Below are positions 1 through 64,000 of a stretch of DNA of 64,000 nucleotides, one piece after another. The translations under genes were made by a program, and so were the position numbers. The notes under the pieces are model-generated. The model saw only the letters and a list, made by a program, of their open reading frames with translations. It ran no database searches and was not told where the DNA came from. How positions within the stretch are numbered: position 1 is the stretch's first letter; every line of letters starts with the position of its first letter. Origin of the DNA: a bacterium (GTDB lineage Bacteria; Armatimonadota; Fimbriimonadia; Fimbriimonadales; Fimbriimonadaceae); assembly GCA_027485645.1 (NCBI GenBank), contig JAIXQR010000001.1, positions 427,632 through 491,631 of the forward strand, written 5' to 3'.

Positions 1-625
1 TGGCCAGCTTGAACGGGCCGGTGCCAATCACCTCGGTGACGTCGTTGATTTCTTCGTCTTTGGCGGTTTCTTTGGCTACGATGAAGGCGCACGGGTAGGT
101 GAGCTTCCCAAGGAAGTAAGGCCGTGGCTTGTCGATCGTGATTTTGATCGTCTTGCTATCCACAACCACGAGCCCGGCAATTCCGTCAGATTCGCCTTCA
201 AACTTCTCTGCAAATCCGACGATGTCGGCGAGGTAGCTACCGGCGGTTGGAGAAGCAAATTCTGGATCGCTGTTCCGCTCCAGGCTGAACTTGACGTCTT
301 CTGCCGTCACGTCGCGACCGTTGTGGAACTTCGCATTAGCGCGCAGCTTCATAACGTAAGTCCGGCCGCTGTCTTCCATCGTCCAGCTTTCGGCAAGCTG
401 AGGAATGATCTTGTTCTCTTCCGAGTAGCTCACCAGGCCTTCGTAAAGGTTCTGAATGAGGTCGCCGGTGTCCACGTCTTGCACTTTGCCGGGATCTAAA
501 GTCGTAGGCGACGTATGCATCGCGTACCGGAAAGTAGATGTCGACGAGGTATTCCGCTTACTGAATCCGCCCTGGCTACAGCCAGCGAGCAAAACGGGAA
601 TAAGGAGCCAAGAACTTCGTTTCAA
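1..625 (-). CDS. ABC transporter substrate-binding lipoprotein, family 5 (partial, C-terminus outside window)
   Basis: This is the N-terminal part (about 208 residues) of a periplasmic oligopeptide/dipeptide-type solute-binding protein (SBP_bac_5). The start is read as TTG at 625, giving LKRSSWLLIPVLLAGCSQ, a lipoprotein signal with the lipobox LAGC; no better start is visible in frame. Family hallmarks follow: LIQNLYEGLV about 65 residues in, then KLRANAKFHNGRDVTAEDV, which matches the conserved 'F.dG..vTA.DV' block of OppA/DppA proteins. The reading frame stays open to position 1, so the gene continues outside the window. The ligand cannot be told from this part, and the partner permeases are not visible. 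Confidence 0.85.
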   Translation of the reverse strand, partial: MKRSSWLLIPVLLAGCSQGGFSKRNTSSTSTFRYAMHTSPTTLDPGKVQDVDTGDLIQNLYEGLVSYSEENKIIPQLAESWTMEDSGRTYVMKLRANAKFHNGRDVTAEDVKFSLERNSDPEFASPTAGSYLADIVGFAEKFEGESDGIAGLVVVDSKTIKITIDKPRPYFLGKLTYPCAFIVAKETAKDEEINDVTEVIGTGPFKLA

Positions 626-663
626 GGCGGATATGTTACACCCGGTTTTGCAAAAGCCAAGCG

Positions 664-695
664 AAAAAAAGACCCCGTTTGAATTCAAACGGGGT
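664..695 (-). terminator. Rho-independent terminator of secA
   Basis: A perfect 24-base palindrome at 672-695 (arms ACCCCGTTTGAA/TTCAAACGGGGT) is followed, in the minus direction, by a run of seven T (670-664). It lies about 75 bases past the secA stop codon and before the start of the binding-protein gene, so it separates the two transcripts. Confidence 0.85.
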
Positions 696-771
696 ACCAG
701 ATGAGTAATTGCGGTTTGTCACAACCGCATTGACATCTTGTTGACGACGATTTCCGCGGGAGGTTCCCGTG

Positions 772-3700
772 TTAGATCACGCCGTCAGCGCGAAGTTGCT
801 TATAGTGGCATTCCTTGAACTTGTGCCCGCTGCCACACGGGCAAACGTCGTTTCGACCAACTCGCTTCGCGTCGATATCTTTGGGGAACGGCAAAGTGCC
901 GGGCTCGGCCTTCGTCATCGTTGCAACCCCGCCCGCTTCGCCGCCTTCTGGCAACGCGGGAGCGCCACCAAGAAGATCAAGCTCCAGCGGAGTTGGGTTC
1001 TCGGCCTGAATGTTCAGCCGGAAGATGAGCTTCGCGGCATCGGTTCGGATGCCCTTATCCGTGCGCTGGAAGAGGTCGTAGGTTTCTCGCTTGTATGCGA
1101 CAAGCGGGTCCACTTGACCGTAACCGCGCAAGCTGATGCCGTCTCGAACGTACTCGACCATCTGCAGGTGGTCCATCCAGCGGTCGTTGACCGCCTTGAG
1201 GATCACGAACCGCTCGAGTTCGTTCATCGCGTCCTGGAGCCGAGCGACCTTCTCGTCGTACGCCTTCATGGCGACGCTGTACAGGAACTCAACGAGTTCT
1301 GGTCCAGGCTGGTACTGCTCGAGCTCGCCAAGCGTGACGTGGTCAACCAGCGGGAACAGCTCGTTGGCGTCTTCGAACAGGGCCGAGTGATCGTAGAACT
1401 GCTCGCCGGAGGTCTCATCGACCATCCACGCATCATCCACCAGCTCTGCCATCGCTTCTCGCAGATAAGCCTGCAGCTCCGATCGTACGTCCTTGCCAAG
1501 CAAGACCTCTCGGCGCATGCCGTAGACGTGTTCGCGCTGGGCGTTGAGAACGTCGTCGTATTCGAGAACGTGCTTTCGGGCTTCGAAGAAGTGGTTCTCG
1601 ATGCGCTGCTGGGTCTTCTCGATCATGCGCGAGAGGAATCGGGTGTCCACCATTTCCATCGGTGGCCACATCTTGAGCGCCGGGTTCTCCATCATGTTCG
1701 CGTTAAAGATCTTCCAGAGGTGATCTTCTAGCGCGACGAAGAAGCGGGACTCGCCGGGGTCGCCTTGTCGTCCGGCTCGTCCTCGGAGCTGGTTGTCAAT
1801 TCGTCGAGATTCGTGTCGTTCTGTACCCAGAATAAAGAGTCCACCAAGGGCGCGAACCTCTTCGGCAGCGGCTCTTCGCTCTTGGTCATCAAGCGGAAGC
1901 GGCGGAGCGGCTCGCTCCATGCCTCCACGGCGGAAGCTCACGTACGTGTCGCCGTATTCGTCGAGTCCGTCCTGGGCAACTTCCGTCTGGGCACGCGCTT
2001 GTCGCACGAGCTCGTCCTCAACGCGCCCGCCAAGGAGAATGTCAACACCTCGACCGGCCATGTTGGTAGCGATCGTGACGGCTCCCTTTCGTCCGGCCTC
2101 CGCGATGATGACGGCTTCGCCTTCGTGGTTCTTCGCGTTCAGAACGTTGTGCGGAATGCCGTGCTTCAGGCCCTCGCGTAGAAACTCCTCGGCTTCGCTC
2201 GGAAGTTTGAATTCGTTCAAGCACCACGAAATGTGGTCACCCTGGAAGACATCGGCCGAAAGGTCGATCTTCGCAAGCAAAGTGTTCAGACTCTGTCGAT
2301 CGATGTCGGGCAGGTTCGTTTCGTAGAGTCGCTTGGCTTCGGCTCCGTTTTCGCCCTTGAGATCCTTCTTGATTTCAACTCGCTCTCGGAGTCGATAGAT
2401 CAAAACCAGTCGCTGAAGCATGTCGCCGGTCAATCGCGCGGAGACTCGCTCAGACATTTCGATGGATCGAGTTCCAACGAGAACCGGCTGCTGCTTGGAG
2501 TAAAGCCGAAGCAATTCCCAGCCGATGCCGCGGAACTTCGCCTCGATCGTCTTGTAGATGAGGTCGGCGCGGTCTTCTCGCTTGCTAGGTCGGTGAGTTG
2601 GGACCGAAACAACGTCAAGGCCGTAAATCTTTCGGAATTCGTCCTCTTCCGTCTTTGCGGTACCGGTCATACCGGCGAGCTTTTCGTACAGTCGGAACAG
2701 GTTCTGGAAGGTGATGGTTGCGACGGTCTGGCTTTCGCGCTGGACGGTCACGCCTTCTTTCGCTTCGAGAGCCTGGTGCAGGCCATCGCTGAAGCGGCGA
2801 CCGAACATCATTCGACCGGTGTTCTCGTCAACAATCACGACTTCGCCCGATCGAACAACGTAATCAATGTCCTTGTCGAACAGCGCGTGGGCTTTGACGC
2901 TCGCGTTGACGTGGTGGAACAGTCGCGGATCGGCGGCGATGTTCTCAATCTCCATCATCTGCTCGATCATGTCCATGCCTTCTTCGGTAAGGCTGGCGCT
3001 GTGGTTCTTCTTATCGGCGGTGTAGTGGACCTCCGGTTGAAGCTGCTTGACGTACTCGTTGACCTTCGCGTATACGCTTACGTCCTCGTTCGAAGGTCCG
3101 CTGATGATGTGCGGCGTTCGCGCTTCATCAATGAGGATCGAGTCGACTTCGTCAACGATCGCGAAGTTCAGTTCGCGCATGACGAGCTCGCCTTCGCTGA
3201 ACGCCATGTTGTCGCGCAGGTAGTCGAAACCGAACTCGTGGTTCGTTCCGTAAACGATGTCGCAACCGTACGCATCGCGGCGTGAGCAAGGGACCAGGTT
3301 CAGATACCGCGGGTCCTCCATCGCGTTCGCGCCGGGCACGTACAGGTAAGAGCCGCCAAGCTCGTCGCTGTCCTGGCTCTGGCCTTGGATGATGCCAACG
3401 CTCAGGCCCATGAAGTGATAAATCGGACCCATCCAAACGGCGTCACGTCGGGCCAAGTAGTCGTTGACCGTGACCAGGTGAGCTCCCTTGCCGGGGAGGG
3501 CATTCAAAACCATCGGCGCTACGGCAACGAGGGTCTTTCCTTCACCGGTCTTCATTTCGGCGATACGGCCTTGGTGAAGGACGGTGCCACCGATCAACTG
3601 CACGTCGAACTGGCGCATGCCGAGGGTTCGGCGGCTGACTTCGCGAACGACCGCGAAGACTTCGGGCAGCATCTTGTCGAGGCTCTCTCCGCCCAAGACT

Positions 3701-3849
3701 CGGGACCGGAACTCGTGGGCAATGGCCTTGAGTTCATCGTCGTTCAGGTTGGTGTAGTTGGCTTCGAGGCCGTTAATCTTCGTGATGATCGGGGTAACGG
3801 CGTCAACGTCGCGTCGGCTAGTGTCGAAAAGTTTGCGTAAAAAGTTCAT
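772..3849 (-). CDS. secA: Preprotein translocase ATPase SecA
   Basis: SecA is the motor ATPase that pushes unfolded preproteins through SecYEG. The start is placed at ATG 3849 (MNFLRKLFDTSRRD), the usual SecA N-terminus, although the frame is open further upstream; the product is 1025 residues, longer than the typical 840-900. Visible motifs are the Walker A loop MKTGEGKT near residues 99-106, the DEAD-type motif in VDEVDSILIDEARTP near 231, the helicase-like ATNMAGRGVDI and GRAGRQGDPG blocks, and a C-terminal zinc-binding SEC-C motif CPCGSGHKFKECHYK at about 1003-1017. The extra length comes partly from insertions, including a charged one between RVEDELVRQARAQ and VRALGGLFILG. It is followed by a strong terminator. 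Identification is secure; the exact start is slightly less so. Confidence 0.98.
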   Translation of the reverse strand: MNFLRKLFDTSRRDVDAVTPIITKINGLEANYTNLNDDELKAIAHEFRSRVLGGESLDKMLPEVFAVVREVSRRTLGMRQFDVQLIGGTVLHQGRIAEMKTGEGKTLVAVAPMVLNALPGKGAHLVTVNDYLARRDAVWMGPIYHFMGLSVGIIQGQSQDSDELGGSYLYVPGANAMEDPRYLNLVPCSRRDAYGCDIVYGTNHEFGFDYLRDNMAFSEGELVMRELNFAIVDEVDSILIDEARTPHIISGPSNEDVSVYAKVNEYVKQLQPEVHYTADKKNHSASLTEEGMDMIEQMMEIENIAADPRLFHHVNASVKAHALFDKDIDYVVRSGEVVIVDENTGRMMFGRRFSDGLHQALEAKEGVTVQRESQTVATITFQNLFRLYEKLAGMTGTAKTEEDEFRKIYGLDVVSVPTHRPSKREDRADLIYKTIEAKFRGIGWELLRLYSKQQPVLVGTRSIEMSERVSARLTGDMLQRLVLIYRLRERVEIKKDLKGENGAEAKRLYETNLPDIDRQSLNTLLAKIDLSADVFQGDHISWCLNEFKLPSEAEEFLREGLKHGIPHNVLNAKNHEGEAVIIAEAGRKGAVTIATNMAGRGVDILLGGRVEDELVRQARAQTEVAQDGLDEYGDTYVSFRRGGMERAAPPLPLDDQERRAAAEEVRALGGLFILGTERHESRRIDNQLRGRAGRQGDPGESRFFVALEDHLWKIFNANMMENPALKMWPPMEMVDTRFLSRMIEKTQQRIENHFFEARKHVLEYDDVLNAQREHVYGMRREVLLGKDVRSELQAYLREAMAELVDDAWMVDETSGEQFYDHSALFEDANELFPLVDHVTLGELEQYQPGPELVEFLYSVAMKAYDEKVARLQDAMNELERFVILKAVNDRWMDHLQMVEYVRDGISLRGYGQVDPLVAYKRETYDLFQRTDKGIRTDAAKLIFRLNIQAENPTPLELDLLGGAPALPEGGEAGGVATMTKAEPGTLPFPKDIDAKRVGRNDVCPCGSGHKFKECHYKQLRADGVI

Positions 3850-3926
3850 GTGGGTATGCCGGAAAAATTCCGTGGGTAGTTCGAACGCAAGGCGTTCGAG
3901 AGGGATCCGAGGGAGCAGGGTTTTGC

Positions 3927-4220
3927 TCAGGCAACGGGTCCGGCACGGTTGCGGCGGCACTTACGACGGCCAGCCACTTCACTTGCGCACTCATCAGATT
4001 CGATTCGAGTGCTGGTTTGCTTTGGCGCTTGCGCGGCAATAGGCTCCGGCTTGGCCGGGGTTTCGGGCATCTCGCGAGAGATTTCGTTTACCCACGCCAG
4101 CGTCAAACTTCGGCTCATGCGGCTGATGGCGAGTTGCCGAGCCGCGTCCGAAACGCTTGGGTCGTGTGCCCATGTGCCCTGCCAAAGGATCAGGAATAGG
4201 GCGGGAAGAAACGAAAACAT
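3927..4220 (-). CDS. Small exported protein, unknown function
   Basis: A 97-residue product starting at ATG 4220 with a hydrophobic leader (MFSFLPALFLILWQGTWA) that looks like a signal peptide, then a polar region (SDAARQLAISRMSRSLTLAWVNEI) and a proline-, lysine- and arginine-rich tail ending in RRKCRRNRAGPVA. It lies between the 100-residue membrane protein gene and secA, all in the same direction, about 78 bases before secA. I recognise no family. The frame is open further upstream, so the start is uncertain, and a non-coding alternative cannot be excluded. Confidence 0.45.
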   Translation of the reverse strand: MFSFLPALFLILWQGTWAHDPSVSDAARQLAISRMSRSLTLAWVNEISREMPETPAKPEPIAAQAPKQTSTRIESDECASEVAGRRKCRRNRAGPVA

Positions 4221-4281
4221 GCGACTCACTATTATGACGCTTGCCGAGCTTTGCCGATGACGGGGCCCACTGACGGGCGAC

Positions 4282-4584
4282 CTAGGCGCCGTTCTTTGGA
4301 CCCTGGGCCGGATGTGCCGCCGCGGCAATCAGGTTTGCGCCACGGTTGGCGATCCAACTCCCGACCGCTCCCATCACCAAAAGCAATACGATTCGAATCA
4401 GGATGCCCGCCAAGTTGGTCTGGGCCGCGTTGTAATCGATCGCTTTGCCGGTCTGTACACCAAGGGCCTTGGCCGGTGGAGTTCCAAACATCTCAAGCGC
4501 GAGTTGGAAGGTGTAGCCAAGGATTGCGACGCCACCTAAAAAGGTGAGAAGTCCGAGCACCATGCTTAACGGATCGCGTCTCAT
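4282..4584 (-). CDS. Small two-helix membrane protein, unknown function
   Basis: A 100-residue protein starting at ATG 4584 (MRRDPLSMVLGLLTFLGG). Two hydrophobic segments are visible, about residues 7-30 and 57-76, the second containing LAGILIRIVLLLVMGAVGSW. It lies 36 bases downstream of the MFS transporter gene on the same strand and probably shares its transcript. No known family is recognised. Confidence 0.65.
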   Translation of the reverse strand: MRRDPLSMVLGLLTFLGGVAILGYTFQLALEMFGTPPAKALGVQTGKAIDYNAAQTNLAGILIRIVLLLVMGAVGSWIANRGANLIAAAAHPAQGPKNGA

Positions 4585-4620
4585 GTTGGGATTATGGCGA
4601 GCTTCGCCCGGACTTGTTCC

Positions 4621-5895
4621 CTAGGCTTCTACAATTGCCGCTTCAGCGGCCGCCGGAGTCTTCAGCGTCCATGCCGCGATCGCCGGGAACAGGATCACCG
4701 CCGCACCTAACAGGTACGGATATTCGGGTCTTGCCGCGAAGAGCGGATTGCCAATGATCGGTCCCACCAACCGCGCCAGCGCGCCCAATGATTGCGTGAT
4801 CCCAAAGATCCCTCCCTGGATTTGCGCTGGCGCATTGCGCGAAACCAAGCTGGAAAGGGAAGGCTGCGAGAGTCCGCTTCCGAAACCTTGCAACACCACC
4901 ACCGCGATGACGGGAAGCCAAAGCGGAGCGTATGGGACAAGCGCAAGCGCTGGAACCAGCATCAACATGCCGACTCTCAAAAGGTTGATTTCTCCAAACC
5001 TTGCTTGAAGCTTAGGTAGCAACCCACCTTGGATCAATGCGCCGCTCACCCCGACCACGCCGAGGATGTAGCTTCCGTACTCCTTTGCCTCTTTCACGCT
5101 GAGGTGAAATACCGATCGGGGATCGGCCAGCAAACGGAAGAAGGTTGCCTGGAGCATCGCAAAGCCGAAGTTGAAGGCAAAGAACATGCAGAGCAACAGC
5201 ACCAATCCCTTGGTCGAGAAGGCGATTTGCATCTCCTGCATCCAAGAGGCGCGCTTGATCTCCGTGCCCGGCTTCAGGCTCTCAGGCAGGCCGAACATGA
5301 TGTAGAACGCATTGATCAGTGCGAGTCCCGCTCCGACGTAGCCGAGAATCATGGGCGAGTCGTTGCCGACTCGGATCAGAAGGCCGCCGATGACCGGCCC
5401 GAGAATGAATCCCATCCCCAAGGCAGCTCCGACCATGCCAAGTCCCTTAGCTCGTTCTTCCGGCGCGGTGACGTCCGCAACGTAGGCAAACGCGACCCCA
5501 AGGTTTGCCGCCGCAATTCCGGCAAGAAGACGACTTCCAAGCGAAAGCCAAAACTCGGTTGCATTGGCGTAAACGATGTAGCTCAGGACGGAGAGGATAG
5601 TCGTGGCGAGCAGGATCGGGCGTCGCCCGATGCGGTCGCTGAGCCGGCCAAGGATCGGCGAGGCAAACAGCTGGCACAGGCTAAATCCAGCAATGAGGAG
5701 GCCAACCATGTAGCCGACTTCCCGATTTGAACCCGCTTGGTCCAAAGGAATCTTCAGCATCTTTGCGGCCAACGACTCCCCGCGGAGTTGCAAATCTGGA
5801 ATGAAGAGCCCGAAGCTGAACAAGTCTAAGAAGACGGTGAGCAGAATCCCAAGGAGCAGGGAACGGGAACGCGGGCCGGTGGCTGACTCAGACAT
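4621..5895 (-). CDS. MFS transporter, tetracycline-exporter-like
   Basis: A 424-residue major facilitator superfamily protein, probably a proton-driven exporter in the inner membrane. About twelve hydrophobic segments are visible. The MFS motif between helices 2 and 3 reads GRLSDRIGRRPILL, and the TetA-like helix 5 motif reads GAALGMGFILGPVIGG. The loop ADVTAPEERAKGLG is also typical of the TCR/Tet group (DHA1). Substrate is unknown, and resemblance to tetracycline exporters does not show drug export. It is first in a minus-strand run ahead of the 100-residue membrane protein, and is divergent from the sugar ABC transporter gene starting at 6004. Confidence 0.88.
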   Translation of the reverse strand: MSESATGPRSRSLLLGILLTVFLDLFSFGLFIPDLQLRGESLAAKMLKIPLDQAGSNREVGYMVGLLIAGFSLCQLFASPILGRLSDRIGRRPILLATTILSVLSYIVYANATEFWLSLGSRLLAGIAAANLGVAFAYVADVTAPEERAKGLGMVGAALGMGFILGPVIGGLLIRVGNDSPMILGYVGAGLALINAFYIMFGLPESLKPGTEIKRASWMQEMQIAFSTKGLVLLLCMFFAFNFGFAMLQATFFRLLADPRSVFHLSVKEAKEYGSYILGVVGVSGALIQGGLLPKLQARFGEINLLRVGMLMLVPALALVPYAPLWLPVIAVVVLQGFGSGLSQPSLSSLVSRNAPAQIQGGIFGITQSLGALARLVGPIIGNPLFAARPEYPYLLGAAVILFPAIAAWTLKTPAAAEAAIVEA

Positions 5896-6003
5896 GGGGT
5901 GTACTGGAGATTGTACTGGGTCGTCTGAACATTGCAGTGGTCTGCGGATTCAAGAATTCGTATTCTCAAGTCTGCGACGGTGTTGTATAGTGGAACCGAC
6001 CAG

Positions 6004-8454
6004 ATGAGATGCCGACGTCCTATCCTGGCCGCGCTCGGGTGCGCACTTGCAACATTTGCATGGGCTGCGCCTTCCGATCCCGGCAGCGTGAGCCCAAAAC
6101 GAGACCTTGTGATCTGGGGCGTGAGCATTGGCGCAGATTCAAAAGGTCAAAGCGCCGTCATCCGGGAGTTTGAGAAGCGCAACCCCGATGTTCGCGTCCG
6201 CATTCTCAGCATGGGCGCGGGCCAGATGGACCCCCAAAAGCTGATGACGAGCATCGTTGGCAACGTTGCGCCAGACGTGATCAACCAGGACCGATTCACG
6301 ATCGCCGACTGGGCCAGCCGCGGGGCGTTCCGCTCCCTGGATGACCTCATCGAACGCGACAAGGGGAAGGATCCGCTCACCCCAAACGTCTCCGACTATT
6401 ACGAAGCGCCTTGGAAGGAGGCGATGTATGACGGAAAGGTCTACGCCATTCCAACTGCGGCAGACAACCGCATCCTGTACTGGAATCGCAAAATCTTCCG
6501 CGAACAAGCCGATGTTCTGAAAGCCGCCGGGCTCGACCCGACGAGAGCTCCTCGAACCTGGACCGAAATCCTTGCCTACAGCAAGGCCCTCACGATTCGT
6601 AACAGCGACGGCTCCCTGAAACGCGCCGGATTCATTCCGAATTTCGGCAACTCGTGGCTGTACCTTTACTCGTTCCAGAACAACGCCGACTTTATGACGG
6701 CCGACGGCAAGAAGTGCACCCTCTGCACTCCAGAAAGTGAAGAGGCGCTGAACTTCATGAAGGCCGGTTACGAGCTTCTCGGAGGTTACGAGAACGCCAA
6801 ATCGTACGAGTCCGGCTTCCTTGGAAAGGAGAACGATGCGTTCATCACCGGCAAGGTCGCGATGAAGATCGATGGCGACTGGATCCTCAACGATCTGTCG
6901 CGATATGCGCCTCAGCTTGATTTAGGCGCGTCTCCGCCGCCGGTACCGGATGATCGCTACAACAAAGTCGGTCGGTTCAAGGACGAGAAAGACACCTTCA
7001 TCACCTGGTTCGGTGGCTACTCCCTCGCGGTGCCCCGCGGCGCGAGAAACGTTGAGGACGGTTGGGAGTACATCAAGTTTGCGACCAGCACCGAAGGTCG
7101 GATGATTGAGTACTCCGCTCAGCGAGACTGGGAGCGTCGGCGGGGCCGGACCTTTATCCCGCGAATGCTCGCAAGCCGCGATGCGAACGAGGAGTCCTAT
7201 CGGCGATTCAAGCCGGCCGACAAAAAGTTCGCCGCCGCGCTAGCGATGCACATCGAAATGGCACCGTTCGGCAAGGTTCGACCGGCAACGTTTGTAGGCC
7301 AAACCTTGTGGAGCGAGCACGTCAAAGCCATGGAAGCCGCTTTGTACGGAAAAGCCAGTTCCAGGGATGCGCTTGTGGCCGGGCAAATGGCGGTTCAGCG
7401 AGAGCTCGACGCTTTCTACAGCAAATCGAACTACCCGGTCATCGATCTCGCCATTCCAACTTACATCGCAGTTGGCGTTCTCGTCATCGCACTTGTCATT
7501 GGTGGCATTTGGTTTTCTAGACTCAAACTCGGGCGGCTGGCGAAGAACGAGGCCATGTGGGCTTACCTGTTTGTCGCACCCTGGGTCATCGGCTTTGTCG
7601 TCCTGACTTTGGGCCCGATGATCGCGTCGCTGTTCTTCAGCTTCACTCAGTACGACGTTTTGAACGAAGCGCGCTGGGTTGGGCTCCGGAACTACCAGGA
7701 GATGTTCACCAGCGACCGCACAACGGTTCTGAAGGCTTTCAGTAATGCGGCCTACTTAGCTATCGTCGGGGTTCCACTCGGCCTAGCAACGGGCCTCGCG
7801 GTGGCCATGCTACTGAACGTTTCCACCAAGGGGATGCGGTTCTACCGAACCCTCTTCTACATGCCCGCTATCGTCCCGGTCGTCGCAAGTGCGGTGCTTT
7901 GGACTTGGGTGCTCACCCCAGATCCGAGCAAGGGGCTTATCAACTCATTCTGGAAAGAGACCTTAACGGCCTGGTTGGCCGTGCCGCCTCCGACTTGGCT
8001 TCAGAGCGCCGACTGGGCAAAGAACGCGTTGATTTTGCAGGGACTGTGGGGCGCAGGAAGCGGGATGCTCTTGTGGCTCGCGGGACTGAAGGGCGTTTCG
8101 ACGACCCTGTACGAAGCCTCCGGTCTGGATGGCGCAACCCCAAGGCAGCAGTTTTGGAACGTGACGTTCCCGATGCTGACTCCGATCGTATTCTTCAACT
8201 CAGTCATGGGCTTCATCGGTGCCATGCAGGAGTTCGACCGGCAATACGTCATGAAGCCCTCGAAAGATGGCCCGATCGGACCGGATGACGCGCTCTTGAC
8301 TCCGGTGTATCACCTCTTTCGAAACGGTTTTGCCTTTTTTAAAATGGGCTACGCCTCCTCTCTCGCCTGGTTGATCTTCGTGGTCATCATGGTGCTGACC
8401 TTCACCCAGTTCCGGCTGCAAGATCGCTGGGTCCACTACGAGACAGACAAGTGA
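6004..8454 (+). CDS. Fused sugar-binding protein and MalF-type ABC permease
   Basis: One 816-residue polypeptide carries two normally separate ABC-importer parts. Residues 1-21 are a signal sequence (MRCRRPILAALGCALATFAWA). Residues 30-475 are an extracellular family 1 solute-binding domain (VIREFEKRNPDVRVRIL; YAIPTAADNRILYWN). A membrane segment at about 484-503 leads into a MalF-like permease at about 513-816, with the EAA loop ASGLDGATPRQQFWNVTFP near residue 706, which contacts the ATPase. The substrate should be a sugar or oligosaccharide. The stop codon overlaps the GTG start of the next permease by four bases (GTGA), so the two are translationally coupled. No ATPase gene is adjacent, so a shared MsiK-type ATPase elsewhere is likely. 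Start at ATG 6004 is chosen for the signal peptide. Confidence 0.9.
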   Translation: MRCRRPILAALGCALATFAWAAPSDPGSVSPKRDLVIWGVSIGADSKGQSAVIREFEKRNPDVRVRILSMGAGQMDPQKLMTSIVGNVAPDVINQDRFTIADWASRGAFRSLDDLIERDKGKDPLTPNVSDYYEAPWKEAMYDGKVYAIPTAADNRILYWNRKIFREQADVLKAAGLDPTRAPRTWTEILAYSKALTIRNSDGSLKRAGFIPNFGNSWLYLYSFQNNADFMTADGKKCTLCTPESEEALNFMKAGYELLGGYENAKSYESGFLGKENDAFITGKVAMKIDGDWILNDLSRYAPQLDLGASPPPVPDDRYNKVGRFKDEKDTFITWFGGYSLAVPRGARNVEDGWEYIKFATSTEGRMIEYSAQRDWERRRGRTFIPRMLASRDANEESYRRFKPADKKFAAALAMHIEMAPFGKVRPATFVGQTLWSEHVKAMEAALYGKASSRDALVAGQMAVQRELDAFYSKSNYPVIDLAIPTYIAVGVLVIALVIGGIWFSRLKLGRLAKNEAMWAYLFVAPWVIGFVVLTLGPMIASLFFSFTQYDVLNEARWVGLRNYQEMFTSDRTTVLKAFSNAAYLAIVGVPLGLATGLAVAMLLNVSTKGMRFYRTLFYMPAIVPVVASAVLWTWVLTPDPSKGLINSFWKETLTAWLAVPPPTWLQSADWAKNALILQGLWGAGSGMLLWLAGLKGVSTTLYEASGLDGATPRQQFWNVTFPMLTPIVFFNSVMGFIGAMQEFDRQYVMKPSKDGPIGPDDALLTPVYHLFRNGFAFFKMGYASSLAWLIFVVIMVLTFTQFRLQDRWVHYETDK

Positions 8455-10199
8455 TTACTCCCCAGTTTCTTTTTGCCATTGGGACCCTTCTTGCCTGGAT
8501 CGGCTGGGGATTAGCGCTTTCGGCGGTTGCCAAATTGGCCCGCTATTTTGGAGGCGACCCACGAATTGATCGTCCAACCGAGCTTCGGCGTGCCTTCATC
8601 TCGGCGGGCCTTGGTGGCTTCGCACTAATTGCCAGTAGCCAAACCAACCTACTCACGCCTACAAAGGCCACCGGAGTTTGGCGGTTCCCGCTCACCTGGT
8701 TTGTCATGCCGTTCACGGCTTGGCTCATGGCCATCGCGGTGGTGATGATCGCGGTTCGAAGCGTCCAATCATTCCTTGCGATCACGCCTGAGGAACGGAA
8801 GGAGAAGCTTCAAACCCTCTTCGGTTGGGTGATCGTGATCGGCATCGCCGGCACGCTGTACTTCACCGATCCAACTTCAAAGATCGAGGTTCTCACCGGC
8901 GGGATTGAACTTGCGCCGGCAACCGGTGCGGGACTCCTGTTCCTCGCCGTCGCGGCGGTCGCTGGCATGACCTTGGCGGCGCAGGCCACGAGGTCTCGGG
9001 AAATGGCGCGCGGGCTAATGAGCCAGCTCATGCTGTTGGTCGGTTCGTTCGTCTTCGGAATTCCGTTTGTTTTCGCGCTCGTCACTAGTTTTAAGGAGGA
9101 CCAAGATATGGTCTCCCCTTCTGGCGGGATCGTCTGGATCCCACGGGTGCAGCAAACCCTTCCGTATCTGGACAAGAAAACCCCTCTCTACGCGGCAGAC
9201 TTTAACGGCAAGGCAGTCCAAGCGACCGTGCTCGATCGAAACGCCGATGGCACGGTTACGGTTGACATCTTTAAGCCGCTCTCGATTCGAGGAACGACGT
9301 TCCAAACCGATCCGGCGAAGCTGAAAGAAATCCCTCGCGACGCGCCCATCGTCACCGCCCAGTTGAACTCGCAAGAGGTCACCGGATTCGTGACGGAAGA
9401 GCTGGAAGACGGTCGAAGGCGAGTTGAGATCACTGAACCCGCGTCGATGAAAGGGCAAGTGCAAGTATTTGAGCCCGCGCAGGTCCAGGCCGTTCGAAAG
9501 GCCGGGCTGCGTTGGCAGAACTACGAAGACACCTTTAGCTATTTGCCGCCAGAAACGAACAACGGATTGGTGTATCTCAAGAACACCCTCATCCTCGTCA
9601 TCTTCTCCGTCATCGGAACGATCCTAAGCTCGGCGATCGTGGCGTACGCCTTCTCGCGCATGTCGTTCCCCGGAAAGGAAGCGCTGTTTAAGCTTCTGCT
9701 CAGCACGATGATGCTGCCAGCCGCGGTCACGCTGTTGCCGCAGTTCTTGATCTTCCGTGGTCTCGGTTGGATCGATACGCTGTTCCCGCTCTGGGTGCCC
9801 GCATTCTTCGGGAGCGCGTTCAATATCTTCCTGCTGCGGCAGTTCTTCAAGAACATTCCGATGGAGCTTGAAGATGCCAGCAAGATCGACGGATGTTCCT
9901 ACATTCGAACCTTCTGGGACATCATGCTCCCGCAGATCAAGCCCGCCCTGGCGGTGATCGCGATTTGGACCTTCATGGGGGCTTGGAACAACTTTATGGG
10001 GCCGCTGATCTACATCAACTCGCCCGAGAACATGCCGCTGAGCTATGCGCTTCAGCTTTTCCAAGGCGAACGATCTGGCGAGCCGGGCTTGCTCATGGCC
10101 TTCAGCGTCATGACCATGATGCCGGTGTTGCTCCTATTCTTCTTCGCCCAGCGCTACTTCATCGAGGGCGTGACGCTGAGCGGATTGGGTGGTCGCTAA
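8451..10199 (+). CDS. MalG-type sugar ABC permease with N-terminal extension and inserted domain
   Basis: A 582-residue inner-membrane permease, partner of the fused protein encoded just upstream and overlapping it by four bases. The C-terminal third (about residues 365-582) is a standard MalG-like core, with the EAA loop [20 protein letters not shown] near 475 and the ending SGLGGR. Two features are unusual. The first 200 residues carry about four extra hydrophobic segments. Between the helix ending in [11 protein letters not shown] and the core helix [10 protein letters not shown] there is a soluble insert of roughly 140 residues (about 214-358) where normal MalG proteins have a short loop. 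The insert has beta-strand-like repeats ([33 protein letters not shown]). GTG start is fixed by the overlap. Confidence 0.88.
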
Positions 10200-10939
10200 A
10201 GCTTCAGATAAGCCTTCATTTCGGCGAACTTCTTCGGGCCAATGCCTTTGATCTTGAGAAGTTCGTCGATGCTGGCGAATCCGCCGTAGGCCTGTCGGTA
10301 GTCGACAATCCGTTGGGCGGTTGCGGGTCCGATTCCCGGAAGCGCCTGAAGCTGGTCTGCGCTGGAAGTGTTGAGCGAGATAGCGCGGGCAGGCGGGACT
10401 TTCTTTCCGCTAGATGGTTTCTTCACCGGCGATTCGCTCGGGCGAGACGCCACGTACTCCGGCGGCATCGCGAGCGGAAGTGGCGCAAGGCTTCCACCCA
10501 TCGGTGCCGGGCGCGATGATTTGGCCACGCGGCTTCCGGACGATCGACCGGCTCGGGTTGCCACCGGTTTGCCTTCTTTCCCTTTTTGGGAAACGAAAAT
10601 TTGGCTACCGTCAATCACTTTCGCGGCGAGATTCAATCCGTTCAGGTCGGCGTTCTTCGTGGGTTTCGCTTTTGCGATCGCTTCTTTAAGCCGAGTTGAA
10701 GTGGAAAAAGAGTAGATACCGGGCAACTGGACGGCTCCAGTGATGTGAACCACGGCCTCGGTTGGTCGTGCGGTTTTGCTTTCAACTTTCGGCTCGCTGA
10801 GGGCTGCATCCCAGCGCATGGGGGCGGGCGCCTGTCTTGAGCTCGTCGCCCAATAACCGAAACCGGTAGCAACAATTAGGCCGACAAGAGACGCAAAATT
10901 CCGGCCGGTTTGGTTGAATTTGCCGTCTAAGCCGCTCAA
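10196..10939 (-). CDS. ComEA-like DNA-binding protein with SLBB and helix-hairpin-helix domains
   Basis: A 247-residue membrane-anchored protein. An N-terminal hydrophobic stretch ([16 protein letters not shown], about 16-31) is followed by an SLBB-like domain ([16 protein letters not shown], about 64-80), a Ser/Pro/Lys-rich linker, and a C-terminal pair of helix-hairpin-helix motifs ([19 protein letters not shown] and [16 protein letters not shown]). This architecture is that of ComEA, the DNA receptor for natural transformation, which binds double-stranded DNA outside the inner membrane. No comEC or comF is visible, so competence is inference. The stop codon overlaps the convergent permease gene by three or four bases (10196-10199). 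Confidence 0.88.
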
Positions 10940-10959
10940 GTCTTGCCTCTAGGGCAATT

Positions 10960-11871
10960 TTAGACCAAGTTCAACATGGCCCAGCGCCAACCGCGGATAG
11001 AAACGAAACACTCCGGCGCGGCGAGGGAATTCAACATTCGTTCGAGAATCAATGCCGAGATATGGATGGTTGTTCCGCGACCCTTCTGAACCCCAATCAC
11101 GAGGTCGCGCTCAGCGTCGGTCATCCGCATGAGCCAACCCACCGCTTTGCCAACCTCTTCGTAATCCAGTCGCGCGCCGTGGACTTCGTCGGGCCGCCAG
11201 TCGGCCCAACCTTCGCGAACGCAAACGAGATCGGTACCCGGGGCACCTAGGCAGACGATTTTGCCCGGATCGGCCGGATTGATCGCGGTGCCAATCGTGT
11301 CATCGATCCAACTGGAAGCGCGCATGATTTCCGCCGGGCCCGGCGTTTCGACCGAAAGCAGTTCTCCGCGAAGCTGAAGCGTTCCGATGCCGAAGCTTTT
11401 TTCAAAGCTCTTGACCCAACCGCTGTCGGTTCGAGTTGCTTGCACAACTTCGGTGCTCTGTCCGCCTGGATCGATGATGGTGATCCGGTTTGATTCGGCA
11501 AAGGCAGCGTCATCGGCCACGGCAAGAAAACCAAGTTCAGCCTCTTGCACATCCGAAAGCACGGTCACCGAGGTTCCTTGCAGAGTTGCCGCCGCCAAAA
11601 ACTCGTCGGAATTTTTTGCAATCCGCAAAGCAGCCGTGCCTCCCGCGAAAATGGTGTTGGTACCGGCAGCTTCTGCCGTGGCCCAGAAGTCGGCCAAGAC
11701 GGCCAACGTTTCTGCTTGACGGTTAGGGAGCAGTGTCCCGCTTTGCTTGACCCCATCGCCGAGAAGCGTGACCTTGCTGCGTTCTAAGACTGCGTGCCAG
11801 CCAGATTCCGATTTCTCGGCAACCAAGAGCAGAATGGATCCCGATCCAACGTCGATTACGGCTTTACGCAC
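10960..11871 (-). CDS. Ppx/GppA-family phosphatase (exopolyphosphatase-like)
   Basis: A 303-residue member of the ASKHA-fold Ppx/GppA family, which hydrolyses polyphosphate or pppGpp. The phosphate-binding motif near the start reads AVIDVGSGSILLLVAEK, and the second reads IIDPGGQSTEVVQA, equivalent to the usual DIGGGSTE. The helix ATLQGTSVTVLSDVQEAELGF is also typical. The start is placed at GTG 11871 (VRKAVIDVG); extending upstream would run through the divergent xylB start. The family's longer members have a C-terminal HD domain, absent here. Whether the substrate is polyphosphate or pppGpp cannot be told. Confidence 0.85.
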   Translation of the reverse strand: MRKAVIDVGSGSILLLVAEKSESGWHAVLERSKVTLLGDGVKQSGTLLPNRQAETLAVLADFWATAEAAGTNTIFAGGTAALRIAKNSDEFLAAATLQGTSVTVLSDVQEAELGFLAVADDAAFAESNRITIIDPGGQSTEVVQATRTDSGWVKSFEKSFGIGTLQLRGELLSVETPGPAEIMRASSWIDDTIGTAINPADPGKIVCLGAPGTDLVCVREGWADWRPDEVHGARLDYEEVGKAVGWLMRMTDAERDLVIGVQKGRGTTIHISALILERMLNSLAAPECFVSIRGWRWAMLNLV

Positions 11872-11941
11872 CCGGTCAGGGTACCGCCGCCGTTCGCTTG
11901 CCGGCGTCAGTCGCGGGAATTGTAGAGGGTAATTTGAAGCG

Positions 11942-13390
11942 GTGGCGAAACTTCTTGGCATCGACATCGGCACTTCCGGCTGCAAAGTCATCCTTATCGA
12001 CGAGACCGGCAAAGTTCTCAAGCAAGCATCGGCCGAGTACCCACTGAGTTCGCCTCAGCCCCTATGGTCCGAGCAGAACCCCGAGGATTGGTGGACGGGC
12101 GTCGAAAAGTGTCTGGCCGAAATCGGTGAGCCAAACCCCGATGCCATCGGTATTGCTGGCCAAATGCACGGCGCGGTGTTCCTCGACGAAAACGACGCCG
12201 TCATTCGACCCGCGATTTTGTGGAACGACCAACGCACGGCAGAGGAGTGCGCCGAGATTGACGCAACCGTCGGAAAGGCGCGCATGCGGGACATCACGTT
12301 CAATCCGCCGTTGACTGGGTTCCAGTTGCCAAAACTCGTTTGGCTTCGAAACCATGAACTGAGCAAGTATTCGCAGGTTCGTTCGCTGTTGCTGCCGAAG
12401 GATTACATTCGATTCCGGCTAACGGGCGAAAAGGTGACGGAAGTGAGCGATGCAAGCGGAACGAGTATGTTGGATGTCACGACTCGAGACTGGTCGAAGG
12501 AAATCCTTGCTGCGCTTGAAATCGACGCCACGATCTTGCCAAGGGTTGTCGAATCGGACGAAGTTACCGGCCATACGAAAGCGGTTGCCGGTCTCTCGGC
12601 GGGAATCCCCGTCGTCGGTGGCGGTGGCGACCAGGCCGCGGCGGCGGTTGGGACCGGTGCGGTTTCACCCGGCATCATCAGCGTCAGCCTCGGAACGAGC
12701 GGAGTGGTCTTTACTTCCGTCGAAAAGCCGATTTACGATGCCACGGATGCGACGCACACCTTCTGCCACGCAAACCGAGGCTGGCATCGCATGGGCGTGA
12801 TGTTGAGTTGTGGGGGAGCGGTGCGCTGGCTTCGTGACACTCTATTTGCCGATTCGCCGTTCGACGACGTCACGGCAATGGCGAGCAACGTCCCCGTTGG
12901 AAGCGGCGGATTGACTTTTGCGCCTTACCTAGCGGGCGAACGAACGCCGCAGAACGATCCATATCTCCGAGGCGCGTGGGTTGGATTAACCTTGGCGGCC
13001 GGTCGAGCCGAAATGGCCCGGGCGGTTTTTGAAGGGGTCACCTTCGGCCTGATGGATGGATATCGTGCTCTCGTCGGCGAGGGTGCCGGGGAGGCGGAAG
13101 TTCGAATCACCGGCGGCGGAGCAAAGAGTCCGTTCTGGGCGCAAATGATTGCGGATGTTTTTCAGGCCAACTGTGCCAGTTTGGAGACCGACGAGGGCCC
13201 GGCATTTGGAGCAGCCATTCTTGCCGGCGTAGGGGTCGGAATTTGGCCAAATGTGTCCGTGGCGTGCGCCGCGACGGTCCGTTCTCGGGCAGTTACTGTG
13301 CCTAGCGGGCTGGATTATTCCGAAAGTTACGGAAGATTTTCAGAAATCAGCGCTCCGTTACAGAAATGGTGCACACGTTACCGGTCATAA
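11942..13390 (+). CDS. xylB: Xylulokinase
   Basis: FGGY-family sugar kinase, 482 residues, that phosphorylates D-xylulose to xylulose 5-phosphate for entry into the pentose phosphate pathway. The start is GTG 11942 (MAKLLGIDIGTSGCK), with the ATP-site motif GIDIGTSGCK. Other family blocks are IAGQMHGAVFLDE, ILWNDQRT, VGGGGDQAAAAVG and RITGGGAKSPFWAQMIADV. QMHG favours xylulokinase over glycerol kinase. It is divergent from the Ppx/GppA gene and co-directional with rpsA, from which a small hairpin at 13415-13433 separates it. The GH52 xylosidase at 57-59 kb would supply its substrate after isomerisation; no xylA is visible. Confidence 0.92.
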   Translation: MAKLLGIDIGTSGCKVILIDETGKVLKQASAEYPLSSPQPLWSEQNPEDWWTGVEKCLAEIGEPNPDAIGIAGQMHGAVFLDENDAVIRPAILWNDQRTAEECAEIDATVGKARMRDITFNPPLTGFQLPKLVWLRNHELSKYSQVRSLLLPKDYIRFRLTGEKVTEVSDASGTSMLDVTTRDWSKEILAALEIDATILPRVVESDEVTGHTKAVAGLSAGIPVVGGGGDQAAAAVGTGAVSPGIISVSLGTSGVVFTSVEKPIYDATDATHTFCHANRGWHRMGVMLSCGGAVRWLRDTLFADSPFDDVTAMASNVPVGSGGLTFAPYLAGERTPQNDPYLRGAWVGLTLAAGRAEMARAVFEGVTFGLMDGYRALVGEGAGEAEVRITGGGAKSPFWAQMIADVFQANCASLETDEGPAFGAAILAGVGVGIWPNVSVACAATVRSRAVTVPSGLDYSESYGRFSEISAPLQKWCTRYRS

Positions 13391-13414
13391 TTCCGTCGTA
13401 CGTCTAGGTTGTTG

Positions 13415-13433
13415 CCAGAGTTTCTGACTCTGG
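13415..13433 (+). terminator. Small hairpin between xylB and rpsA
   Basis: A perfect seven-base-pair stem (CCAGAGT/ACTCTGG) with a five-base loop lies 24 bases past the xylB stop and about 40 bases before the rpsA start. There is no T run after it, so it may be a weak terminator or part of the rpsA leader. Confidence 0.4.
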
Positions 13434-13474
13434 TACATTCAAGCCTCAGCCGTAGGAGCTTTTTCCTGTTTCCC

Positions 13475-15208
13475 ATGACCATCGACCAGAACCAGACGCC
13501 TGCGGAGGCGGACACCAACGTGACCCCCGAAGCTATTCAGGCGCCCGACATTGAAGCCGTGACCACCGATGCCGTTGTACCAACGGTAGACACCCCCGAT
13601 ACATCATCGGACGTTGCGGAGGCAGCGTTGGACTCAGCCATTTCGACCCCTGAAGCGCCCGTTACTGAAACCGTCGCCGAAGTTGTCGAGACTGCACCTG
13701 TAGTCGAAGAAGCTTCTGCGGAGCCCGTAGCCGTAGCTGCCGAACCACAGGCAGCCGAAGTTCCTTCTTCGGACCAGGCAGCAAATGATGTCGCCGCCGT
13801 AGCTGCGCTTGCGAGCGAATCGCCGGCACCAGTCGTTGAAGAGCCAGTGAACGCTGGCGTCAGCGTCGATCCGGGCGGAATGGACCTCTTTGATGCGTTC
13901 ATGAGCGGCAACTTCGCCGTTGATGGCGATGGTGCAGAAGGCGGATTCAAGCGACTCAGCAAGGGCGAGCGAATTGAAGCCACGGTCATTCAGATTGAGA
14001 ACGACCGCGTCTTCGTGAACCTCGGTACGAAGTCGGAAGGAATTCTCCCTCTCGAAGAGCTCAGCGACGAGAACCTGACCACCGCTATCGGCCAGCTCGT
14101 TGTTGGACAGAAGATCAACGTTGTCGTCCTTCGGCCAGAAGGCGCGGAAGGCAACCCGATCGTTTCGAAGAAGCGCGCAGATTTTGAAGAAGTTTGGGAT
14201 CGCGTTGAGCGAGCTCACCAGTCACAAGAAACCCTTAATGCCATGGTCGTCGACCGGGTCAAGGGCGGATTGGTGGTTGACGTCGGCGTGCGCGGATTCG
14301 TTCCGGCAACCCACGTAGGCAGCGGCAAGCTTCGCAACATCGAAAAGTACGTTGGGCAGGTTCTCTCGCTCAAGGTGCTCGAGATCGATCGAGACCGACG
14401 AAAGGTTGTTCTTTCGAACCGAGTTGCTGAGGAAGAAAACAAGGCCGCCGCTAAGGAAGCCATCTTCACCACGGCAAAGCCAGGCGACATTCTTGAAGGA
14501 ACGGTTCGACGACTTGCCGATTACGGCGCATTCGTTGATCTCGGCGGCGTGGATGGCCTCTTGCACATCTCAGAAATGAGCTGGGCTCGAATCAACCACC
14601 CGAAGGAAATGTTCAAGGAAGGCCAGGAAATCAAGGTCATGGTTCTTCGACTGGATCCGTCCGTCGGAAAGATCAGCCTTGGCCACCGACAGGTGCTTCC
14701 AGATCCTTGGAACCTCATCAAGGACAACTACCGAAAGGGCCAGAAGCTCACGGTCAACATCAGCCGAATCGTTCAGAGCGGTGCGTTTATTCGCTTGCCA
14801 GAAGGTGCAGAAGCCTTCATGCCAGTCAGCGAGATGAGCGTTCGCCGAATCCGAAAGCCACAGGACGTGGTTGAGGAAGGTCAGGTCGTCGAGGCGGAGA
14901 TCATTGATCTGCGAACCGAAGACCGACGAATGGTTCTCTCGATGCGATCGCTCGGTGGCGGCGCGGAACTCCGACCTGGCGCAGAAGTCATGGAAGATGA
15001 CGGACGCGGCATGCGCGGACGACGCAATAGCAAGACCGGCCGACGAGAAGGCGATGATGATGACGCGTCCGGCAGCCGACGCGGCGGATTCAGCAGCGGC
15101 GGTGCAACCATCGGTGAGCGACTTGGAATGCTCAAGGGTCTTCTTAACCGGGAAGAACCAGCAGAAGAGAAGCCAGACGACGCGGCCGAAGAGCCAGCAG
15201 AAGCCTAA
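13475..15208 (+). CDS. rpsA: 30S ribosomal protein S1 with long acidic N-terminal extension
   Basis: A 577-residue S1 protein, which helps mRNA bind the small ribosomal subunit. Four S1 RNA-binding domains are visible, at about residues 163-230 (GERIEATVIQIENDRVFVNLG), 250-315, 337-405 (YGAFVDLGGVDGLLHISEMSW) and 422-492. The first 160 residues are a low-complexity stretch rich in Ala, Val, Glu and Pro with no S1 fold, and the last 80 are charged (GRRNSKTGRREGDDDDASG). E. coli S1 has six domains; four is common in other phyla. The start is ATG 13475; the only purine-rich GGAG lies 16 bases upstream, too far to be a normal ribosome-binding site. Codons are strongly biased to CGA (Arg) and CCA (Pro). 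A strong terminator follows. Confidence 0.93.
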   Translation: MTIDQNQTPAEADTNVTPEAIQAPDIEAVTTDAVVPTVDTPDTSSDVAEAALDSAISTPEAPVTETVAEVVETAPVVEEASAEPVAVAAEPQAAEVPSSDQAANDVAAVAALASESPAPVVEEPVNAGVSVDPGGMDLFDAFMSGNFAVDGDGAEGGFKRLSKGERIEATVIQIENDRVFVNLGTKSEGILPLEELSDENLTTAIGQLVVGQKINVVVLRPEGAEGNPIVSKKRADFEEVWDRVERAHQSQETLNAMVVDRVKGGLVVDVGVRGFVPATHVGSGKLRNIEKYVGQVLSLKVLEIDRDRRKVVLSNRVAEEENKAAAKEAIFTTAKPGDILEGTVRRLADYGAFVDLGGVDGLLHISEMSWARINHPKEMFKEGQEIKVMVLRLDPSVGKISLGHRQVLPDPWNLIKDNYRKGQKLTVNISRIVQSGAFIRLPEGAEAFMPVSEMSVRRIRKPQDVVEEGQVVEAEIIDLRTEDRRMVLSMRSLGGGAELRPGAEVMEDDGRGMRGRRNSKTGRREGDDDDASGSRRGGFSSGGATIGERLGMLKGLLNREEPAEEKPDDAAEEPAEA

Positions 15209-15222
15209 GTCTGCGAACCCAA

Positions 15223-15256
15223 AGAGGTCCGGCATAATGTGCCGGGCCTCTTTTTT
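15223..15256 (+). terminator. Rho-independent terminator of rpsA
   Basis: A 12-base-pair stem (AGAGGTCCGGCA/TGCCGGGCCTCT, one G-T pair) with a five-base loop is followed by a run of six T ending at 15256. It lies 15 bases after the rpsA stop. The T run ends only three bases before the coaE start codon. Confidence 0.88.
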
Positions 15257-15259
15257 CGT

Positions 15260-15829
15260 ATGAACCCCGGACCTTTTCCTGATCCATCCTCATTCCGCTA
15301 TCGCATTGCGATCACAGGCGGCATTGCGGAGGGGAAGAGCACGGTTCTGCAAATGATTCGTGAGGCGGGCTATCACACCGAGAACGCCGACCTAATCGCG
15401 AGAGACGTACTGAATTCGCCCGAAGTGGCCGCCGAGGTCCTGGCGGCGCTGGGAACCACCGAGCCGGCCGCGCTCCGCACCTTGATCCGGAACTCAGACG
15501 CAGCGCGCTCGACTCTGAACGGAATCACGCACCCGCGCATTATTCAGCGGCTGGTGGAAGGTCAACCAGGGTTCTACGAAGTCCCTTTGCTGTATGAAAC
15601 TTGCATTGCGAGTGCCTTCGACCAAGTCTGGGTTGTGACCTGCGGCCAGGCCGAGCAGATGGCAAGATTGGTCGCGCGATACGGTTCAGAAGCCGAGGCG
15701 AAGGCAATGATGGACACTCAACTCCCGAGTTCGGTTAAGAGTTCCCTCGCCGATCGAGTTTTTCGAACCAATCTCGGTCTACAAACCGTCCGGGACCTTG
15801 TATCAGACTCGATCTTAAACCTGGGTTAA
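15260..15829 (+). CDS. coaE: Dephospho-CoA kinase
   Basis: A 189-residue kinase for the last step of coenzyme A synthesis, phosphorylating the 3'-hydroxyl of the ribose of dephospho-CoA. The P-loop is GGIAEGKST (residues 20-28). ITHPRIIQRL and YEVPLLYET are the substrate-site blocks conserved in CoaE (usually 'HP.I' and 'vPLLfE'). The start ATG 15260 lies three bases after the rpsA terminator T run, so there is essentially no leader; either readthrough or a promoter inside the terminator (CATAAT at 15233-15238 in the loop) must drive it. The C-terminus is short compared with E. coli CoaE. Confidence 0.9.
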   Translation: MNPGPFPDPSSFRYRIAITGGIAEGKSTVLQMIREAGYHTENADLIARDVLNSPEVAAEVLAALGTTEPAALRTLIRNSDAARSTLNGITHPRIIQRLVEGQPGFYEVPLLYETCIASAFDQVWVVTCGQAEQMARLVARYGSEAEAKAMMDTQLPSSVKSSLADRVFRTNLGLQTVRDLVSDSILNLG

Positions 15830-15836
15830 CCTTAGG

Positions 15837-15865
15837 TTGCTTGCGCGAAAGTATCGTGCTATACT
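15837..15865 (+). promoter_or_regulatory. Sigma70-type promoter for the exported-protein block
   Basis: TTGCTT (15837-15842) and TATACT (15860-15865) are separated by exactly 17 bases, close to the consensus. Transcription would begin near 15872, just before a 14-base-pair hairpin, leaving a leader of about 200 bases before the GTG start at 16075. Confidence 0.75.
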
Positions 15866-15874
15866 CGCCGTGCC

Positions 15875-16038
15875 CTTGCGGTTAGGTCTTCGGACCTGAT
15901 TGTAAGTGCCCAGCGATCGCGGGTTAAAGATCAAGGCAGAGGGTTAACACAATTGATGGAGATCAGAGGAAGGACTCAGCGCTCCGGATTGAAGGTCGCC
16001 GATCGGCGCTTGAATCCGCAAACAGGGGGCGATCGCCC
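15875..16038 (+). promoter_or_regulatory. Structured 5' leader with three hairpins (candidate cis-regulatory RNA)
   Basis: Hairpin 1 (15875-15906) has a 14-base-pair stem, counting G-T pairs, closed by a TTCG tetraloop. Hairpin 2 (15985-16018) has outer arms CGGATTGAAG/CTTGAATCCG with one mismatch and an inner CGCC/GGCG stem. Hairpin 3 (16027-16038) is the palindrome GGGCGATCGCCC. A further palindrome GCGATCGC lies at 15913-15920. I could not match the leader to a riboswitch class I know. It may only stabilise the mRNA or control translation of the downstream gene. Confidence 0.5.
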
Positions 16039-16057
16039 AAATTTCAAGAGGATGTAC

Positions 16058-16078
16058 ATGGAGGACGCGTCAAAGTGA
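16058..16078 (+). other. Possible six-codon leader ORF overlapping the next start
   Basis: ATG 16058 opens MEDASK and stops at TGA 16076-16078, overlapping the GTG start at 16075 in a GTGA junction. AAGAGG (16046-16051) is well placed as its ribosome-binding site, and the GGAGG inside it (16060-16064) is well placed for the GTG. Another ATG at 16052 would add two residues. It could couple translation, or be coincidental. Confidence 0.3.
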
Positions 16079-18105
16079 GGCGATTCATAGATTCACTGCC
16101 CGGAAGGGTTATCAGCCAACTGGTCGTCCTGGCCTTACTGTTGCCGACTTTGACTCTTGGCCTACTCGCTCGGGCGATGGCGCAGGATGGAGTCGGTGGC
16201 ATTCGAACGCCGCGAAATTTCGTAGCTGTAGTTGAGTTCAACAACCTGAAAGAGGGTGGAACGGACTACGGTGCACGAGCACAAGCGGCCTTGATTGGCG
16301 AATACGCCAAGGTCGGGGATCCAGATCTCGAACTTTTGCCGCAGGAGGTTGTCAAATTGGCAATCGACCGCCTTGGGGTGGATTCACCACCAAAGGGATT
16401 GGTCAACCTACTGCGCGTGGCCCAAGAAGCTAAGGCGACGCGAGTCGTGACTGGCGACGTCGTGGACTACATGATCCGCGAAGTTAGTGGCGGCAAACAA
16501 GCCGTCGTATCGGTTCGTGTTGTTGTTTACGATGTTGCCTCTGGCCTTACGGTCAACGGCGCAGCGGTTAAGGGCGAATCCACGATTCGACCTAGTTCGG
16601 TTGACAATCGATCTCTCGTCAACGATGCCATCAGCCAGGCTGCTAGCGTTGCGATTCGAGACATCACGGCAAGAAAGCTTCCGTTCGGAACGGTTCTCAA
16701 CACGCTCACCACGAGCGCATTGATCAACCAGGGAACCCGAACCGGATTCCGACCTGGCATGCAGGTCATCGTCAAGCGAGGACGCGAGCAGGTTGCTACG
16801 GCTCGCATCTCGGAAGTTGAGCCAGATAGCTCCACGATTCAGATTCTCAACTCGAGCAAGGGCCTCAAGCCTGGCGACCGCGTTGAAGCGATCTTTACGG
16901 TTCCTGCGGTTGCAGCAGGTTTCACCGCTGCAGGTCAGCCTCGAATCGAGCGACCTCGAAAGTCGGGTAACCCAAGCGGCCTCATTACGGCTTTGATCGT
17001 TCTCGGTCTTGCTGCTGTCCTTCTGGGCGGCGGTAACTCCAGCGGCAACAATCCGACTTCGGATGTTTACGCTCAGACCTACATGGATGCGACTCTTGCT
17101 CCAGAAGACAGCGCGATTCAGATCAACTGGCGCATCAACGGCTTCGCAAACGGCCGAGACAAGGTTCGCTGGCAGGTTTGGCGAACCGACGTTCCAGAAG
17201 CTCCTGTCACTTTTGCTCAGGGTGCAGATAGCCAAGTTATCAACCGAAGCACGGACAACGCGACCACGAGCTTTACGTGGCTGCAGAACACCGGCACCCC
17301 GGTTGGTCAGTGCTATGCAACTCCAGGCGCTAACTCGACCGCATTCCGACCAGTCACGGCCGGTACGGTCTACAACTACTCGGTTGAATTGGTTCAGGCC
17401 ATTGACACGCTCAATGACCCTAACCAGACCGGTGGCGGCGGAAATGCAGGCGGTAACGCTGGTGGAAATGCTGGCGGCAATGCCGGTGGAAACGCTGGCG
17501 GAACGACCGCTACTGCTGGTGGAACCACTGCAACTGCTGGTGGAACGACCGCGACTGCAGGTGGAACGACCGCAACTGCTGGTGGAACCACTGCAACTGC
17601 TGGTGGCACGACCGCGACCGGCGGCACCGCTGGTACCACTGGAACGACCTCGCAGACGATCTGCTGGGTTCTCTCGGACCGAGTTGCAGCTCGCGGATCG
17701 GCAACGGCACTTCGCCGACCAACCCCATCTGCTCCAACGGACGGCGCTCAGCTCAACGGCGTCAATGTCTTCTCCTTCGCAGTCACCGGAGCGACTGGAT
17801 TCAACACCCAGCTCGAAGCGGTTCTGGAGTTCTCGAACGACATTAACTTCGCTCAGCGCAATACGGTCATCGTTGCTCGAAAGAGCACGCGAGTCGGGCC
17901 AGATAGCTTCCCGTCGGTGGACGTAGGTTCCGCGACGATTCCAGCAGCAATCCGAACGGCAGCAACCGTGTTCTGGAGAGTTGGAATCCGAAACGCATCA
18001 GACAGGCCTGGCGTCAAGCCAGAGCGCAACGGATGGGGCGCGTATGTATACAGCCTCAGCCGAACGTTCAAGCCGCCAGTTGGTCCTCCAGATCCACCTC
18101 AGTAA
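16075..18105 (+). CDS. Exported CsgG/FlgT-like protein with Gly-rich tandem repeats
   Basis: A 676-residue exported protein. The start is GTG 16075, with GGAGG ten bases upstream. Residues 1-37 are a signal sequence (LVVLALLLPTLTLGLLARAMAQ region). Residues about 48-195 resemble the CsgG/FlgT fold (FVAVVEFNNLKEGG; RVVTGDVVDYM), with a FlgT-C-like beta domain at about 205-280 (GFRPGMQVIVKRGREQVATA). A hydrophobic segment near 301-320 (SGLITALIVLGLAAVLLGGG) follows. Then come a fibronectin-type-III-like region, a Gly/Asn/Thr repeat tract (about 450-520) and a final beta-rich domain with FEFSND-type strands. CsgG and FlgT proteins act at the outer membrane in secretion or flagellar assembly; function here is inference. 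Codon use is like that of rpsA, suggesting high expression. Confidence 0.8.
   Translation: MRRFIDSLPGRVISQLVVLALLLPTLTLGLLARAMAQDGVGGIRTPRNFVAVVEFNNLKEGGTDYGARAQAALIGEYAKVGDPDLELLPQEVVKLAIDRLGVDSPPKGLVNLLRVAQEAKATRVVTGDVVDYMIREVSGGKQAVVSVRVVVYDVASGLTVNGAAVKGESTIRPSSVDNRSLVNDAISQAASVAIRDITARKLPFGTVLNTLTTSALINQGTRTGFRPGMQVIVKRGREQVATARISEVEPDSSTIQILNSSKGLKPGDRVEAIFTVPAVAAGFTAAGQPRIERPRKSGNPSGLITALIVLGLAAVLLGGGNSSGNNPTSDVYAQTYMDATLAPEDSAIQINWRINGFANGRDKVRWQVWRTDVPEAPVTFAQGADSQVINRSTDNATTSFTWLQNTGTPVGQCYATPGANSTAFRPVTAGTVYNYSVELVQAIDTLNDPNQTGGGGNAGGNAGGNAGGNAGGNAGGTTATAGGTTATAGGTTATAGGTTATAGGTTATAGGTTATGGTAGTTGTTSQTICWVLSDRVAARGSATALRRPTPSAPTDGAQLNGVNVFSFAVTGATGFNTQLEAVLEFSNDINFAQRNTVIVARKSTRVGPDSFPSVDVGSATIPAAIRTAATVFWRVGIRNASDRPGVKPERNGWGAYVYSLSRTFKPPVGPPDPPQ
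17437..17640 (+). repeat. In-frame tandem repeats encoding GGNA and GGTTATA units
   Basis: About five 12-base units (Gly-Gly-Asn-Ala, 17437-17496) run into about six 21-base units (Gly-Gly-Thr-Thr-Ala-Thr-Ala, from 17497), ending in degenerate copies. Copies differ at third positions but keep the reading frame, so they form a flexible Gly/Thr-rich linker in the protein. Copy number could vary between strains. Confidence 0.9.
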
Positions 18106-18142
18106 ATCGAAGGATTTACCTCTCGGAGTGACCCTTTAACCC

Positions 18143-18173
18143 GCTTAACCCCGTCTAATACGCGGGGTTAAGC
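18143..18173 (+). terminator. Intergenic hairpin without T run
   Basis: An 11-base-pair perfect stem (GCTTAACCCCG/CGGGGTTAAGC) with a nine-base loop lies 37 bases after the CsgG/FlgT-like gene and 23 before the next start. No T run follows, so it may be a partial terminator or mRNA-processing/stability element. Confidence 0.5.
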
Positions 18174-18196
18174 CTTCAGCACCTAGGAACTGAATC

Positions 18197-21022
18197 ATGC
18201 GCGTTAGAAATAAAAGTTTTGGAATTGCCGCTCTCATCGCGTGCAGTGCCTCCGTATTTGCCCAAGGTGGAGCGTCTTTCGACCCCTCTTGCTGGCCGCC
18301 AATGAGTACGACGGGTCCTAGCACGGACTACCTCGTTTATAAGCTCACCGATGACGTACCGTTCATCGCCGGACCACAAACGAACAACTTCCTGTTCGGC
18401 GTGTCCATCGGTGTCAGTGGAACAGACACGTACGGCAACCAGTGCATAGCTCCTAACGGCGCTACGTTCAATGCCCCCGGCCGATTCGGATTCACCGTCG
18501 GCTCGGTAGGTTCGATTCAGACCACGGCAGACGATTTTCTTCGCATCAACTTTGGAATGCCCTACATGGTTGGCGGCTCCATTGGCTACACGATGCTGAT
18601 TCAGCAGAACGCCGACGGCACCAACCAACAAAAGATCCGGTTTGGTGGCAACGGTATTCGACTTGCCTTCGTTGGTGCCAGTGACCGCTACTGCATCACC
18701 GAAACCGAAGCTGGCGATTTCACAATCCGACTTCAGACGGATGTTATTGGCGACGCCGCACGCATGAGCTATCGCCTCACCAATAACGCGACGGAAATCC
18801 GCCGCGCCGGCCTTTGGATGGGCAGCGAGATTCAGCTGACCGACCAGAACGGATTCAGCGGAATCCCTGGTTACGTCTTCGCTCCAGGTTTCCGACCATT
18901 CACCGTTCCAAAGCGCTTCCGACGTGGAGCCGACGGCACAACGCTTGACGCCGAAGGCGTGCAGATTCTTCCGATGCCGAACACGATGTCGTTCGGAATT
19001 AACCAGGAACTTGCCTACGGTCTTCAGGTCGTTACCACGCCGGGAACCAGTAACGGACGGCCAACGAGCGATCAGACTCCTTCGGACGAAATCGCGATCG
19101 GTAACTCTGACTTCGGTGCTGCAGACAACGGTCTGATTGGTAACTTCACAAACAACGGCGCCACCATGCCAGACCAGCTGATCTCGCCTGACGTCATCGT
19201 CACCGACTGGGCATTCCTTCAGAAGTGGAATCCAGAGATCGTGGCGGCTGGCGGATCTCGAACTATCAACGCGTACTACAAGACCACCTGGGGAGTTGCC
19301 GACTACGCCGCACCATTCGCGGTCGTCGCCGACGCACCACCGGTCATCTCGACGACGGCAGGAGACGCGAACACCCTTACGCCAAACCCATACACGTTCC
19401 GCGTGTATGTGGACAACACTCGGGGCTACTCCACGATCGATCGAGAATTCACGCTGACGAATGTCCGCGTCGAACTGAATCTGCCACCAGGAATGTCCGA
19501 TGCCACTGATTCTTCGCGAACGAAGATCACGCGAGTCATCAACCAGATTCTTCCGCGAAACATCGGTTTCGTTGACTTCCAAGTTCAGGTAAGCGCCGAA
19601 GCGAACGGAATCCTTCCGTACACGGTTAAAGTTGACTCCGCAACTGGAGCATCGAAGACCCTGACCGGTTCGATCAACGTTGCAACCACGCCACGACTCG
19701 GCTTGCCTGCAACGGCTAACCTCGTCGGCTCCCCATGGACCTACCAGGTCACTAACTGGGAAACGATTCTTGGCCTCCAGGTCAACCAGGACTTCCAAGC
19801 CTTCACCTACGATCCAGCTCAGCGCGAATACGTGATCCAGACTGGACCACAGCGCGGACGCGGAACTTGGCTGGTCTTCGGTCAGCCACAGGGAACCGTC
19901 GTTCTCGGCGGATCGCCAACCACGCCTGCCGACACCACTACCGGCGCCGCGCCACAGACGCTTCAGTCTGGTTGGAACCTGATCGCAAACCCATACAACT
20001 TCGCTGTTCCTCTCGGACAGTTGAGCGGTATCTCGGCTGCAGATCCAGGCAACGTTCTCACCTTCCAAGAGTTGGTGAACGCCAGCTTCGTGAGCGGATC
20101 GCTTGCTTACTGGGACAACACCAGCCCAACGCCGGAGTACAAGTACGTCTCGAACGCGACGGACCTGATTCTTCCGAACAAGGGCTACTGGCTGTTCGTG
20201 AATACCCAGCAGCAGCTCACGCTCTCGTTCCCACCGGTCTTCGAACCGTTCCTACCAAGCGGTGCCGCTGTTCAAAGCAACTCGGCTAAGTCCTGGAAAC
20301 TCCAGCTTTCGGCTCGAACCGACAAGATGGTTGATGCTCAGAACTTCGTTGGAATCGCAGCGAGCGCAGCCGCCGCCGAGAAGGCAACTGCCTACGAAGC
20401 TCCGATCGCTCCGCTTGACGGCGCAATTAGCCTCTCGATCCGACAAGAAAAGGGTGGCAAGGTTGAAAAGCTTGCTCAGTCCCTCGTTGAGAAGGTTGCT
20501 AAGCAGTCCTGGAACGTCGAGGTCTACACGAAGGAAGCCGGTCCGGTAACCGTTACTTGGCCAAACCTTGCTGGCGTGCCACGGAACGTTCAGTTCCGCA
20601 TCACGGATAAGGCCACCGGCCGATCCACGAACCTTCGACGAGCTTCGGGCTACACCTTCCAGGCAGAATCCCGAACCACGCGACAGTTCACGGTCGAAAT
20701 GGAGCCAGGCGCCGCCGCCCGACCAGTCATCGGAATGGTGACTGCAGTTCGAAGCAGCAAGCTTGCCAACGCTCCGCTCAACATCACCTACACGCTCTCC
20801 TCTGAGGCAACCACGACGGTACGAATCCTGAGCGGTGGTCGAGAGATCAGCACGGTGGTTCGAGCTCGAGCCGACAAGACCGGTCAAAACTCAATCGTCT
20901 GGAACCTCCGAGATGGAGCGAACCGAGCGGTTGCTCCTGGACCTTACACGGTTGAAATCACTGCGGAATCGGCAGACGGCGAACGCGTCCGACGCTTCTT
21001 CCCAGTCAACGTCACCCGATAA
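18197..21022 (+). CDS. Large exported protein with C-terminal FlgD-like Ig domain
   Basis: A 941-residue protein beginning MRVRNKSFGIAALIACSASVFAQ, a clear signal peptide cut near residue 23. The N-terminal half (about 30-400) is a beta-rich region of unknown family. At about 590-690 there is a segment with LQSGWNLIANPYNFAVPLGQ and NKGYWLFVNT, a pattern seen in exported repeat proteins of environmental bacteria. The C-terminus (about 860-941) is FlgD-Ig-like: ITYTLSSEATTTVRILSGG then WNLRDGANRAVAPGPYTV, with the typical 'W.G.d..G..v..G.Y' block. It lies between the CsgG/FlgT-like and Ig/LptD-like genes, all in one direction. Codons favour CGA and CCA as in rpsA, so it is probably abundant. 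Function is unknown; a cell-surface role is likely. Confidence 0.75.
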   Translation: MRVRNKSFGIAALIACSASVFAQGGASFDPSCWPPMSTTGPSTDYLVYKLTDDVPFIAGPQTNNFLFGVSIGVSGTDTYGNQCIAPNGATFNAPGRFGFTVGSVGSIQTTADDFLRINFGMPYMVGGSIGYTMLIQQNADGTNQQKIRFGGNGIRLAFVGASDRYCITETEAGDFTIRLQTDVIGDAARMSYRLTNNATEIRRAGLWMGSEIQLTDQNGFSGIPGYVFAPGFRPFTVPKRFRRGADGTTLDAEGVQILPMPNTMSFGINQELAYGLQVVTTPGTSNGRPTSDQTPSDEIAIGNSDFGAADNGLIGNFTNNGATMPDQLISPDVIVTDWAFLQKWNPEIVAAGGSRTINAYYKTTWGVADYAAPFAVVADAPPVISTTAGDANTLTPNPYTFRVYVDNTRGYSTIDREFTLTNVRVELNLPPGMSDATDSSRTKITRVINQILPRNIGFVDFQVQVSAEANGILPYTVKVDSATGASKTLTGSINVATTPRLGLPATANLVGSPWTYQVTNWETILGLQVNQDFQAFTYDPAQREYVIQTGPQRGRGTWLVFGQPQGTVVLGGSPTTPADTTTGAAPQTLQSGWNLIANPYNFAVPLGQLSGISAADPGNVLTFQELVNASFVSGSLAYWDNTSPTPEYKYVSNATDLILPNKGYWLFVNTQQQLTLSFPPVFEPFLPSGAAVQSNSAKSWKLQLSARTDKMVDAQNFVGIAASAAAAEKATAYEAPIAPLDGAISLSIRQEKGGKVEKLAQSLVEKVAKQSWNVEVYTKEAGPVTVTWPNLAGVPRNVQFRITDKATGRSTNLRRASGYTFQAESRTTRQFTVEMEPGAAARPVIGMVTAVRSSKLANAPLNITYTLSSEATTTVRILSGGREISTVVRARADKTGQNSIVWNLRDGANRAVAPGPYTVEITAESADGERVRRFFPVNVTR

Positions 21023-21031
21023 GAAAACTGT

Positions 21032-21061
21032 GGCCGCGCGACGTACTTCCGTCGCGCGGCC
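21032..21061 (+). terminator. GC-rich intergenic hairpin
   Basis: A perfect 12-base-pair stem (GGCCGCGCGACG/CGTCGCGCGGCC) with a six-base loop, ten bases after the 941-residue gene. The T content after it is weak (CTTCGTC), so termination is probably partial and the next gene may be read through. Confidence 0.6.
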
Positions 21062-21083
21062 TTCGTCTATCTCATAGGCCCCT

Positions 21084-23126
21084 ATGCTTCAGCGGCACCA
21101 ACCTAGAATTCTTGCCACGGCGCTTCTTTTGGCGTCTTTAGCAAGCGTTGCGTCTGCTCAGCAGGGAATCCAGCTCTCAAGCTTTCCTCTTCGCAGTGCG
21201 GCCGACGGCCGAAGCACCGTTACGATCACGGCCATCGTTCGCAGCGCGAACGGCTCCGTCGTTCCCGATGGGACTCTGGTCAACTTCACGGCGAGCCAAG
21301 GACGATTCCGCCAAGACAGCGTTCCAACCCAGCGCGGCGTCGTTAACGTCGTTTACATCGCGGGCAATCTCCCGGGACTCGTTACGATCTCCGCATCTGC
21401 CCTCGCAGGCAATGTGCCCCCCGCCACCCTTCAAGTTGAGCTCGTCGCAGACCGAAGCCAACTGTCATCCGCACAGGAATATATCGAGGTTTACAGTGAT
21501 GGTTTTCTTGAGTACACCGCCGACAGTCGCTTTGTCTCCGCGACGACCCCAGACCGAGGCGTCAGCGTTCGCTACCGCGACATCCTGATCAAAGCGGACG
21601 ACGTCCAAATCGATTCGGGCAACTACATCGTTCGGGCAAAGAATGCTCGCTTGCGCCACGGCAAGATTGATCAAGATTTCGAAGAGCTATATATCCAGCT
21701 GAACCAGCGCACGGGCCATGGCATCACGGCCATGCCGAGCAGCAGTTGGGAAACGATCATGTGGAACGGCCACGGCTTGTCCTTTATGGAAAGCGATGGC
21801 GAAGACGGATGGAAGCTGGCGGAGATTCGACAACGGGTCGTTCCGGTCGAGATTCAGTTCGGCAAGCTGAAAGCCGCAAACCTCAAGACGTTTGATCCTA
21901 ATCGCGCCAAGTTCCAAGAGCTCGATGTTTCGCCCAGCACGATTCGGGCGAAGAAAGCCGTTGTCTTTCCAAACCGTGGTGTGCAATTCCAAAAGGCGGA
22001 GGTCTACGTTGGCGACACCAAAGTGCTGTCAATGCCGATGTATGAGCTGACGCAGTCAGCCCTATCTCAGTCGCCTCTGGTGACCGATCAGTTTGTGAGC
22101 ATGTGGAACAACTCGCTCACCGTTAACTATCCGTACTTCACTTCGGTGAAGCCGGGCCAGACGAGCCTGTTCCGATTCCGCACGGGCGAACTCTACGGTC
22201 GTAGCTCGGTCGCTAGCCGCGGAATGTTCTTGGATTACGAGCTCAACTGGAACAAAGGTGATGAGCTCGATGGCTCCGTTGGGGTTCAGGGCCTTGGTCG
22301 AAACGACTGGGTGGCCTCCGTTCGGCAGTCTTGGCAAATCGGTGATCGCGCAAACGCCTTCTTCCAAGCGCAAAGCCCCGGTCTCAACAGCGCCTTCGGC
22401 TCGTTTGGCGTGTCGAACCAGTTCAACGGGTTCCAAACTCAGTTTAACGGTAGCTTAAACCGGACCTTCCGAGGTCTCAAATACACTTCGCAGGACTACG
22501 GCCTTTCCCTTGAGAAAGATCCGATCAAGATCGGCAAGCTTCCCGCGCAACTGAACCTGGGTCTAAACGGAAGCTCCGTTTCAAACAGCCTGCTGGAAAC
22601 CACTGATCAAAGTACGGGCGTCTATGCCCGCTTGCAGTCGAACGTTCTGCCGGTTCCCGGAGTTGGAACGCTCCGTCTGGCCGGGCAAGTGCGACAGGCG
22701 AACAGCAGTCGCACCGGTGGCCGAACGAGCTACCTCGGCACCGCAACCTTCTTCACTCCGGTAGCCCGTTGGGCAAGTCTCACCACCACGTACGATTACG
22801 TTCAAGACGGCGTCGAGGACCGGGTCCTTGGAAATCACCGCGTTTCCGTTCAGGGCTTTGCTCGCTTGGGCCGAACCGAGCTAGACTTCAACGGGTTACG
22901 AGCCCTCGAAGCCGATCGGTACACGCTCTATGGAAACCTGTCGTACTTCGTAAGCAAAACCTGGCGACTCGGCTACCAATACACCTTCGACAGATTTAAT
23001 GAATCTCAGTACCTGGACTATTTCGTCACGCTCGGCTACAGCATTGGCTGGCGAGAAGTGGGGCTTATCTGGTCTCGACAAACGAACCGGATTGGCTTCC
23101 AAATTCTGGGCTCTCGCATTTATTAG
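21084..23126 (+). CDS. Outer-membrane barrel protein: Ig-like domain plus LptA/LptD-like domains
   Basis: A 680-residue protein with a signal peptide (ILATALLLASLASVASA, cut near residue 25). Residues about 28-120 form a Big_1/invasin-like Ig domain (RSTVTITAIVRSANGSVVPDGTLVNFTASQG has the typical spacing of 'v.v.D..G.pv.g..V.F....G'). Residues about 150-300 resemble the OstA/LptA jelly roll (DILIKADDVQIDSGNYIVRA). The rest, to the C-terminus, is a series of alternating amphipathic strands with aromatic ends (YGLSLEKDPIKIG; LGYQYTFDRFNESQY), as in the LptD barrel. It may be an LptD-related outer-membrane protein, but the Ig domain is not part of canonical LptD. Start ATG 21084 fits the signal peptide. 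Confidence 0.72.
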   Translation: MLQRHQPRILATALLLASLASVASAQQGIQLSSFPLRSAADGRSTVTITAIVRSANGSVVPDGTLVNFTASQGRFRQDSVPTQRGVVNVVYIAGNLPGLVTISASALAGNVPPATLQVELVADRSQLSSAQEYIEVYSDGFLEYTADSRFVSATTPDRGVSVRYRDILIKADDVQIDSGNYIVRAKNARLRHGKIDQDFEELYIQLNQRTGHGITAMPSSSWETIMWNGHGLSFMESDGEDGWKLAEIRQRVVPVEIQFGKLKAANLKTFDPNRAKFQELDVSPSTIRAKKAVVFPNRGVQFQKAEVYVGDTKVLSMPMYELTQSALSQSPLVTDQFVSMWNNSLTVNYPYFTSVKPGQTSLFRFRTGELYGRSSVASRGMFLDYELNWNKGDELDGSVGVQGLGRNDWVASVRQSWQIGDRANAFFQAQSPGLNSAFGSFGVSNQFNGFQTQFNGSLNRTFRGLKYTSQDYGLSLEKDPIKIGKLPAQLNLGLNGSSVSNSLLETTDQSTGVYARLQSNVLPVPGVGTLRLAGQVRQANSSRTGGRTSYLGTATFFTPVARWASLTTTYDYVQDGVEDRVLGNHRVSVQGFARLGRTELDFNGLRALEADRYTLYGNLSYFVSKTWRLGYQYTFDRFNESQYLDYFVTLGYSIGWREVGLIWSRQTNRIGFQILGSRIY

Positions 23127-24924
23127 TCTGCTCCTCATCGGCTCGGCCAGTGCTCAGCCGTTCGGACGGTTCGGCTATGGAAAGACACCCTTTCACGATC
23201 TCGTCAAATTCCGAAACGATGGGATTGAATCCGAAGGATCGGAGTTCCTTGGGTTCGCAACACCGCTCGAAAACCGCAAGGTCTTTAAGAGCTCAAACAT
23301 GGAGCAAACGGTTGGGTTTAAGGTCGCGGCGGATTGCCCTTCGAAGTTCAAAGTTTCCCTGACGGCCCCCGGCTTTTCGATGTTTGCCGATGGAAAGCTC
23401 ACCCTGGGCTCAACCGCCATCGGCGCTCCGTACCTAACTTGGTCCGAAGGTTCGGTACGCCAAGATGTCCCAACCCCGGCGGTCTCATGGGTCGTCTTGT
23501 CCTTTTCACCCAAGCAACCGGCCTACATCTTTGGCTTTCCAGACGCTCCCGGAGCCATGACCATTAAAGGGAAGCCCGGAAACTGGAGCATTGAGCTCGC
23601 GCCCAGAAAAGGTTGGATTCGGGTTGGGCGAGTACCCGCGGTGGTCGGAACCAACTCAGCCGCCTCTTTGGGGCAGCTGAAGCTCGCTGCGCAAAAGCTC
23701 TCATGGCTCTTTGTGCAACCGGCTCCGACGCTGCTCCAGACGAAGGTCACTGCGAATAACAACTCCATTCAATCGAGTTGGGTATTCGATCGTCCTGGTG
23801 CAATCCTGCCGGCCCCGCTGTTCCTTGCCCGCCTAGACGGATTGAACGTGCGGGTGCTGAGCAAATCGGAGCGGATTAGTGCAATCGGACCGCTTGGACC
23901 TGTTGAGGTGCTGATTGGAAAGGAGCTCATCGTCCAGTTTCCGCTCAAGCGCATCCCGACGGGACGACCGGTGGCCATTGGCTCGCCGACAACGTCTCCA
24001 CCCGGAACCGTGTCTCCTCTCGACCTTCCGAGCATTGCCGAACTGGCCTTCGAAGCCATCCCGGCATCACGCGATCCGGAAGTCGTTAAGACGGCTGAAT
24101 CGGCCTACGCCGAGTTCCTCAGCCAAGTCAACTTCGCCGCTGAACCGAGCACGCAGACCCAGCTCCCGTTTCTGGAATCTGGCCAAGGAGCCGATCTGGC
24201 ATCCGCGCATGCGCTCCTCACGCAGATCCTCGTTTCCGCCAAGCGGGCCTCCTCCGAAGAGAATTCTCTGTTCACGGGCCTTATCTGGGGGCAAGATTGG
24301 CTGACCTGGAAGTTCTCGTCTCCCGATGAGGCGATCAATCGGCGCGTTGGCGCCTTTGCCGCGATCACGGGCGCGTTCTGTCCCGAGCCGGAGCGGCGGC
24401 TCAGCGCAGCCATGTTCGAGACTGGGCTCGCGGCCGATCGAGGCTTCCTTAGATGGAAGAACCGACAGCAGGCAAACCCCGCGGTTCGCACCATCATCCC
24501 AGACCTGGTAGAGCCCATGTGGAACGTCCGTAAAACGATCTATGGCTACACCAAAACACCGGGGCCGATCGAGCCAGCAGATCCGTTCGTGATGCTGCTT
24601 AGGTCGCCGATCCGAGCCTATGCTGATCCCGCGTTTGTGATGGTGAAGGATGAGTCAGGTCTAGTCTGCACTTGGTCCGCGCTTCAATTGCGGAATCAGG
24701 GCCTTGCCTTTGCATCTAGCGCACCTATCAACTTTCGGGCGGTTCAGAACCTGTCTGAACTCACCACAACCAGTGCCCTTGGCATCGCAGAAGTCCGCTT
24801 CACGCCGGACACGACGGGAGCCTGTACGGCAAAACTCGATTGGCCTACTTGGGCACCGGAGATCCCGGCATGGGCTCCGCCGCCTCGCTACTCTGAAACT
24901 CCGCGGCCATTAGATCTTCGTTAA
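23092..24924 (+). CDS. Exported protein of unknown function
   Basis: A product of about 610 residues. The best start is TTG 23092, giving LASKFWALAFISLLLIGSASAQ, a good signal peptide; it overlaps the end of the preceding barrel gene by 35 bases, so the two are probably coupled. The mature region has beta-rich stretches (LTLGSTAIGAPYLTW; KGKPGNWSIELAPRKGWIRVG), and a helical region past residue 330 with a Trp-rich segment (LTWKFSSPDEAINRRVGAFAA). It could be an exported enzyme with a helical toroid, but I recognise no family. Its 3' end overlaps the convergent nadB gene by 80 bases. Confidence 0.7.
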   Translation: MASKFWALAFISLLLIGSASAQPFGRFGYGKTPFHDLVKFRNDGIESEGSEFLGFATPLENRKVFKSSNMEQTVGFKVAADCPSKFKVSLTAPGFSMFADGKLTLGSTAIGAPYLTWSEGSVRQDVPTPAVSWVVLSFSPKQPAYIFGFPDAPGAMTIKGKPGNWSIELAPRKGWIRVGRVPAVVGTNSAASLGQLKLAAQKLSWLFVQPAPTLLQTKVTANNNSIQSSWVFDRPGAILPAPLFLARLDGLNVRVLSKSERISAIGPLGPVEVLIGKELIVQFPLKRIPTGRPVAIGSPTTSPPGTVSPLDLPSIAELAFEAIPASRDPEVVKTAESAYAEFLSQVNFAAEPSTQTQLPFLESGQGADLASAHALLTQILVSAKRASSEENSLFTGLIWGQDWLTWKFSSPDEAINRRVGAFAAITGAFCPEPERRLSAAMFETGLAADRGFLRWKNRQQANPAVRTIIPDLVEPMWNVRKTIYGYTKTPGPIEPADPFVMLLRSPIRAYADPAFVMVKDESGLVCTWSALQLRNQGLAFASSAPINFRAVQNLSELTTTSALGIAEVRFTPDTTGACTAKLDWPTWAPEIPAWAPPPRYSETPRPLDLR

Positions 24925-26392
24925 AGTGAAGACCGACATTTCGATCTCGAAGAAGAGCGCCGCGCACTACGTGCTGCGCCGCGAGCATTACGTTGCGGCT
25001 TTCCACCGGATACCGCGCAAACGGCGCGGTGGGCAAGCGGTGGTACTGGTGCAGCGTCTCGGCGATCATTTTCTCAGCCGCTCGAAGACCCTCAAAATTG
25101 CGCACGATACCGACGTGCTGGGTCATCATTTTTTGCAGGGCACGCCGCAGCCGAATCGCTTCGGTTTCGTGAATGCAAGGCGGTGCTTCTCCCTCGCCAA
25201 GCTTTCGATGCGGCTCATTCTGAACCGCCCGCGCGGCCGCATCGGAAAACACCATCGCTTCCAGCAGCGAATTGCTCGCAAGTCGGTTTGCGCCGTGTAC
25301 GCCGGTGCAGGCGACTTCGCCGCTAGCGTATAGGCCCGGCAGGCTCGTGCGTCCGTCAAGGTCGGTCACCACGCCGCCGCAGGAGTAGTGCTGAGCCGGA
25401 ACCACCGGGATCCACTCCTTATCCATTTCGATTCCGATGCTGAGCAGGCGCTCGTAGATCGTTGGAAATTCATGATGGATCCGTTTAGGGTCCAAGTGGG
25501 TGAGATCCAGATAGACGCACCACGTTTCGTGCTTCTTGATTTCGGAGTCAATCGCGCGGGCGACAATATCGCGCGGGGCGAGCTCTAGGCGCTCGTCGTA
25601 GTCGTACATGAAGCGGCGCCCAAGGTGGTTGCGCAAGGTGGCCCCCGCTCCCCGGACTGCCTCGGTGATCAAGAAGCTCCGCATCTGGGGATGGTAGAGC
25701 GTCGTGGGATGGAACTGCATGAATTCCATTTGCGCGATCTCCGCTCCGGCCTCGGTGGCCAAAGCTATTCCGTCCGCGGTCGCGACGGCGGGGTTCGTCG
25801 TGTGCTGGTAGATCTTGCCGCTCCCGCCGGTAGCAAGCATCACGGCTCGGCTCGAGAAAGCCGCCTCGCCCACGTCCTCGATGTTGGCAACAACGCCGGT
25901 GCACTCGCCGTCCCGCATTAGCAGGTGGGTGACGAATGCCCGTTCGATCACGGTGATATTCGGGTTTGTACGAACCGAGGCGACAACGGCGCGCTCAACT
26001 TCTGCGCCGGTTCGGTCGGCGGTGTGAACAATGCGGTTTCGGCTATGTCCGCCTTCAAGCCCAAGATCCAGCACGCGTCCGTTGGAATCAAAGTCCGCCC
26101 CGAGATTGACCAGCCATTCGATCGCGCGAGGCGCGTTCTGGACCAGGAAGCGAACGGCGTCTGGATCGCACAGGCCCGCTCCGGCAATCAGCGTGTCCTG
26201 CTCGTGCAGTTCCCAGGAATCGGCTTCGCCGACCGCCGCCGCAATGCCACCTTGCGCCCACTTGGTGTTGCTGTCGGTGATGTCGCTTTTGGTGAGGACA
26301 CAAACTCGGCCATGCTCGGCAACTTTGATGGCAAAGCTGAGGCCAGCAATTCCGCTGCCGATAACGATGTAGTCGTACTGGTAAGTGTCCAT
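24845..26392 (-). CDS. nadB: L-aspartate oxidase
   Basis: A 515-residue flavoprotein for the first step of de novo NAD synthesis, oxidising L-aspartate to iminoaspartate. The FAD-binding motif GSGIAG is at residues 12-17 of MDTYQYDYIVIGSGIAG. Other family blocks are KWAQGGIAAAVG, EGGHSRNRIVH, MEFMQFHPTTLY, YSCGGVVTDLDGRTSLPGLYA and GVHGANRLASNSLLEAMVF. The start is ATG 26392, with AAGG nine bases upstream. It begins 10 bases after the stop of the DUF5060 glycosidase gene, so the two form an operon although their functions are unrelated. Its last 80 bases overlap the convergent exported-protein gene. No nadA or nadC is nearby. Confidence 0.96.
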   Translation of the reverse strand: MDTYQYDYIVIGSGIAGLSFAIKVAEHGRVCVLTKSDITDSNTKWAQGGIAAAVGEADSWELHEQDTLIAGAGLCDPDAVRFLVQNAPRAIEWLVNLGADFDSNGRVLDLGLEGGHSRNRIVHTADRTGAEVERAVVASVRTNPNITVIERAFVTHLLMRDGECTGVVANIEDVGEAAFSSRAVMLATGGSGKIYQHTTNPAVATADGIALATEAGAEIAQMEFMQFHPTTLYHPQMRSFLITEAVRGAGATLRNHLGRRFMYDYDERLELAPRDIVARAIDSEIKKHETWCVYLDLTHLDPKRIHHEFPTIYERLLSIGIEMDKEWIPVVPAQHYSCGGVVTDLDGRTSLPGLYASGEVACTGVHGANRLASNSLLEAMVFSDAAARAVQNEPHRKLGEGEAPPCIHETEAIRLRRALQKMMTQHVGIVRNFEGLRAAEKMIAETLHQYHRLPTAPFARYPVESRNVMLAAQHVVRGALLRDRNVGLHFNEDLMAAEFQSSEAAEPMPGSPVPK

Positions 26393-26402
26393 GGCCGCGA
26401 CC

Positions 26403-28628
26403 TTATTTGCGATTAACCCGGATCGCGAGGTCCTTCTCGAAGCTAGGTACGGGAATGCGAACGGCTCCGTTCGCACTCACGGAGACATTTGCTCGCTTAA
26501 AGATGTCTCCGGTCCAAGTATTCCAGTACTGAACTTCCCAGCGTCCCGGCGCCAGGCCCTTCAAGCCGAGCATCGCCGGAATGGTTTTCGGGAAAGTTCG
26601 TTTCTCTTCAATAACCGCCCGCCAGCTTCGTCCCGTGGGTCGCATCCAGATCAGCGAATAGTCCCGGCCATTCAGGGCCCAAACATCAAGCGCCGGCTTG
26701 GTGAGCTTCACCGCGTCTTTGAATCGGTAAGAAACCTGGACCCAGTCGTTACCGTTGTTGCGAACGGCGACGCTGTGGTTGCCCGGTGAAAGGTCAACGC
26801 CGTACTTGCCGTTGTACTTTTTCACGATCGCCCCGTCCGCTGCGTTTTCTGGGGCGTTGAAAGGCTTGGCTGCCACGCGCTCGTTGTCCACCCAAATCTC
26901 TATCCGCGCGCCACCGTAGCCAGAAACGCCGCGGACATCGACTTCGAATCGCGTTTTGCGCTCAAAGTTCACCGAGAAAGCGACTGGGTTGTGCCAAGTC
27001 GGGTGATTCCGCTGACCATGCAAGAGACCGGAAACCGGCACGTTGCCCGTCACCGCACCGGTTCGCGAAATCTTCACGCGCTGCGGCTGGTTTTGCGGGG
27101 CCGGCTCCCATGCCTCCGGTCCGCCGGAGATTTCGACATCTTGGTAGCTCGCAACCTTGGGAGGAGTTTGGAACGCGATCGTCGGTCGGTTAACGCGGAA
27201 TTCTTCCCTGGAAAAATTGATGCCTTTCGTGAATTCGCTGACCGGCTTGAACAGCTTGAACAAATCCTTCGGAGCAGTCAGGCTGTCCCACCACCACGGC
27301 ATTGCGGCGCCCGCTCCGCCGGAGACGATCGACGCCCACATCGGGTCATGAACTTGCAGACCCGTCGGGTCTTCCTCGGCTCGCGGTCCCGTCCAGTCTG
27401 CGCCGATCTCGCCGACATAGTGCGGCTTGTCGAGGCTGGCTTTTCGGACCTGCTGATTGATAATCGTGCCCACGATGTCGGGCGAGGAGTAATGGTGCGT
27501 CTGCACGTAATCCAACTCAGGCATCGCGTCGATGTCGCGGACCCCGGCGGCAGCGGAGAAGCTCGTGGTCTGAAGATGCTTGTAAGGATCGAGCGCGCGC
27601 AGAACGGTCGACATCCGTTGGTGCCACTTTTTCACGATCACGGGATCAAAGTCGGTCGTGATGTCGCATTCGTTCCAGAACTCCCACGCGAACATGTTCG
27701 TGTAAGCCCCGTACCGAGCCACGAGGTAGCGAAGCTTGTTTTGGTAGAGCCGGTCCATCTTGGCGTCGGTCCAAAAATCGCTCCAGATTCGCAACGGCCC
27801 GCCATGGTCGCGGTTGTGGGGTGTTTGCTCCCAGTAGTTGAATGAGTCGCGCTGGCGGAGAATGTTGAAGCTATCGATGCACAGCTTGATGTCGATGCCC
27901 TGCTTCGCCGCGGACTGGAGGACGTAGTCAATCTTCCAAGCGCGGCCAAGATCGAACTGCCCCATTCCGAGCCCTTCTTCAGGCTTGCCTTTTCGTTCGA
28001 TTCCGAACGTGAAGATCTCGGGAGACAGCCAGAGGCGACCGAAGTTAGCCCCGTTCGCGGAAAGCTTCGGAAGCCAGTCGTCGTAATCGTAGGTTCCACG
28101 CGGGCTCGCCCAGCAGAGGTTGGTGCCTACCGGAAACACGGATCGACCATCGCTACGGACGAAGTAGCGCGGATCCTTTCCGCCGACCGCAACGAAGCCG
28201 GGTCCGTTTCCTTTGCTCACGGTGACCGTTTGAGCCGGCGTGATGAACGTATCCGTTTGGTCCTTGAATCGAACTCGAACTTGGTACGTGCCCGGCTCGG
28301 TCGGGGTCCAGCGGATTTTCCACCCCGGCGATCCAGATCGGGTCAGTTCTTCCGTGGTCCCGTTGAGCCTTCTTTCGAACGGTGCGGTCCAAAAACCAGG
28401 CACTGAGAACTTCCGCTCCGAATTTTCAACCAGCAAGTCCAGCGCGGCATCGGCGGGATCGAACGGGTTGTTAAAGGTCCCCTTTGCGTCCACCTCCATC
28501 TCAAACATCTCAAAGGTTTTGAGCGATGGAATGGCGGGGGCCGAGACTTGGATTTTGTACACCTGCGTGTACGGCGTTACCAACTTTGTTTGGGCGGTGG
28601 AGTAGGCCAGCGCCAGGCAGGTGATCAT
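26403..28628 (-). CDS. Exported DUF5060 glycoside hydrolase (GH5-like barrel)
   Basis: A 741-residue protein with a short hydrophobic N-terminus (MITCLALAYSTAQ), a DUF5060 domain at about residues 30-125 (FEMFEMEVDAKGTFNNPFDP; GWKIRWTPTEPGTYQVRVRF), and a TIM-barrel glycosidase at about 140-480. Likely catalytic acids are E in FAWEFWNECD (about 319) and E in HYVGEIGADW (about 407), the pattern of clan GH-A. The C-terminal 230 residues are beta-rich, with a carbohydrate-binding-like domain (IEIWVDNERVAAKPFNAP) and a final Ig-like part. DUF5060 is common at the N-terminus of such glycosidases. Substrate cannot be told. nadB follows at 10 bases. Confidence 0.85.
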   Translation of the reverse strand: MITCLALAYSTAQTKLVTPYTQVYKIQVSAPAIPSLKTFEMFEMEVDAKGTFNNPFDPADAALDLLVENSERKFSVPGFWTAPFERRLNGTTEELTRSGSPGWKIRWTPTEPGTYQVRVRFKDQTDTFITPAQTVTVSKGNGPGFVAVGGKDPRYFVRSDGRSVFPVGTNLCWASPRGTYDYDDWLPKLSANGANFGRLWLSPEIFTFGIERKGKPEEGLGMGQFDLGRAWKIDYVLQSAAKQGIDIKLCIDSFNILRQRDSFNYWEQTPHNRDHGGPLRIWSDFWTDAKMDRLYQNKLRYLVARYGAYTNMFAWEFWNECDITTDFDPVIVKKWHQRMSTVLRALDPYKHLQTTSFSAAAGVRDIDAMPELDYVQTHHYSSPDIVGTIINQQVRKASLDKPHYVGEIGADWTGPRAEEDPTGLQVHDPMWASIVSGGAGAAMPWWWDSLTAPKDLFKLFKPVSEFTKGINFSREEFRVNRPTIAFQTPPKVASYQDVEISGGPEAWEPAPQNQPQRVKISRTGAVTGNVPVSGLLHGQRNHPTWHNPVAFSVNFERKTRFEVDVRGVSGYGGARIEIWVDNERVAAKPFNAPENAADGAIVKKYNGKYGVDLSPGNHSVAVRNNGNDWVQVSYRFKDAVKLTKPALDVWALNGRDYSLIWMRPTGRSWRAVIEEKRTFPKTIPAMLGLKGLAPGRWEVQYWNTWTGDIFKRANVSVSANGAVRIPVPSFEKDLAIRVNRK

Positions 28629-28862
28629 GGCTTGAGCTGAAGTTTAGCCGGTGTGCTCCATTGCGGACCGGTCCGAATATTGCACGAGTTAGATATATCC
28701 GTAGTTAATAAATCAATGACAGATATAACGAATTCTGAATAAATCTAATGAAAATACTTAAGATCGGCAGAAAATGTTAAACGATTCTTAACAAAGCGGA
28801 CGCGAGGAGTCGTCATCAGAGTTCAGGACCCGCCAATTGGCAGGGTTCTGAAATCAGAAACC

Positions 28863-29780
28863 ATGAAAAAAGCCTTTACGCTGATTGAGCTGCTCGTCGT
28901 TATCGCCATCATTGCGATCCTCGCCGCGATCCTATTCCCGGTGTTCGCACAAGCGAAGGCCGCCGCCAAGGCCGCCGCAAACCTAAGCAATCTCAAACAG
29001 ATTGGTCTGGCTCATCTGCAGTACTCCGCAGATTACGACGACAGCTTCGCCCTTGCCGTGCGATTCGAGTCGCTCGCAAACCAGCAGGCCGTTTTCAACC
29101 TGCTGCCGACCACCACGACCACCCCAGCGGGTGCTATTCCTTGGACCGAATCGGTATTCCCGTACACCAAGAACCGAGACATCTACACGTCTCCGCTTGA
29201 GGGAGCCATTGGCGGCACTGGCATGGCACGAGCATTTGCCCAGGCGAACTACTTTGGCGTAGTTCCGTCCGCTGCGTCCATTCAGGCCGCGAACAACATT
29301 GCGGCGCCGTTCTTCCTGACGAACCCATACGGTTCGGCACGAGTTGACGGACCGTTCGGCTATGCCGTTGAGGGCGGGGCTTCGTTCCCATCCCTCTCCC
29401 AGACCGCGATCGAGGACCTCTCGAACAAGATCATGGTTTCGGATGCCGGCGCCTACGACCAGGGCTTCTTGACCACGCCAGGTGCTTCGACCTTCGTTCA
29501 GGGAACGGCAACGACGCCGGCCGTCTTCACGGCCTACACGCCATCAAGCTGGACCGGAACGGTCTATGCCGGACCATGGGGACGAAAGAACTCCTCGGGC
29601 GGCTGGGGCGGCGGACGAACGAACGTCTTCACCGTCGGACAGGCAGGACAGACAACCTACGCGGCTGCCGACGGATCGGCACGATCGCAGAACGTCGGCC
29701 AGGTTTACGAAGTTCGCACGATCGACGGAACGGTCGGCAACGTAGCCTTCATCAAGCTCTACGCCGGCGCGGCTCAGTAA
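28863..29780 (+). CDS. Type II/IV pseudopilin-like protein (DUF1559-type, prepilin leader)
   Basis: A 305-residue protein beginning MKKA then [19 protein letters not shown], a type III (prepilin) signal. Cleavage by PilD-type peptidase would fall between Ala4 and Phe5; the usual Gly at -1 is Ala here. The segment [23 protein letters not shown] and the C-terminal [17 protein letters not shown] place it with the DUF1559-like pilins that are numerous in Planctomycetota and Armatimonadota. Codon use (CGA Arg, CCA Pro) suggests strong expression. An AT-rich 230-base upstream region and an imperfect hairpin (around 28826-28850) precede it, and a strong terminator follows. No secretion genes are adjacent. 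Confidence 0.88.
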
Positions 29781-29802
29781 GTCGAATCTCCAGACGCACC
29801 TC

Positions 29803-29838
29803 CGAGTCCCGCGGATTTGCCCCGGCGGGACTCGTTTT
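29803..29838 (+). terminator. Rho-independent terminator of the pilin-like gene
   Basis: A perfect 10-base-pair stem (CGAGTCCCGC/GCGGGACTCG) with a 12-base loop and TTTT directly after it, 22 bases past the stop codon. Confidence 0.85.
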
Positions 29839-29847
29839 GCTTTGCGG

Positions 29848-30201
29848 CTATCGTCGTTCCGCCTGATGCAAATGCTCAAGCGGGAAAGGTGGACGGGCTA
29901 GCGGTTGAACCGCCAGAGAGAGAAGTACGTGGGCGTTATCATCGCCCGCGATGCGGTTGCTCCGGAGCACGCCGCAAGTTCGGCAACGGTGAATGAGGGC
30001 CCATTCGCCGCCCTTGCGCACCCAGACGGAGATCGGATCCATCACCCCGCCGCACCGGGCATTTCGATCACCCGGAACTTGGTCGAGGTGAACGCTGTGC
30101 AGGCACTCGGGACAGTGATTTCGTTGGCTCGTGCCTATTCCAGTGACGGGAATGGCAAAGCCGCAATGACGACAGGGGAAAGTGTGGTTTTGTGGTTTCA
30201 A
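29848..30201 (-). CDS. RNHCP domain protein
   Basis: A 117-residue small zinc-ribbon-like protein of the RNHCP family, named after its motif, seen here as RNHCPECLHSVHLD. The other conserved parts are present: PCRHCGF, PGDRNARCGGVMDPI, IHRCRTCG and SNRIAGDDN. Three Cys pairs (CRHC, CPEC, CRTC) could bind metal. Its function is not known. The start is taken as TTG 30201 because the conserved region begins only eight residues later. It is convergent with the pilin-like gene. Confidence 0.85.
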   Translation of the reverse strand: MKPQNHTFPCRHCGFAIPVTGIGTSQRNHCPECLHSVHLDQVPGDRNARCGGVMDPISVWVRKGGEWALIHRCRTCGVLRSNRIAGDDNAHVLLSLAVQPLARPPFPLEHLHQAERR

Positions 30202-30430
30202 GAATGATCGGCTTACGAAATGGCAGGACCGACCTTTGGGAAAAGGCGGTTAGTTGCTAAACCGGATCAAGACAACTTCCATTACCACGACGTCATTGTA
30301 TGCCACGAACGAGAGGAAGTTCAAGTGAAATTTGTACATGTGAGCATTATTCGACCGACGATTCCCTTAATCTGCTAGTTGCCTTGATAAATGTGCAATG
30401 CAATTATTCAGATCCGACCCTGTGATCTTT

Positions 30431-30550
30431 TAGTTTAAAAACACCATTGAATTGGTTCCTCTGCTTAGTAGATCTTTGTATTCGTGCAATTCCTACTCGC
30501 TTTAGCGGTGGCGGGAGTGACTTCTTCGGGTGGTGGGGCGGCGACGCTTG
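30431..30550 (+). repeat. Direct repeat copy 1 (upstream region and 5' end of FG-GAP gene)
   Basis: About 120 bases, covering 53 bases before the GTG start at 30484 and the signal-peptide codons, recur at 33459-33578 with about six mismatches. The offset is 3028 bases. The two copies flank the FG-GAP gene. Confidence 0.92.
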
Positions 30551-33390
30551 ACAATTATCCAGAGCTGAAGCTCGCGCTTTCCCAATCTCAACGTCAGATC
30601 CGCTCAGTTGACGGATCCTTCTCGGGTTCTCAGCCGGGCCAGTACGCTTTTGGTTTGGCTCCATCGGGCCGTCTCACCGTCGGCGACCTCTCAATCCGAA
30701 CTGTCGCTTACGGCAACGGAAGCGAAGCCATCGCCACCGCGCGGCCATCTTCGGCGCTGGGCAAAGACGAGCTGGGCTACAGCAAGCTCACCTTCAGCCG
30801 CCCCGGCATTTCCGAGTGGTACGTCAACGAAGCGGAAGGCTTGCATCACTGGTTCCAGGTCGACAAGAAGGTCGGCGAGGGCAACCTGTGGGTCAAGCTT
30901 GCAACTTCCGGCGCAAAGGGCGCCCAGGTCAGCGAGAACAAGATTGACTTTGCCACCAGCCAAGGCAACCTGAGCTACGCCGGACTCAAAGTTTGGGATG
31001 CTACCGGCAAGCAACTGCCAGCGAGCATGCAACTCCGAGGCTCGGAACTCGTCATCGGCATCGAGGATGCAGAAGCCAAATATCCGGTCACCATCGACCC
31101 AACCTGGACCGAAGAAGCCATCCTCAGCGCCAGTGACAAGTCGGCTAATGCGCAATTCGGCTTTAGAGTGAGCGTGAGCGGCGACACCGCCATCGTTGGG
31201 GCAAACTTTGCAGACCCCGGCGCGGTAACTGACGCCGGGGCAGCCTACGTTTTCACTCGTTCTGGAAGCACCTGGAGTGAGCAGGCCATCCTGAGCGCCA
31301 GCGACAAGTCGGCAGTTTCCAATTTCGGCTTTTCCGTCAGCGTCAGCGGTGACACCGCCGTCGTTGGGGCAAGAGATGCCGACCCCGGCGCGGTAAACAA
31401 CGCCGGGGCAGCCTACGTTTTCACTCGCAGCGGCAGCACCTGGAGTGAGCAGGCCATCCTTAGCGCCAGCGACAAGTCGGCAAATGCCTCGTTCGGCTAT
31501 TCAGTCAGCGTGAGCGGAGACACCGCGGTAATCGGAGCATCCCAAGCAGACCCCGGCGCGGTAAATGGCGCCGGGGCAGCCTACGTTTTCACTCGTTCTA
31601 TCAGCACCTCGACTGAGCAGGCCATCCTGAACGCCACCGACAACTCGGTAAGTGCCAACTTCGGCTGGTCCGTCAGCCTTAGCGGTGACACCGCCCTGGT
31701 TGGAGCCGTTAACGCCGACCCCGGCGCGGTATCGAACGCCGGCGCAGCTTATGTTTTCACTCGTTCTGGAGGCACCTGGAGTGAGCAGGCCATCCTGAGC
31801 GCCAGCGACAAGTCGGCAAGTGCCGGTTTCGGCTATTCAGTCAGCCTTAGCGGCGACACCGCCATCGTTGGAGCCATTAATGCCGACCCGGGCGCGGTAA
31901 GTAACGCCGGAGCAGCCTACGTTTTCACTCGTTCTGGCAGCACCTGGAGCGAGCAGGCCATCCTTAGCGCCAGCGACAAGTCGACATCTGCCGTGTTTAG
32001 TCAGGCGCTCAGCATAAGCGGAAACACCGCCATCGTTGCAGCAAATGGTGCCACTTCGGACGGTTTGGCGCTCGCTGGCAGAGCGTACGTGTTCACTCGT
32101 TCGGGTAGCACGTGGACCCAGCAACAGATTCTAACGGCCAGCGACCAGACCGCTGGAGCCCAATTCGGACGGTCGGTCTCAATCGATGCTGAAACTGTGG
32201 TCATTGGAGCGATACATGCAGACCCTGGGGCCTTAACGAGCGCTGGCCAGGCCTACGTCTACCGTTCCTACTTCCAATCTTCCGTTACCTTTGGTGCGGC
32301 TGGCGTTACCGGCGGCAAGAGCATGACGGGAACCGTCACCCTTGCGAGCGCCCCAAGTGCAAACACCGTCGTGACCCTGAGCAGCGACAATGCTGCGCTG
32401 AGCGTGCCTGCCAGCGTCACCATTGCTGCCGGTTCCACCACCGCGACGTTTACCGCCACGAGTTCGCCGGTTGCCAGCGACACCCTGGTGAGCGTCACCG
32501 CCTCGGGAACGGGCATCACCTCTGGCACCGGACAGCTCACCGTGCGGTCCCCACGCGTCGGCGGTCTCACCTTTAGCGCGGAAGCGGTAAAGCAAGGACA
32601 ATCCGCCACGGGAACCGTGACCCTTCAAGCAGCTGCTCCGGCCGGGGGCATGCTTGTGACCTTCATCAACGGCAACTCAAATGCGCTAGATTGCCCGGCA
32701 ACGGTGACCGTTCCAGCCGGAGAAACTCGCGCGACTTTCACCGTCACCGGCAAGCCGGTCGGTGTTGCGACGCGGGTCAAGGTCACGGGCACCCCGAGCT
32801 TTAGCAACGAGAGGTTTGCCACCATCACCGTTCACCCGAGCGGCTTAGATGCAGTGTCCGTTTCGGACTTCGTCCTTGGCAGCATAGGGCAGGGCACGGT
32901 AACGCTGTCTTCGGCCGCTCCTGCGGGCGGAGCGGTGGTAAGCCTTACGGCCATCTCCAGCAAACTCTCTGTTCCTGCGACGGTGACCGTGCCAGCCGGA
33001 GCAACCACCGCAAGCTTCTCGGTGGGCTGCACCGGTGTGGTGGAGAACGCCACCGTTCGGGCTAACTACCTGGGAATGGTCCGAACCGACACCGTGTCGG
33101 TTTCGAGCAACTCCATCGCTACGGTCACGACTTCCACCGAGACGGTTGCGGTGGGCGCACGCGCCACCATTACGGTGACATTGAGTGCAGCCGCTTCGCA
33201 GGATCTGCCGATTGCCATCTCGCTCCAAAAGGCGAGCGTGGCTTCTGCGCCTGCCCAGCTCGTCATCCCCGCCGGAAGCAGTTCTGGCACCTTTGAAGTG
33301 ACTGGCCTCGCGCCAGGAGCCACGAGCGTTTACGTCCGTCTCCTAAGCCAAGGCGTAAAGTCCGTAAAAATCACCGTCACTAACCCATAA
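30484..33390 (+). CDS. Exported FG-GAP propeller protein with Ig-like domains
   Basis: A 968-residue exported protein. The start is GTG 30484 (VQFLLALAVAGVTSSGGGAA, a signal peptide). Residues about 25-208 form an N-terminal region ending in KYPVTIDPTW. Seven repeats of exactly 56 residues (168 bases) follow, from about 212 to 600, each with a version of AILSASDKSANAQFG, VSVSGDTAIVGA and AGAAYVFTRSGSTW. These are FG-GAP-type units, and seven fit one closed seven-bladed beta-propeller. Residues about 600-968 contain four Ig-like domains (TGTVTLASAPSANTVVTLS; VPAGETRATFTVTG). Such proteins are usually on the surface or secreted and often bind ligands or calcium. Its 5' end is duplicated downstream. 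Confidence 0.85.
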   Translation: MQFLLALAVAGVTSSGGGAATLDNYPELKLALSQSQRQIRSVDGSFSGSQPGQYAFGLAPSGRLTVGDLSIRTVAYGNGSEAIATARPSSALGKDELGYSKLTFSRPGISEWYVNEAEGLHHWFQVDKKVGEGNLWVKLATSGAKGAQVSENKIDFATSQGNLSYAGLKVWDATGKQLPASMQLRGSELVIGIEDAEAKYPVTIDPTWTEEAILSASDKSANAQFGFRVSVSGDTAIVGANFADPGAVTDAGAAYVFTRSGSTWSEQAILSASDKSAVSNFGFSVSVSGDTAVVGARDADPGAVNNAGAAYVFTRSGSTWSEQAILSASDKSANASFGYSVSVSGDTAVIGASQADPGAVNGAGAAYVFTRSISTSTEQAILNATDNSVSANFGWSVSLSGDTALVGAVNADPGAVSNAGAAYVFTRSGGTWSEQAILSASDKSASAGFGYSVSLSGDTAIVGAINADPGAVSNAGAAYVFTRSGSTWSEQAILSASDKSTSAVFSQALSISGNTAIVAANGATSDGLALAGRAYVFTRSGSTWTQQQILTASDQTAGAQFGRSVSIDAETVVIGAIHADPGALTSAGQAYVYRSYFQSSVTFGAAGVTGGKSMTGTVTLASAPSANTVVTLSSDNAALSVPASVTIAAGSTTATFTATSSPVASDTLVSVTASGTGITSGTGQLTVRSPRVGGLTFSAEAVKQGQSATGTVTLQAAAPAGGMLVTFINGNSNALDCPATVTVPAGETRATFTVTGKPVGVATRVKVTGTPSFSNERFATITVHPSGLDAVSVSDFVLGSIGQGTVTLSSAAPAGGAVVSLTAISSKLSVPATVTVPAGATTASFSVGCTGVVENATVRANYLGMVRTDTVSVSSNSIATVTTSTETVAVGARATITVTLSAAASQDLPIAISLQKASVASAPAQLVIPAGSSSGTFEVTGLAPGATSVYVRLLSQGVKSVKITVTNP
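31117..32292 (+). repeat. Seven tandem 168-base repeats inside the FG-GAP gene
   Basis: The GCC-ATC-CT start of the unit recurs at 31117, 31285, 31453, 31621, 31789 and 31957, with a diverged seventh copy at 32125, an exact 168-base period. The central copies are very similar in DNA (for example GGCACCTGGAGTGAGCAGGC recurs), which suggests recent amplification or gene conversion; copy 7 is the most diverged. Confidence 0.95.
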
Positions 33391-33407
33391 CGGGCACAAG
33401 AACCACG

Positions 33408-33445
33408 GCCCAGGGCTTGGAGCAATCCAGGCTCTGGGCTTTTTT
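33408..33445 (+). terminator. Rho-independent terminator of the FG-GAP gene
   Basis: A 14-base-pair stem with two G-T pairs (33408-33421 with 33426-33439), a GCAA tetraloop and six T (33440-33445), 17 bases past the stop codon. Confidence 0.9.
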
Positions 33446-33458
33446 GTGCCGTCCGTTG

Positions 33459-33578
33459 TAGTTGAAAAACACCATTGAATTGGTGCCTCTGCTTAGAAGA
33501 TCTTTGTAGTTGTGCAATTCCTACTCGCTTTAGCGGTGGCGGGAGTGACTTCTTCGGGTGGTGGGGCGGCGAGGCTTG
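33459..33578 (+). repeat. Direct repeat copy 2 (truncated duplicate of the FG-GAP 5' end)
   Basis: Nearly identical to 30431-30550, with about six differences in 120 bases. Similarity stops sharply after GGCGAGGCTTG. It lies just after the FG-GAP terminator. Confidence 0.92.
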
Positions 33579-33634
33579 GGCCAGTAAGAGCGGCAGTTCT
33601 GACCATGGCCTACAACGGTGCGGTCAAGACATAA
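33512..33634 (+). pseudogene. Truncated duplicate of the FG-GAP gene start
   Basis: The duplicated GTG start opens a 40-codon frame. Its first 20 residues, VQFLLALAVAGVTSSGGGAA, equal the FG-GAP signal peptide; after that it diverges (RLGPVRAAVLTMAYNGAVKT) and stops at 33634. A terminator follows at 33678-33713. It may be the scar of a larger paralogue that was deleted, or of an unequal duplication. Expression as a secreted short peptide is possible but unsupported. Confidence 0.7.
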
Positions 33635-33677
33635 TTGGTTTCAGTACAGCCGCAGTGAGCTGCCGCAAAAACGAGTA

Positions 33678-33713
33678 AGCCCCATTCCACCATACGGAGG
33701 AATGGGGCTTTTT
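33678..33713 (+). terminator. Rho-independent terminator after the truncated duplicate
   Basis: An 11-base-pair stem (AGCCCCATTCC/GGAATGGGGCT) with a ten-base loop and a T run (33709-33713). It suggests that a complete, terminated gene once ended here. Confidence 0.85.
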
Positions 33714-33769
33714 CTGTCCGGCCCCTGAATCGTTCAGAGGTCTTGGGGCAAAGCCCCGAAATAATGGAA

Positions 33770-33833
33770 TTGCCACAGTTTGCCAACCTTACGCACGTCA
33801 TTCAGCAGTGGTAAGGTTGGAATTCTGTGGCAA
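33770..33833. repeat. Long imperfect inverted repeat
   Basis: Arms of 23 bases (33770-33792 and 33811-33833) match at 9 outer and 10 inner positions around a four-base mismatched bulge, with an 18-base spacer. It lies 30 bases past the stop of the minus-strand regulator gene and could be its terminator hairpin, although only a weak T-rich stretch follows on that strand. A small mobile-element remnant is an alternative. Confidence 0.7.
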
Positions 33834-33863
33834 AGTTGGTCCAACGCCTTGCCGGTGGCAAGT

Positions 33864-35465
33864 TTAACTCAATCGTTCGCGAATAAATGCACAGTATCGA
33901 GGATCGTCACCGGGATCAACACAGGAGAGCATCAGCTCAATTTGAACCTCTTCTCCATCTTTCCGTCGACCGGTGATGTCGATCAATTGCCCCATGACTC
34001 TGCTCTCTCTCGTTTTGCTGTAGTGAGCCAATCCTGCCAGATGCGATTTTTTATACCGCTCCGGAATGATCAAGTCTACGAGTGGTTTGCCGATGACCTC
34101 CGACGAAGAGAATCCGAAGATTGATTCGGCATGGGTGTTCCAGTACTGGACCCTTCCATCCGTATCAATGAGAATGATGGCATCGCGCGCCTGTCCGGCA
34201 ATCTGCTTGAATGCAGAACTCTGGAGTTGTTCATGCGAAAGCTCGGCAAACTTCCAGATGTTGCCCTTAACGGCATCCCGCTCTCTAGCTACGATGAAAT
34301 CCAAATTGTAGAGATGGTTTTGCGCAAGCGCAACGGTGAATCCAAATCTCGTCTCACCACAGGAAATGATGCTCTTGACGCAGTCGGTAAAGCTCGACGG
34401 CTCAGGTAGCACTGAGATACTGCGATCAAAGAGATCTGACGTTGGGCGACCAACAAAGTCCGTCTTGACGCCTTTCAATCCCAAGACATCTAGAAGTGCC
34501 TGGTTGTAGTACATGATCACTCCCTCTGGCGATTCATACAGAAAAGCAGTCTGAAGTCCATCCGTGACGGTTTTCAGCATCAAAGCCACATCCGTAATCT
34601 TGCGATCCATTGCAATTCGATCAACTTCGGCAAGCCACCCCTCGATAAATGCCGTGCAGGACGCGATCATCGGCTCGAGAAAGTGCGCTACTGCATGGTC
34701 ATAGCCGCCGGGCCGGTTTGCCAGACAAAGCAAGCCGACAATAAACTTGTCGTTCGTGATCGGAATGATGATGAAGTTCTCCAAGCATGCAACTCGCAAC
34801 AGATCCCGGATTGCGTTATGTTTTGGAGTTTCTGAGTTAGAGATGTACGTCTCTAACGTGGAGAACACCGTTTCGAAAGCTAATCCGATGTTGGAAGCTT
34901 GCGGATTCACTTCATTCCAGCCGGTAATCACAACGGGTTCCGCTTCGCCAACGTTGAGGTTGAAAATAGCCGTCGCGCAAATTGAGGGGTTCTCGTCTTC
35001 GTCGGGTCGCACTCCGCACAAGAATCCGCATGTTGAGTCTGTGAGGACGACCGCTTCTTGAAGATACCGACGGAAAACTTCGTCATGGTTCACCAATCCT
35101 TTGGTAAACCGCACAGAACAGTCGAGAATCGCCTGCTCAAGGTTTCGCTCTAAGGCTCGGTTGCCACGACCACTCCTTAGTGGCCTAATTGGCGAGTTGA
35201 TGCGGAGGTTCTCAACCACGTCACTTTCCACCTCGTTTCGAGCGAGTGCAGTTGAGTATCTGGCAATGACGAGCGTTCGATTGACTGCACCATTCTTGAT
35301 GAGAATGTTCTGCCAATGGCTAGCAACGGTGAACTTGCTTATCGAAAGCGCAGTTGCAATTTGTTTATCTGAATATCCAAGAGATGCAAGATGAACAACT
35401 TCTAATTCGCGTGGCGAAAGGTTATTGCTGGGTTTCGGTCTTTCAATGGGGCCAATATTGATCAA
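33864..35465 (-). CDS. Regulator with N-terminal LuxR-type HTH, GAF-like and two PAS domains
   Basis: A 533-residue predicted cytoplasmic transcription regulator. A LuxR/GerE helix-turn-helix lies at the very N-terminus, residues about 17-72 (LSPRELEVVHLASLGYSDKQ; IATALSISKFTVASHWQNIL). A GAF-like sensor is at about 105-290 (FIIIPITNDKFIVGLLCLAN). Two PAS domains follow, about 300-410 and 425-530, the second with DGRVQYWNTHAESIFGFSSS and a PAC-like tail (GRRKDGEEVQIELMLS). LuxR HTH domains are usually C-terminal, so the order is reversed. It is a paralogue of the gene at 35958-37532, in tandem on the same strand. The start is TTG 35465 with GGAG ten bases upstream. No kinase domain is present; a small ligand or redox signal is likely. 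Confidence 0.85.
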   Translation of the reverse strand: MINIGPIERPKPSNNLSPRELEVVHLASLGYSDKQIATALSISKFTVASHWQNILIKNGAVNRTLVIARYSTALARNEVESDVVENLRINSPIRPLRSGRGNRALERNLEQAILDCSVRFTKGLVNHDEVFRRYLQEAVVLTDSTCGFLCGVRPDEDENPSICATAIFNLNVGEAEPVVITGWNEVNPQASNIGLAFETVFSTLETYISNSETPKHNAIRDLLRVACLENFIIIPITNDKFIVGLLCLANRPGGYDHAVAHFLEPMIASCTAFIEGWLAEVDRIAMDRKITDVALMLKTVTDGLQTAFLYESPEGVIMYYNQALLDVLGLKGVKTDFVGRPTSDLFDRSISVLPEPSSFTDCVKSIISCGETRFGFTVALAQNHLYNLDFIVARERDAVKGNIWKFAELSHEQLQSSAFKQIAGQARDAIILIDTDGRVQYWNTHAESIFGFSSSEVIGKPLVDLIIPERYKKSHLAGLAHYSKTRESRVMGQLIDITGRRKDGEEVQIELMLSCVDPGDDPRYCAFIRERLS

Positions 35466-35957
35466 TTGTTCTGCGCTCCGTCGCGTGAGATTGCAGATCC
35501 CCTAGCTTTAAGGAAGATCCCTAATCCAATTGAATCTTACAAAAGATTGGTGACAGTCGCTATGGTTGTTTTCTGTGCGCAGAATTCGGCTACTTGAAAC
35601 AAACTACTAGATTTCTAAGCCGTTTAGTGTATCACTTGTAGCTAGCTTCTATGGAAACACTTGATTTTGATGCTCTTGATGGTCAACAAGTGAACAATGT
35701 TCTAATAGTCGTAAATCATACTCTGATTTGTTACTTTACTGTGTGATAAGTCGAGGAGTGATGAGAATGATGATCTCGGTTCGCTTCTTGCTTTTCCGGT
35801 GCGTTAATCGCGTTCATGTCGGCTGACTTGTCGAAGGGAATCCGGGTCACAAGCAAGTGCTATACGGCCCTTTGTCAAGCTGAACCGAGATGCGAGTCAC
35901 CAATCCCTGGCGGCCCAAATGGACGTAGCGCACATGAACCACGTAAACATACGGGGC
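35466..35957. other. 492-base AT-rich gap between the two paralogous regulators
   Basis: The gap is clearly richer in A+T than its surroundings on the left half. It should hold the promoter for the downstream regulator on the minus strand, but I see no convincing -35/-10 pair. The only short frame with an ATG (35651-35746, 31 codons) has no ribosome-binding site. Nothing else is recognised. Confidence 0.5.
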
Positions 35958-37532
35958 CTAAACCTTTCGAATGAAGGCCGAGTATCGCGGCGCAGCACCG
36001 GTATCGATGCACGAAAGGAGAAGTTCTACATGAACGTCTTCCCTAGCTTTGTTTAAGCCGTGGATCTTGATGATCTGTCCCATGACTCGGCTGACGCGGG
36101 TCTCCTTGTATCGCCGAAGGCCCTCTTCGTGGGCGGCCTTGTACTGTTCGGGAACAATCAGATCTGCCAAAAGCTTGCCCATGGCTTCGTCGGCGGTGTA
36201 GCCGAAAATGGCTTCGGCTCGCGAGTTCCAGTACTCGACAACGCCAGAATCGCTGATCACGACAACGCCGTCCATCGAGGCGCTAAGTACGTTGTGGAAC
36301 GTTTCGTGTTGGGCCCGTTGTGCGGTCACGTCGGTGTACTTCCAGAGGTAGCCCATTCGCTTTCGGTTCTCTCGGATAACGATAAAGTCTCGTTCGTACA
36401 TCCGACCGTCTGCGAACTTAACGAGGTCCCCATAGGCGGATTGTCTCGTTACGAGTAGCTGGTCCACGCGATGAAGAAACCCGTCTGGGTCCGCAAACAT
36501 TGGCAGAGAAAGCCTGGCGATGTCCGCACAGTTCGCGCCGATGAGTTCCGAAGGGCTGTTGGTCGCACCAAAAATCTCCAGAAATGCCCGGTTTACGTAC
36601 TGCAATTTCCGGTTCACATCTTCATAAAGAAACGCCGTCGGCATGGCATCCGTCAGGGTTTTCAGAAGCATGGCCGTTTCCGTGAGCTGGGCCTCGATCG
36701 CACGGCGATCGATTTCACCACGCCAGCCGACGAGATAATTCGCGCAGGTCGCGATGAGCGGGGCGAGATAGTCGACAATCTTTTGGTCGTATCCGCCCGG
36801 CCGGTTCGCAAGGCCGATCACGCCGACCATTTCTTCATCGCTAAAAACGGGAATCCCGAGATAGGTGCTGATCGTGAGGTCCAGCACCGAGATCTCATCG
36901 CAGTCCGATTCGTCTTCGCAATCTTGCTCGATGATCACGCTCTGCGAGGTCAGGATCTTTCCAAACAGCGAGTCCACATCTCGGAATTCGAGCCCAGATT
37001 CCTTCCATTCATCAAACTTCCGCCGAGCTTCGCGGCTCGCGGCCAAGTTGGTCAGCGCATTCGCGACCAAGTAAGGATTTCCGTCCTCATCGACCTTCAC
37101 TTCGCCCAAGAACCCAAACTCAGATTGGGTCAAACCGAGAAGTTCGTGCAGGTACCGGTCGAATACCTCGCGGTAACCGCGCTTTCCGGAGATGAAGTCA
37201 AGCGAGCATTCGGTGATAGCCTGCAGCAAGTTTCGCTGGTCGAGTTCTCGCGCCTCGGCCTTGGTTCGGACGGCAACTTCGGAGGCGAGGCGGACGGCTT
37301 CTTCCCCTTGCTCCTTCACCCACTCCATCGCCTTTTGCTCAGCGTGGCGAGCTACAACTTCCGTCCGGCTGACGGCATCATATTTGAGCAGAATTCGTCG
37401 CCAGTAGCTCGCGACGGTGTCCTTGCTGATGCCCAGGGACGAAGCAATCTGCTTGTCGGTATTGCCCTCGGCGGCTAGCTCGAGAATCTGAAGTTCGCGC
37501 CCCGTTGCTTTGGCTTCACGTTGTGGTCTCAT
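35958..37532 (-). CDS. Regulator with N-terminal LuxR-type HTH, GAF-like and two PAS domains (paralogue)
   Basis: A 524-residue protein with the same layout as the gene at 33864-35465. HTH: about residues 10-65 (ATGRELQILELAAEGNTDKQ; IASSLGISKDTVASYWRRIL). GAF-like domain: about 110-290 (YLGIPVFSDEEMVGVIGLAN), followed by two PAS domains, the second with SGVVEYWNSRAEAIFGYTAD. Both copies share RPGGYD, LLKTLTD-like and YWN.RAE.IFG blocks, so they arose by tandem duplication and have since diverged widely. The start is ATG 37532 (MRPQREAKATGREL), which puts the HTH at the same distance from the N-terminus as in the paralogue; upstream TTG at 37604 is possible. The HTH helices differ, so their targets may differ. 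Confidence 0.85.
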   Translation of the reverse strand: MRPQREAKATGRELQILELAAEGNTDKQIASSLGISKDTVASYWRRILLKYDAVSRTEVVARHAEQKAMEWVKEQGEEAVRLASEVAVRTKAEARELDQRNLLQAITECSLDFISGKRGYREVFDRYLHELLGLTQSEFGFLGEVKVDEDGNPYLVANALTNLAASREARRKFDEWKESGLEFRDVDSLFGKILTSQSVIIEQDCEDESDCDEISVLDLTISTYLGIPVFSDEEMVGVIGLANRPGGYDQKIVDYLAPLIATCANYLVGWRGEIDRRAIEAQLTETAMLLKTLTDAMPTAFLYEDVNRKLQYVNRAFLEIFGATNSPSELIGANCADIARLSLPMFADPDGFLHRVDQLLVTRQSAYGDLVKFADGRMYERDFIVIRENRKRMGYLWKYTDVTAQRAQHETFHNVLSASMDGVVVISDSGVVEYWNSRAEAIFGYTADEAMGKLLADLIVPEQYKAAHEEGLRRYKETRVSRVMGQIIKIHGLNKAREDVHVELLLSCIDTGAAPRYSAFIRKV

Positions 37533-37725
37533 TTGCGGTTCATGGTCTCGCAACCCATGTCGATGTTCGTATTGTACGTTTTCGCAACGCCCCTTTCCGG
37601 GCAACCCACCGACCGAGCCGAGCTACTGTATTAATGTAGGCACTTTGACCCAATCTATCCGAGTGAATCTGGTGCCACTCACTTAATCTTCGCAGGCCGT
37701 CCACGGAAACTCTGGCGACTAGCGG

Positions 37726-38286
37726 TTAGGCCAAGCGTTGAACTGCGGTATCAATCGCGAAGCCGAACTCTTCTTTGAGCTTTGCGACGCAGTCGGGCAT
37801 GCTTGCGGGGTCTTCTTTTCTTGCGGTTCGCTGTTCGTCGATCAGCTTTAGAAGTTGCTTTACGTCGCCCGTTGTCGGCTCTCCAAGGAGTTGCCAAACC
37901 GTGAGCCAGTCGGCTTGCTGCTGCTTTTGGATTCGAACCACCATTCCGCGCGCGTCAGCGAGGTTGTCGGCGGTGGGTTCGATTTGACCGAGCAGGGCAC
38001 GCAGGCCTTCGCGGTAGCGAGGTTTCATCGCGTCGCTCACCGGCAACCGACCGAAGTCGCCTTCGTGCAAAAGCACCTGCATGTGCAGCGGGGAAATCTT
38101 GACCACCCAGCCGAGGAGCTGTTCGCCGTTCATGATGCCTTCGGGCTGCCGAGCGTGCAGTTCCACGGTCCAGCCTTTGGGTGCTTGGTTGCTGTGGACT
38201 TCAAATCTTCGCCCGCCAAGCGGCTTCACCACAATCGCGTTGAGCCACGCGCCGATTTTGAGGTGATTTGACGGGGTGGATTCCAT
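37726..38286 (-). CDS. Conserved-looking protein of unknown function
   Basis: A 186-residue protein starting at ATG 38286 (MESTPSNHLKIGAWLNAIVV). The N-terminal 80 residues look beta-rich and OB-fold-like (GGRRFEVHSNQAPKGWTVEL; VVKISPLHMQVLLHEGDFG); the remainder is helical and charged (QLLKLIDEQRTARKEDPASM). There is no signal peptide or membrane segment, so it is probably cytoplasmic. It is divergent from the GH32 gene with 73 bases between, so they may share control. I recognise no family. Confidence 0.65.
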   Translation of the reverse strand: MESTPSNHLKIGAWLNAIVVKPLGGRRFEVHSNQAPKGWTVELHARQPEGIMNGEQLLGWVVKISPLHMQVLLHEGDFGRLPVSDAMKPRYREGLRALLGQIEPTADNLADARGMVVRIQKQQQADWLTVWQLLGEPTTGDVKQLLKLIDEQRTARKEDPASMPDCVAKLKEEFGFAIDTAVQRLA

Positions 38287-38359
38287 GCTCCATTGTGGCG
38301 TGAATGACGCCGTTTGAGTTGGAAAGCAGGGTTCGCGCCCACTATACTGGGTCACCCAT

Positions 38360-39703
38360 ATGCTGATTTCGCCGGTGCCGACGCTTGAATCCGAACTCCT
38401 GCGCCCCCAGTTTCACTTCACCGCGCGAAATGGCTGGCTGAACGACCCCAACGGATTGGTCTATGACCGAGGCGAGTACCACCTGTTTTATCAGCACAAT
38501 CCGCACGGCACCGAGTGGGGGAACATGACTTGGGGGCACGCCGTCAGCTCGGACCTCCTGCATTGGAAAGACTTGCCGCACGCAATCGAGCCGGATGCGC
38601 TCGGCACCATCTTCTCGGGCTCAGCAATCATCGACGCCAAAAACGAAGCCGGTTTTGGAAAACGTGCGATGCTGTGCTTTTACACGGCCGCCGGGGGCAC
38701 AAACGAAATGTCGAAGGGCCAGCCCTTTACGCAATGCTTGGCCTATTCAACCGATGGTCGCAACTTCACAAAGTACGCGGCTAATCCAATCGTGCCAAAC
38801 ATCGAAGGTGCCGATCGCGACCCTAAGATTGTTTGGGATGAGGAGCACCGCCAGTGGCTGATGGCGCTCTACTTGGAACACGCGCCAGATTCTGGAAAGC
38901 GGGGTGGCTACTTCACTTTGCTCCGGTCCACAAATCTGCTCAGCTGGACCCGCATTTCTGACTTTCCGACCGGTGTGGGGGATGAGTGTCCGGACTTCTT
39001 TCAGCTACCGGTGCCCGGGTCAAAGGAGAAAAAGTGGGTCTTCAGCGTTGCCAATGGCAACTACTTGATTGGCAGTTTTGATGGCAAGGCGTTTCATCCC
39101 GAAACGCCGGTGCTGCCGACCAACTTCGGCAACGCGGCATATGCGGCGCAGACCTACAGCAACGTGCCGCGCGGAGAAATAGTCCAGATCTCCTGGATGC
39201 AGGGCTCAAACTTTCCCGGCTACGCATGGAATCAGCAAATGGCGGTTCCGAACCGATTACAGCTGAAGCAGACCGAAAATGGCCTGCGCCTCCGTATGTG
39301 GCCGGTGAAGCAAATCGAAAAGCTACGTGTCCGAGAGGTCCCGGTGCAAGGGAAGGAGGTCGTCATTCCAAGCGGGCTCATCGATTTCTCTGCCGAATGG
39401 GCCGGGGCGCTAGATGTGCAGGTCAACGGAATCCGGATTCAGTTTGATCCGACCACCAACAAGCTCCGCGCCGGGGAAAAAGAAGCGCCGCTGTCTGGCA
39501 ACCCAAAGAAGTTCAAACTGCGCGTGCTCGCCGACGTGACCTCCGTCGAGATTTACGCCCAAGACGGCCTGGTCTGGATGCCGCTCTTCTACATTCCAAA
39601 ACCTAACGAGTTTAAAGGTCTCCGTTTCCTGGGTGATGCTGGAAACAAAGGCAAGTTCCGCGCCTTTGAGCTTAGGAGCGTTTGGGGACCGGACGGCAGA
39701 TAG
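38360..39703 (+). CDS. Glycoside hydrolase family 32 (levanase/sucrase type)
   Basis: A 447-residue beta-fructosidase that should release fructose from sucrose, levan, inulin or fructo-oligosaccharides. The nucleophile motif is WLNDPNG (Asp29). The RDP motif is in GADRDPKIVWDEE (Asp about 154), and the acid/base motif is in GDECPDFFQL (Glu about 208). The five-bladed propeller is followed by a short C-terminal beta sandwich (ISWMQGSNFPGYAWNQQM precedes it). There is no signal peptide, so it acts in the cytoplasm, on imported sugars or sugar phosphates. No fructokinase or dedicated transporter is adjacent. A small perfect hairpin (CATTGGC/GCCAATG, 39705-39721) follows the stop. Confidence 0.92.
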   Translation: MLISPVPTLESELLRPQFHFTARNGWLNDPNGLVYDRGEYHLFYQHNPHGTEWGNMTWGHAVSSDLLHWKDLPHAIEPDALGTIFSGSAIIDAKNEAGFGKRAMLCFYTAAGGTNEMSKGQPFTQCLAYSTDGRNFTKYAANPIVPNIEGADRDPKIVWDEEHRQWLMALYLEHAPDSGKRGGYFTLLRSTNLLSWTRISDFPTGVGDECPDFFQLPVPGSKEKKWVFSVANGNYLIGSFDGKAFHPETPVLPTNFGNAAYAAQTYSNVPRGEIVQISWMQGSNFPGYAWNQQMAVPNRLQLKQTENGLRLRMWPVKQIEKLRVREVPVQGKEVVIPSGLIDFSAEWAGALDVQVNGIRIQFDPTTNKLRAGEKEAPLSGNPKKFKLRVLADVTSVEIYAQDGLVWMPLFYIPKPNEFKGLRFLGDAGNKGKFRAFELRSVWGPDGR

Positions 39704-39704
39704 T

Positions 39705-39721
39705 CATTGGCTAAGCCAATG
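39705..39721 (+). terminator. Short perfect hairpin after GH32
   Basis: Arms CATTGGC/GCCAATG with a three-base loop begin two bases past the GH32 stop codon. No T run follows, so terminator function is uncertain. Confidence 0.35.
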
Positions 39722-39754
39722 GAAAAGTTGTAGCTTTGTTGACCGTCAGCTGGT

Positions 39755-40183
39755 CTAGTGCGTGCTCCATTGAACGAACTCGCCTTTCAGAGTGGCGCAA
39801 ACTGGGCCACCCTTGGCGTCGGTACATGAGATGGTCGCCCGAACTTCACCACCCGAAAGCTGCTCGTGAGTCAGTCCACCGAGCGGAATCTTCGCCCGTC
39901 GGAACCCGATCCATGCGGGCCCGTGAAAGTGCCCCCAGCATAGATAAGCAAATCGCTCTTGCGGGGTTCCTTGCGCAAACGGCCCGAGAAAGTTCGGCCG
40001 CTCTCCGGAAAGATCAACCCGGAATTCGAGTTCAAACGTGGCGGTCTCGATTGGCAGCTTTACCGCTTGCACCACCTGCTTGCCACACTGCACGCCGAGG
40101 CAGATCTCCCGGTGCCCGTCCCAGTTTGCGTCTGGCAGGTCGACGCAATGAAAAACGACTTTGACGGGAGATTCATTAGCCAT
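39755..40183 (-). CDS. DUF5990 family protein
   Basis: A 142-residue protein starting at ATG 40183. It carries the pattern of the DUF5990 family as I recall it: an N-terminal beta strand (VVFHCVDLPDAN), the central GERPNFLGPFAQGTPQERFAYLCWG, and a C-terminal LKGEF. Function is unknown. It has no signal peptide. It lies tail-to-tail with GH32 and divergent from the Gfo/Idh/MocA gene, from which 37 bases with an inverted repeat separate it. Confidence 0.7.
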   Translation of the reverse strand: MANESPVKVVFHCVDLPDANWDGHREICLGVQCGKQVVQAVKLPIETATFELEFRVDLSGERPNFLGPFAQGTPQERFAYLCWGHFHGPAWIGFRRAKIPLGGLTHEQLSGGEVRATISCTDAKGGPVCATLKGEFVQWSTH

Positions 40184-40193
40184 GCTAAGCCGT

Positions 40194-40214
40194 AGTTTAG
40201 CGTCCGGCTAAACT
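40194..40214. promoter_or_regulatory. Inverted repeat between divergent genes (candidate operator)
   Basis: A perfect 8-base inverted repeat AGTTTAGC/GCTAAACT with a five-base spacer fills the 37-base gap between the divergent DUF5990 and oxidoreductase genes. Its place, six bases before one start, suits an operator or a short-leader hairpin. Confidence 0.5.
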
Positions 40215-40220
40215 CAGAAC

Positions 40221-41294
40221 ATGCACATTGCCGTGGTTGGCTTGGGTTTCGGCGAGTCGTTCGTGCCGATCTACCTTGCGCACCCACAAGTATCGCGAGT
40301 TACGATTTGTGATTCTGGTGCGGAGCTTGCTAATCGCATCCGCGAACGGTACGGCGTTGTAAATGCGGTCCCAACCCTGGATGCGGTTTTGAGTGACGAG
40401 TCAATTGATGCGGTGCACCTCCTCACTCCGCTCCCATTACATGTTCCGCACACTCTCGCGGTGTTAGATGCCGGAAAGCACTGTGCCTGCGCGGTGACAA
40501 TGGCGCAGACGCTGCCCGAGATTGAGCAAATTGTCCGCGCAACTCAGGCAGCCAAGCGCAATTACATGATGATGGAGACGGCGGTTTATACCCGCGAGTT
40601 CTTTTTTGCCCGCGGGCTTTTGGAGCGCGGAGAACTTGGCGAAATCACCTTTCTACAAGGAGACTACTATCAGGACCTCGAAGCCTCGTACCCGGATTAC
40701 TGGCGCTTCGTCCCGCCGATGCACTACGCGACGCACGCACTTGCACCGTTGCTTGCTCTGGCCGGCACAACCGTTCTGAGGGTTTCTTGCCTGGGAGTGG
40801 GCCGCCTTCGCGCAGACATTTGCGCAGATCCGAAAAACCCGTTCCCAATGCAAACTGCCCATTTTCAACTGACGAACTCCTGCGCGGTAGCTCAAGTGAA
40901 TCGAGCCTGGTACCAAACTGCCCGCCCATATACGGAATCGTTTAGCGTCTACGGCGACAAAAAGGGGTTTGAGTGGCAACAACAAGAACACGAGGATCCG
41001 TTGATATTCGAACTCGAACCGATTCATAACGCTCATCGATGGCGTCATTGCCATGCGGAGCGAATATCGGTGCCGTTCCGGCCAGATTTGCTTCCACCGG
41101 AGCTTGCCCAATTTGCCGATGGCGGCCACGGCGGCTCCCACGCGCACCTTGCCCATGAGTTTGTGATGTCAATTGTTGAAGGGAGGAAGGCGGCGATTGA
41201 CGAAATCGTCTCCGCAAACTGGTGCGCACCCGGCCTCTGCGCGCATGAATCCTCTTTGCGGAACGGAGAATGGGTCGAAGTTCCAAAGTTCTAG
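40221..41294 (+). CDS. Gfo/Idh/MocA-family oxidoreductase lacking the usual EKP lysine
   Basis: A 357-residue NAD(P)-dependent sugar dehydrogenase-like protein. The Rossmann motif is VVGLGFGESFVP (residues 5-16). The region AGKHCACAVTMAQTLPEIEQ aligns with the family's 'GKHVl.EKPla.t..ea..' block, but the catalytic EKP is replaced by AVT, so the normal active-site lysine is missing. The C-terminal part has GGHGGSHAHLAHEFV, which resembles the GHGG-containing branch of the family. It may be an altered enzyme, or a non-catalytic or lyase-like member. Gene start ATG 40221 is well supported. Confidence 0.85.
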   Translation: MHIAVVGLGFGESFVPIYLAHPQVSRVTICDSGAELANRIRERYGVVNAVPTLDAVLSDESIDAVHLLTPLPLHVPHTLAVLDAGKHCACAVTMAQTLPEIEQIVRATQAAKRNYMMMETAVYTREFFFARGLLERGELGEITFLQGDYYQDLEASYPDYWRFVPPMHYATHALAPLLALAGTTVLRVSCLGVGRLRADICADPKNPFPMQTAHFQLTNSCAVAQVNRAWYQTARPYTESFSVYGDKKGFEWQQQEHEDPLIFELEPIHNAHRWRHCHAERISVPFRPDLLPPELAQFADGGHGGSHAHLAHEFVMSIVEGRKAAIDEIVSANWCAPGLCAHESSLRNGEWVEVPKF

Positions 41295-41345
41295 GACCTT
41301 GTCCTAATCTCAGCTGCGCCTATTGGGTAGCGTCTTCCAAGTTCG

Positions 41346-42656
41346 ATGTCACTCCTCCTTTTGGCTTTCCTCGATGCTGAGCGGCCAGTGAGCGGCCCCG
41401 CCGTTCCTACATATGCCCGGAACGTCGCACATATTCTCAACCGCAGTTGCGTACCGTGTCACCGACCGGGTGAGTCAGGGCCATTCTCCCTGACCAGCTA
41501 TCAAGAAGCCAAGAAATGGTCGTCGATGATTGCCTTGACCACCAAAAAGCGATCGATGCCGCCTTGGAGTGCGGTGGCCGGACACGGTGATTTCGTTGGA
41601 GCCCGCGTGCTTACGGCCGCTGAGATTGGCGTGCTGGATGCCTGGCACAAGGCGGGCGCCAAGCCCGGGAACCTCGCAACGGCTCCGCCTTCCCCCAAGT
41701 TCACGCAGGGGTGGCAATTGGGCGAGCCGGACATGGTGCTTACGATGCCGGAGGACGTGGACATTCCGGCCGAAGGTCAAGATCAGCTTCGGAACATTGT
41801 TATTCCGTCCGGATTGTTAGAAGACAAAACCGTGGGCGCGTTGGAGTTTCGGCCGGGGAACGCTAAGGTCGTTCACCATGCGCTGGTCTTTCTGGATAAC
41901 AGTCAAGCCGCTCGAAAACTGGATGCGGCCGATCCGGGAGTTGGATACCTGTCCTTCGGCGGTCCAGGATTCATGCCTTCGGGCTCCCTCGGCGGCTGGG
42001 CTCCGGGAGGAACAACGAAGTGGCTTCCCGACGGAGTTGGCCGGTACTTCCAAAAGGGCTCGGACGTCGTGCTTCAGGTCCACTATCACCCAACCGGCAA
42101 GCCGGAGAAGGACCAAAGCAAGATCGGAATCTATTTCAGTCGTAAGCCGGTGACCCAACTCGTCGGCGGAATCAGCGTCGAGAACTGGCAAATCGATATC
42201 CCGGCAGGCGACGCCGATTATCTTCGCACGGCAAGTTACACCTTGCCGAAGGACCTCACCGTGCTTTCGGTAACGCCGCACATGCATCTGCTCGGCAAGG
42301 AAATGCGCGCCCGAGCCATTCTTCCGGACGGCACGCGCCGACCGCTGGTTTGGGTTAAGCCCTGGAACTTCCGCTGGCAAGAAACTTACGTTCTTCGGGA
42401 GCCGATGAAACTTCCAGCCGGCACTCGACTCGAACTCGAGTCATGGCACGACAACTCGGCGAAGAACCCCACGAACCCCTTCAATCCACCGCAACGTGTC
42501 ACCTACGGCGAAGGCTCTAACGACGAAATGTCGCTCTGCATTCTAGAAGTCACTACGAATCGCATCGAAGACCTGCTCTACACCATCAATGACAATGGAC
42601 AACAAAACCGCGTACTAGAGCGGATTCTTAGCTTGGCCAAGCGGAAAAAGGAGTAA
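41346..42656 (+). CDS. Cytochrome c domain fused to copper type II ascorbate-dependent monooxygenase-like protein
   Basis: A 436-residue protein. An N-terminal haem c-binding CVPCH (residues 35-39) sits in a small cytochrome-like domain (NRSCVPCHRPGESGPFSLTS). Residues about 110-435 look like the two-domain copper monooxygenase fold of peptidylglycine-hydroxylating enzymes: VVHHALVFLD supplies a His pair, VLQVHYHPTG the His-x-His, and SVTPHMHLLGKEM another His/Met site. Such fusions are common in Acidobacteriota and Planctomycetota. The product should be extracytoplasmic because haem c attachment occurs there, but the leader (MSLLLLAFLDAERPVSG) is short for a signal peptide. Substrate is unknown. 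Confidence 0.85.
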   Translation: MSLLLLAFLDAERPVSGPAVPTYARNVAHILNRSCVPCHRPGESGPFSLTSYQEAKKWSSMIALTTKKRSMPPWSAVAGHGDFVGARVLTAAEIGVLDAWHKAGAKPGNLATAPPSPKFTQGWQLGEPDMVLTMPEDVDIPAEGQDQLRNIVIPSGLLEDKTVGALEFRPGNAKVVHHALVFLDNSQAARKLDAADPGVGYLSFGGPGFMPSGSLGGWAPGGTTKWLPDGVGRYFQKGSDVVLQVHYHPTGKPEKDQSKIGIYFSRKPVTQLVGGISVENWQIDIPAGDADYLRTASYTLPKDLTVLSVTPHMHLLGKEMRARAILPDGTRRPLVWVKPWNFRWQETYVLREPMKLPAGTRLELESWHDNSAKNPTNPFNPPQRVTYGEGSNDEMSLCILEVTTNRIEDLLYTINDNGQQNRVLERILSLAKRKKE

Positions 42657-42701
42657 CGGACCAGGGCGACACGTCGAACTTGCATCTAATCGCTCCCCTG
42701 A

Positions 42702-43226
42702 CTATTCGCCGTCCTTATCGTCCGCAATCGGGTTGAACGGCATGGCTACTGGATCGACAATTGCGTTCTGCGCGGATCCGATGAGCCAGCGGTCTCCCTT
42801 CAGTACCATCGTGAGAGTCATCCGGTTTAGGTTTGCGGGCATGGATCGACCGTCTGGAGTTTTGTAGGCGGCCATTTTTAGGGTGCAGATTGCCACCGCG
42901 ACCATGTCGGTGAACCCACGAATTTCGACCGTTTGGAATGCCTGCGGCACACCTTTAAACATGATTTCGAAGTAGACCGCGTGCGCCTTAACGACGTTCT
43001 GCTTCCCGCGCCAGCGCATTCCGACCACGTTGACCCAGTTGCATTGCTCATCAAGCTGCTTTCCGTAAAGGTCGATATCCTGCGTGTTCCAGGCCTTTTC
43101 CAGGTTCGTCAGGGTGGTCGCAATGCCGTCGACGGCAGACTTCGGCAAGTTGGTGGAGGTGATGGAAGCGTTCATATTGGGTGTTTGTAGGGCGGCCAGA
43201 GCGACGATGGTGCTGAAACTTAGCAT
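42702..43226 (-). CDS. SnoaL/NTF2-like protein (SgcJ/EcaC type)
   Basis: A 174-residue protein with a possible N-terminal signal (MLSFSTIVALAALQTPNM). The rest matches the NTF2-like fold: LTNLEKAWNTQDIDLYGKQL, VVGMRWRGKQNVVKAHAVYF and MTLTMVLKGDRWLIGSAQNA follow the SgcJ/EcaC pattern. These proteins are annotated as oxidoreductase-like or ketosteroid-isomerase-like, but the reaction is usually unknown. It lies just downstream of the AraC regulator gene on the same strand (34 bases between), so the two may be linked in expression. Confidence 0.8.
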   Translation of the reverse strand: MLSFSTIVALAALQTPNMNASITSTNLPKSAVDGIATTLTNLEKAWNTQDIDLYGKQLDEQCNWVNVVGMRWRGKQNVVKAHAVYFEIMFKGVPQAFQTVEIRGFTDMVAVAICTLKMAAYKTPDGRSMPANLNRMTLTMVLKGDRWLIGSAQNAIVDPVAMPFNPIADDKDGE

Positions 43227-43260
43227 GGTCGAAGTATGCGAATCGACCGCTGCTTACCGG

Positions 43261-44052
43261 CTAGTAAGAATCCGACAATTTATCAAGGATCAACGTCGGC
43301 GCGGCGCTGGCCAGGTCTCGAAAGTCATGCACCAAGTGCATTTGGTCGTGGTAGCCAAGCTCGGCCGCAATGTCGCCCCAAGTTCGGAACGGCTGCTGTC
43401 GCTGCATCCGCAAAGCGGTTTCGAACCTACGAACGCGCCAAAACCGCTTCGGCGAAACGCCTAGCTGCTGTTGAAACAGCCGCTGGATTTGTCGCGGACC
43501 GACGGGCGCATCGTTCAGCCACTGGTCCAGCGACTGGCCCGAAATGGGTCTGTCCGAGACCACCTGCATCCACCGCGTGAGGTGGCAATGCTTAGCTTCC
43601 GCCGCTTGAACGAAGGGAAGCAAAGCCTCTTCGGCAACCGCGACGCCTCCCTCGAAGGAACGGCACGCGCCGACTCGCTCGCGCAAACCCGCTAGGCAAA
43701 CGGCTTCGAGGTCCACCGATTTCCCCGCGAGTTCGTGCATCGGCAATCGAAAGAGCCGATGGAACCCCGTTGGGCGAAAAACGATGGTGAAGTTTCGAAG
43801 CCTGCCCGTTCGATTCAAGCGTATCGGTGCCACGGCCTGTAGCCCGACAAGTGAAGCCGACTCCGCCCAAAACCTTGAGCCCGTGGATATCTCTTCGACC
43901 TGATACCGATCCTCAAGATAAAGCTCAACAAACTGCGTCAAACGCGCGGGCGTAATAAAGCTCTGCACCGACGCGCCCGGCTCGCAAACCCGATACCGGT
44001 AGCAAAGCACATAAGGCGCAAGCGGCTTTGAGGGCAGTAGAGTTTCGACCAT
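43261..44052 (-). CDS. AraC-family transcription regulator
   Basis: A 263-residue regulator. The N-terminal domain (VLCYRYRVCEPGASVQSFIT; IVFRPTGFHRLFRLPMHEL) is of the DUF6597 type, found in AraC proteins that do not have the classic cupin. The C-terminal half (about 160-255) is the AraC double helix-turn-helix: GPRQIQRLFQQQLGVSPKRF and WGDIAAELGYHDQMHLVHDF. The final residues (LASAAPTLILDKL) end the domain slightly differently from the usual 'P..yR'. It probably controls the NTF2-like gene 34 bases downstream, itself, or both. The inducer cannot be told. Confidence 0.9.
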   Translation of the reverse strand: MVETLLPSKPLAPYVLCYRYRVCEPGASVQSFITPARLTQFVELYLEDRYQVEEISTGSRFWAESASLVGLQAVAPIRLNRTGRLRNFTIVFRPTGFHRLFRLPMHELAGKSVDLEAVCLAGLRERVGACRSFEGGVAVAEEALLPFVQAAEAKHCHLTRWMQVVSDRPISGQSLDQWLNDAPVGPRQIQRLFQQQLGVSPKRFWRVRRFETALRMQRQQPFRTWGDIAAELGYHDQMHLVHDFRDLASAAPTLILDKLSDSY

Positions 44053-44069
44053 GGGGTCAGTTGTCAGAG

Positions 44070-44387
44070 CTATGCAGAAGTCTTGTCCGCATTTTCCGGC
44101 TGATAACGAATTTTGGTCCAGTATTCAACCCGCACGTCCTCATCAATATCGACCCCCGGCGCGCCATAAAGCCGATCCGCACCCGCGCACTTCGGTCCGC
44201 TGATCCAGTACTGCTCGCCGGTTTCCATTTCATAGTAGTTCGCCTTGTAGCCACCCTTCAGGCTCTGAAAGCACTTGTCCTGATAGTAAATCGTCCTCCG
44301 CGTCTTCGAAAACGTCACCCGCCCAATCCGCCCCCGCCCGTTCAAGCCTCCAGACTTGTTCTCGCTGTACATGATTCGGCTTTGCAT
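44070..44387 (-). CDS. Conserved small protein of unknown function
   Basis: A protein of 105 residues, or 100 if it starts at ATG 44372 (MYSENKSGGLNGRGRIGRVT). It belongs to a widespread small family recognisable by IGRVTFSKTRRTIYYQDK, FQSLKGGYKANYYEMETGEQ, YWISGPKCAGADRLYG and DEDVRVEYWTKIR. Members are sometimes labelled 1-deoxy-xylulose-5-phosphate synthase in databases, which the length makes impossible. No membrane segment is seen. It lies 17 bases upstream of the AraC gene on the same strand. Confidence 0.8.
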   Translation of the reverse strand: MQSRIMYSENKSGGLNGRGRIGRVTFSKTRRTIYYQDKCFQSLKGGYKANYYEMETGEQYWISGPKCAGADRLYGAPGVDIDEDVRVEYWTKIRYQPENADKTSA

Positions 44388-44457
44388 TTCGTTTTCTTGG
44401 GCAGCGAGACTGCAACCGGTCTCCGGTTCTTTGCATTATGCATTCGGCTACCTCCGA

Positions 44458-45504
44458 TCAACGGCCGGGAATCAGTCGGAGAAACCCGTGGAACAGTACG
44501 ATGGCGGTGAAGACAACCCCGCGAGGTAGTAGCGCCCAAGAGAACTTCGCCACCCCCGAGCTTCCGATTGCCAATTCGGCAGCCAGCCGCGAAAGGTAGG
44601 CAACGCCATGAGGCCGGTCGATTAATCGAGATAGCCACGTCTCCGGAATCCCCGCCCGCCCACACGAGATCCCGGCCAGGGACCCTGCGATTGAGCCGAC
44701 CGTATCTGTGTCACCGCCGAGCCGGACGACGGCTTCAATCGTCGCGCGGAAATCGCCGAAGTGGATAAACCAGGCGGCGACTGCAGCCGGAATCGTCTCC
44801 AGCACGTAGCCGGAGACCCCTTTTTGTCGGCCTCTGTCGGTTAATGCCAAGTCCAGGTGTCCCGATTCGCAAGCGGCCAGAGTTCTGTGCACCGCCTCGT
44901 CCCAGTCTGGCCCGTTTCCGGATTTCCGCAGGATTTGCTCCAGTTGGGCGAGGCTTGGCCGGACCTGATGCAGCGTGAGAAAGGCGGCGAGTTCGGCGAC
45001 CGCCTTGGCACCGAACAACGCACGCGGGTCGCGATGGGTGATCTGCGAGGAGGCTTCGACAAACTTAGCCCTGACGTCAGCGTTTTCGGCATGAACCACG
45101 CCGATCAGGGCTGACCTCATCGCGGCCCCGTTGCCGGCAGAAACGACGCCGCTGCGGGAGCTCGGGACACCGCAATATAGCCGAACAATGCTCCGAAGCG
45201 TCGCCAGCCCGCAACCCGCCGGACAGCAGAGAAGCCAGCACTTGAGCCGGTTCGCCAGCACCCGCCCAAACTTTTCCGCGTCGTCGCCGGCCTCAATCAG
45301 GGCCTGAGCAACAAAGACCGTGTGATCGGTGTCATCGCTGACCATGCCCCGTCCAAAGACGAGGTGATGTTCCAAAGGAAGCTTGAGCCTCCGCGCAATC
45401 CGCTTTGGCGCCAGTCCCTCGTAGGGAAGCCCAATCGAATCCCCCATGGCGCAACCGAGCAAACAGCCTTCGATCAGTTGCGATTGGCCAGACGCCAGAA
45501 TCAC
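44458..45504 (-). CDS. ADP-ribosylglycohydrolase family protein with C-terminal hydrophobic segment
   Basis: A 348-residue member of the DraG/ARH family, which removes ADP-ribose from proteins or other targets using two magnesium ions. The metal-binding motifs are MVSDDTDHTVF (about residues 54-64) and RLGGDTDTVGSIAG (about 262-275), plus the typical start EGCLLGCAMGDSIGLPYEG. Unusually, the last 30 residues (WALLPRGVVFTAIVLFHGFL) form a hydrophobic stretch that could anchor it in the membrane. The start is GTG 45504, one base after the stop of the aldo/keto reductase gene, so they are co-transcribed. Confidence 0.88.
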   Translation of the reverse strand: MILASGQSQLIEGCLLGCAMGDSIGLPYEGLAPKRIARRLKLPLEHHLVFGRGMVSDDTDHTVFVAQALIEAGDDAEKFGRVLANRLKCWLLCCPAGCGLATLRSIVRLYCGVPSSRSGVVSAGNGAAMRSALIGVVHAENADVRAKFVEASSQITHRDPRALFGAKAVAELAAFLTLHQVRPSLAQLEQILRKSGNGPDWDEAVHRTLAACESGHLDLALTDRGRQKGVSGYVLETIPAAVAAWFIHFGDFRATIEAVVRLGGDTDTVGSIAGSLAGISCGRAGIPETWLSRLIDRPHGVAYLSRLAAELAIGSSGVAKFSWALLPRGVVFTAIVLFHGFLRLIPGR

Positions 45505-45505
45505 C

Positions 45506-46423
45506 TTACGGGAGGGTGTTCCCGGCCGCGAGGTAGATGGCGTACCAATCTTGGCGAGAGAGCTCGATCTTCATTGCATCCGCGACCTGAGTCACGCGAT
45601 CGACGCTCGTTGTCCCGAGGACCGACTGAATCTTTGCCGGGTGGCGCTGAAGCCAAGCGATGGCGAGGCCCGTCTTCGTGATCCCGTACTTTTCGCAAAG
45701 CTCGTCCATCGCCTTGTTGAGCTCAGGGAATTTGGGGTTGTCGATGAAGACGCCATCGAAGAACCCAAACTGGAACGGGGACCAAGCCTGGATGGTGATC
45801 TTCTTCAGCCTGCAGTAGTCGAGAACCCCGCCGTCGCGATCGATCGCGTTGTCGAACTTCGTGTTCGCGGAGATGCCCTGGTCAATCGGGCCAGTATTGG
45901 TGATGCTGAGCTGGATCTGGTTGGCGCAGAGCGCGTCGGGTAGCGACGCCTGCAACAGCTCAATCTGGTTCGGGGTGAAGTTGCTGACGCCAAAATGCCG
46001 CACCTTTCCGCTCGACTTGAGCGTGGCAAACGCCTCCGCCACCTCGTCTGGCTCAATGAGCGCATCCGGACGGTGCAGGAGCAGGATGTCCAAGTACTCC
46101 GTCTTCAGGCGATCCAAAATTCGGTTCGTCGAATCGAGGATGTGCTCTTTGCTGAAATCGTAGCAGCCCTTTCGAATGCCGCACTTGCTCTGCAAAATCA
46201 GCTTGCTACGGTCGAGGCCCAACCGCGCAATGGACGCCGCAAAAACTTCCTCGCAGCTCCCGCCGCCATAGATATCGGCATGGTCATAGAAGTCGATGCC
46301 GAGGTCATAAGAGGTCTGGATTAGCTTATCAAGGGCAGCAGGCTCCATCCCGCCAATGCGCATGCACCCAATGGCGACCTCCGATGCCTCAATGCCCGAC
46401 TTGCCGATCTCAAAACGCTTCAT
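45506..46423 (-). CDS. Aldo/keto reductase (YdhF-like)
   Basis: A 305-residue NADPH-dependent oxidoreductase of the AKR fold. Catalytic residues visible: Asp47 and Tyr52 in GIDFYDHADIYGGG, Lys in LILQSKCGIRKG (about 80) and His in ILLLHRPDALIEP. The set SKCGIR, VRHFGVSNFTPNQIELLQ and ITIQAWSPFQFG resembles E. coli YdhF. The physiological substrate is unknown. The start is ATG 46423. The downstream ADP-ribosylglycohydrolase gene starts one base after its stop codon, indicating an operon. Confidence 0.9.
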   Translation of the reverse strand: MKRFEIGKSGIEASEVAIGCMRIGGMEPAALDKLIQTSYDLGIDFYDHADIYGGGSCEEVFAASIARLGLDRSKLILQSKCGIRKGCYDFSKEHILDSTNRILDRLKTEYLDILLLHRPDALIEPDEVAEAFATLKSSGKVRHFGVSNFTPNQIELLQASLPDALCANQIQLSITNTGPIDQGISANTKFDNAIDRDGGVLDYCRLKKITIQAWSPFQFGFFDGVFIDNPKFPELNKAMDELCEKYGITKTGLAIAWLQRHPAKIQSVLGTTSVDRVTQVADAMKIELSRQDWYAIYLAAGNTLP

Positions 46424-46520
46424 GACCACAGGTTACACCGCGTGACCGAACCTTGCTGCAGATTCCTGTCTTGGGGGCTGCGGTACGTGACGCTTCATCC
46501 CGTTATCAGCGAATCACTCG

Positions 46521-46563
46521 GAAGCCAGAATCGAAGGCCAACAGCTGGCCCGATTCTGGCTTC
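46521..46563. terminator. Strong hairpin between the Imm22-like and aldo/keto reductase genes
   Basis: A 13-base-pair perfect outer stem (GAAGCCAGAATCG/CGATTCTGGCTTC), a two-base bulge, a five-base-pair inner stem (GGCCA/TGGCC) and a five-base loop. It lies 27 bases past the stop of the Imm22-like gene. No T run follows on either strand, so it may be a Rho-independent-like block without a U tract or a processing site. Confidence 0.65.
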
Positions 46564-46589
46564 ATCTTCGACTTCGGACGAGAAGTAGC

Positions 46590-47333
46590 CTAAGCTGCTA
46601 AGTCCGGCGAGTCTGACCACAGGAAAGTCACTTCCCCAATGGAAAAGTTCACGCCGGGGAAGGGCATCCAAGTCGCGTTGTTAAAGTCTTCCGAGCTCAT
46701 CTTCGTCAGCCCGTTGTTGCCAAAGTCTCGTATCTCCCAAATCTCGTCCGCATTCCGAGAAATCCGCACCTGATTCAAGTCCACACTCGGAACCGCGCTG
46801 GAAATGTCGAGGCTGCGGGCGTATGGATTCACTTTTCCAATCATCAGCCCTCGCTCGTCCAGCTTCACGACCTTCGTCATCTCCCCTTCAAGCGTAAAAG
46901 CGTGACTGCTGACCACGTGGATGTAAACCGAAAAGTCCGGCTCAACGTACCCTTCTGGCTTAGCCGCCAAGTCAACTTTGAAAGTCCCAACAAAGTCCAG
47001 CCGAATCCCTTCTGCCTCGTAGTCGCGAGGATTGGCGAAATCCTCTGGGTTGAACGAGACGATGTAGCAGTTGTGGTCAAAAGTCGTGACCTTCTCCCGC
47101 ACCCCCTCGGCATAAGAACTGCTGCAAGCGAGGACCAACAGGGCGTCTGCCAGCGACTTCCACCCCTTGTTGAACTCCACGTCCATGAAGTCGTGGTCAT
47201 AAAAGTTCACTCCCTGAGAAGCCGCGAATTCAGAAATCGGCCGGTCATCCTCGCCGTATTTCTCCTTCAAGAACTTGTTCAGCCGGGTTTTATTGGCCGC
47301 TCTTCCGAGCCAGAGGTGAACGACGTCTCTCAT
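46590..47333 (-). CDS. Imm22-like immunity-family protein
   Basis: A 247-residue protein starting at ATG 47333. Residues 1-120 resemble the immunity protein 22 family: VVHLWLGRAANKTRLNKFLK, ISEFAASQGVNFYDHDFMDV and TTFDHNCYIVSFNPEDF. That family protects cells from polymorphic toxins, but many members occur without a toxin. The C-terminal half (EGEMTKVVKLDERGLMIGKV) is beta-rich and unfamiliar. No toxin gene is adjacent: the neighbours are an aldo/keto reductase and the hypothetical gene at 47448. Function as immunity protein is inference from resemblance. Confidence 0.55.
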   Translation of the reverse strand: MRDVVHLWLGRAANKTRLNKFLKEKYGEDDRPISEFAASQGVNFYDHDFMDVEFNKGWKSLADALLVLACSSSYAEGVREKVTTFDHNCYIVSFNPEDFANPRDYEAEGIRLDFVGTFKVDLAAKPEGYVEPDFSVYIHVVSSHAFTLEGEMTKVVKLDERGLMIGKVNPYARSLDISSAVPSVDLNQVRISRNADEIWEIRDFGNNGLTKMSSEDFNNATWMPFPGVNFSIGEVTFLWSDSPDLAA

Positions 47334-47447
47334 CGGCTCCTATTATCTACCTGTTGCACTCCTTCCAACCACACGGCTATCCTAAACCCCGTGGTGCTGC
47401 CTAGCCAGCCCTTCGCTCGGCACACCGAGGCAAACTAGAGAAGACCG

Positions 47448-48065
47448 ATGGACGAAAGTAACCAATATGACGCGGCGGAATGGCGGCACAATTCGCCATT
47501 CGATGGCTACACCGAGCGGGAAATTGCGTTTCTCACCGAGCAACTGCAGCCCATCTGCGGCGAGCCGTTAACCTGCATCCGAAAAGCCGTGGGGGATGTA
47601 TTTGAGTTCGGTGTTCAACGCCCGGCCAAGACTCATAAGGGCGAGGACATCACTCACGCCGATTTCTTCCTCAAGTTCATTTACGCCGACTGGCGCGTGG
47701 TTCACCGGGGCCGAATCATCCTCGCATCGGTCGAACACAGCAACGATGAACACTTGATCCCAGGGGAAGACCCGATGAACCCAGCGCACGTTGCCGTGTC
47801 GGTGGTGTTTGCGCAAGAGTTCTTCGATGCGGTGACGGAAGGGAAATACATCGTCGAGTCCGTTGTCGTCCGTGAACACGCGGATGTCACGATCCTGCTG
47901 TCTGACGATCTGAAAATAGAGTCCTTTTCCAGTTCTTGCCAAAACAAAGACGTCTGGTACTTCTGTGACGACCGTGCCAGAGTCAGCGGTTTGATCGGCT
48001 CCGTAACTTACAACATCGGAACATTCGTTGATCGGTTTGGTACTAAGCCGCCCCTTGCCGGATAG
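47448..48065 (+). CDS. Hypothetical protein
   Basis: A 205-residue acidic cytoplasmic protein from ATG 47448. It starts MDESNQYDAAEWRHNSPFDG and contains LTCIRKAVGDVFEFGVQRPA, YADWRVVHRGRIILASVEH and a later region with VESVVVREHADVTILLSDD and VWYFCDDRARVSG. The paired strand-rich halves suggest a compact alpha/beta domain. I recognise no family. It is divergent from the Imm22-like gene (114 bases between) and may belong to the same accessory group. Confidence 0.65.
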   Translation: MDESNQYDAAEWRHNSPFDGYTEREIAFLTEQLQPICGEPLTCIRKAVGDVFEFGVQRPAKTHKGEDITHADFFLKFIYADWRVVHRGRIILASVEHSNDEHLIPGEDPMNPAHVAVSVVFAQEFFDAVTEGKYIVESVVVREHADVTILLSDDLKIESFSSSCQNKDVWYFCDDRARVSGLIGSVTYNIGTFVDRFGTKPPLAG

Positions 48066-48233
48066 GCTTTGACCTGAACAAAGGTCCCGATCAAAACCCT
48101 GTTACAGCCATTTCGGACCCATCTGAGGCCGAGGAATTAAGAGCCCGAAGAACTTAGAAAGAGGCCTAACAATGATCCGAGGGCTACATTTGCCGGGTCA
48201 AGAAACGCCGCTACTGAATGGTAACGTAACCAA

Positions 48234-49310
48234 GTGATCGCCCTGCTTGCCGCTCAAACCGTTGCTCCGATTGTGAGAGTTGATCTTGACGGGCTGGTCA
48301 ACATGCAGACCGTTCTCGATCGTGAGCCGGGGCAATATCTGGGGCACCCGACCACCGTTTTGTTGCGCGATGGGCGAACCATCCTCGCGGTCTATCCGAA
48401 GGGCCACGGCAAGGGCGCGATCCTTTTGAAGCGAAGCACCGACGGCGGAAAGACGTGGAGCGATCGACTGCCGACGCCGAAAAACTGGGAAACCAGCCTC
48501 GAAACTCCGACCATCCACCGCCTGATTGACCCGAAAACGAAGAAGGATCGGCTCATCCTGTGGTCTGGGCTCAACCCCGCCCGCTATGCCACCAGCGAAG
48601 ACGACGGCAAAACGTGGACCGAGCTGAAGCCGGCCGGCACCTGGGGAGGCATCGTCGTGATGTCCGCACTAGAAAGGCTAAAGGACGGACGGTACATGGC
48701 GCTCTTCCACGATGACGGGCGGTTCTTCTACTCCACCCCGCAGACGGCGGGCAACTTCACCCTTTTCAAAACGTTCAGTGCCGACGGCGGGCTCACCTGG
48801 AGCTTTCCCGAGGCGTTCCTTTCTCGGTCCGACATGCATCTCTGCGAGCCGGGCCTCATCCGATCGCCGGATGGCAAAACCCTGGCGATGCTGCTGAGGG
48901 AGAACAGCCGTAAGTTCAGCTCCCAGGTCATCTTCTCGCAAGATGAAGGCCGAACGTGGACGGCCCCGCGCGCCCTTCCGCTCGCCCTCACCGGAGACCG
49001 CCATGCGGCCAAGTACGCCCCCGATGGCCGGCTGCTCGTCTCGTTCCGAGACATGCCGCCCGCCGGAGACTGGAAGGGAGATTGGGTGGCCTGGGTCGGC
49101 ACCTGGGACGACCTAGTCAACGGCCGCGATGGGCAATACAAGGTCCGACTCAAAGACAACAAAAACTCCTGGGACTCCGGCTACCCGGGCGTCGAATTGC
49201 TGCCAGACGGAACCTTCGTCCTCACAAGCTACGGGCACTGGGCCGGCGCCGAAGAATCTCCCTACGTGCTCACCGTGCGGCTGAAACTATCCGATCTGAA
49301 GCGTTCGTAA
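48234..49310 (+). CDS. Sialidase/BNR-repeat family glycosidase
   Basis: A 358-residue beta-propeller protein. Four Asp-boxes (S-x-D-x-G-x-T-W) are visible: STDGGKTW (about 68), SEDDGKTW (about 120), SADGGLTW (about 182) and SQDEGRTW (about 236), as in sialidases of the BNR type. The start is GTG 48234 (MIALLAAQTVAPIVRVDLDG); the N-terminus could be a very short signal. The usual arginine triad is not obvious, so neuraminidase activity is not shown; other Asp-box hydrolases or trans-sialidase-like proteins are possible. A 168-base gap without clear signals precedes it. Confidence 0.8.
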   Translation: MIALLAAQTVAPIVRVDLDGLVNMQTVLDREPGQYLGHPTTVLLRDGRTILAVYPKGHGKGAILLKRSTDGGKTWSDRLPTPKNWETSLETPTIHRLIDPKTKKDRLILWSGLNPARYATSEDDGKTWTELKPAGTWGGIVVMSALERLKDGRYMALFHDDGRFFYSTPQTAGNFTLFKTFSADGGLTWSFPEAFLSRSDMHLCEPGLIRSPDGKTLAMLLRENSRKFSSQVIFSQDEGRTWTAPRALPLALTGDRHAAKYAPDGRLLVSFRDMPPAGDWKGDWVAWVGTWDDLVNGRDGQYKVRLKDNKNSWDSGYPGVELLPDGTFVLTSYGHWAGAEESPYVLTVRLKLSDLKRS

Positions 49311-49321
49311 CGTGCCCCGTC

Positions 49322-49858
49322 TCAAACCAAAGGCAAAGCCGTGACCGCCGAAACGCTAGCGGCCGCCCGTTCGGCATCTGCCTTCTGTCCGAACTTCAGC
49401 AGCGGTAAGCGTATCGGCCTGTTAGTGCCGACAAACGCAACCGAATAGACCAAACCGTCGATATCCTCGGTCAAAACAGAAACCCCCGTCGCGCCCTGAA
49501 AATCAATGGCTTCTTTGCCGTGCCGAAGAATCGTCGAGCCTCGCTCAAGGACGTTAGGCGTTCTTGCGCCGCGGAGATAGATTGGAACCGCCAGCAAGAG
49601 GAGCGCGCCGATCCAAAACAAAAGCCCCGCCACCACCGAATCCCTCGCCCCACCTCCGTCAATCAGGTCCTTCAGCGGTTGGTTCTTCCAAAAGACGAAG
49701 CCGATGATGAGCGAGACCAGGGCAAGCACCACTGCTCCGACGCATTGAGACACCATCGCGCTCCTCGCCGGCCAAAACTGCAGCGACGAAGGTTGCTCGG
49801 AAAACTCAACGTCCCCCACCCGATACCGCTTCGATCCTGCAGAGCCTGGAATCACCAT
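49322..49858 (-). CDS. Membrane protein of unknown function
   Basis: A 178-residue protein from ATG 49858. Two membrane helices lie at about residues 36-56 (VSQCVGAVVLALVSLIIGFV) and 77-95 (VAGLLFWIGALLLLAVPIYL). The C-terminal cytoplasmic-type domain (TPNVLERGSTILRHGKEAID; SVAFVGTNRPIRLPLLKFG) resembles a small pleckstrin-like beta fold, but I cannot name a family. It is convergent with the sialidase gene, 11 bases between. Confidence 0.65.
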   Translation of the reverse strand: MVIPGSAGSKRYRVGDVEFSEQPSSLQFWPARSAMVSQCVGAVVLALVSLIIGFVFWKNQPLKDLIDGGGARDSVVAGLLFWIGALLLLAVPIYLRGARTPNVLERGSTILRHGKEAIDFQGATGVSVLTEDIDGLVYSVAFVGTNRPIRLPLLKFGQKADAERAAASVSAVTALPLV

Positions 49859-50351
49859 GCGCCTACGCTACCGGATGACGACTTATTGACCGCAACTTCG
49901 GCCTCGCCGACTCCGACATCGGCCTTAACACTCGCGACCACTGCACCAACGCAAAGGTCGAAGGCAATCCATCACCACTATGCCCTTCGAAGAAACTACT
50001 TGGAAGGTGCTGCTTGCGGTGCATGATATGAATTCAACGGAATAAGCCGTTGAGACGGGATGAACGGATATCTTGATCGAATCGTGCCATCAGCTGGACA
50101 GTCCTTCTGACCAGCACGGGCTCACTACAGGAGTGTTATTGCGATCAAGTGACTGGCGCTTAGGGAACGCTGGCCGTGGAACGATAAATGCGCGCTTGTG
50201 GCTTTAGTACGCGGCTTGGGCAGGTCCAGTCATCTGGAGGCACGGTATTCTGTCCGGTCCGTCTGAGAAACGTAGCAAGACTATAAAGACCGGATGCGCA
50301 TCGCAGATTTTAGGCGACGAGTGCAATACCAGAGCGAGTTCGTCTACCATA
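49859..50351. other. 493-base gap before the Dam-type methyltransferase gene
   Basis: No ORF with plausible codon use or start was found. The sequence must hold divergent promoters for the membrane-protein gene (minus) and the methyltransferase (plus); TATAAA at 50281 is a weak candidate for the latter, without a matching -35. No repeat, tRNA or attachment site is recognised. It marks the left edge of a stretch that looks acquired. Confidence 0.4.
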
Positions 50352-50951
50352 GTGAATCAAATGAGCGCAGGAAGAACCGTAAACTCTCTTAGCCAGGACT
50401 GGGGCACTCCTCGCAAGTACGTCGCTGCTGTGCGAAAGGTATTTGGTGGGATGATTCATTTAGATCCGTGTTCAAATAAGACGTCGATCGTAGAGGCGTG
50501 TACAGAGTACTGCTTGCCGGATCAGGATGGATTGGAACTCTCTTGGAATTTTCCGACCATTTATGTCAATCCCCCGTATGGTCGTGACGCCGAGCGCGGT
50601 ACTACGATTAAAGATTGGTTGCGGCTTTGTGCCCAGGCACATGCGCATCATGGTTCGGAGGTCTTGGCCCTAGTACCAGTCGCGACGAACACACGCCATT
50701 GGAAAGATTATGTTTTTGGAGCTGCCACTGCAGTGGCCTTTCTATACGATACTCGGCTCCGGTTTCTGGAGAACGGCAGCGAAAAGGGGAAGGGAGCTCC
50801 TATGTCATGCGCCATGGTGTACTGGGGGCGAGACTTCGATACCTTTTGCGCAGAATTGTCGCCATATGGCGCAGTCGTAGATCTTCAACCTCTGATTGGT
50901 AAATCTCATGGCCATAGTCGGCACGCAAAGCAGATGGAGATCGCACTATAG
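50352..50951 (+). CDS. Phage-type DNA N6-adenine methyltransferase (Dam family)
   Basis: A 199-residue methyltransferase counted from GTG 50352, or 196 from ATG 50361. The cofactor-side motif is HLDPCSN (about residues 37-42), the catalytic motif IV is VNPPYG (about 72-77), and DWGTPRKYVAAVRKVFGG is the typical N-terminus of the phage Dam family. It would methylate adenine in a short site in double-stranded DNA. Its last bases overlap the convergent gene at 50946-51947 by six bases. Its codon use is visibly less G+C-biased than in neighbouring housekeeping genes, suggesting horizontal transfer. Confidence 0.88.
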   Translation: MNQMSAGRTVNSLSQDWGTPRKYVAAVRKVFGGMIHLDPCSNKTSIVEACTEYCLPDQDGLELSWNFPTIYVNPPYGRDAERGTTIKDWLRLCAQAHAHHGSEVLALVPVATNTRHWKDYVFGAATAVAFLYDTRLRFLENGSEKGKGAPMSCAMVYWGRDFDTFCAELSPYGAVVDLQPLIGKSHGHSRHAKQMEIAL

Positions 50952-51947
50952 CTTTTTTGAAGCCATCCGTGCGATGTGCTCCTCGAGGATGCATCGAAGG
51001 TCTGGGCCTTCGGGACCAGTTAGATGCGTCAGGTCACTATTCGATACTTCGAAGTCATCCACGGTCATTTTGGTGAGGCCCGGAAAATATGCGTTAAAGA
51101 ATGTCATAAAAGGCACCCCAGCCAAACTAGCCTTTTTCTTAACGTAGTCGCAGTAGCGGATAATAGAATCATCTTTAATTAGGAAGCCGGCATCGACATA
51201 TGTCCCGAGCACCTTGCGGGATTTCAACTCCCAATGCACTCCGTTACCCACAACTACGATCGAAAGGTATGCAGCTAATTCGTCTTCATCACGTTGTTTT
51301 TTTAAGTTTCCGTTGATTCGCAGGTCTAGGTCAACGGCTACTAGTGCCGTTTGCTTAGCTTTTTCAATCGTCTGAATTCCCGCACCTAGTTTGTCGCTGT
51401 CGGCAAACCGTTGAGCACCAACGCGCTTGCTCTCGACAGATGCGATGACCTTCTGCAAGTCGAGCAGAGTTAGTTGCGCACCACTATCGGCTGTGCCTCT
51501 AAGTTTCACAAGGACTCCCTCGGCGGCGAATAAATCACGCGCCTTTGCGGCTCCAAACGTATCTTCAATAGACAGCTTGGCTGTGCATTTGGATGAACTG
51601 CCAGTGCTGGCATCGTTCCAACGAAGGCCAATCGTAGCGTTGTGGGAAGAAACTGCCTGTAGGGTCATTTCTACTCCTCCGTAAGCTTGGGGCTTTCCAA
51701 CTTCCAAATTAAGTTCATCAGCAATTTCGTAAATAACAAATTCGATTTTATGCTTGGCTCCCGATAGCCCTTCGACTAGTGTTTCGATAAGCATGCGGCG
51801 GCGAATTTCATAGGAAGTTTCTAGATATTTGCGTAGCATCACTTCTTGAAGTACACCGATCTTTCTGCCGATCGTCCGATTGTTTTGCACGTTCGAGTGC
51901 TCTTCGAAGTAATAGAAAATCTCTGAAATGCGGGGATCTTTCTCCAC
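50946..51947 (-). CDS. Possible type II restriction endonuclease partner of the Dam-type methyltransferase
   Basis: A 333-residue protein from GTG 51947; an in-frame TAA four codons upstream fixes the start. I do not recognise a family. Two stretches could hold a PD-(D/E)XK-like active site: LLDLQKVIASVESKRVG (Asp163, Glu172, Lys174) or VHWELKSRK. The N-terminal GRKIGVLQEVMLRKYLE resembles segments often seen early in restriction enzymes. The location, convergent with and overlapping a DNA adenine methyltransferase gene, is the main support for a restriction-modification role. Base composition is low in G+C like its partner. It could equally be an unrelated accessory protein. Confidence 0.45.
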   Translation of the reverse strand: MEKDPRISEIFYYFEEHSNVQNNRTIGRKIGVLQEVMLRKYLETSYEIRRRMLIETLVEGLSGAKHKIEFVIYEIADELNLEVGKPQAYGGVEMTLQAVSSHNATIGLRWNDASTGSSSKCTAKLSIEDTFGAAKARDLFAAEGVLVKLRGTADSGAQLTLLDLQKVIASVESKRVGAQRFADSDKLGAGIQTIEKAKQTALVAVDLDLRINGNLKKQRDEDELAAYLSIVVVGNGVHWELKSRKVLGTYVDAGFLIKDDSIIRYCDYVKKKASLAGVPFMTFFNAYFPGLTKMTVDDFEVSNSDLTHLTGPEGPDLRCILEEHIARMASKKL

Positions 51948-52447
51948 TGCAACAGCTTACACGCTTTGATGCGGCGAGTCGTGACTGCCCAGTCGGAGCA
52001 CCGGTGGCTCTCGTTGTGCACGCGCCCTTCTGAGCGTTCAAGATGAACGACGAACGACACTGACCCACGAACCGGTGGGGTCACTTCACGGCGCCTTCAC
52101 AACCATCACAAGAATTTGAGACGGAATGATCGGCGAAACGGACAAAACTCGACGCGTCATTGCCTGTTAACGGCAAAGTGAAAAATGCACAGCAAGTCGT
52201 TCAGGTGTTCTGTCCGATAACCTTAACTTGGATCTGGCGGGCCCTGGTTCACCACTGCAAGGCAGTCATGTTTAACCTCGGCTCGCTCCTCGAGAAATGA
52301 TCATCCTGCCGTGTATGCACATCCGCCTTCACATTTAGAACCGCGCATGCGCGGGGGCGTACGTTTTCCTGGCCGGCAAGTTATCAGGTTCCTGAAGGAA
52401 AACACGCCAGGGAGGTTCACGATCTGGGGCCAGTTCGCCAGAAGCTA
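51948..52447. other. 500-base gap after the putative endonuclease gene
   Basis: No supportable coding region. A hairpin-like inverted repeat (TGACCCAC/GTGGGGTCA region, about 52060-52083) is present, and the area should contain the promoter of the putative endonuclease on the minus strand. I see no other structure. Confidence 0.4.
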
Positions 52448-52903
52448 CTATTCCAAGACGAATGGTTGACAGGCGATTTCTTCTTTTCTTCGCAACGGAG
52501 CATCGTGAAGCAATACCCAGCACGACGTGAACCCCATGTTCGTAAGGGCATCCGCGCGATGGTTGCCATCCGCCAAGTTGATGACGCCATCTAATTCTCG
52601 CCATGCGATCACCGGCGGAAGGCTGTCCAGCGTGGGGCGGGTATCGACAATCGTCTGTACTGCCCTTGTCCACTCATCAGGATCTTGTGGGTACCGGAAT
52701 GATTCGGATGGTCCGGCGATCCTTTGGAGGCGGGCAATCTCAATGAGTTGGGGCGGCATCCAGGATGAGGAGTAAGTGCGAACACGCCGAAGCAGCCCAA
52801 GATTCTGCCAACTTTCCACTTGCAGATACCTTTCGATCCAATCTTGCCCCTCGCCGCGTTCGAAGGCCATCCGCGCCGATCTCAAGTCCCATTCGTGACT
52901 CAA
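52448..52903 (-). CDS. ParB/sulfiredoxin-like domain protein
   Basis: A 151-residue protein from TTG 52903 (MSHEWDLRSARMAFERGEGQ). The core INLADGNHRADALTNMGF (about residues 109-126) is the ParB/Srx-like signature 'l.DGnHRl.Al...G', preceded by LPPVIAWRELDGV. Proteins with this fold bind nucleotides or DNA; small stand-alone versions are usually of unknown role, often beside accessory DNA. It lies alone on the minus strand with no parA, so chromosome partition is unlikely. Confidence 0.65.
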   Translation of the reverse strand: MSHEWDLRSARMAFERGEGQDWIERYLQVESWQNLGLLRRVRTYSSSWMPPQLIEIARLQRIAGPSESFRYPQDPDEWTRAVQTIVDTRPTLDSLPPVIAWRELDGVINLADGNHRADALTNMGFTSCWVLLHDAPLRRKEEIACQPFVLE

Positions 52904-52955
52904 TTCACTGCGCCCTGAATCAACTTTGGTTCGTTCCTGCGCTCAAGCGAGGAGA

Positions 52956-53672
52956 TCATTTGTCCGACTCGCCTTCGACCTCGTTCCATATTGGGTCTTC
53001 GTCCGCCAACCACTTGCTACTGAAGTTGGGCATGAAGCAAATGACAAGGTACGCCGTACACGAGCATATGACCGCGATACTCACAATAAGTTGAACCGGC
53101 TTAACCTCCGGCTTCAGCGCCTGAGGAATCGTCCAAAGGGTCAGGACCATCCCGAGGAAGGCAAGCGGCGCAATGCGCCTTTGTATTCGCTTAACCACAT
53201 CAATCCCTTTCGAGATTTCTTCGACCTTTTTGCTGAACGCCTCGACAAACTCATCGGGCGGCAGCTGACTCATGGCCTCGTACTCGCGGTCAATTGCTTC
53301 CCGATCGGCAGCATTCTTGCGCTCTTGTGCCTGAATTCGGAAGAACGCGAAGAACGGGAGCACCATCATGAAAACGGCCGTGCCGATGGAGATTGGCGTC
53401 ATCGGTTTCTGAAGCTCGATGGCTCGATCGACCTTCGCAAACATCAGCCCCGTCGTGATCCCGCAAATGTTCGCCAGCATGGCCAATAAGAGAGGGGCCT
53501 TGCCGCGATGAGCAGCCAACCAAATGATCAACAACAAGGTGGCGCAACCAATCGGCCACTGCACTCTCCCCGCAATGCCCGTCCACTTAGGCATCTTGTA
53601 CGTCACCGCGGTAAGCAAGCCCGAGCCAACCATCAACCGATAGATGCGCCGTTGTGGGAACTGCTCCACCAT
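52956..53672 (-). CDS. Membrane protein of unknown function
   Basis: A 238-residue protein from ATG 53672, or from ATG 53633 (MVGSGLLTAVTYKMPKW). About six hydrophobic segments: near residues 12-25, 36-53, 58-76, 91-112, 166-181 and 190-210. Between segments 4 and 5 there is a charged cytoplasmic loop (QAQERKNAADREAIDREYEA; FVEAFSKKVEEISKGIDVVK) that may form a coiled coil. TATAAT lies three bases before the first ATG, which would make the mRNA nearly leaderless if 53672 is used. No family recognised. Confidence 0.7.
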   Translation of the reverse strand: MVEQFPQRRIYRLMVGSGLLTAVTYKMPKWTGIAGRVQWPIGCATLLLIIWLAAHRGKAPLLLAMLANICGITTGLMFAKVDRAIELQKPMTPISIGTAVFMMVLPFFAFFRIQAQERKNAADREAIDREYEAMSQLPPDEFVEAFSKKVEEISKGIDVVKRIQRRIAPLAFLGMVLTLWTIPQALKPEVKPVQLIVSIAVICSCTAYLVICFMPNFSSKWLADEDPIWNEVEGESDK

Positions 53673-53788
53673 TGAATTATATGCAACAAGGGTCGCTCAG
53701 GGGAAAGAATTATCGCAAGAATTCTGCCCGCACTCCCACTAACCCCACACCCCGCAAACAAAACCGGCCCAATTCCCGAAACCACAGG

Positions 53789-53819
53789 TTGACATTTCCC
53801 CTCACCGACCCCGTATAGT
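53789..53819 (+). promoter_or_regulatory. Promoter-like sequence without a downstream gene
   Basis: TTGACA (53789-53794), a perfect -35 hexamer, and TATAGT (53814-53819) are separated by 19 bases, two more than ideal. It points right into a stretch with no plus-strand coding region, towards the end of the DUF4265 gene. Confidence 0.4.
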
Positions 53820-53997
53820 TGCCACGCCATCACAGCGCAAACCAGAAAATATACATCCCTCGCGTAAGGGAAGAAGTATTAATAAAAAAACGGCGCGCAG
53901 CTCGGTTGAACCTAAACGGCCGTGTAATCAACTAAGGGATCCATCCGTCAGACCGGACAGTAGCCTTTTAGTCGGCTGAAGGTTAGCGATGGTCCTA
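53820..53997. other. Structured non-coding stretch (candidate small RNA or leader)
   Basis: The element at 53937-53995 can fold with a closing stem GGATCCATC/GATGGTCC around two small hairpins (TCCG/CGGA and AGCC/GGCT). To its left, 53884-53923 reads on the minus strand as a weak hairpin followed by seven T, like a terminator of the DUF4265 gene. A hairpin CCCT/AGGG at about 53857-53870 is also present. Together with the upstream gap (53673-53788, nothing seen) the non-coding stretch is 325 bases. Confidence 0.4.
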
Positions 53998-54510
53998 TTA
54001 CGGATTCGCTGGCTGCTCAGAGGGATCTACATCGTGTCCCGATTCCCATTCAAACACGCCAGAATTCTCAAGTTCACTCATGCGCTCCACAAGCAAAATG
54101 GCTAGGTCTTGCGTTGCTACGTCAATGGCGTATAGCCCGTTGCCGAGGGACTCGAACAAGCATCCACCAAGCGTTCTAAGTTCCTCGATAATCGGTTCAT
54201 GGACCTGGTTCTCCGAGAAGAAAATCCGGTAAACGTACCTGCCAGATCGCTTCACGACCTTCTCAATCTGTCCCGAAGGCGCATGAACGTGATCGCCTAG
54301 CGCGTAGTCCCTCGCGAAGAACGGAATGCTACAAAGCTCATAGGTATCCGCTTCGATAAGTCTAGCCAGGACTTGCTCGCACGCATCTTCGTCAACTTCA
54401 TCATCTAGCGCCACCAGATTCAGAATGTGGCTGGCTTTTTCAGCCCATGCTGATTGTCGGTGCGGCCAGTACACCAGCTTGCGTCCGTTCTGCCCTGGAT
54501 TCTGCTCCAT
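53998..54510 (-). CDS. DUF4265 family protein
   Basis: A 170-residue protein, start taken at ATG 54510 (MEQNPGQNGRKLVYWP); the frame continues 14 codons upstream. The DUF4265 pattern is seen in LIEADTYELCSIPFFARDYA then LGDHVHAPSGQIEKVVKRSG, and the second half (ELRTLGGCLFESLGNGLYAI) is also as in the family. Function unknown; members occur singly in many soil and water bacteria. No signal peptide. Confidence 0.7.
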   Translation of the reverse strand: MEQNPGQNGRKLVYWPHRQSAWAEKASHILNLVALDDEVDEDACEQVLARLIEADTYELCSIPFFARDYALGDHVHAPSGQIEKVVKRSGRYVYRIFFSENQVHEPIIEELRTLGGCLFESLGNGLYAIDVATQDLAILLVERMSELENSGVFEWESGHDVDPSEQPANP

Positions 54511-54645
54511 TCCGATGGCTACTTTACCTTTCGCTACGAGCTGCAAAACCATCGCGGCTGCGACCCATGTTGGTCAAACATGGCACGTTCAAGACTTCGC
54601 CGTTCCTCGCGGAAATCTTGATCGTGCCAATGATGCAACGCTGTT

Positions 54646-55479
54646 TTACGATTTGAGGAAGCTGATCAATGCCGCGTTGACTTCTTCTGCGTGCGTCCAG
54701 TTGACGGCATGGGGGCCGTCTTTGACGGTGACGAACTCGCGCACGAGGGGATGCTCAGCCGTCTTTGCCCCAGAGATTCCGATCGGCACGATGCGATCTG
54801 AATCGCCGTGGATCACCAAAATCGGCAGATCAAGCTTTTCAAGGTCGGACCGGAAGTCGGTGCCCCAGGTGTCGACCACGGCGTGGGTGGCAATTGGAGA
54901 CGCTCCGATCGCGATGTTCCAGTTCGCTTGCACGGCCTGCTCGGTGATCTTGGTTCCGCCCAGGACGTCGGTGTTGAAGAAGTTCGCAAAGAATCCACTC
55001 AGGAAAGAAGGTCGGTCGGCGCGGATGCCGGCCTTAATCCCTTCAAAGACTTCCTGAGGCACCCCATCCGGATTATCCTCGGCCTTCGCCAAGAACGGAG
55101 TGACCGCACCGATGAACACCGCTTTGCTTACCGTGCGAAGTCCGTACTGGGCAGAGTATCGAGCAACTTCTCCGCCGCCCATCGAAAAGCCAACGAGGGC
55201 AAAATCGTCCAGTTCCAGTTTTGTGACTAGGTGGTGCAAATCCGCAGCAAAAGTGTCGTAGTCGTATCCGCCCGACGGCTGGCTGGACTTTCCAAATCCA
55301 CGGCGATCGTAGGTGATCACCCGGAAACCAGCCTCCAAAAGGGCCGGAACCTGCTTCTCCCAAGAAGCACCGCTCAGCGGGAATCCATGAACAAGGATTA
55401 CCGGGTAACCAGTCCCAAGATCCTCGTAATACAGTTCAATCGGGGTCGAGTTTTCGGTGCCAACGGTAAAAGTAGCCAT
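54646..55479 (-). CDS. Alpha/beta hydrolase (non-haem chloroperoxidase/esterase-like)
   Basis: A 277-residue cytoplasmic hydrolase from ATG 55479. Nucleophile elbow GFSMGG with Ser99, oxyanion motif HGFPLSGASW (31-40), acid Asp in VIHGDSDRIVPI (about 226), and His in KDGPHAVNWTHAEEV (about 255). The arrangement fits the cofactor-free haloperoxidase/esterase group, for which the true role is usually ester hydrolysis. It follows the signal-peptide-bearing hydrolase gene on the same strand but is separated from it by a terminator at 55531-55579. Confidence 0.9.
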   Translation of the reverse strand: MATFTVGTENSTPIELYYEDLGTGYPVILVHGFPLSGASWEKQVPALLEAGFRVITYDRRGFGKSSQPSGGYDYDTFAADLHHLVTKLELDDFALVGFSMGGGEVARYSAQYGLRTVSKAVFIGAVTPFLAKAEDNPDGVPQEVFEGIKAGIRADRPSFLSGFFANFFNTDVLGGTKITEQAVQANWNIAIGASPIATHAVVDTWGTDFRSDLEKLDLPILVIHGDSDRIVPIGISGAKTAEHPLVREFVTVKDGPHAVNWTHAEEVNAALISFLKS

Positions 55480-55530
55480 GATCACCCTGTTTTACGCCAA
55501 TCGGCAGTAGCGCGCACGAGAAACAAAACA

Positions 55531-55579
55531 AAAAGAGTGCCCTAGCCCAAAGACTTCTAGAGTCTGGGCTAGGACACTC
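55531..55579 (-). terminator. Rho-independent terminator of the exported hydrolase gene
   Basis: A long hairpin (GAGTG and CCTAGCCCA arms pairing with TGGGCTAGG and CACTC, small internal mismatches, inner GACT/AGTC) is followed on the minus strand by TTTTTGTTTTG. It starts 12 bases after the stop of the gene at 55592-56518. Confidence 0.85.
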
Positions 55580-55591
55580 CGATCACGGAAC

Positions 55592-56518
55592 TTACTTCAG
55601 GCGACCTAAGAAGGCGAGAATCCTTTCGGCAATGAAGTCTGACTTCTCTTCCAGGGCAAAGTGGCCCGCTTCGAGGAGGTGCAGTTCCACGTCCTTCAGG
55701 TCCTTTTGGAAAGCCTTGGCGCCATCAACGGTGAAGAACGGATCTCCAGTTCCCCAAACCACCAGAGCCTTTGGCTGCCACTTTCGGAAGTAGGCATGCC
55801 AAGAATCGTAGAGGGCGACGTTGTTCTTGTAGTCCGCGACGAGGTCAAGCTGTGCGGCGGTGTTTTCTGGCTTCGCATTGAAGAGCGCGGAGTCGAAGGT
55901 GTATCCGTCAGGACTCATTTTGGATGCGTCCGTGCCGGTGACGTACTGGTACTTGATGCCTTCCGGGCTAAACAGTCCGGCAACCGCCTTCTCCGTTTCG
56001 GCGTTTCGATTGCTACCGAACCCAACCAGGATCCCTTTCGCCGCTTCGCTGATTCCCTCGACGTAAGCGTTTGAGTTCTGAATGACCAGCCCCTCAATCC
56101 GCTCCGGGTTGGCCGCCGCGATTCGAAGGCCGACTGGTCCGCCGTAATCCTGAAGGTACAAGCTGTACTTGCCAAGGTTCTTCTGCTCCAGGAATTTGTT
56201 TGTGATGCTGGCAAGGCGATCGAAGTTGTAAGTGAATGTCTTCGGAGACGGCGCGTCCGAGTAGCCGAAGCCGATGTAGTCCGGAGCAATCACGTGGTAG
56301 CGAGTCGCCAGTTTCGGAATCAAGTCGCGGAACATGTGCGACGAGCTTGGGAAACCGTGAAGAAGGACGATGGTCTTGGCCGACTTCGGACCGGCTTCTC
56401 GGTAGAAAACCTTCAGGCCATCCACCGTTTCGAATTTGTGATCAACTTGAACGGCGCCAGCCTGGGCAGCGGCAATGGCGAGGGTGAGGAGGCTGGTTGC
56501 GAGTACGCTTGTTTTCAT
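55592..56518 (-). CDS. Exported alpha/beta hydrolase (haloalkane dehalogenase/epoxide hydrolase-like)
   Basis: A 308-residue protein with a clear signal peptide (MKTSVLATSLLTLAIAAAQA), so it acts outside the inner membrane. The nucleophile elbow is LQDYGGPVG with Asp124 instead of Ser, as in haloalkane dehalogenases and epoxide hydrolases. The oxyanion motif is LLHGFPSSSHMFRDL, and the C-terminal LLEAGHFALEEKSD supplies the His (about 288). Substrate is unknown. It is divergent from a CGNR-domain regulator with a 75-base gap, which suggests that the regulator controls it. Confidence 0.88.
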   Translation of the reverse strand: MKTSVLATSLLTLAIAAAQAGAVQVDHKFETVDGLKVFYREAGPKSAKTIVLLHGFPSSSHMFRDLIPKLATRYHVIAPDYIGFGYSDAPSPKTFTYNFDRLASITNKFLEQKNLGKYSLYLQDYGGPVGLRIAAANPERIEGLVIQNSNAYVEGISEAAKGILVGFGSNRNAETEKAVAGLFSPEGIKYQYVTGTDASKMSPDGYTFDSALFNAKPENTAAQLDLVADYKNNVALYDSWHAYFRKWQPKALVVWGTGDPFFTVDGAKAFQKDLKDVELHLLEAGHFALEEKSDFIAERILAFLGRLK

Positions 56519-56593
56519 GATTCTAACCTGTAAACCTTTATTTGAGCGGTTACGGATGATAAAGCGAACTCAAACCGTTAAAGTTCCATTAAT

Positions 56594-57169
56594 ATGGTTA
56601 GAATGAGAAAAAACTTGGATTCAGCTCTTGAGTCTTGGCCCGAGCTCTTTCGAGTTGGCGGCGTCCTTTGGCTCGACTTCGCAAACTCGCAAACCCTCGA
56701 GAGACTGAATGTGGGCAACGTCCTGGAGAGCCACGATTCGGTTGAGTCATGGCTTGGCGCCCGCTTTGAACGAATTGACCTCGGCGAACTCCGATCTTTG
56801 CGCGAGGCTTACGTGAGCGCGGCCAGCCATTTTCAGATTGAGAGCGAAGAGCTGAACTTAGCGGTCGAGCGCACGAACCAGATCCTGATGGCGGGCAGTG
56901 GCCGCGATCAAGTTCGAAAGGAAAGCGATCGCTTTCAGTTAGTGCGAGTGAGCGAAAGTCCGCTCGAAATCCTCGCCCGTTCCTTTGCAAGATTCTTGGT
57001 CGAAGGCGATCTCTCCCGAGTTCGGAAGTGTTCCGAGCCAACCTGCACCTTGTACTTCTTTGATGAATCGAAGGCCGGGCGCCGGAAGTGGTGCTCGATG
57101 TCCCTCTGCGGAAATCGAGCCAAAGCCACTAATCACTACCGGAAGACCCGAAGCTCTGCTGCGGTTTAG
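56594..57169 (+). CDS. CGNR zinc-finger regulator (ABATE domain)
   Basis: A 191-residue predicted transcription factor. The N-terminal ABATE-like region (GGVLWLDFANSQTLERLNVG; LRSLREAYVSAASHF) is thought to sense a ligand; the C-terminal treble-clef zinc finger reads RKCSEPTCTLYFFDESKAGR followed by KWCSMSLCGNRAKATNHYRK, with the CGNR motif that names the family. ATG 56594 and ATG 56603 are both possible starts. It is divergent from the exported hydrolase gene, a usual arrangement for CGNR regulators and their targets, and its stop lies four bases from the convergent GH52 stop. Confidence 0.9.
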   Translation: MVRMRKNLDSALESWPELFRVGGVLWLDFANSQTLERLNVGNVLESHDSVESWLGARFERIDLGELRSLREAYVSAASHFQIESEELNLAVERTNQILMAGSGRDQVRKESDRFQLVRVSESPLEILARSFARFLVEGDLSRVRKCSEPTCTLYFFDESKAGRRKWCSMSLCGNRAKATNHYRKTRSSAAV

Positions 57170-57173
57170 AACC

Positions 57174-59297
57174 TCAGGCGACGGGCTGCTCGGTATGTCC
57201 GAATGCCTTCGCTAGTTCGGCCAGCGGGTTCTCGCCGGTTGCCGCCCAGAGGATGCTCGTCACACCTCGTGGGTAATAGCGGGAGCCGACGGCTTTGCCT
57301 TGCAGCATTTGATCACTCCATGCGAAGTAGGCATTTTCTTCGTCCAGCAACCAATTCACGTGCGCAACATCGGCTTCGGCGTCAGCGGCAAACCCAAGAA
57401 CGCGCTCAGCCACAAACTGGCAGAGGTAGATCTTGCTCAACCAAGAGTTGCGGCTGGTCGAAGACAGCTTCCATCCGCCATCGGCGAACTTGCAGATGCC
57501 CGGCTTAAGAACCGCACTCAGGTGCTTAGACAGCGTTGCTTGCAGCTCAGGATCGATCTCGAGACCAAGAGCAAATGGATAGACCAGGGCTTCGATGGCC
57601 GGAATGATGCGAGCTTCAACTCCTTCCCCAATGACCGCCGGCAGAAGGCCCTCTTCATTCGCGGCGCTCATGATGGTTTGGGCGGCTTTTGCGGCTTGTT
57701 CCTTTGCTTCGTTTGCCGCTTCGACTTCATCCAGGCGGCGAAGCACATCTTCTAAAAGCAGGTAAGAAGCCCAGCCCTTAACCGCGAGATACAGATTGTT
57801 GCGGGCCTGCCCCAAACTGGCATCAAGGCTATCGTAGGTCGTGATTTCCGCCCCACCTTGGCATCGATCGGCATCAAGTCCGACCACGCCGTTGCGATCT
57901 GCCGGAGTCGGATTGTCTCGGTTCACGAGGCTGCGGAGAGATGCCAAGAAGGTTTCACGCTGAGAAATCGCCCAGGCCATGTCTCGCGTGTGGGAATCGT
58001 ATAGCCCCGCAGTGAGAACCCAGTTCATCAGTTCTTCCACGCTCATATACGAGAAGCAGCCTTTCAGCCGAGCCTGCTCGTAGCCGGAATATCCCGGTCG
58101 GGAAAACGCGTTGCCCACTCCCATGTCGTGCGTGAACGCGATTCCGGCAGGGTGAACTTCGTCGGATCCGGGGAACCGCGCACCGTCCTCGTACGCGTAC
58201 CGCTCGACGTAGAGGTCGAGCACGTTTCGGACCGTCCAAGGGTTCAGAACGAGTTCAAAGAACGCCTGGTCGATCGTGAGATCGAAGGTGTTCATCATGC
58301 GATATTCGCCCTCGTTCACAACCCAAAGTGGTTGACCATCTTCCCGCTCCAAGAGCTGGGTGGATCCAAAGTACGACCGGATTGCGTGGGCCGCCATCCA
58401 GGCGCGTTCGGGAGAAAGTCGGCTCTGGAGCTGGGCATCAAATGCTTCTGCCTCGTGCTTCGTAGCCTCGAAGCCCTTGAGCGCATCGCGCAGAACGGAC
58501 TCGATGTCGTTGAAGAACCGGCGGTACAGGTAGCGGGTCTTGATCCCCGTAGTGGCAGTTCCTTCTCGGAAGAAAGCGATCGCAAAACGGAAAGTGTGGA
58601 TTTGACCGGCCGGGACCGTTCCGACCAAGAGGCCGAGCCTTCCGACTAAGAACTCTAGGTTCTCTTCGGTATCGGGCTCAAGGACTTTTTCTGGTTGGAA
58701 GGCAATCCCGGCATGGACGGCTGGGTCGTCCGAGGCGATTGCGGTGAAAGTGTGCTGGGCGATTCCGGTGAGGCCCGGTTCTTTGATCACCCGCATTCCG
58801 GCCGCGCGGTCAGAACCTTGGTAGCCGAAGAAAACCTTTCGGCTCGTCGTGCCTTCACGGTTATCGATGGTGAGTTCGGCCAGGATCGCCGGCGTGATCG
58901 CGGTTTTGAGGGCTTCTACGGTTGCCGTTTCGGGGTCTGGAACCGAGCGAACCGGAGAGATCAGGCGGAAGACCATGTCGCCGGCCCGCCATTCGTCGAC
59001 GCCAGCACCCATGGTTCGCTCGATTTCCTCATCCGCAAACGCGGTTACTGCGTTTGGCCGGCCAAAGCCAGAGAGATGCTCCACGTCGAAGTCTTCTTCG
59101 TGGGACTCGCCGCCGGTGAAAAAGGGCAGAGCGCGAAAACTTCCGCCATCCCGATCTTGAATTCCAACATAAAGGTTTTCGTTCGCCGGTCCGGCAAGCT
59201 CTAAACCGAGGCCACCGGTCGATCCTTTCTGTCCAAGGGTGAGAGTAGCGAAGGCACCGACGGGCGCATGATGGGCGTTATAGAATTTGCGGTTCAT
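57174..59297 (-). CDS. Glycoside hydrolase family 52 (beta-xylosidase)
   Basis: A 707-residue enzyme that releases xylose from xylo-oligosaccharides with retention of configuration. The start is ATG 59297, giving NRKFYNAHHAPVGAFATLTL, the family's conserved N-terminus, then GLGLELAGPANENLYVGIQD. The region WVVNEGEYRMMNTFDLTID (Glu about 329) and TTYDSLDASLGQARNNLYLA (Asp about 490) match the catalytic nucleophile and acid/base regions known from Geobacillus GH52 enzymes (Glu335 and Asp495). There is no signal peptide, so it works on imported xylo-oligosaccharides. It lies 149 bases downstream of the LacI gene in the same direction, with an AGAATATTCT palindrome at 59414-59423 between. Confidence 0.95.
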   Translation of the reverse strand: MNRKFYNAHHAPVGAFATLTLGQKGSTGGLGLELAGPANENLYVGIQDRDGGSFRALPFFTGGESHEEDFDVEHLSGFGRPNAVTAFADEEIERTMGAGVDEWRAGDMVFRLISPVRSVPDPETATVEALKTAITPAILAELTIDNREGTTSRKVFFGYQGSDRAAGMRVIKEPGLTGIAQHTFTAIASDDPAVHAGIAFQPEKVLEPDTEENLEFLVGRLGLLVGTVPAGQIHTFRFAIAFFREGTATTGIKTRYLYRRFFNDIESVLRDALKGFEATKHEAEAFDAQLQSRLSPERAWMAAHAIRSYFGSTQLLEREDGQPLWVVNEGEYRMMNTFDLTIDQAFFELVLNPWTVRNVLDLYVERYAYEDGARFPGSDEVHPAGIAFTHDMGVGNAFSRPGYSGYEQARLKGCFSYMSVEELMNWVLTAGLYDSHTRDMAWAISQRETFLASLRSLVNRDNPTPADRNGVVGLDADRCQGGAEITTYDSLDASLGQARNNLYLAVKGWASYLLLEDVLRRLDEVEAANEAKEQAAKAAQTIMSAANEEGLLPAVIGEGVEARIIPAIEALVYPFALGLEIDPELQATLSKHLSAVLKPGICKFADGGWKLSSTSRNSWLSKIYLCQFVAERVLGFAADAEADVAHVNWLLDEENAYFAWSDQMLQGKAVGSRYYPRGVTSILWAATGENPLAELAKAFGHTEQPVA

Positions 59298-59446
59298 CGT
59301 GATCTTTGCTCTGCCGGGAGCCAAGCGTTGACCTAAAGGAACTGCGATCCAGCAGCCCGGGGGTTCAACGAATCCGCACAGGAGCGTACCTTGGGCCCTC
59401 TCACATCGGGTTCAGAATATTCTTCTAGGACACAGAACTTAGCGCC

Positions 59447-60478
59447 CTACCGCGAGCGTGCGAAGGAGGTGGAATCCCTAACGTCCAAGCCGCAATCGTA
59501 CAAAGTTGACGTTGCAGGGGTGGCCGGGCTTCCTTCTTCAACGGCCCGGATCAGCGAGATCAAATGCGTCGTCGCTTCAAACGCCATCCGTTCCACCGGC
59601 TGCGCGACCGAAGTGAGTCGGGGCCGGGAGGTCTCACAAACGGGTGAAGAGTCGAATCCGATGATGGAAACGTGCTCGGGAACTTTGACCCCAAAACGCT
59701 CGCATGAGTACAGCACAAAGCAGGCAAGCTCGTCGCTAAAGCAAACAAGGGCCGTGTGGGGCGCGCCGGGGTCTTTGTAGCGCTCCAGGATCGTGTGGTC
59801 GTGGGTGAGGATGATAATTTCGGGGTCTGGAAGTCCGGCCCGCTGCACCGCCGATATGAGGGCGCTGGCCCGAGCTTGACCCTCCACGCTGTGTTCGCTG
59901 ACGGGATCAATCACAAACGCAAGCCGCTCGTGGCCCAGCGAAACGAGATGGGAAACAACGCGCCGCATCGCGCCGTCGTTGTCGGCGCAGAAAGTCGGTA
60001 GCCCAAGGACGGTTCCAGGCGGGGCGTGCATCATCACGATCGGCACCGAGGCTTCTTGAAGGGCGATCGTGCTCGTTTCGGTCAGGTCTGGCCGGCACCA
60101 GAGCACGCCATCGAAACGGCCGTCAGAGACAAAACCGGGATCGCCGTCGCGCATGAGCTTTGGACACAGGGACAGCGTGTAGTCGTTGGGAAACAGGGCG
60201 TCCATCACGCCGTTCATCACTTCAGCCCGGTACGGACTCTGCGGGATGAACCGGCCAAAGTTCTGGAATACAACCGCAACCTGGCCTGTCTTCTTGTTTC
60301 GAAACGATCTCGCGAGGTGGTTTGGCTGGTACCGGAGTTCTCGGGCAGCTTGTCGAATCCGTTCCGCCTTTTCCGCGGTGACGGTGACTTTGGTGCCACC
60401 GCCGCCATTAAGAACGGCACTGACCGCCATGGCAGAAACCCCGGCTTTTTCGGCGACATCGCGAATCGTGACTCTCAT
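59447..60478 (-). CDS. LacI-family transcription regulator
   Basis: A 343-residue repressor. The DNA-binding helix-turn-helix is residues 3-25 (VTIRDVAEKAGVSAMAVSAV), followed by the hinge helix (PNHLARSFRNKKTGQVAVVF). The rest is the periplasmic-binding-protein-like sugar-sensing fold: FDGVLWCRPDLTETSTIALQ, FVIDPVSEHSVEGQARASAL and VSIIGFDSSPVCETSRPRLT with the usual D-x-S/T block. It sits between GH52 (downstream, same strand) and GH51 (divergent), so it most likely represses both, with a xylose- or arabinose-derived inducer. Two palindromes in the intergenic region are candidate operators. Confidence 0.94.
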   Translation of the reverse strand: MRVTIRDVAEKAGVSAMAVSAVLNGGGGTKVTVTAEKAERIRQAARELRYQPNHLARSFRNKKTGQVAVVFQNFGRFIPQSPYRAEVMNGVMDALFPNDYTLSLCPKLMRDGDPGFVSDGRFDGVLWCRPDLTETSTIALQEASVPIVMMHAPPGTVLGLPTFCADNDGAMRRVVSHLVSLGHERLAFVIDPVSEHSVEGQARASALISAVQRAGLPDPEIIILTHDHTILERYKDPGAPHTALVCFSDELACFVLYSCERFGVKVPEHVSIIGFDSSPVCETSRPRLTSVAQPVERMAFEATTHLISLIRAVEEGSPATPATSTLYDCGLDVRDSTSFARSR

Positions 60479-60492
60479 GCTGATTTACGCAG

Positions 60493-60516
60493 ATATAGTC
60501 CGCTAACGAACTATAT
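60493..60516. promoter_or_regulatory. Palindrome upstream of the LacI gene (candidate auto-operator)
   Basis: Arms ATATAGTCCG and CGAACTATAT around CTAA form a 24-base palindrome with one mismatch, 15 bases before the LacI start codon on the minus strand. Length and even symmetry suit a LacI-family dimer site, although these usually have a central CG. Confidence 0.55.
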
Positions 60517-60608
60517 AGCGATTCTGTCGCCTGCGGAGGCGGAATTCACCGGGTCGGAGACCAATCACACCGAAACGACGCAAGAATTCTCGAATCGCAC
60601 GTTCTTGG

Positions 60609-60647
60609 TTGACTTTTCCGCCGGGTTAGCTTAATTTACAGGTAAAT
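60609..60647 (+). promoter_or_regulatory. Promoter of GH51 with overlapping palindrome
   Basis: TTGACT (60609-60614) and TAATTT (60632-60637) are 17 bases apart. The perfect palindrome ATTTAC-AG-GTAAAT (60634-60647) overlaps the -10 and the start of transcription, a classical place for a repressor. It differs from the 60493 palindrome, so both need not be bound by the same protein. Confidence 0.55.
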
Positions 60648-60686
60648 AAGAAGCCGAATCCCGGGCTCCCGCTGCAACCAGAAACC

Positions 60687-62588
60687 ATGTTATTACTTCT
60701 CCTGATCCAAGAACCCGCTCGATTGAGCCTCGACCTGCGAGCCCCCGGGGTCGCGGTGAGCCCCTACCTTTATGGCCACATGACCGAAGAGATCAACTAC
60801 TCGTACGATGGGGGTCTCTACGCGGAGCTCATTCGGAACCGGGCGTTTCTTGATGATCGGGCCAAGCCCGCGCATTGGAGCCCAGTTGAGGCTGGATCGA
60901 CGGTTACGCTTGAGCAGGGAGGCATGAGCAAGGCCCGACCGGTCGCTCTGAAGGTCACGGGCGGAACCGCGAACGATGGCTATTGGGGCATCCCGATTCG
61001 GCCCGCAACAACTTATAGCCTCAGCGTTTGGGCCAAAGCTGAGACCTCCGGGCCGCTGAGGGCGAGCCTTGAATCGGTCGACGGCAAGACCGTATTTGCC
61101 CAAGCCGTCATTAACGGCGTTGGCGCGGATTGGAAGAACCACACCGTCAAACTCAAGACGGCGAAGGGACTGAAGCCAACCAAAGACGCCCGATTTGCCC
61201 TGCGCTCTGGCCCAGGCAAGACCTTCATGCTTTCGCAGGTTTCGCTCTTCCCGCCGACCTATCGCAATCGTCCGAACGGCAACCGCCCGGACCTCATGAA
61301 GTTGCTGAGCGATATGAAGCCGAAGTTCCTTCGCTTCCCCGGTGGCAACTACCTGGAAGGCAACACCCCGGCGGACCGATTCCCCTGGAAGGACACGCTT
61401 GGCCCCATCGAAACTCGACCTGGACACCGTGGAACCTGGGGCTACCGATCGAGCGACGGCATGGGACTGCTTGAGTTCTTGCTGTGGTGCGAGGAAACCG
61501 GCGCGAAGCCGCTGCTTGGCGTTTACGCGGGGTATGCGCTTAACGGCCAGTACACCAAGGCCGGTCCCGAGCTAGAGCCGTTCGTTCAGGAAGCGCTGGA
61601 CGAGATCGAGTACATCGTTGGCGGACCCGATACTAAGTGGGGCGCGCGGCGAATTGCCGATGGCCATCCAAAGCCGTTCGACCTTGAATGGGTCGAAGTC
61701 GGGAACGAAGACGGATTCGACAAGTCCGGATCGTACGAAAGCCGATTCGTCCAGTTTTACGACGCCATCAAGAAGAAGTATCCGAAGATCCAGGTGATCT
61801 CCAGCACCGGCGGAAAGGACTTCCTGGGCGCGAAATTCCCCATCACTCAGCGCCGCCCGGATCTTTGGGATGAGCACTACTACACCGAATCTTGGGACAT
61901 GATGGGCATGGCGACCAAGTACGACACCTACGACCGAAAGGGACCGAAGGTCTTTGTCGGAGAGTGGGCCGCGCATGACACCGTGGCACCATGGCAAGCT
62001 GGACCTAACGCCGGCCCGACGCCGAACATGAAATGCACCATCGCTGATGCCGCGTTCATGACCGGCATGGAGCGGAATTCGGACATCGTCGAGATGGCCT
62101 GCTACGCGCCGCTGCTGGTCAACGTGAACCCCGGCGGCCGACAGTGGTCGCTCAACCTCATCGGTTACGACGCCCTCGAAAGCTTCGGATCGCCGTCCTA
62201 CTATGCGCAGACGCTGTTCGCCCAGAACCTTGGGAACCGCACGGTGGAGCTCAAGCTATCCGGCGTTCCCGAACAGCGCAAAGGCACCCAAACCCTCCCC
62301 GGCATCTTCGCCTCGGCCACCCGAGACACCAAGTCCGGCGCGCTGTACCTAAAGGTCGTTAACGCCCTGCCGGGATCGCAGTCAATCGACATCGACCTCC
62401 AAGGCGCAAACCTTCAGCCAGATGGAACCTGGACGTACCTCACGGGCTACCTGAAGGACATGAACACCATCGCCGAACCGCTCAAGGTCGCTCCGATTAC
62501 GAAGAAGCTGACCGGGCTTGGATCGAAGTTCCAGCAGCGGGTGCCCGGCTACTCGGTGAACGTGTTCAAACTTCAGACGAAGCGGTGA
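60687..62588 (+). CDS. Glycoside hydrolase family 51 (alpha-L-arabinofuranosidase)
   Basis: A 633-residue enzyme that removes arabinose side chains from arabinoxylan or arabinan. The acid/base Glu is Glu341 in WVEVGNEDGF and the nucleophile is Glu426 in FVGEWAAHD. Before the barrel lie an N-terminal segment (SPYLYGHMTEEINYSYDGGL) and a carbohydrate-binding-module-like region (about 80-190, PATTYSLSVWAKAETSGPLR), as in bacterial and plant GH51 enzymes. The first residues (MLLLLLIQEPARLSL) are hydrophobic but short, so export is uncertain. It is divergent from the LacI gene. Start ATG 60687. Confidence 0.93.
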   Translation: MLLLLLIQEPARLSLDLRAPGVAVSPYLYGHMTEEINYSYDGGLYAELIRNRAFLDDRAKPAHWSPVEAGSTVTLEQGGMSKARPVALKVTGGTANDGYWGIPIRPATTYSLSVWAKAETSGPLRASLESVDGKTVFAQAVINGVGADWKNHTVKLKTAKGLKPTKDARFALRSGPGKTFMLSQVSLFPPTYRNRPNGNRPDLMKLLSDMKPKFLRFPGGNYLEGNTPADRFPWKDTLGPIETRPGHRGTWGYRSSDGMGLLEFLLWCEETGAKPLLGVYAGYALNGQYTKAGPELEPFVQEALDEIEYIVGGPDTKWGARRIADGHPKPFDLEWVEVGNEDGFDKSGSYESRFVQFYDAIKKKYPKIQVISSTGGKDFLGAKFPITQRRPDLWDEHYYTESWDMMGMATKYDTYDRKGPKVFVGEWAAHDTVAPWQAGPNAGPTPNMKCTIADAAFMTGMERNSDIVEMACYAPLLVNVNPGGRQWSLNLIGYDALESFGSPSYYAQTLFAQNLGNRTVELKLSGVPEQRKGTQTLPGIFASATRDTKSGALYLKVVNALPGSQSIDIDLQGANLQPDGTWTYLTGYLKDMNTIAEPLKVAPITKKLTGLGSKFQQRVPGYSVNVFKLQTKR

Positions 62589-62603
62589 GGTTCGGAAAGA
62601 GAT

Positions 62604-62629
62604 GGGACCGCCGCGAATGCGGCTGTCCC
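62604..62629 (+). terminator. GC-rich hairpin after GH51
   Basis: Arms GGGACCGCCGC/GCGGCTGTCCC (one mismatch) with a GAAT loop lie 15 bases past the GH51 stop. The following bases (TACTCTTACTG) are only moderately T-rich, so it is a weak terminator candidate. Confidence 0.55.
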
Positions 62630-62685
62630 TACTCTTACTGCAGCTTGGGTTCGCGAAATGAACGGGCATTGGCTATGATGTTGGA

Positions 62686-63315
62686 ATGCCTGATCTACCT
62701 CGGATTCTGGACCAACACATCGAAGCCGGCAAAATGCTTCATGCCATGGTTCCTTCCTGGGAAACGACGGACAGTGCGCTCGATGCCGTTGCAAAGAGCT
62801 TTCCCAAAGACGATCTAGCCTCTTGCTTGGTTAAGGTTGTTACGGTCAATTCTCTGTACAACACCAATGTTTACGCGGTCTGGAGGATGGCCGAGCACGT
62901 GCAGCAAGTACTGGCGGATCCGGGTCGGCCGACAGGACCCAAGCTGGTTGATTGCATTGCGGCGTTAGGGAACCGAAATCATCGAAGTTTCGCTTCAAAG
63001 TACGCGCACTTCTTTATTGATTCTGGATTTCCGATCCTCGATCAGTACGTGCTGAAGATGCTCGCCTATCACCTAGGGCAACGTCAGGTGTGGCCCACGG
63101 ACTACGTCCAGTTCTACGGCTGGTTTGAAAAGCTTCGCTCGCAGTGTGACGGGCAATTCAGCACAAAAGACATCGACCAGTACCTGTGGATGGCAGGAAT
63201 GTATCGTGAGTTCAAGCGGGTCGGACCGGGAATGCTGAGCAAAGACGTCGGGATACTTTTCGATTCCCACGATCCCCAAATTCAAAATGCGATAGCTCAG
63301 CTGGTCGAGAGATGA
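62686..63315 (+). CDS. Conserved-looking protein of unknown function
   Basis: A 209-residue, mostly helical cytoplasmic protein from ATG 62686 (MPDLPRILDQHIEAGKMLHA). Blocks that look conserved are VVTVNSLYNTNVYAVWRMAE, HRSFASKYAHFFIDSGFPIL and DQYVLKML. The pairing of an 'N.LY.TN' helix with a 'SFASKY.HFF...FPI.D' helix resembles OGG/HhH-GPD-like DNA-glycosylase relatives found in many genomes, but I see no catalytic Lys/Asp hairpin, so that link is weak. It lies between GH51 and the tRNA gene. Confidence 0.6.
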   Translation: MPDLPRILDQHIEAGKMLHAMVPSWETTDSALDAVAKSFPKDDLASCLVKVVTVNSLYNTNVYAVWRMAEHVQQVLADPGRPTGPKLVDCIAALGNRNHRSFASKYAHFFIDSGFPILDQYVLKMLAYHLGQRQVWPTDYVQFYGWFEKLRSQCDGQFSTKDIDQYLWMAGMYREFKRVGPGMLSKDVGILFDSHDPQIQNAIAQLVER

Positions 63316-63379
63316 TCTCTTCTGCCCTTCAAATCGTGTCGTCTGTGAGACAGTGCTGGGAAAAGCGGGGAGTTTGTTG

Positions 63380-63453
63380 TGGCTGCCGGACTAGGATTCG
63401 AACCTAGACGTACGGCACCAAAAACCGTTGTCCTGCCATTAGACGATCCGGCA
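63380..63453 (-). tRNA. tRNA-Gln (anticodon TTG)
   Basis: Acceptor arms TGCCGGA/TCCGGCA pair perfectly, followed by discriminator G and an encoded CCA (63382-63380). The anticodon loop TTTTGGT gives TTG, reading CAA (Gln). The T arm is CTAGG-TTCGAAT-CCTAG, and the D arm contains TCTAATGGCAGGA, as in bacterial tRNA-Gln. Confidence 0.97.
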
Positions 63454-63478
63454 CCGTCCGCTGGTGATTATACCGACG

Positions 63479-64000
63479 TCAGCGGGTGAAGGTCGTGAGG
63501 GTGCAGATGAAGATGAAGCTGAAGAAGATCGGCCAGTACAGGTAGTTCGGGATGGCGTTGTCTCGGTATTCCACGATCCAGATGTCGTCGCTCACGCCGA
63601 GGAGGATGCTGTTAAGCGAAACGAAGGCGGTGAGGATGTACAGGACGAAGTAGAAAAAGTCGAGGTAGATCAGACTTTCTGGCGCCAGGGTGGAGCGGAC
63701 GGTGGCGTGGTCGATGACGATGACGAAGAACAGCGCCGCGCAATAGCTGAGCACGGTGAAGATGTTGAAGCCGACGATCTCGCCCTTCTTCTCTTGCCGA
63801 CGAGTCAGATACAGCGCAGCATAAAGCAGCAGCGCCACCACGACAACCGGCACGATTCGGGTGATGAGTGGGCCGGTGACGTCACGTTTCAGGCCGACAT
63901 TGAAGTACAGCTCGGGGTGCGGCGGCGACTCAGAATACTTGCCCATGCCGAACGAAGACGAGTAACTGAAGGTTTGGTAGCTGAACCCGGTGTAGAGGGT
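63479..64000 (-). CDS. Multi-pass membrane protein, C-terminal part (N-terminus outside window)
   Basis: At least 173 residues; the frame is open past 63946 to the window edge (TLYTGFSYQTFSYSSSFG precedes the internal Met). After a polar end of an outer domain (PELYFNVGLKRDVTGPL) come four hydrophobic helices at about residues 46-63 (TRIVPVVVVALLLYAALYLT), 79-100, 110-132 and 155-170 of the visible part. A beta-rich outer domain followed directly by four helices is the plan of pentameric ligand-gated channels, but no diagnostic residue is in view; other four-helix sensors are possible. Confidence 0.7.
   Translation of the reverse strand, partial: TLYTGFSYQTFSYSSSFGMGKYSESPPHPELYFNVGLKRDVTGPLITRIVPVVVVALLLYAALYLTRRQEKKGEIVGFNIFTVLSYCAALFFVIVIDHATVRSTLAPESLIYLDFFYFVLYILTAFVSLNSILLGVSDDIWIVEYRDNAIPNYLYWPIFFSFIFICTLTTFTR

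Follow-up and report, generated by a model that had tools for sequence, protein, structure and literature searches.

The outer-membrane protein LptD combines a jellyroll with a C-terminal barrel, of 26 strands in E. coli, and lipid is its known substrate. To our knowledge, this barrel family is known only for lipid transport, and LptD-like barrels for passing lipid and not protein. In the type IX secretion system, unlike exported proteins, including proteases, carry an Ig-like C-terminal domain (type A CTD) that reaches the last residue. CsgG, PelC, LpoB and FlgT are periplasmic-outer-membrane proteins, and GH81 enzymes are endo-beta-1,3-glucanases. Here we describe a four-gene block with partial likeness to each of these, found in a stretch of 64,000 nucleotides (the window) from a member of the Fimbriimonadaceae, phylum Armatimonadota.

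The four-gene block and its flanking proteins

The four large same-strand open reading frames of the preliminary description are real (Table 1), and the signal peptides claimed for them agree with N-termini that, judged by eye, are all hydrophobic and signal-peptide-like. The 35-base overlap that it gives for genes 3 and 4 holds with the likelier start TTG 23092, which gives a protein 4 of 610 aa; with ATG 22999 the protein has 641 aa and the overlap is 128 bases. Its hairpins are also real: strong ones occupy the gaps of 91 bases (z -3.1) and 61 bases (z -5.6), and as described none is terminator-like on the + strand. The good promoter placed at the front was not recovered, the sole sigma-70-like site in 15800-25000 being on the minus strand, with 2.4 expected.

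Table 1. Features of the block and its neighbours, in window coordinates.
Feature	Coordinates	Strand	Basis
S1-domain gene, rpsA-like, conserved upstream neighbour of gene 1	13409-15208		Pfam, locus comparison
coaE, conserved upstream neighbour of gene 1	15239..15829	+	Pfam, locus comparison
Gene 1, protein 1 (676 aa)	16075..18105	+	ORF list
Tandem repeats, Gly/Ala/Thr-rich linker of protein 1	17436..17618	+	Repeat scan
Gene 2, protein 2 (941 aa), exported, C-terminally tagged	18197..21022	+	ORF list, Pfam, loci, tag profile
GYW domain (GWNLIANPYN...GYW) of protein 2, directly upstream of tag	19946..20269	+	
C-terminal domain (tag) of protein 2, 246 aa: beta domain + FlgD-Ig, Arg at stop	20282..21019	+	
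12-bp hairpin between genes 2 and 3	21032..21061	.	Hairpin scan
Gene 3, protein 3 (680 aa), predicted LptD-superfamily outer-membrane barrel	21084..23126	+	AF2, Foldseek, hhalign
Big_1/Invasin-D3-like Ig domain of protein 3	21186..21449	+	Pfam, PDB profile match
Beta-jellyroll-like part of protein 3, residues 134-323	21483..22052	+	Model strands; matched LptD region
Beta-barrel of protein 3, residues 344-677	22113..23114	+	AF2 model
Gene 4, protein 4, exported, GH81 beta-1,3-glucanase fold	22999..24924	+	Structure comparison
Putative nadB-like gene, convergent downstream neighbour	24845..26476	-	Pfam FAD_binding_2

Protein 1 is exported and carries a CsgG/PelC/LpoB/TolB-N-like domain at about residues 45-200, followed by a small beta/SH3-like domain (about 205-275) and a hydrophobic segment (near 305-320), both placed by eye, and then by Gly/Thr-rich repeats and a C-terminal segment. 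For its earlier label, CsgG/FlgT-like, the matches are weak: Pfam CsgG gave no match in protein 1 itself and matched 5 of 35 homologues (best 1.6e-4). The best PDB match of its profile is PelC (E 0.005), and weak LptE matches occur in 2/35 homologues (best 0.007). In families other than the window's, a small CsgG-like protein, here called protein X, is encoded between the barrel and an upstream ORF with the C-terminal tag described below. Pfam CsgG matches it weakly in 4/13 cases (best 0.0016) and LptE, also weakly, in 3/13 (best 0.014), and the N-terminal domain of protein 1 is homologous to it (hhalign 97.8%, E 1.3e-12). Both proteins resemble the CsgG/PelC/LpoB/FlgT group through weak profile matches, from which protein 1 is set apart by its long C-terminal extension. 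The labels CsgG, FlgT and FlgD thus express likeness of domains; the block shows no partner genes of curli, Pel or flagella, and the loci read show none of curli or flagella.

Protein 4 had been listed as an unknown exported protein; its N-terminus is in keeping with export, but its fold can be identified. The ten best Foldseek matches are GH81 (E 7e-11 to 4e-8; next match 3e-3), and structure alignment to GH81 gives Z 10.4-12.5 over 426-449 residues. The likeness is one of fold, and GH81 is absent among the sequence-profile PDB matches up to E 10, which are mostly kinesins. Since D433 is the sole invariant acidic residue in 39 homologues, with no other Asp or Glu nearly invariant, GH81 catalysis by protein 4 is doubtful. 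Among the loci compared, gene 4 turned up only within the taxonomic order of the window.

Protein 3 and the second LptD family

The AF2 model of protein 3 (pLDDT 84, pTM 0.73) places a Big_1 Ig domain first, then a jellyroll, then a barrel in which about 21-22 strands can be counted, in agreement with the Ig plus OstA/LptD-like barrel of the preliminary description. Pfam finds Big_1 at E 1e-6, below its own cut-off; the domain recurs at E<=0.1 in 54/54 homologues, and invasin is matched in the PDB (E 1.7e-11). Foldseek PDB ranks 1-14 are LptD (E 3e-14 to 8e-10), 13 of them by title and one, 4q35, titled only 'membrane protein', which we take to be LptD. Homology to the genome's other LptD family is found by hhalign (96.7%, E 3.5e-10). 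A VIA structure search places LptD (Z 11.9-12.9) at ranks 22, 41 and 46, in a ranking led by TonB-dependent receptors, TOM and isolated Ig domains, with other barrels at similar or higher Z. Two other barrel types were considered and set aside: an usher, the next Foldseek match after LptD, is weaker at 5.8e-7, and an inverse autotransporter of intimin-like Ig and barrel has the reverse of the domain order in the model, where the Ig domain is N-terminal. The predicted structure assigns protein 3 to the LptD superfamily of outer-membrane barrels. It differs from LptD in the extra N-terminal Big_1 domain and in its smaller modelled strand number; lptF/G do not adjoin it in the window, and another LptD co-exists with it. 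Protein 3 is a paralogue of LptD and probably not the LPS translocon.

The preliminary description noted that Lpt partner genes were missing, which is true locally but misleading, since lptF/G, an lptB-like ATPase gene and an LptD gene lie outside the block in the same genome. This second LptD family adjoins lptF/G, and its profile matches PDB LptD at 1.6e-8, versus 0.36 for protein 3; on both grounds protein 3 would be free for another job. LpxC and LptF/G are found in 61/61 genomes searched. Pfam LptD (PF04453) matched none of the same number (own + 60 relatives) and none of the 54 protein 3 homologues, and is insensitive here because the lptF/G-linked LptD misses it too. OstA_N (PF03968) matches in 21/41 genomes, none in the window's own.

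Across 291 Armatimonadota genomes, protein 3 has matches in 273, the protein 1 profile in 275 and both LptD-like families in 243. Few candidates were scored per genome (the best 4 for protein 3 and for protein 1, 3 for the other LptD and 18 for the tag), so the numbers of copies are minima and a genome without a match may in some cases have been missed. Protein 3 was at first taken for the LptD that the phylum seemed to lack, a view dropped once the better LptD was found at the lptF/G locus. A related reading makes protein 3 the true LPS translocon and gives the LptD beside lptF/G another function. It would suit a near-universal protein 3 family (273/291) and the empty Pfam LptD search, but the other family, which adjoins lptF/G, resembles solved LptD more closely and is kept in two reduced genomes (G132 and G133) that have no protein 3 match, and we regard this reading as very improbable.

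The C-terminal tag and conserved gene order

Protein 2 is, as first described, a FlgD-Ig protein (Pfam FlgD_ig, E 1.4e-6, residues 857-927), and the match is C-terminal. It forms part of a 246-residue domain, a beta domain plus FlgD-Ig, of which 80 distinct full copies were collected, many of them used to build the tag model. The tag ends exactly at the stop in 74/79 copies with the stop seen, and a terminal Arg is present in 74/79 as compared with 60/434 other long ORFs. The GYW domain lies directly upstream in 76/76 full-tag ORFs with at least 130 residues before the tag, a count that includes repeat copies of the same locus. A further 20 tagged ORFs behave similarly: in the 19 whose stop was seen, the tag runs exactly to it in 18, and the last residue is R in 17 and K in 2. 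Ten of these 20, those for which a barrel position is listed, are on a different contig from the barrel or at least 100 kb away. Tagged cargo is varied, comprising subtilases, propeller proteins (PD40 + CarboxypepD_reg), giants of 2,000-2,600 residues and small tag-only proteins. Barrels are few per genome and tagged proteins many, from 1 to at least 18.

The tag shares with type IX cargo its place at the very end of unlike exported proteins, and it gives weak matches (E<=1) to type IX families, namely Por_Secre_tail in 23/49 tags (best 2e-4), PorZ in 27 and PorU in 36. Pfam Por_Secre_tail matches 4/49 (best 0.0056) and FlgD models score better. Since FlgD-Ig is a common Ig fold and the best tag matches are to FlgD itself (PDB E 6.7e-10; NCBIfam FlgD in 49/49), the type IX likeness may be one of shared fold only. 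The tag module is also longer than its type IX equivalent, usually following a GYW domain, and the neighbouring genes differ. SprA_N was found in 0/151 genomes, in a search whose positive control was also silent.

In 43 loci the sequence extends 8 kb or more upstream of the barrel; 40 of them have one or more same-strand tagged ORFs on that side, and protein X directly precedes the barrel in 16/16 loci outside the window's family. The gene order persists in loci of eight families and is conserved more than chance. Both supports that the preliminary description had named for its envelope system are therefore in place, namely genes that stay together in other genomes, here the tagged protein and the barrel, and a third protein predicted as a barrel, which Foldseek assigns to the LptD type. 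The order is not universal. In G132 and G133, 1.5 Mb genomes of one genus, proteins 2 and 4 are absent at the locus along with protein 3, and protein 1 is shortened to 259-275 aa; gene 1 still adjoins coaE where the remaining genes of the block are gone. Loci L004 and L048 keep the barrel and protein 4, with no protein 1 or tagged protein upstream. In G021, X and the barrel follow a giant that has the GYW domain and lacks the tag. G021 is one of 23 sampled genomes in which no tag was detected; of the 20 of these that are listed, 18 still have protein 3. Presence and absence gives no barrel-tag association, because seven tagged genomes (G002, G004, G013, G032, G181, G212 and G289) have no protein 3 match, and this approach was set aside as uninformative among the sampled genomes.

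A possible surface-display module and its rivals

We propose, at somewhat short of even chances, that the block belongs to a module for surface display found across the phylum, with the LptD paralogue as its outer-membrane component. The folds, homologies, shared tag, gene order, distribution and joint loss in one lineage are computed. Tagged proteins such as protein 2 would cross the inner membrane by their signal peptide, and the C-terminal domain (beta domain + FlgD-Ig with its Arg end, usually after GYW) would serve as a sorting or anchoring tag. The CsgG/PelC-like periplasmic proteins, protein 1 and, outside the window's family, X, may organise the periplasmic side, and tagged proteins may be delivered through or onto protein 3, with its added Ig domain; protein 4 would be a lineage-specific GH81-fold accessory. 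We infer the role of the tag as a signal, its recognition by protein 3, the direction of transport and the passage of tagged proteins through the barrel. The narrower suggestion that protein 3 is the translocon of an undescribed protein secretion system, with Arg-ended FlgD-Ig cargo and CsgG/PelC-like partners, is tentative; such a system would be a type IX counterpart built on a lipid-transport barrel. Against the module, G132/G133 retain protein 1 although they have no barrel match, and the window's own genome yielded one tagged protein among the best 18 of 20 candidates, to which FlgD_ig adds one weak match. The phylum-specific envelope assembly or surface-layer system first suggested stands at the level of a proposal because the synteny and barrel checks were both favourable, revised in that the barrel is an LptD paralogue, gene 4 was met only in the window's taxonomic order and gene 1 outlasts the rest.

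The main rival keeps protein 3 as an exporter of lipid or glycan. Paired with X or protein 1 in the manner of LptDE, it would export a further lipid or glycolipid or, like PelB-PelC, a polysaccharide; the tagged proteins would sit on the glycan and protein 4 would trim or bind it. We think this unlikely, although much is in keeping with it: the fold and homology of protein 3 are those of a lipid transporter, LptE matches protein 1 and X weakly, PelC is the best PDB match of protein 1, protein 4 has the GH81 fold, and genomes with a barrel and no detected tag would be accounted for. Yet the block holds no glycosyltransferase, synthase or Lpt inner-membrane gene, the Lpt genes being elsewhere, and in the loci read it is mainly tagged proteins that are encoded upstream. 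Less probable again is an S-layer or matrix built of the tagged proteins, with the tag as no more than a structural Ig tail and the barrel and CsgG-like genes as ordinary genes of the envelope that shared expression holds together. FlgD-Ig is common, protein 1 stays near coaE without the rest of the block and the large neighbours are of unknown family, all as that reading would have it; a terminal Arg and a C-terminal position across cargo as unlike as subtilases and tag-only proteins argue against it.

Titles and abstract openings on Armatimonadota, Fimbriimonas, Chthonomonas and LptD paralogues, with subscription literature thinly covered, contained no description of such a module. The work separates two LptD-like families in Armatimonadota and names the likely true LptD, which Pfam misses, and the tag lets many unannotated surface proteins of the phylum be recognised. 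If the surface-display module is real, a barrel family of lipid transport would have taken on proteins, in a phylum whose envelope has received little study.

The module and its gene order across Armatimonadota

A conserved gene module, an LptD paralogue within it and a C-terminal tag shared by its associated proteins are established here computationally. In the window, the module consists of four same-strand ORFs (proteins 1–4) with an S1-domain gene (rpsA-like) and coaE on the 5′ side and a convergent nadB-like gene at the 3′ end, in a source genome of 3.19 Mb (7 contigs, 98% complete). Pfam assigned Big_1 to protein 3 and FlgD_ig to the C-terminal end of protein 2 and gave no convincing match for proteins 1 and 4; NCBIfam gave FlgD matches, all weak, in protein 2 only. 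Among the titles and abstract openings listed by literature searches on Armatimonadota secretion and LptD paralogues, none gives an account of the module.

Protein 3 is matched in 273 of 291 Armatimonadota genomes (187/194 of the high-quality ones), the protein 1 profile in 275 (191/194), and both together in 262. Gene order was read at 45 loci from genomes with a match to protein 3 (the barrel), with long contigs preferred and close relatives included; all but L003 and L039 include 8 kb or more of sequence 5′ of the barrel. Among these 43, the order protein 1, tagged protein, protein 3 occurs in 25 of 27 loci of the window's family or near relatives, a group to which five named records were assigned by similarity. 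In other families, at least one tagged protein lies upstream of the barrel in 15 of 16 loci, and a small CsgG-like protein, X, stands directly 5′ of it in all 16. Loci L004, L048 and L075 depart from the usual upstream order. Downstream of the barrel, protein 4 is present in 27 of the 29 loci from the window's family and in 3 of the 16 others. A MAG labelled Chthonomonas calidirosea (L002, CAMCWC010000008.1) is a near twin of the source genome here, its protein 3 being 95% identical; further matches from that search carry the label Fimbriimonadaceae, and one or other label may be in error.

Profile comparison shows homology between X and the N-terminal domain of protein 1 (97.8%, E 1.3e-12), and weak matches place both in the neighborhood of CsgG, PelC, LpoB, FlgT and LptE. 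Protein 1 still adjoins coaE in G194 and in G132 and G133, reduced genomes of one genus in which it is cut to 259–275 aa. At the locus in G132 and G133 proteins 2, 3 and 4 are missing, a protein 3 search of both whole genomes gave no match, and the lptF/G-type LptD family is retained. We read these losses, in a single lineage and with proteins 2 and 4 judged at the locus, as the loss of one functional unit.

Features of the window and of other loci in the source genome
Location	Feature
Window 16075–18105, +	Protein 1
Window 17436–17618	Gly/Thr/Ala-rich tandem repeats inside gene 1 (12-, 21-, 24- and 63-base periods), possibly variable in length
Window 18197–21022, +	Protein 2
Window 21032–21061; gap 18106–18196	Strong 12-bp intergenic hairpin in each (z −5.6 and −3.1); no terminator call on the coding strand at either
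Window 21084–23126, +	Protein 3
Window 22999/23092–24924, +	Protein 4
Window 28863–29780	Pilin-like protein (N_methyl)
Window 30484–33390	968-aa protein, seven FG-GAP repeats
L085:8027–11038 (C6)	lptF/G copy; ABC ATPase (lptB-like); exported protein, LptA/LptC-like by eye, without match in a Pfam search
L086:9611–11905 = C3:792610–794904	Likely true LptD, 765 aa, directly after lptF/G
L087:1–8995 (C3)	One cluster: TamB-like and BamA-type Omp85 genes (Pfam), LpxC; by eye, two Skp/OmpH-like proteins and one LpxD-like

Predicted folds and a second LptD family

The AlphaFold2 model of protein 3 (54-sequence alignment, mean pLDDT 84, pTM 0.73) comprises Ig, jellyroll-like and barrel parts. Its best 14 Foldseek matches in the PDB are LptD (E 3e-14 to 7.5e-10), including 4q35, which we take to be LptD, its entry title giving membrane protein only; ushers come next, from E 5.8e-7. 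The low TM-scores (about 0.3) may reflect parts that are hinged differently or that are alike only in part. The sequence profile found invasin for the Ig domain (E 1.7e-11) and LptD at E 0.36 only, and VIA gave LptD at Z 11.9–12.9, not set apart from other barrels. The protein 4 model (pLDDT 85.7) matches ten GH81 chains (E 7e-11 to 4e-8; next match 3e-3), with Z 10.4–12.5 for ten GH81 entries and 9.9 for the next, and its predicted fold suggests a GH81-like protein.

LpxC and LptF/G were found in all 61 genomes searched and Pfam LptD in none. The Pfam model also misses the protein directly after one of the two lptF/G loci read in the source genome, whose family profile finds LptD in the PDB (E 1.6e-8) and which is likely the true LptD. 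This family is matched in 255 of 291 genomes (184/194 of the high-quality ones), including 12 of the 18 without protein 3; therefore 243 match both families, although in distant genomes with weak E-values the two matches may share one place. In the source genome each query finds its own locus only. The families are homologous by profile comparison (96.7%, E 3.5e-10, 371 columns), and protein 3 is thus a paralogue. It is probably not the LPS translocon. LPS synthesis genes and BamA are reported for two Armatimonadetes genomes (PMC5629042) and LPS core genes for Armatimonadetes (PMC5007114), and LptD/E were not found in diderm Firmicutes (PMC5007114), nor lptD and lptE in atypical diderms (PMC8871954).

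The C-terminal tag and a proposed role of the barrel

Nearly all protein 2 relatives in the loci read end in a 246-residue domain, the tag, which combines a beta domain with FlgD-Ig; a small number have a broken frame or are cut off. The tag's last residue is Arg in 90% or more of the aligned rows, and a GWNLIANPY...GYW domain precedes the tag in all 76 cases with enough sequence before it. Among 80 distinct tags, many of them used to build the tag model, the stop was seen in 79; 74 of these run exactly to it, and 74 have a terminal Arg, compared with 60 of 434 other long ORFs from those loci. At a further 20 sites the stop was seen in 19, with 18 tags ending exactly there and a terminal residue of Arg in 17 and Lys in 2. 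Relative to the listed barrel, ten of these 20 sites are on a different contig or no less than 100 kb away; the other ten may be linked to it. The tag was detected at E 1e-5 or better in 128 of 151 sampled genomes, in one or two copies per genome in the window's family and in as many as 18 or more elsewhere, with no more than 18 candidates scored per genome. The cargo parts include subtilases, proteins combining PD40 with CarboxypepD_reg, giants and family-less proteins, and some tagged proteins are small exported proteins, hardly more than the tag. Type IX models match the tag weakly, and FlgD itself matches it better.

The best, though unproven, reading of the module is one in which the barrel would export the tagged proteins; its main rival is that the module is a second exporter of lipid or glycan. 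Five genomes of the window's genus (L038–L042) carry altered tags, which in L038, L039 and L042 no longer end in Arg. These altered tags constitute a natural experiment on the terminal residue.

Follow-up and report, generated by a model that had tools for sequence, protein, structure and literature searches.

The window analysed here, a 64,000-nucleotide stretch from a bacterial genome of the Fimbriimonadaceae (Armatimonadota), contains two convergent genes meeting tail to tail: one for a PF05869 Dam-type adenine methyltransferase (Dam) and one for a 333-residue predicted restriction endonuclease (RE). Both open reading frames are present at the coordinates given in Table 1. They overlap by six bases, the palindrome CTATAG, which supplies one TAG stop codon per strand. 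For the Dam gene, the ATG at position 50361 is probably the start codon and not the GTG at 50352, because related proteins open with M(S/T)AGR. The pair is flanked by gaps of 502 bases (49859-50360) and 500 bases (51948-52447). The GC content is 0.518 for the Dam gene and 0.476 for the RE gene versus 0.570 for the window, and third-position GC amounts to 0.513 and 0.485, respectively, versus 0.57-0.79 in 12 neighbouring genes. These results agree with an earlier note on this DNA, which had described convergent genes with a six-base overlap, a lowered G+C content of both and gaps of 490-500 bases on either side.

Table 1. Positions of the features of the RE-Dam locus and of the corresponding cassette in a sister genome
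Feature	Position	Strand	Remarks
PF05869 Dam-type adenine methyltransferase, predicted modification enzyme	50361..50951	+	196 aa, family-conserved ATG
Alternative Dam start	GTG 50352	+	199 aa if annotated from there
Dam NPPY, catalytic motif IV	50568..50579	+	residues 73-76 from GTG 50352; invariant in 41 aligned Dams
Restriction endonuclease (RE), distant R.BspHI relative, PD-(D/E)XK type (predicted)	50946..51947	-	333 aa; PADLOC PDLC03437
CTATAG, both stop codons inside	50946..50951	.	sequence
RE E35, acidic residue, first core helix	51843..51845	-	invariant in 46 aligned sequences; predicted helix 26-43
RE H66-x-x-E69, metal-binding acid of core	51741..51752	-	H66, E69 invariant; predicted strand 65-82
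RE E172-S-K174, (D/E)XK motif	51426..51434	-	conserved in clade A; predicted strand 156-174
RE Q192-TIEKAKQ, second core helix	51351..51374	-	conserved; predicted helix 193-211
Exchangeable segment holding the RE-Dam pair	49878..52472	.	blastn edges 49877 and 52473
ietAS-type cassette, sister genome G014	L155 8677-12107		corresponds to window 49878-52472; IetA and IetS profiles

In profile searches, RE matched the PADLOC model REase_II PDLC03437 (E 2.8e-16) as well as profiles built from two clades of its relatives described below, clade B (2.1e-29) and clade A (2.2e-11). No Pfam or NCBIfam model matched above its cut-off; DUF6602 (E 0.12) fell below it and was disregarded. The PDLC03437 profile fits a 381-residue 'hypothetical protein' of plasmid pBspH1 from end to end (895 bits), and the neighbour of this protein is a DNA methyltransferase. 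The host of pBspH1, Acinetobacter sp. NEB 394, was formerly known as Bacillus species H, and the BspHI systems are named after this strain (PMC8259958). Because this strain gives BspHI its name and a methyltransferase adjoins, the 381-residue protein is, judging from names and layout, very probably R.BspHI, the recognition site of which is TCATGA (PMC6449724). By homology, RE is assigned to the R.BspHI family as a distant member of the PD-(D/E)XK type, in place of the new endonuclease family that had been proposed for it.

Common to the aligned relatives are G27-R28, G31, E35, H66, E69, the ExK motif and QTIEKAKQ. The two PD-(D/E)XK-like motifs suspected in the earlier note were recovered as H66-x-x-E69 and E172-x-K174, both on predicted strands and conserved in the family. 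The surroundings of the (D/E)XK motif read ESKRVG in RE and ECKRVG in clade A, and QTIEKAKQ is invariant in one alignment save one nearly invariant Ile and fully invariant in a second. The structural model of RE consists of helix 26-43, strands 52-59, 65-82 and 156-174, helix 193-211 and strand 228-234. This order of elements is that of a predicted PD-(D/E)XK core, with E69, E172-x-K174 and Q192-Q199 at the expected places.

The best structural matches of the RE model were NucC, a CRISPR ancillary nuclease and YaeQ (Z <=7.8), and those of a clade-A model (pLDDT 88.5) were PfoI, BbvCI, NucC, Cdn1 and BsmI (Z <=7.1). Individually these matches are weak; we give weight not to the Z scores but to the finding that nearly all top rows for both models are nucleases of the PD-(D/E)XK superfamily. 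Foldseek alone, which had been suggested as a check on RE, returned nothing significant for the RE model or the clade-A model, and no match was obtained when the sequences of solved structures were searched with the RE or Dam alignment profiles. Residues 74-166 of RE (window 51450-51728) form an insert predicted at low confidence (pLDDT about 55-65 over most of the segment) as a beta sandwich resembling alpha-crystallin domains (Z about 5).

With Pfam PF05869, the Dam reaches 56.6 bits (cut-off 28.1); with the equivalog TIGR01712 (phage N-6-adenine-methyltransferase), its 35.6 bits stay below the NCBI cut-off of 97.05. Its identity to 40 Dams adjoining related nucleases is 52-67%, while among named phages and plasmids even the closest Dams are less than 40% identical to it. 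When 291 genomes of the phylum were searched with the Dam as the starting point, three close Dams were found, all three together with RE; among 201 genomes, nine weaker Dams were found, none of them with RE. In the Dam tree (L052 and L043 are one record and were counted once), the weakly supported branch of the window Dam arises near the base, in proximity to both L043 from a restriction-modification pair and L069 from a phage. From these comparisons we place it in the nuclease-linked Dam clade. The earlier view that it could be a phage-type orphan was not upheld, as RE adjoins it here and adjoins the close Dams of the phylum.

Among 84,980 genomes scanned, 48 relatives of RE were found, and a methyltransferase adjoins each of them wherever the contig continues, the opposite of nucleases found mostly without a methyltransferase. 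The relatives fall into three clades. Clade A (L009-L049) spans about 18 phyla including archaeal ANME-1, and neither Pfam nor NCBIfam has a model for its nuclease. The Dam gene follows directly downstream in tandem at all 39 loci that do not end at RE, mostly with an overlap of 4-7 bases or within 14 bases. Clade B consists of pBspH1, L003, L004, L005 and L008; the contigs of L006 and L007 break off before a partner could be seen. In pBspH1, L004, L005 and L008, RE is convergent with a PF01555 methyltransferase of the M.BspHI type. L003, a Woesearchaeota contig, has a clade-B nuclease, yet its partner is a Dam, which groups with an ANME-1 Dam of clade A (99/92 in the Dam tree).

Clade C comprises the window and L002, a 3.8 kb metagenome contig of a MAG labelled Thermosynechococcaceae. 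The L002 nuclease is the nearest to the window RE (41% identity over the full length) and is convergent with a 515-residue enzyme of the M.BspHI type, 42% identical to the pBspH1 methyltransferase. The window holds the only convergent RE-Dam pair that was found, and the pairing of these two genes thus rests on one locus. We infer an exchange of the partner because the nearest nuclease is convergent with an M.BspHI-type enzyme where the window has a Dam. Along the nuclease tree, the type of methyltransferase needs three changes, all three of which are forced by the starred branches. The simplest reading of these sequence relationships is at least two partner exchanges, one in the window and one in the archaeal L003.

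Relatives of RE were also sought among mobile elements. Phage records gave no RE match and plasmids gave one (pBspH1). With the window RE as query, no relative was confirmed on viral contigs; clade-A pairs on the viral contigs L064-L066 and L074 were found via the Dam. The RE-Dam system may also travel on prophages (L064). On this contig, a complete clade-A pair (2835-6181) lies beside an integrase.

Viral contigs moreover carry Dams of the nuclease-linked clade without a nuclease, which are up to 67% identical to the window Dam. The phage contigs with such orphan Dams were taken from IMG/VR (L063, L067-L073 and L075-L083), and the neighbours of these Dams include a terminase (L067), a portal protein (L069), a DnaB helicase (L068) and a DNA polymerase (L075). 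In the Dam tree, viral Dams and those of restriction-modification pairs are intermixed, with about ten label changes. Two phage contigs, L071 (3977-4573 and 6696-7214) and L072 (3926-4558 and 1712-2251), encode two Dams each, one being a member of the nuclease-linked clade and the other ordinary. Cognate orphan methyltransferases are a known tool of phages against restriction (PMC10286901), and we predict that the phage Dams of the nuclease-linked clade possibly serve counter-defence.

The genomic setting bears on the origin of the pair. None of the 19 further genomes of the genus that were searched contains RE. In the sister genome G014, the flanks are about 80-87% identical and the two equivalent flanking genes enclose an ietAS-type cassette, consisting of an AAA+ ATPase matching IetA (5.2e-71) and a subtilisin-like protease matching IetS (2.9e-34). 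ietAS is listed among the anti-phage defence systems (PMC10286901). Because G014 has ietAS between the equivalent flanking genes, the site appears to hold exchangeable defence genes and resembles a small hotspot of defence. At the segment ends, no direct or inverted repeats of at least 14 bases were found. The horizontal acquisition suspected in the earlier note is supported by the restricted occurrence of RE in the genus and by the other defence system at the same site in the sister species.

A search of the host genome, run without a positive control, found no methyltransferase of the M.BspHI type, and the two PF01555 enzymes of the host match the Type III Mod and PglX profiles. This leaves the Dam as the best candidate for the partner of RE in this host. 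Host contig C1 (L238/L239) carries a Type III restriction-modification system, with Mod and an adjoining helicase-type protein, and a PglX/BREX-like methyltransferase.

The simplest guess for the recognition site of the window pair is TCATGA. Within 400 kb of the host genome, this hexanucleotide is not avoided: 81 instances were seen where 100 were expected, which ranks it 27 of 64. Of the genomes sampled, only that of L004 (G293, clade B) avoids TCATGA strongly, with 12 instances versus 71 expected in the sample and 27 over all 2.3 Mb, as would suit an active BspHI-like system in that genome. Among the palindromes of two clade-A genomes, TCATGA was not outstanding. Site avoidance, assessed in pooled clade-A loci and in samples of 400 kb from four genomes, pointed to no single palindrome for clades A or C. 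Since a nuclease lacking a matching methyltransferase kills its host, the Dam and M.BspHI types of methyltransferase probably protect one common site or a core of it.

Taken together, we consider it highly probable that the pair is a horizontally acquired Type II restriction-modification system in which a BspHI-family RE is combined with a protecting Dam as an exchanged partner. Homology, conserved motifs, gene linkage in the relatives and a different partner at the equivalent position argue for this reading; the restriction-modification pair of the earlier note is thereby supported, and its 'unknown type' gives way to the anatomy of Type II. RE would cut a short, probably palindromic site, and the Dam would methylate the adenine within this site or its core, so that host DNA would be protected and the pair could serve in defence. 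The Dam would be a replacement rather than the ancestral partner, having taken the tail-to-tail position held by an M.BspHI-type methyltransferase in L002. In a wider proposal, to which we give somewhat less than an even chance, one PF05869 Dam clade protects the site of the whole nuclease superfamily (BspHI-like and clade A), can take over the position of the unrelated M.BspHI type at a locus, and gives phages that lack the nuclease a counter-defence against exactly these systems.

The sole occurrence of a convergent RE-Dam pair in the window, the orphan Dams of the same clade on phages, the mixing of viral and restriction-modification Dams in the tree and the weakly supported basal position of the window Dam near both L043 and L069 would also suit a phage-derived orphan that came to lie beside RE by chance, the true methyltransferase being lost or encoded elsewhere. 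We consider this very unlikely: the two genes share a stop-codon overlap, the motifs of both proteins are intact, no other fitting methyltransferase was found in the genome, the close Dams of the phylum all occur with RE, and an active nuclease would be fatal to an unprotected host. The lack of TCATGA avoidance in the host could be read as a sign that the nuclease is methyl-directed (Type IIM or IV) or inactive and that the pair no longer restricts, but RE keeps all family-invariant catalytic positions and its relatives always adjoin a methyltransferase, as is the case in protective Type II systems, which makes this reading most improbable.

A Dam of relaxed or very short specificity that protects against many nucleases would be a mechanistic variant of the preferred explanation and not its opposite. 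It would account for the joining of different nuclease clades and for phage carriage: partner nucleases of the Dam are found in clades A, B and C, phages carry it as an orphan, and non-specific phage adenine methyltransferases exist (Drozdz 2012, as cited in PMC10286901). The strict coupling of the clade-A Dam to one nuclease family suggests a matched site instead, and we regard relaxed specificity as unlikely.

Returning to the preferred reading of a Type II system with an exchanged partner, the window pair is, judged by its sequences, a new variant of the BspHI family with a Dam partner and a convergent layout; no description of an RE-Dam pairing was found in the literature with the terms searched. 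The curated libraries consulted (TIGR01712, PADLOC oMTase) list PF05869 Dams under phage or orphan enzymes. The present data tie these Dams and the clade-A nucleases into a widespread predicted Type II system in about 18 phyla including archaea, and point to an exchange of the protecting enzyme beside a related nuclease. If both methyltransferase types share a site, these loci would be a natural test of a partner change without host death, and the carriage of an equivalent Dam by phages would be explained.

Compared with known systems, the orphan PF05869 Dams of phages belong to the same protein family as the window Dam, and some on viral contigs are 55-67% identical to it, but they have no adjoining nuclease. 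The clade-A pairs share with the window a Dam of 52-67% identity and the motif order and insert position of the nuclease; however, their nucleases are only about 20-25% identical and their genes stand in tandem with an overlap of a few bases, whereas those of the window are convergent. The BspHI system resembles the window in its two convergent genes meeting tail to tail and in its homologous nuclease, the GRxxG-E, HxxE, ExK and Q(T)xEKAKQ motifs being present in both. It differs in a nuclease identity of only about 24% over the length and in the PF01555 partner of the M.BspHI type versus the PF05869 Dam; no HTH regulator gene was seen upstream at the window pair. The extra segment of the BspHI relatives follows the ExK strand, whereas the window RE has it inserted between core strands two and three. 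Finally, L002 agrees with the window in a nuclease of 41% identity and equal length and in an equal convergent overlap, but its methyltransferase is a 515-residue HTH and PF01555 protein where the window has a Dam.
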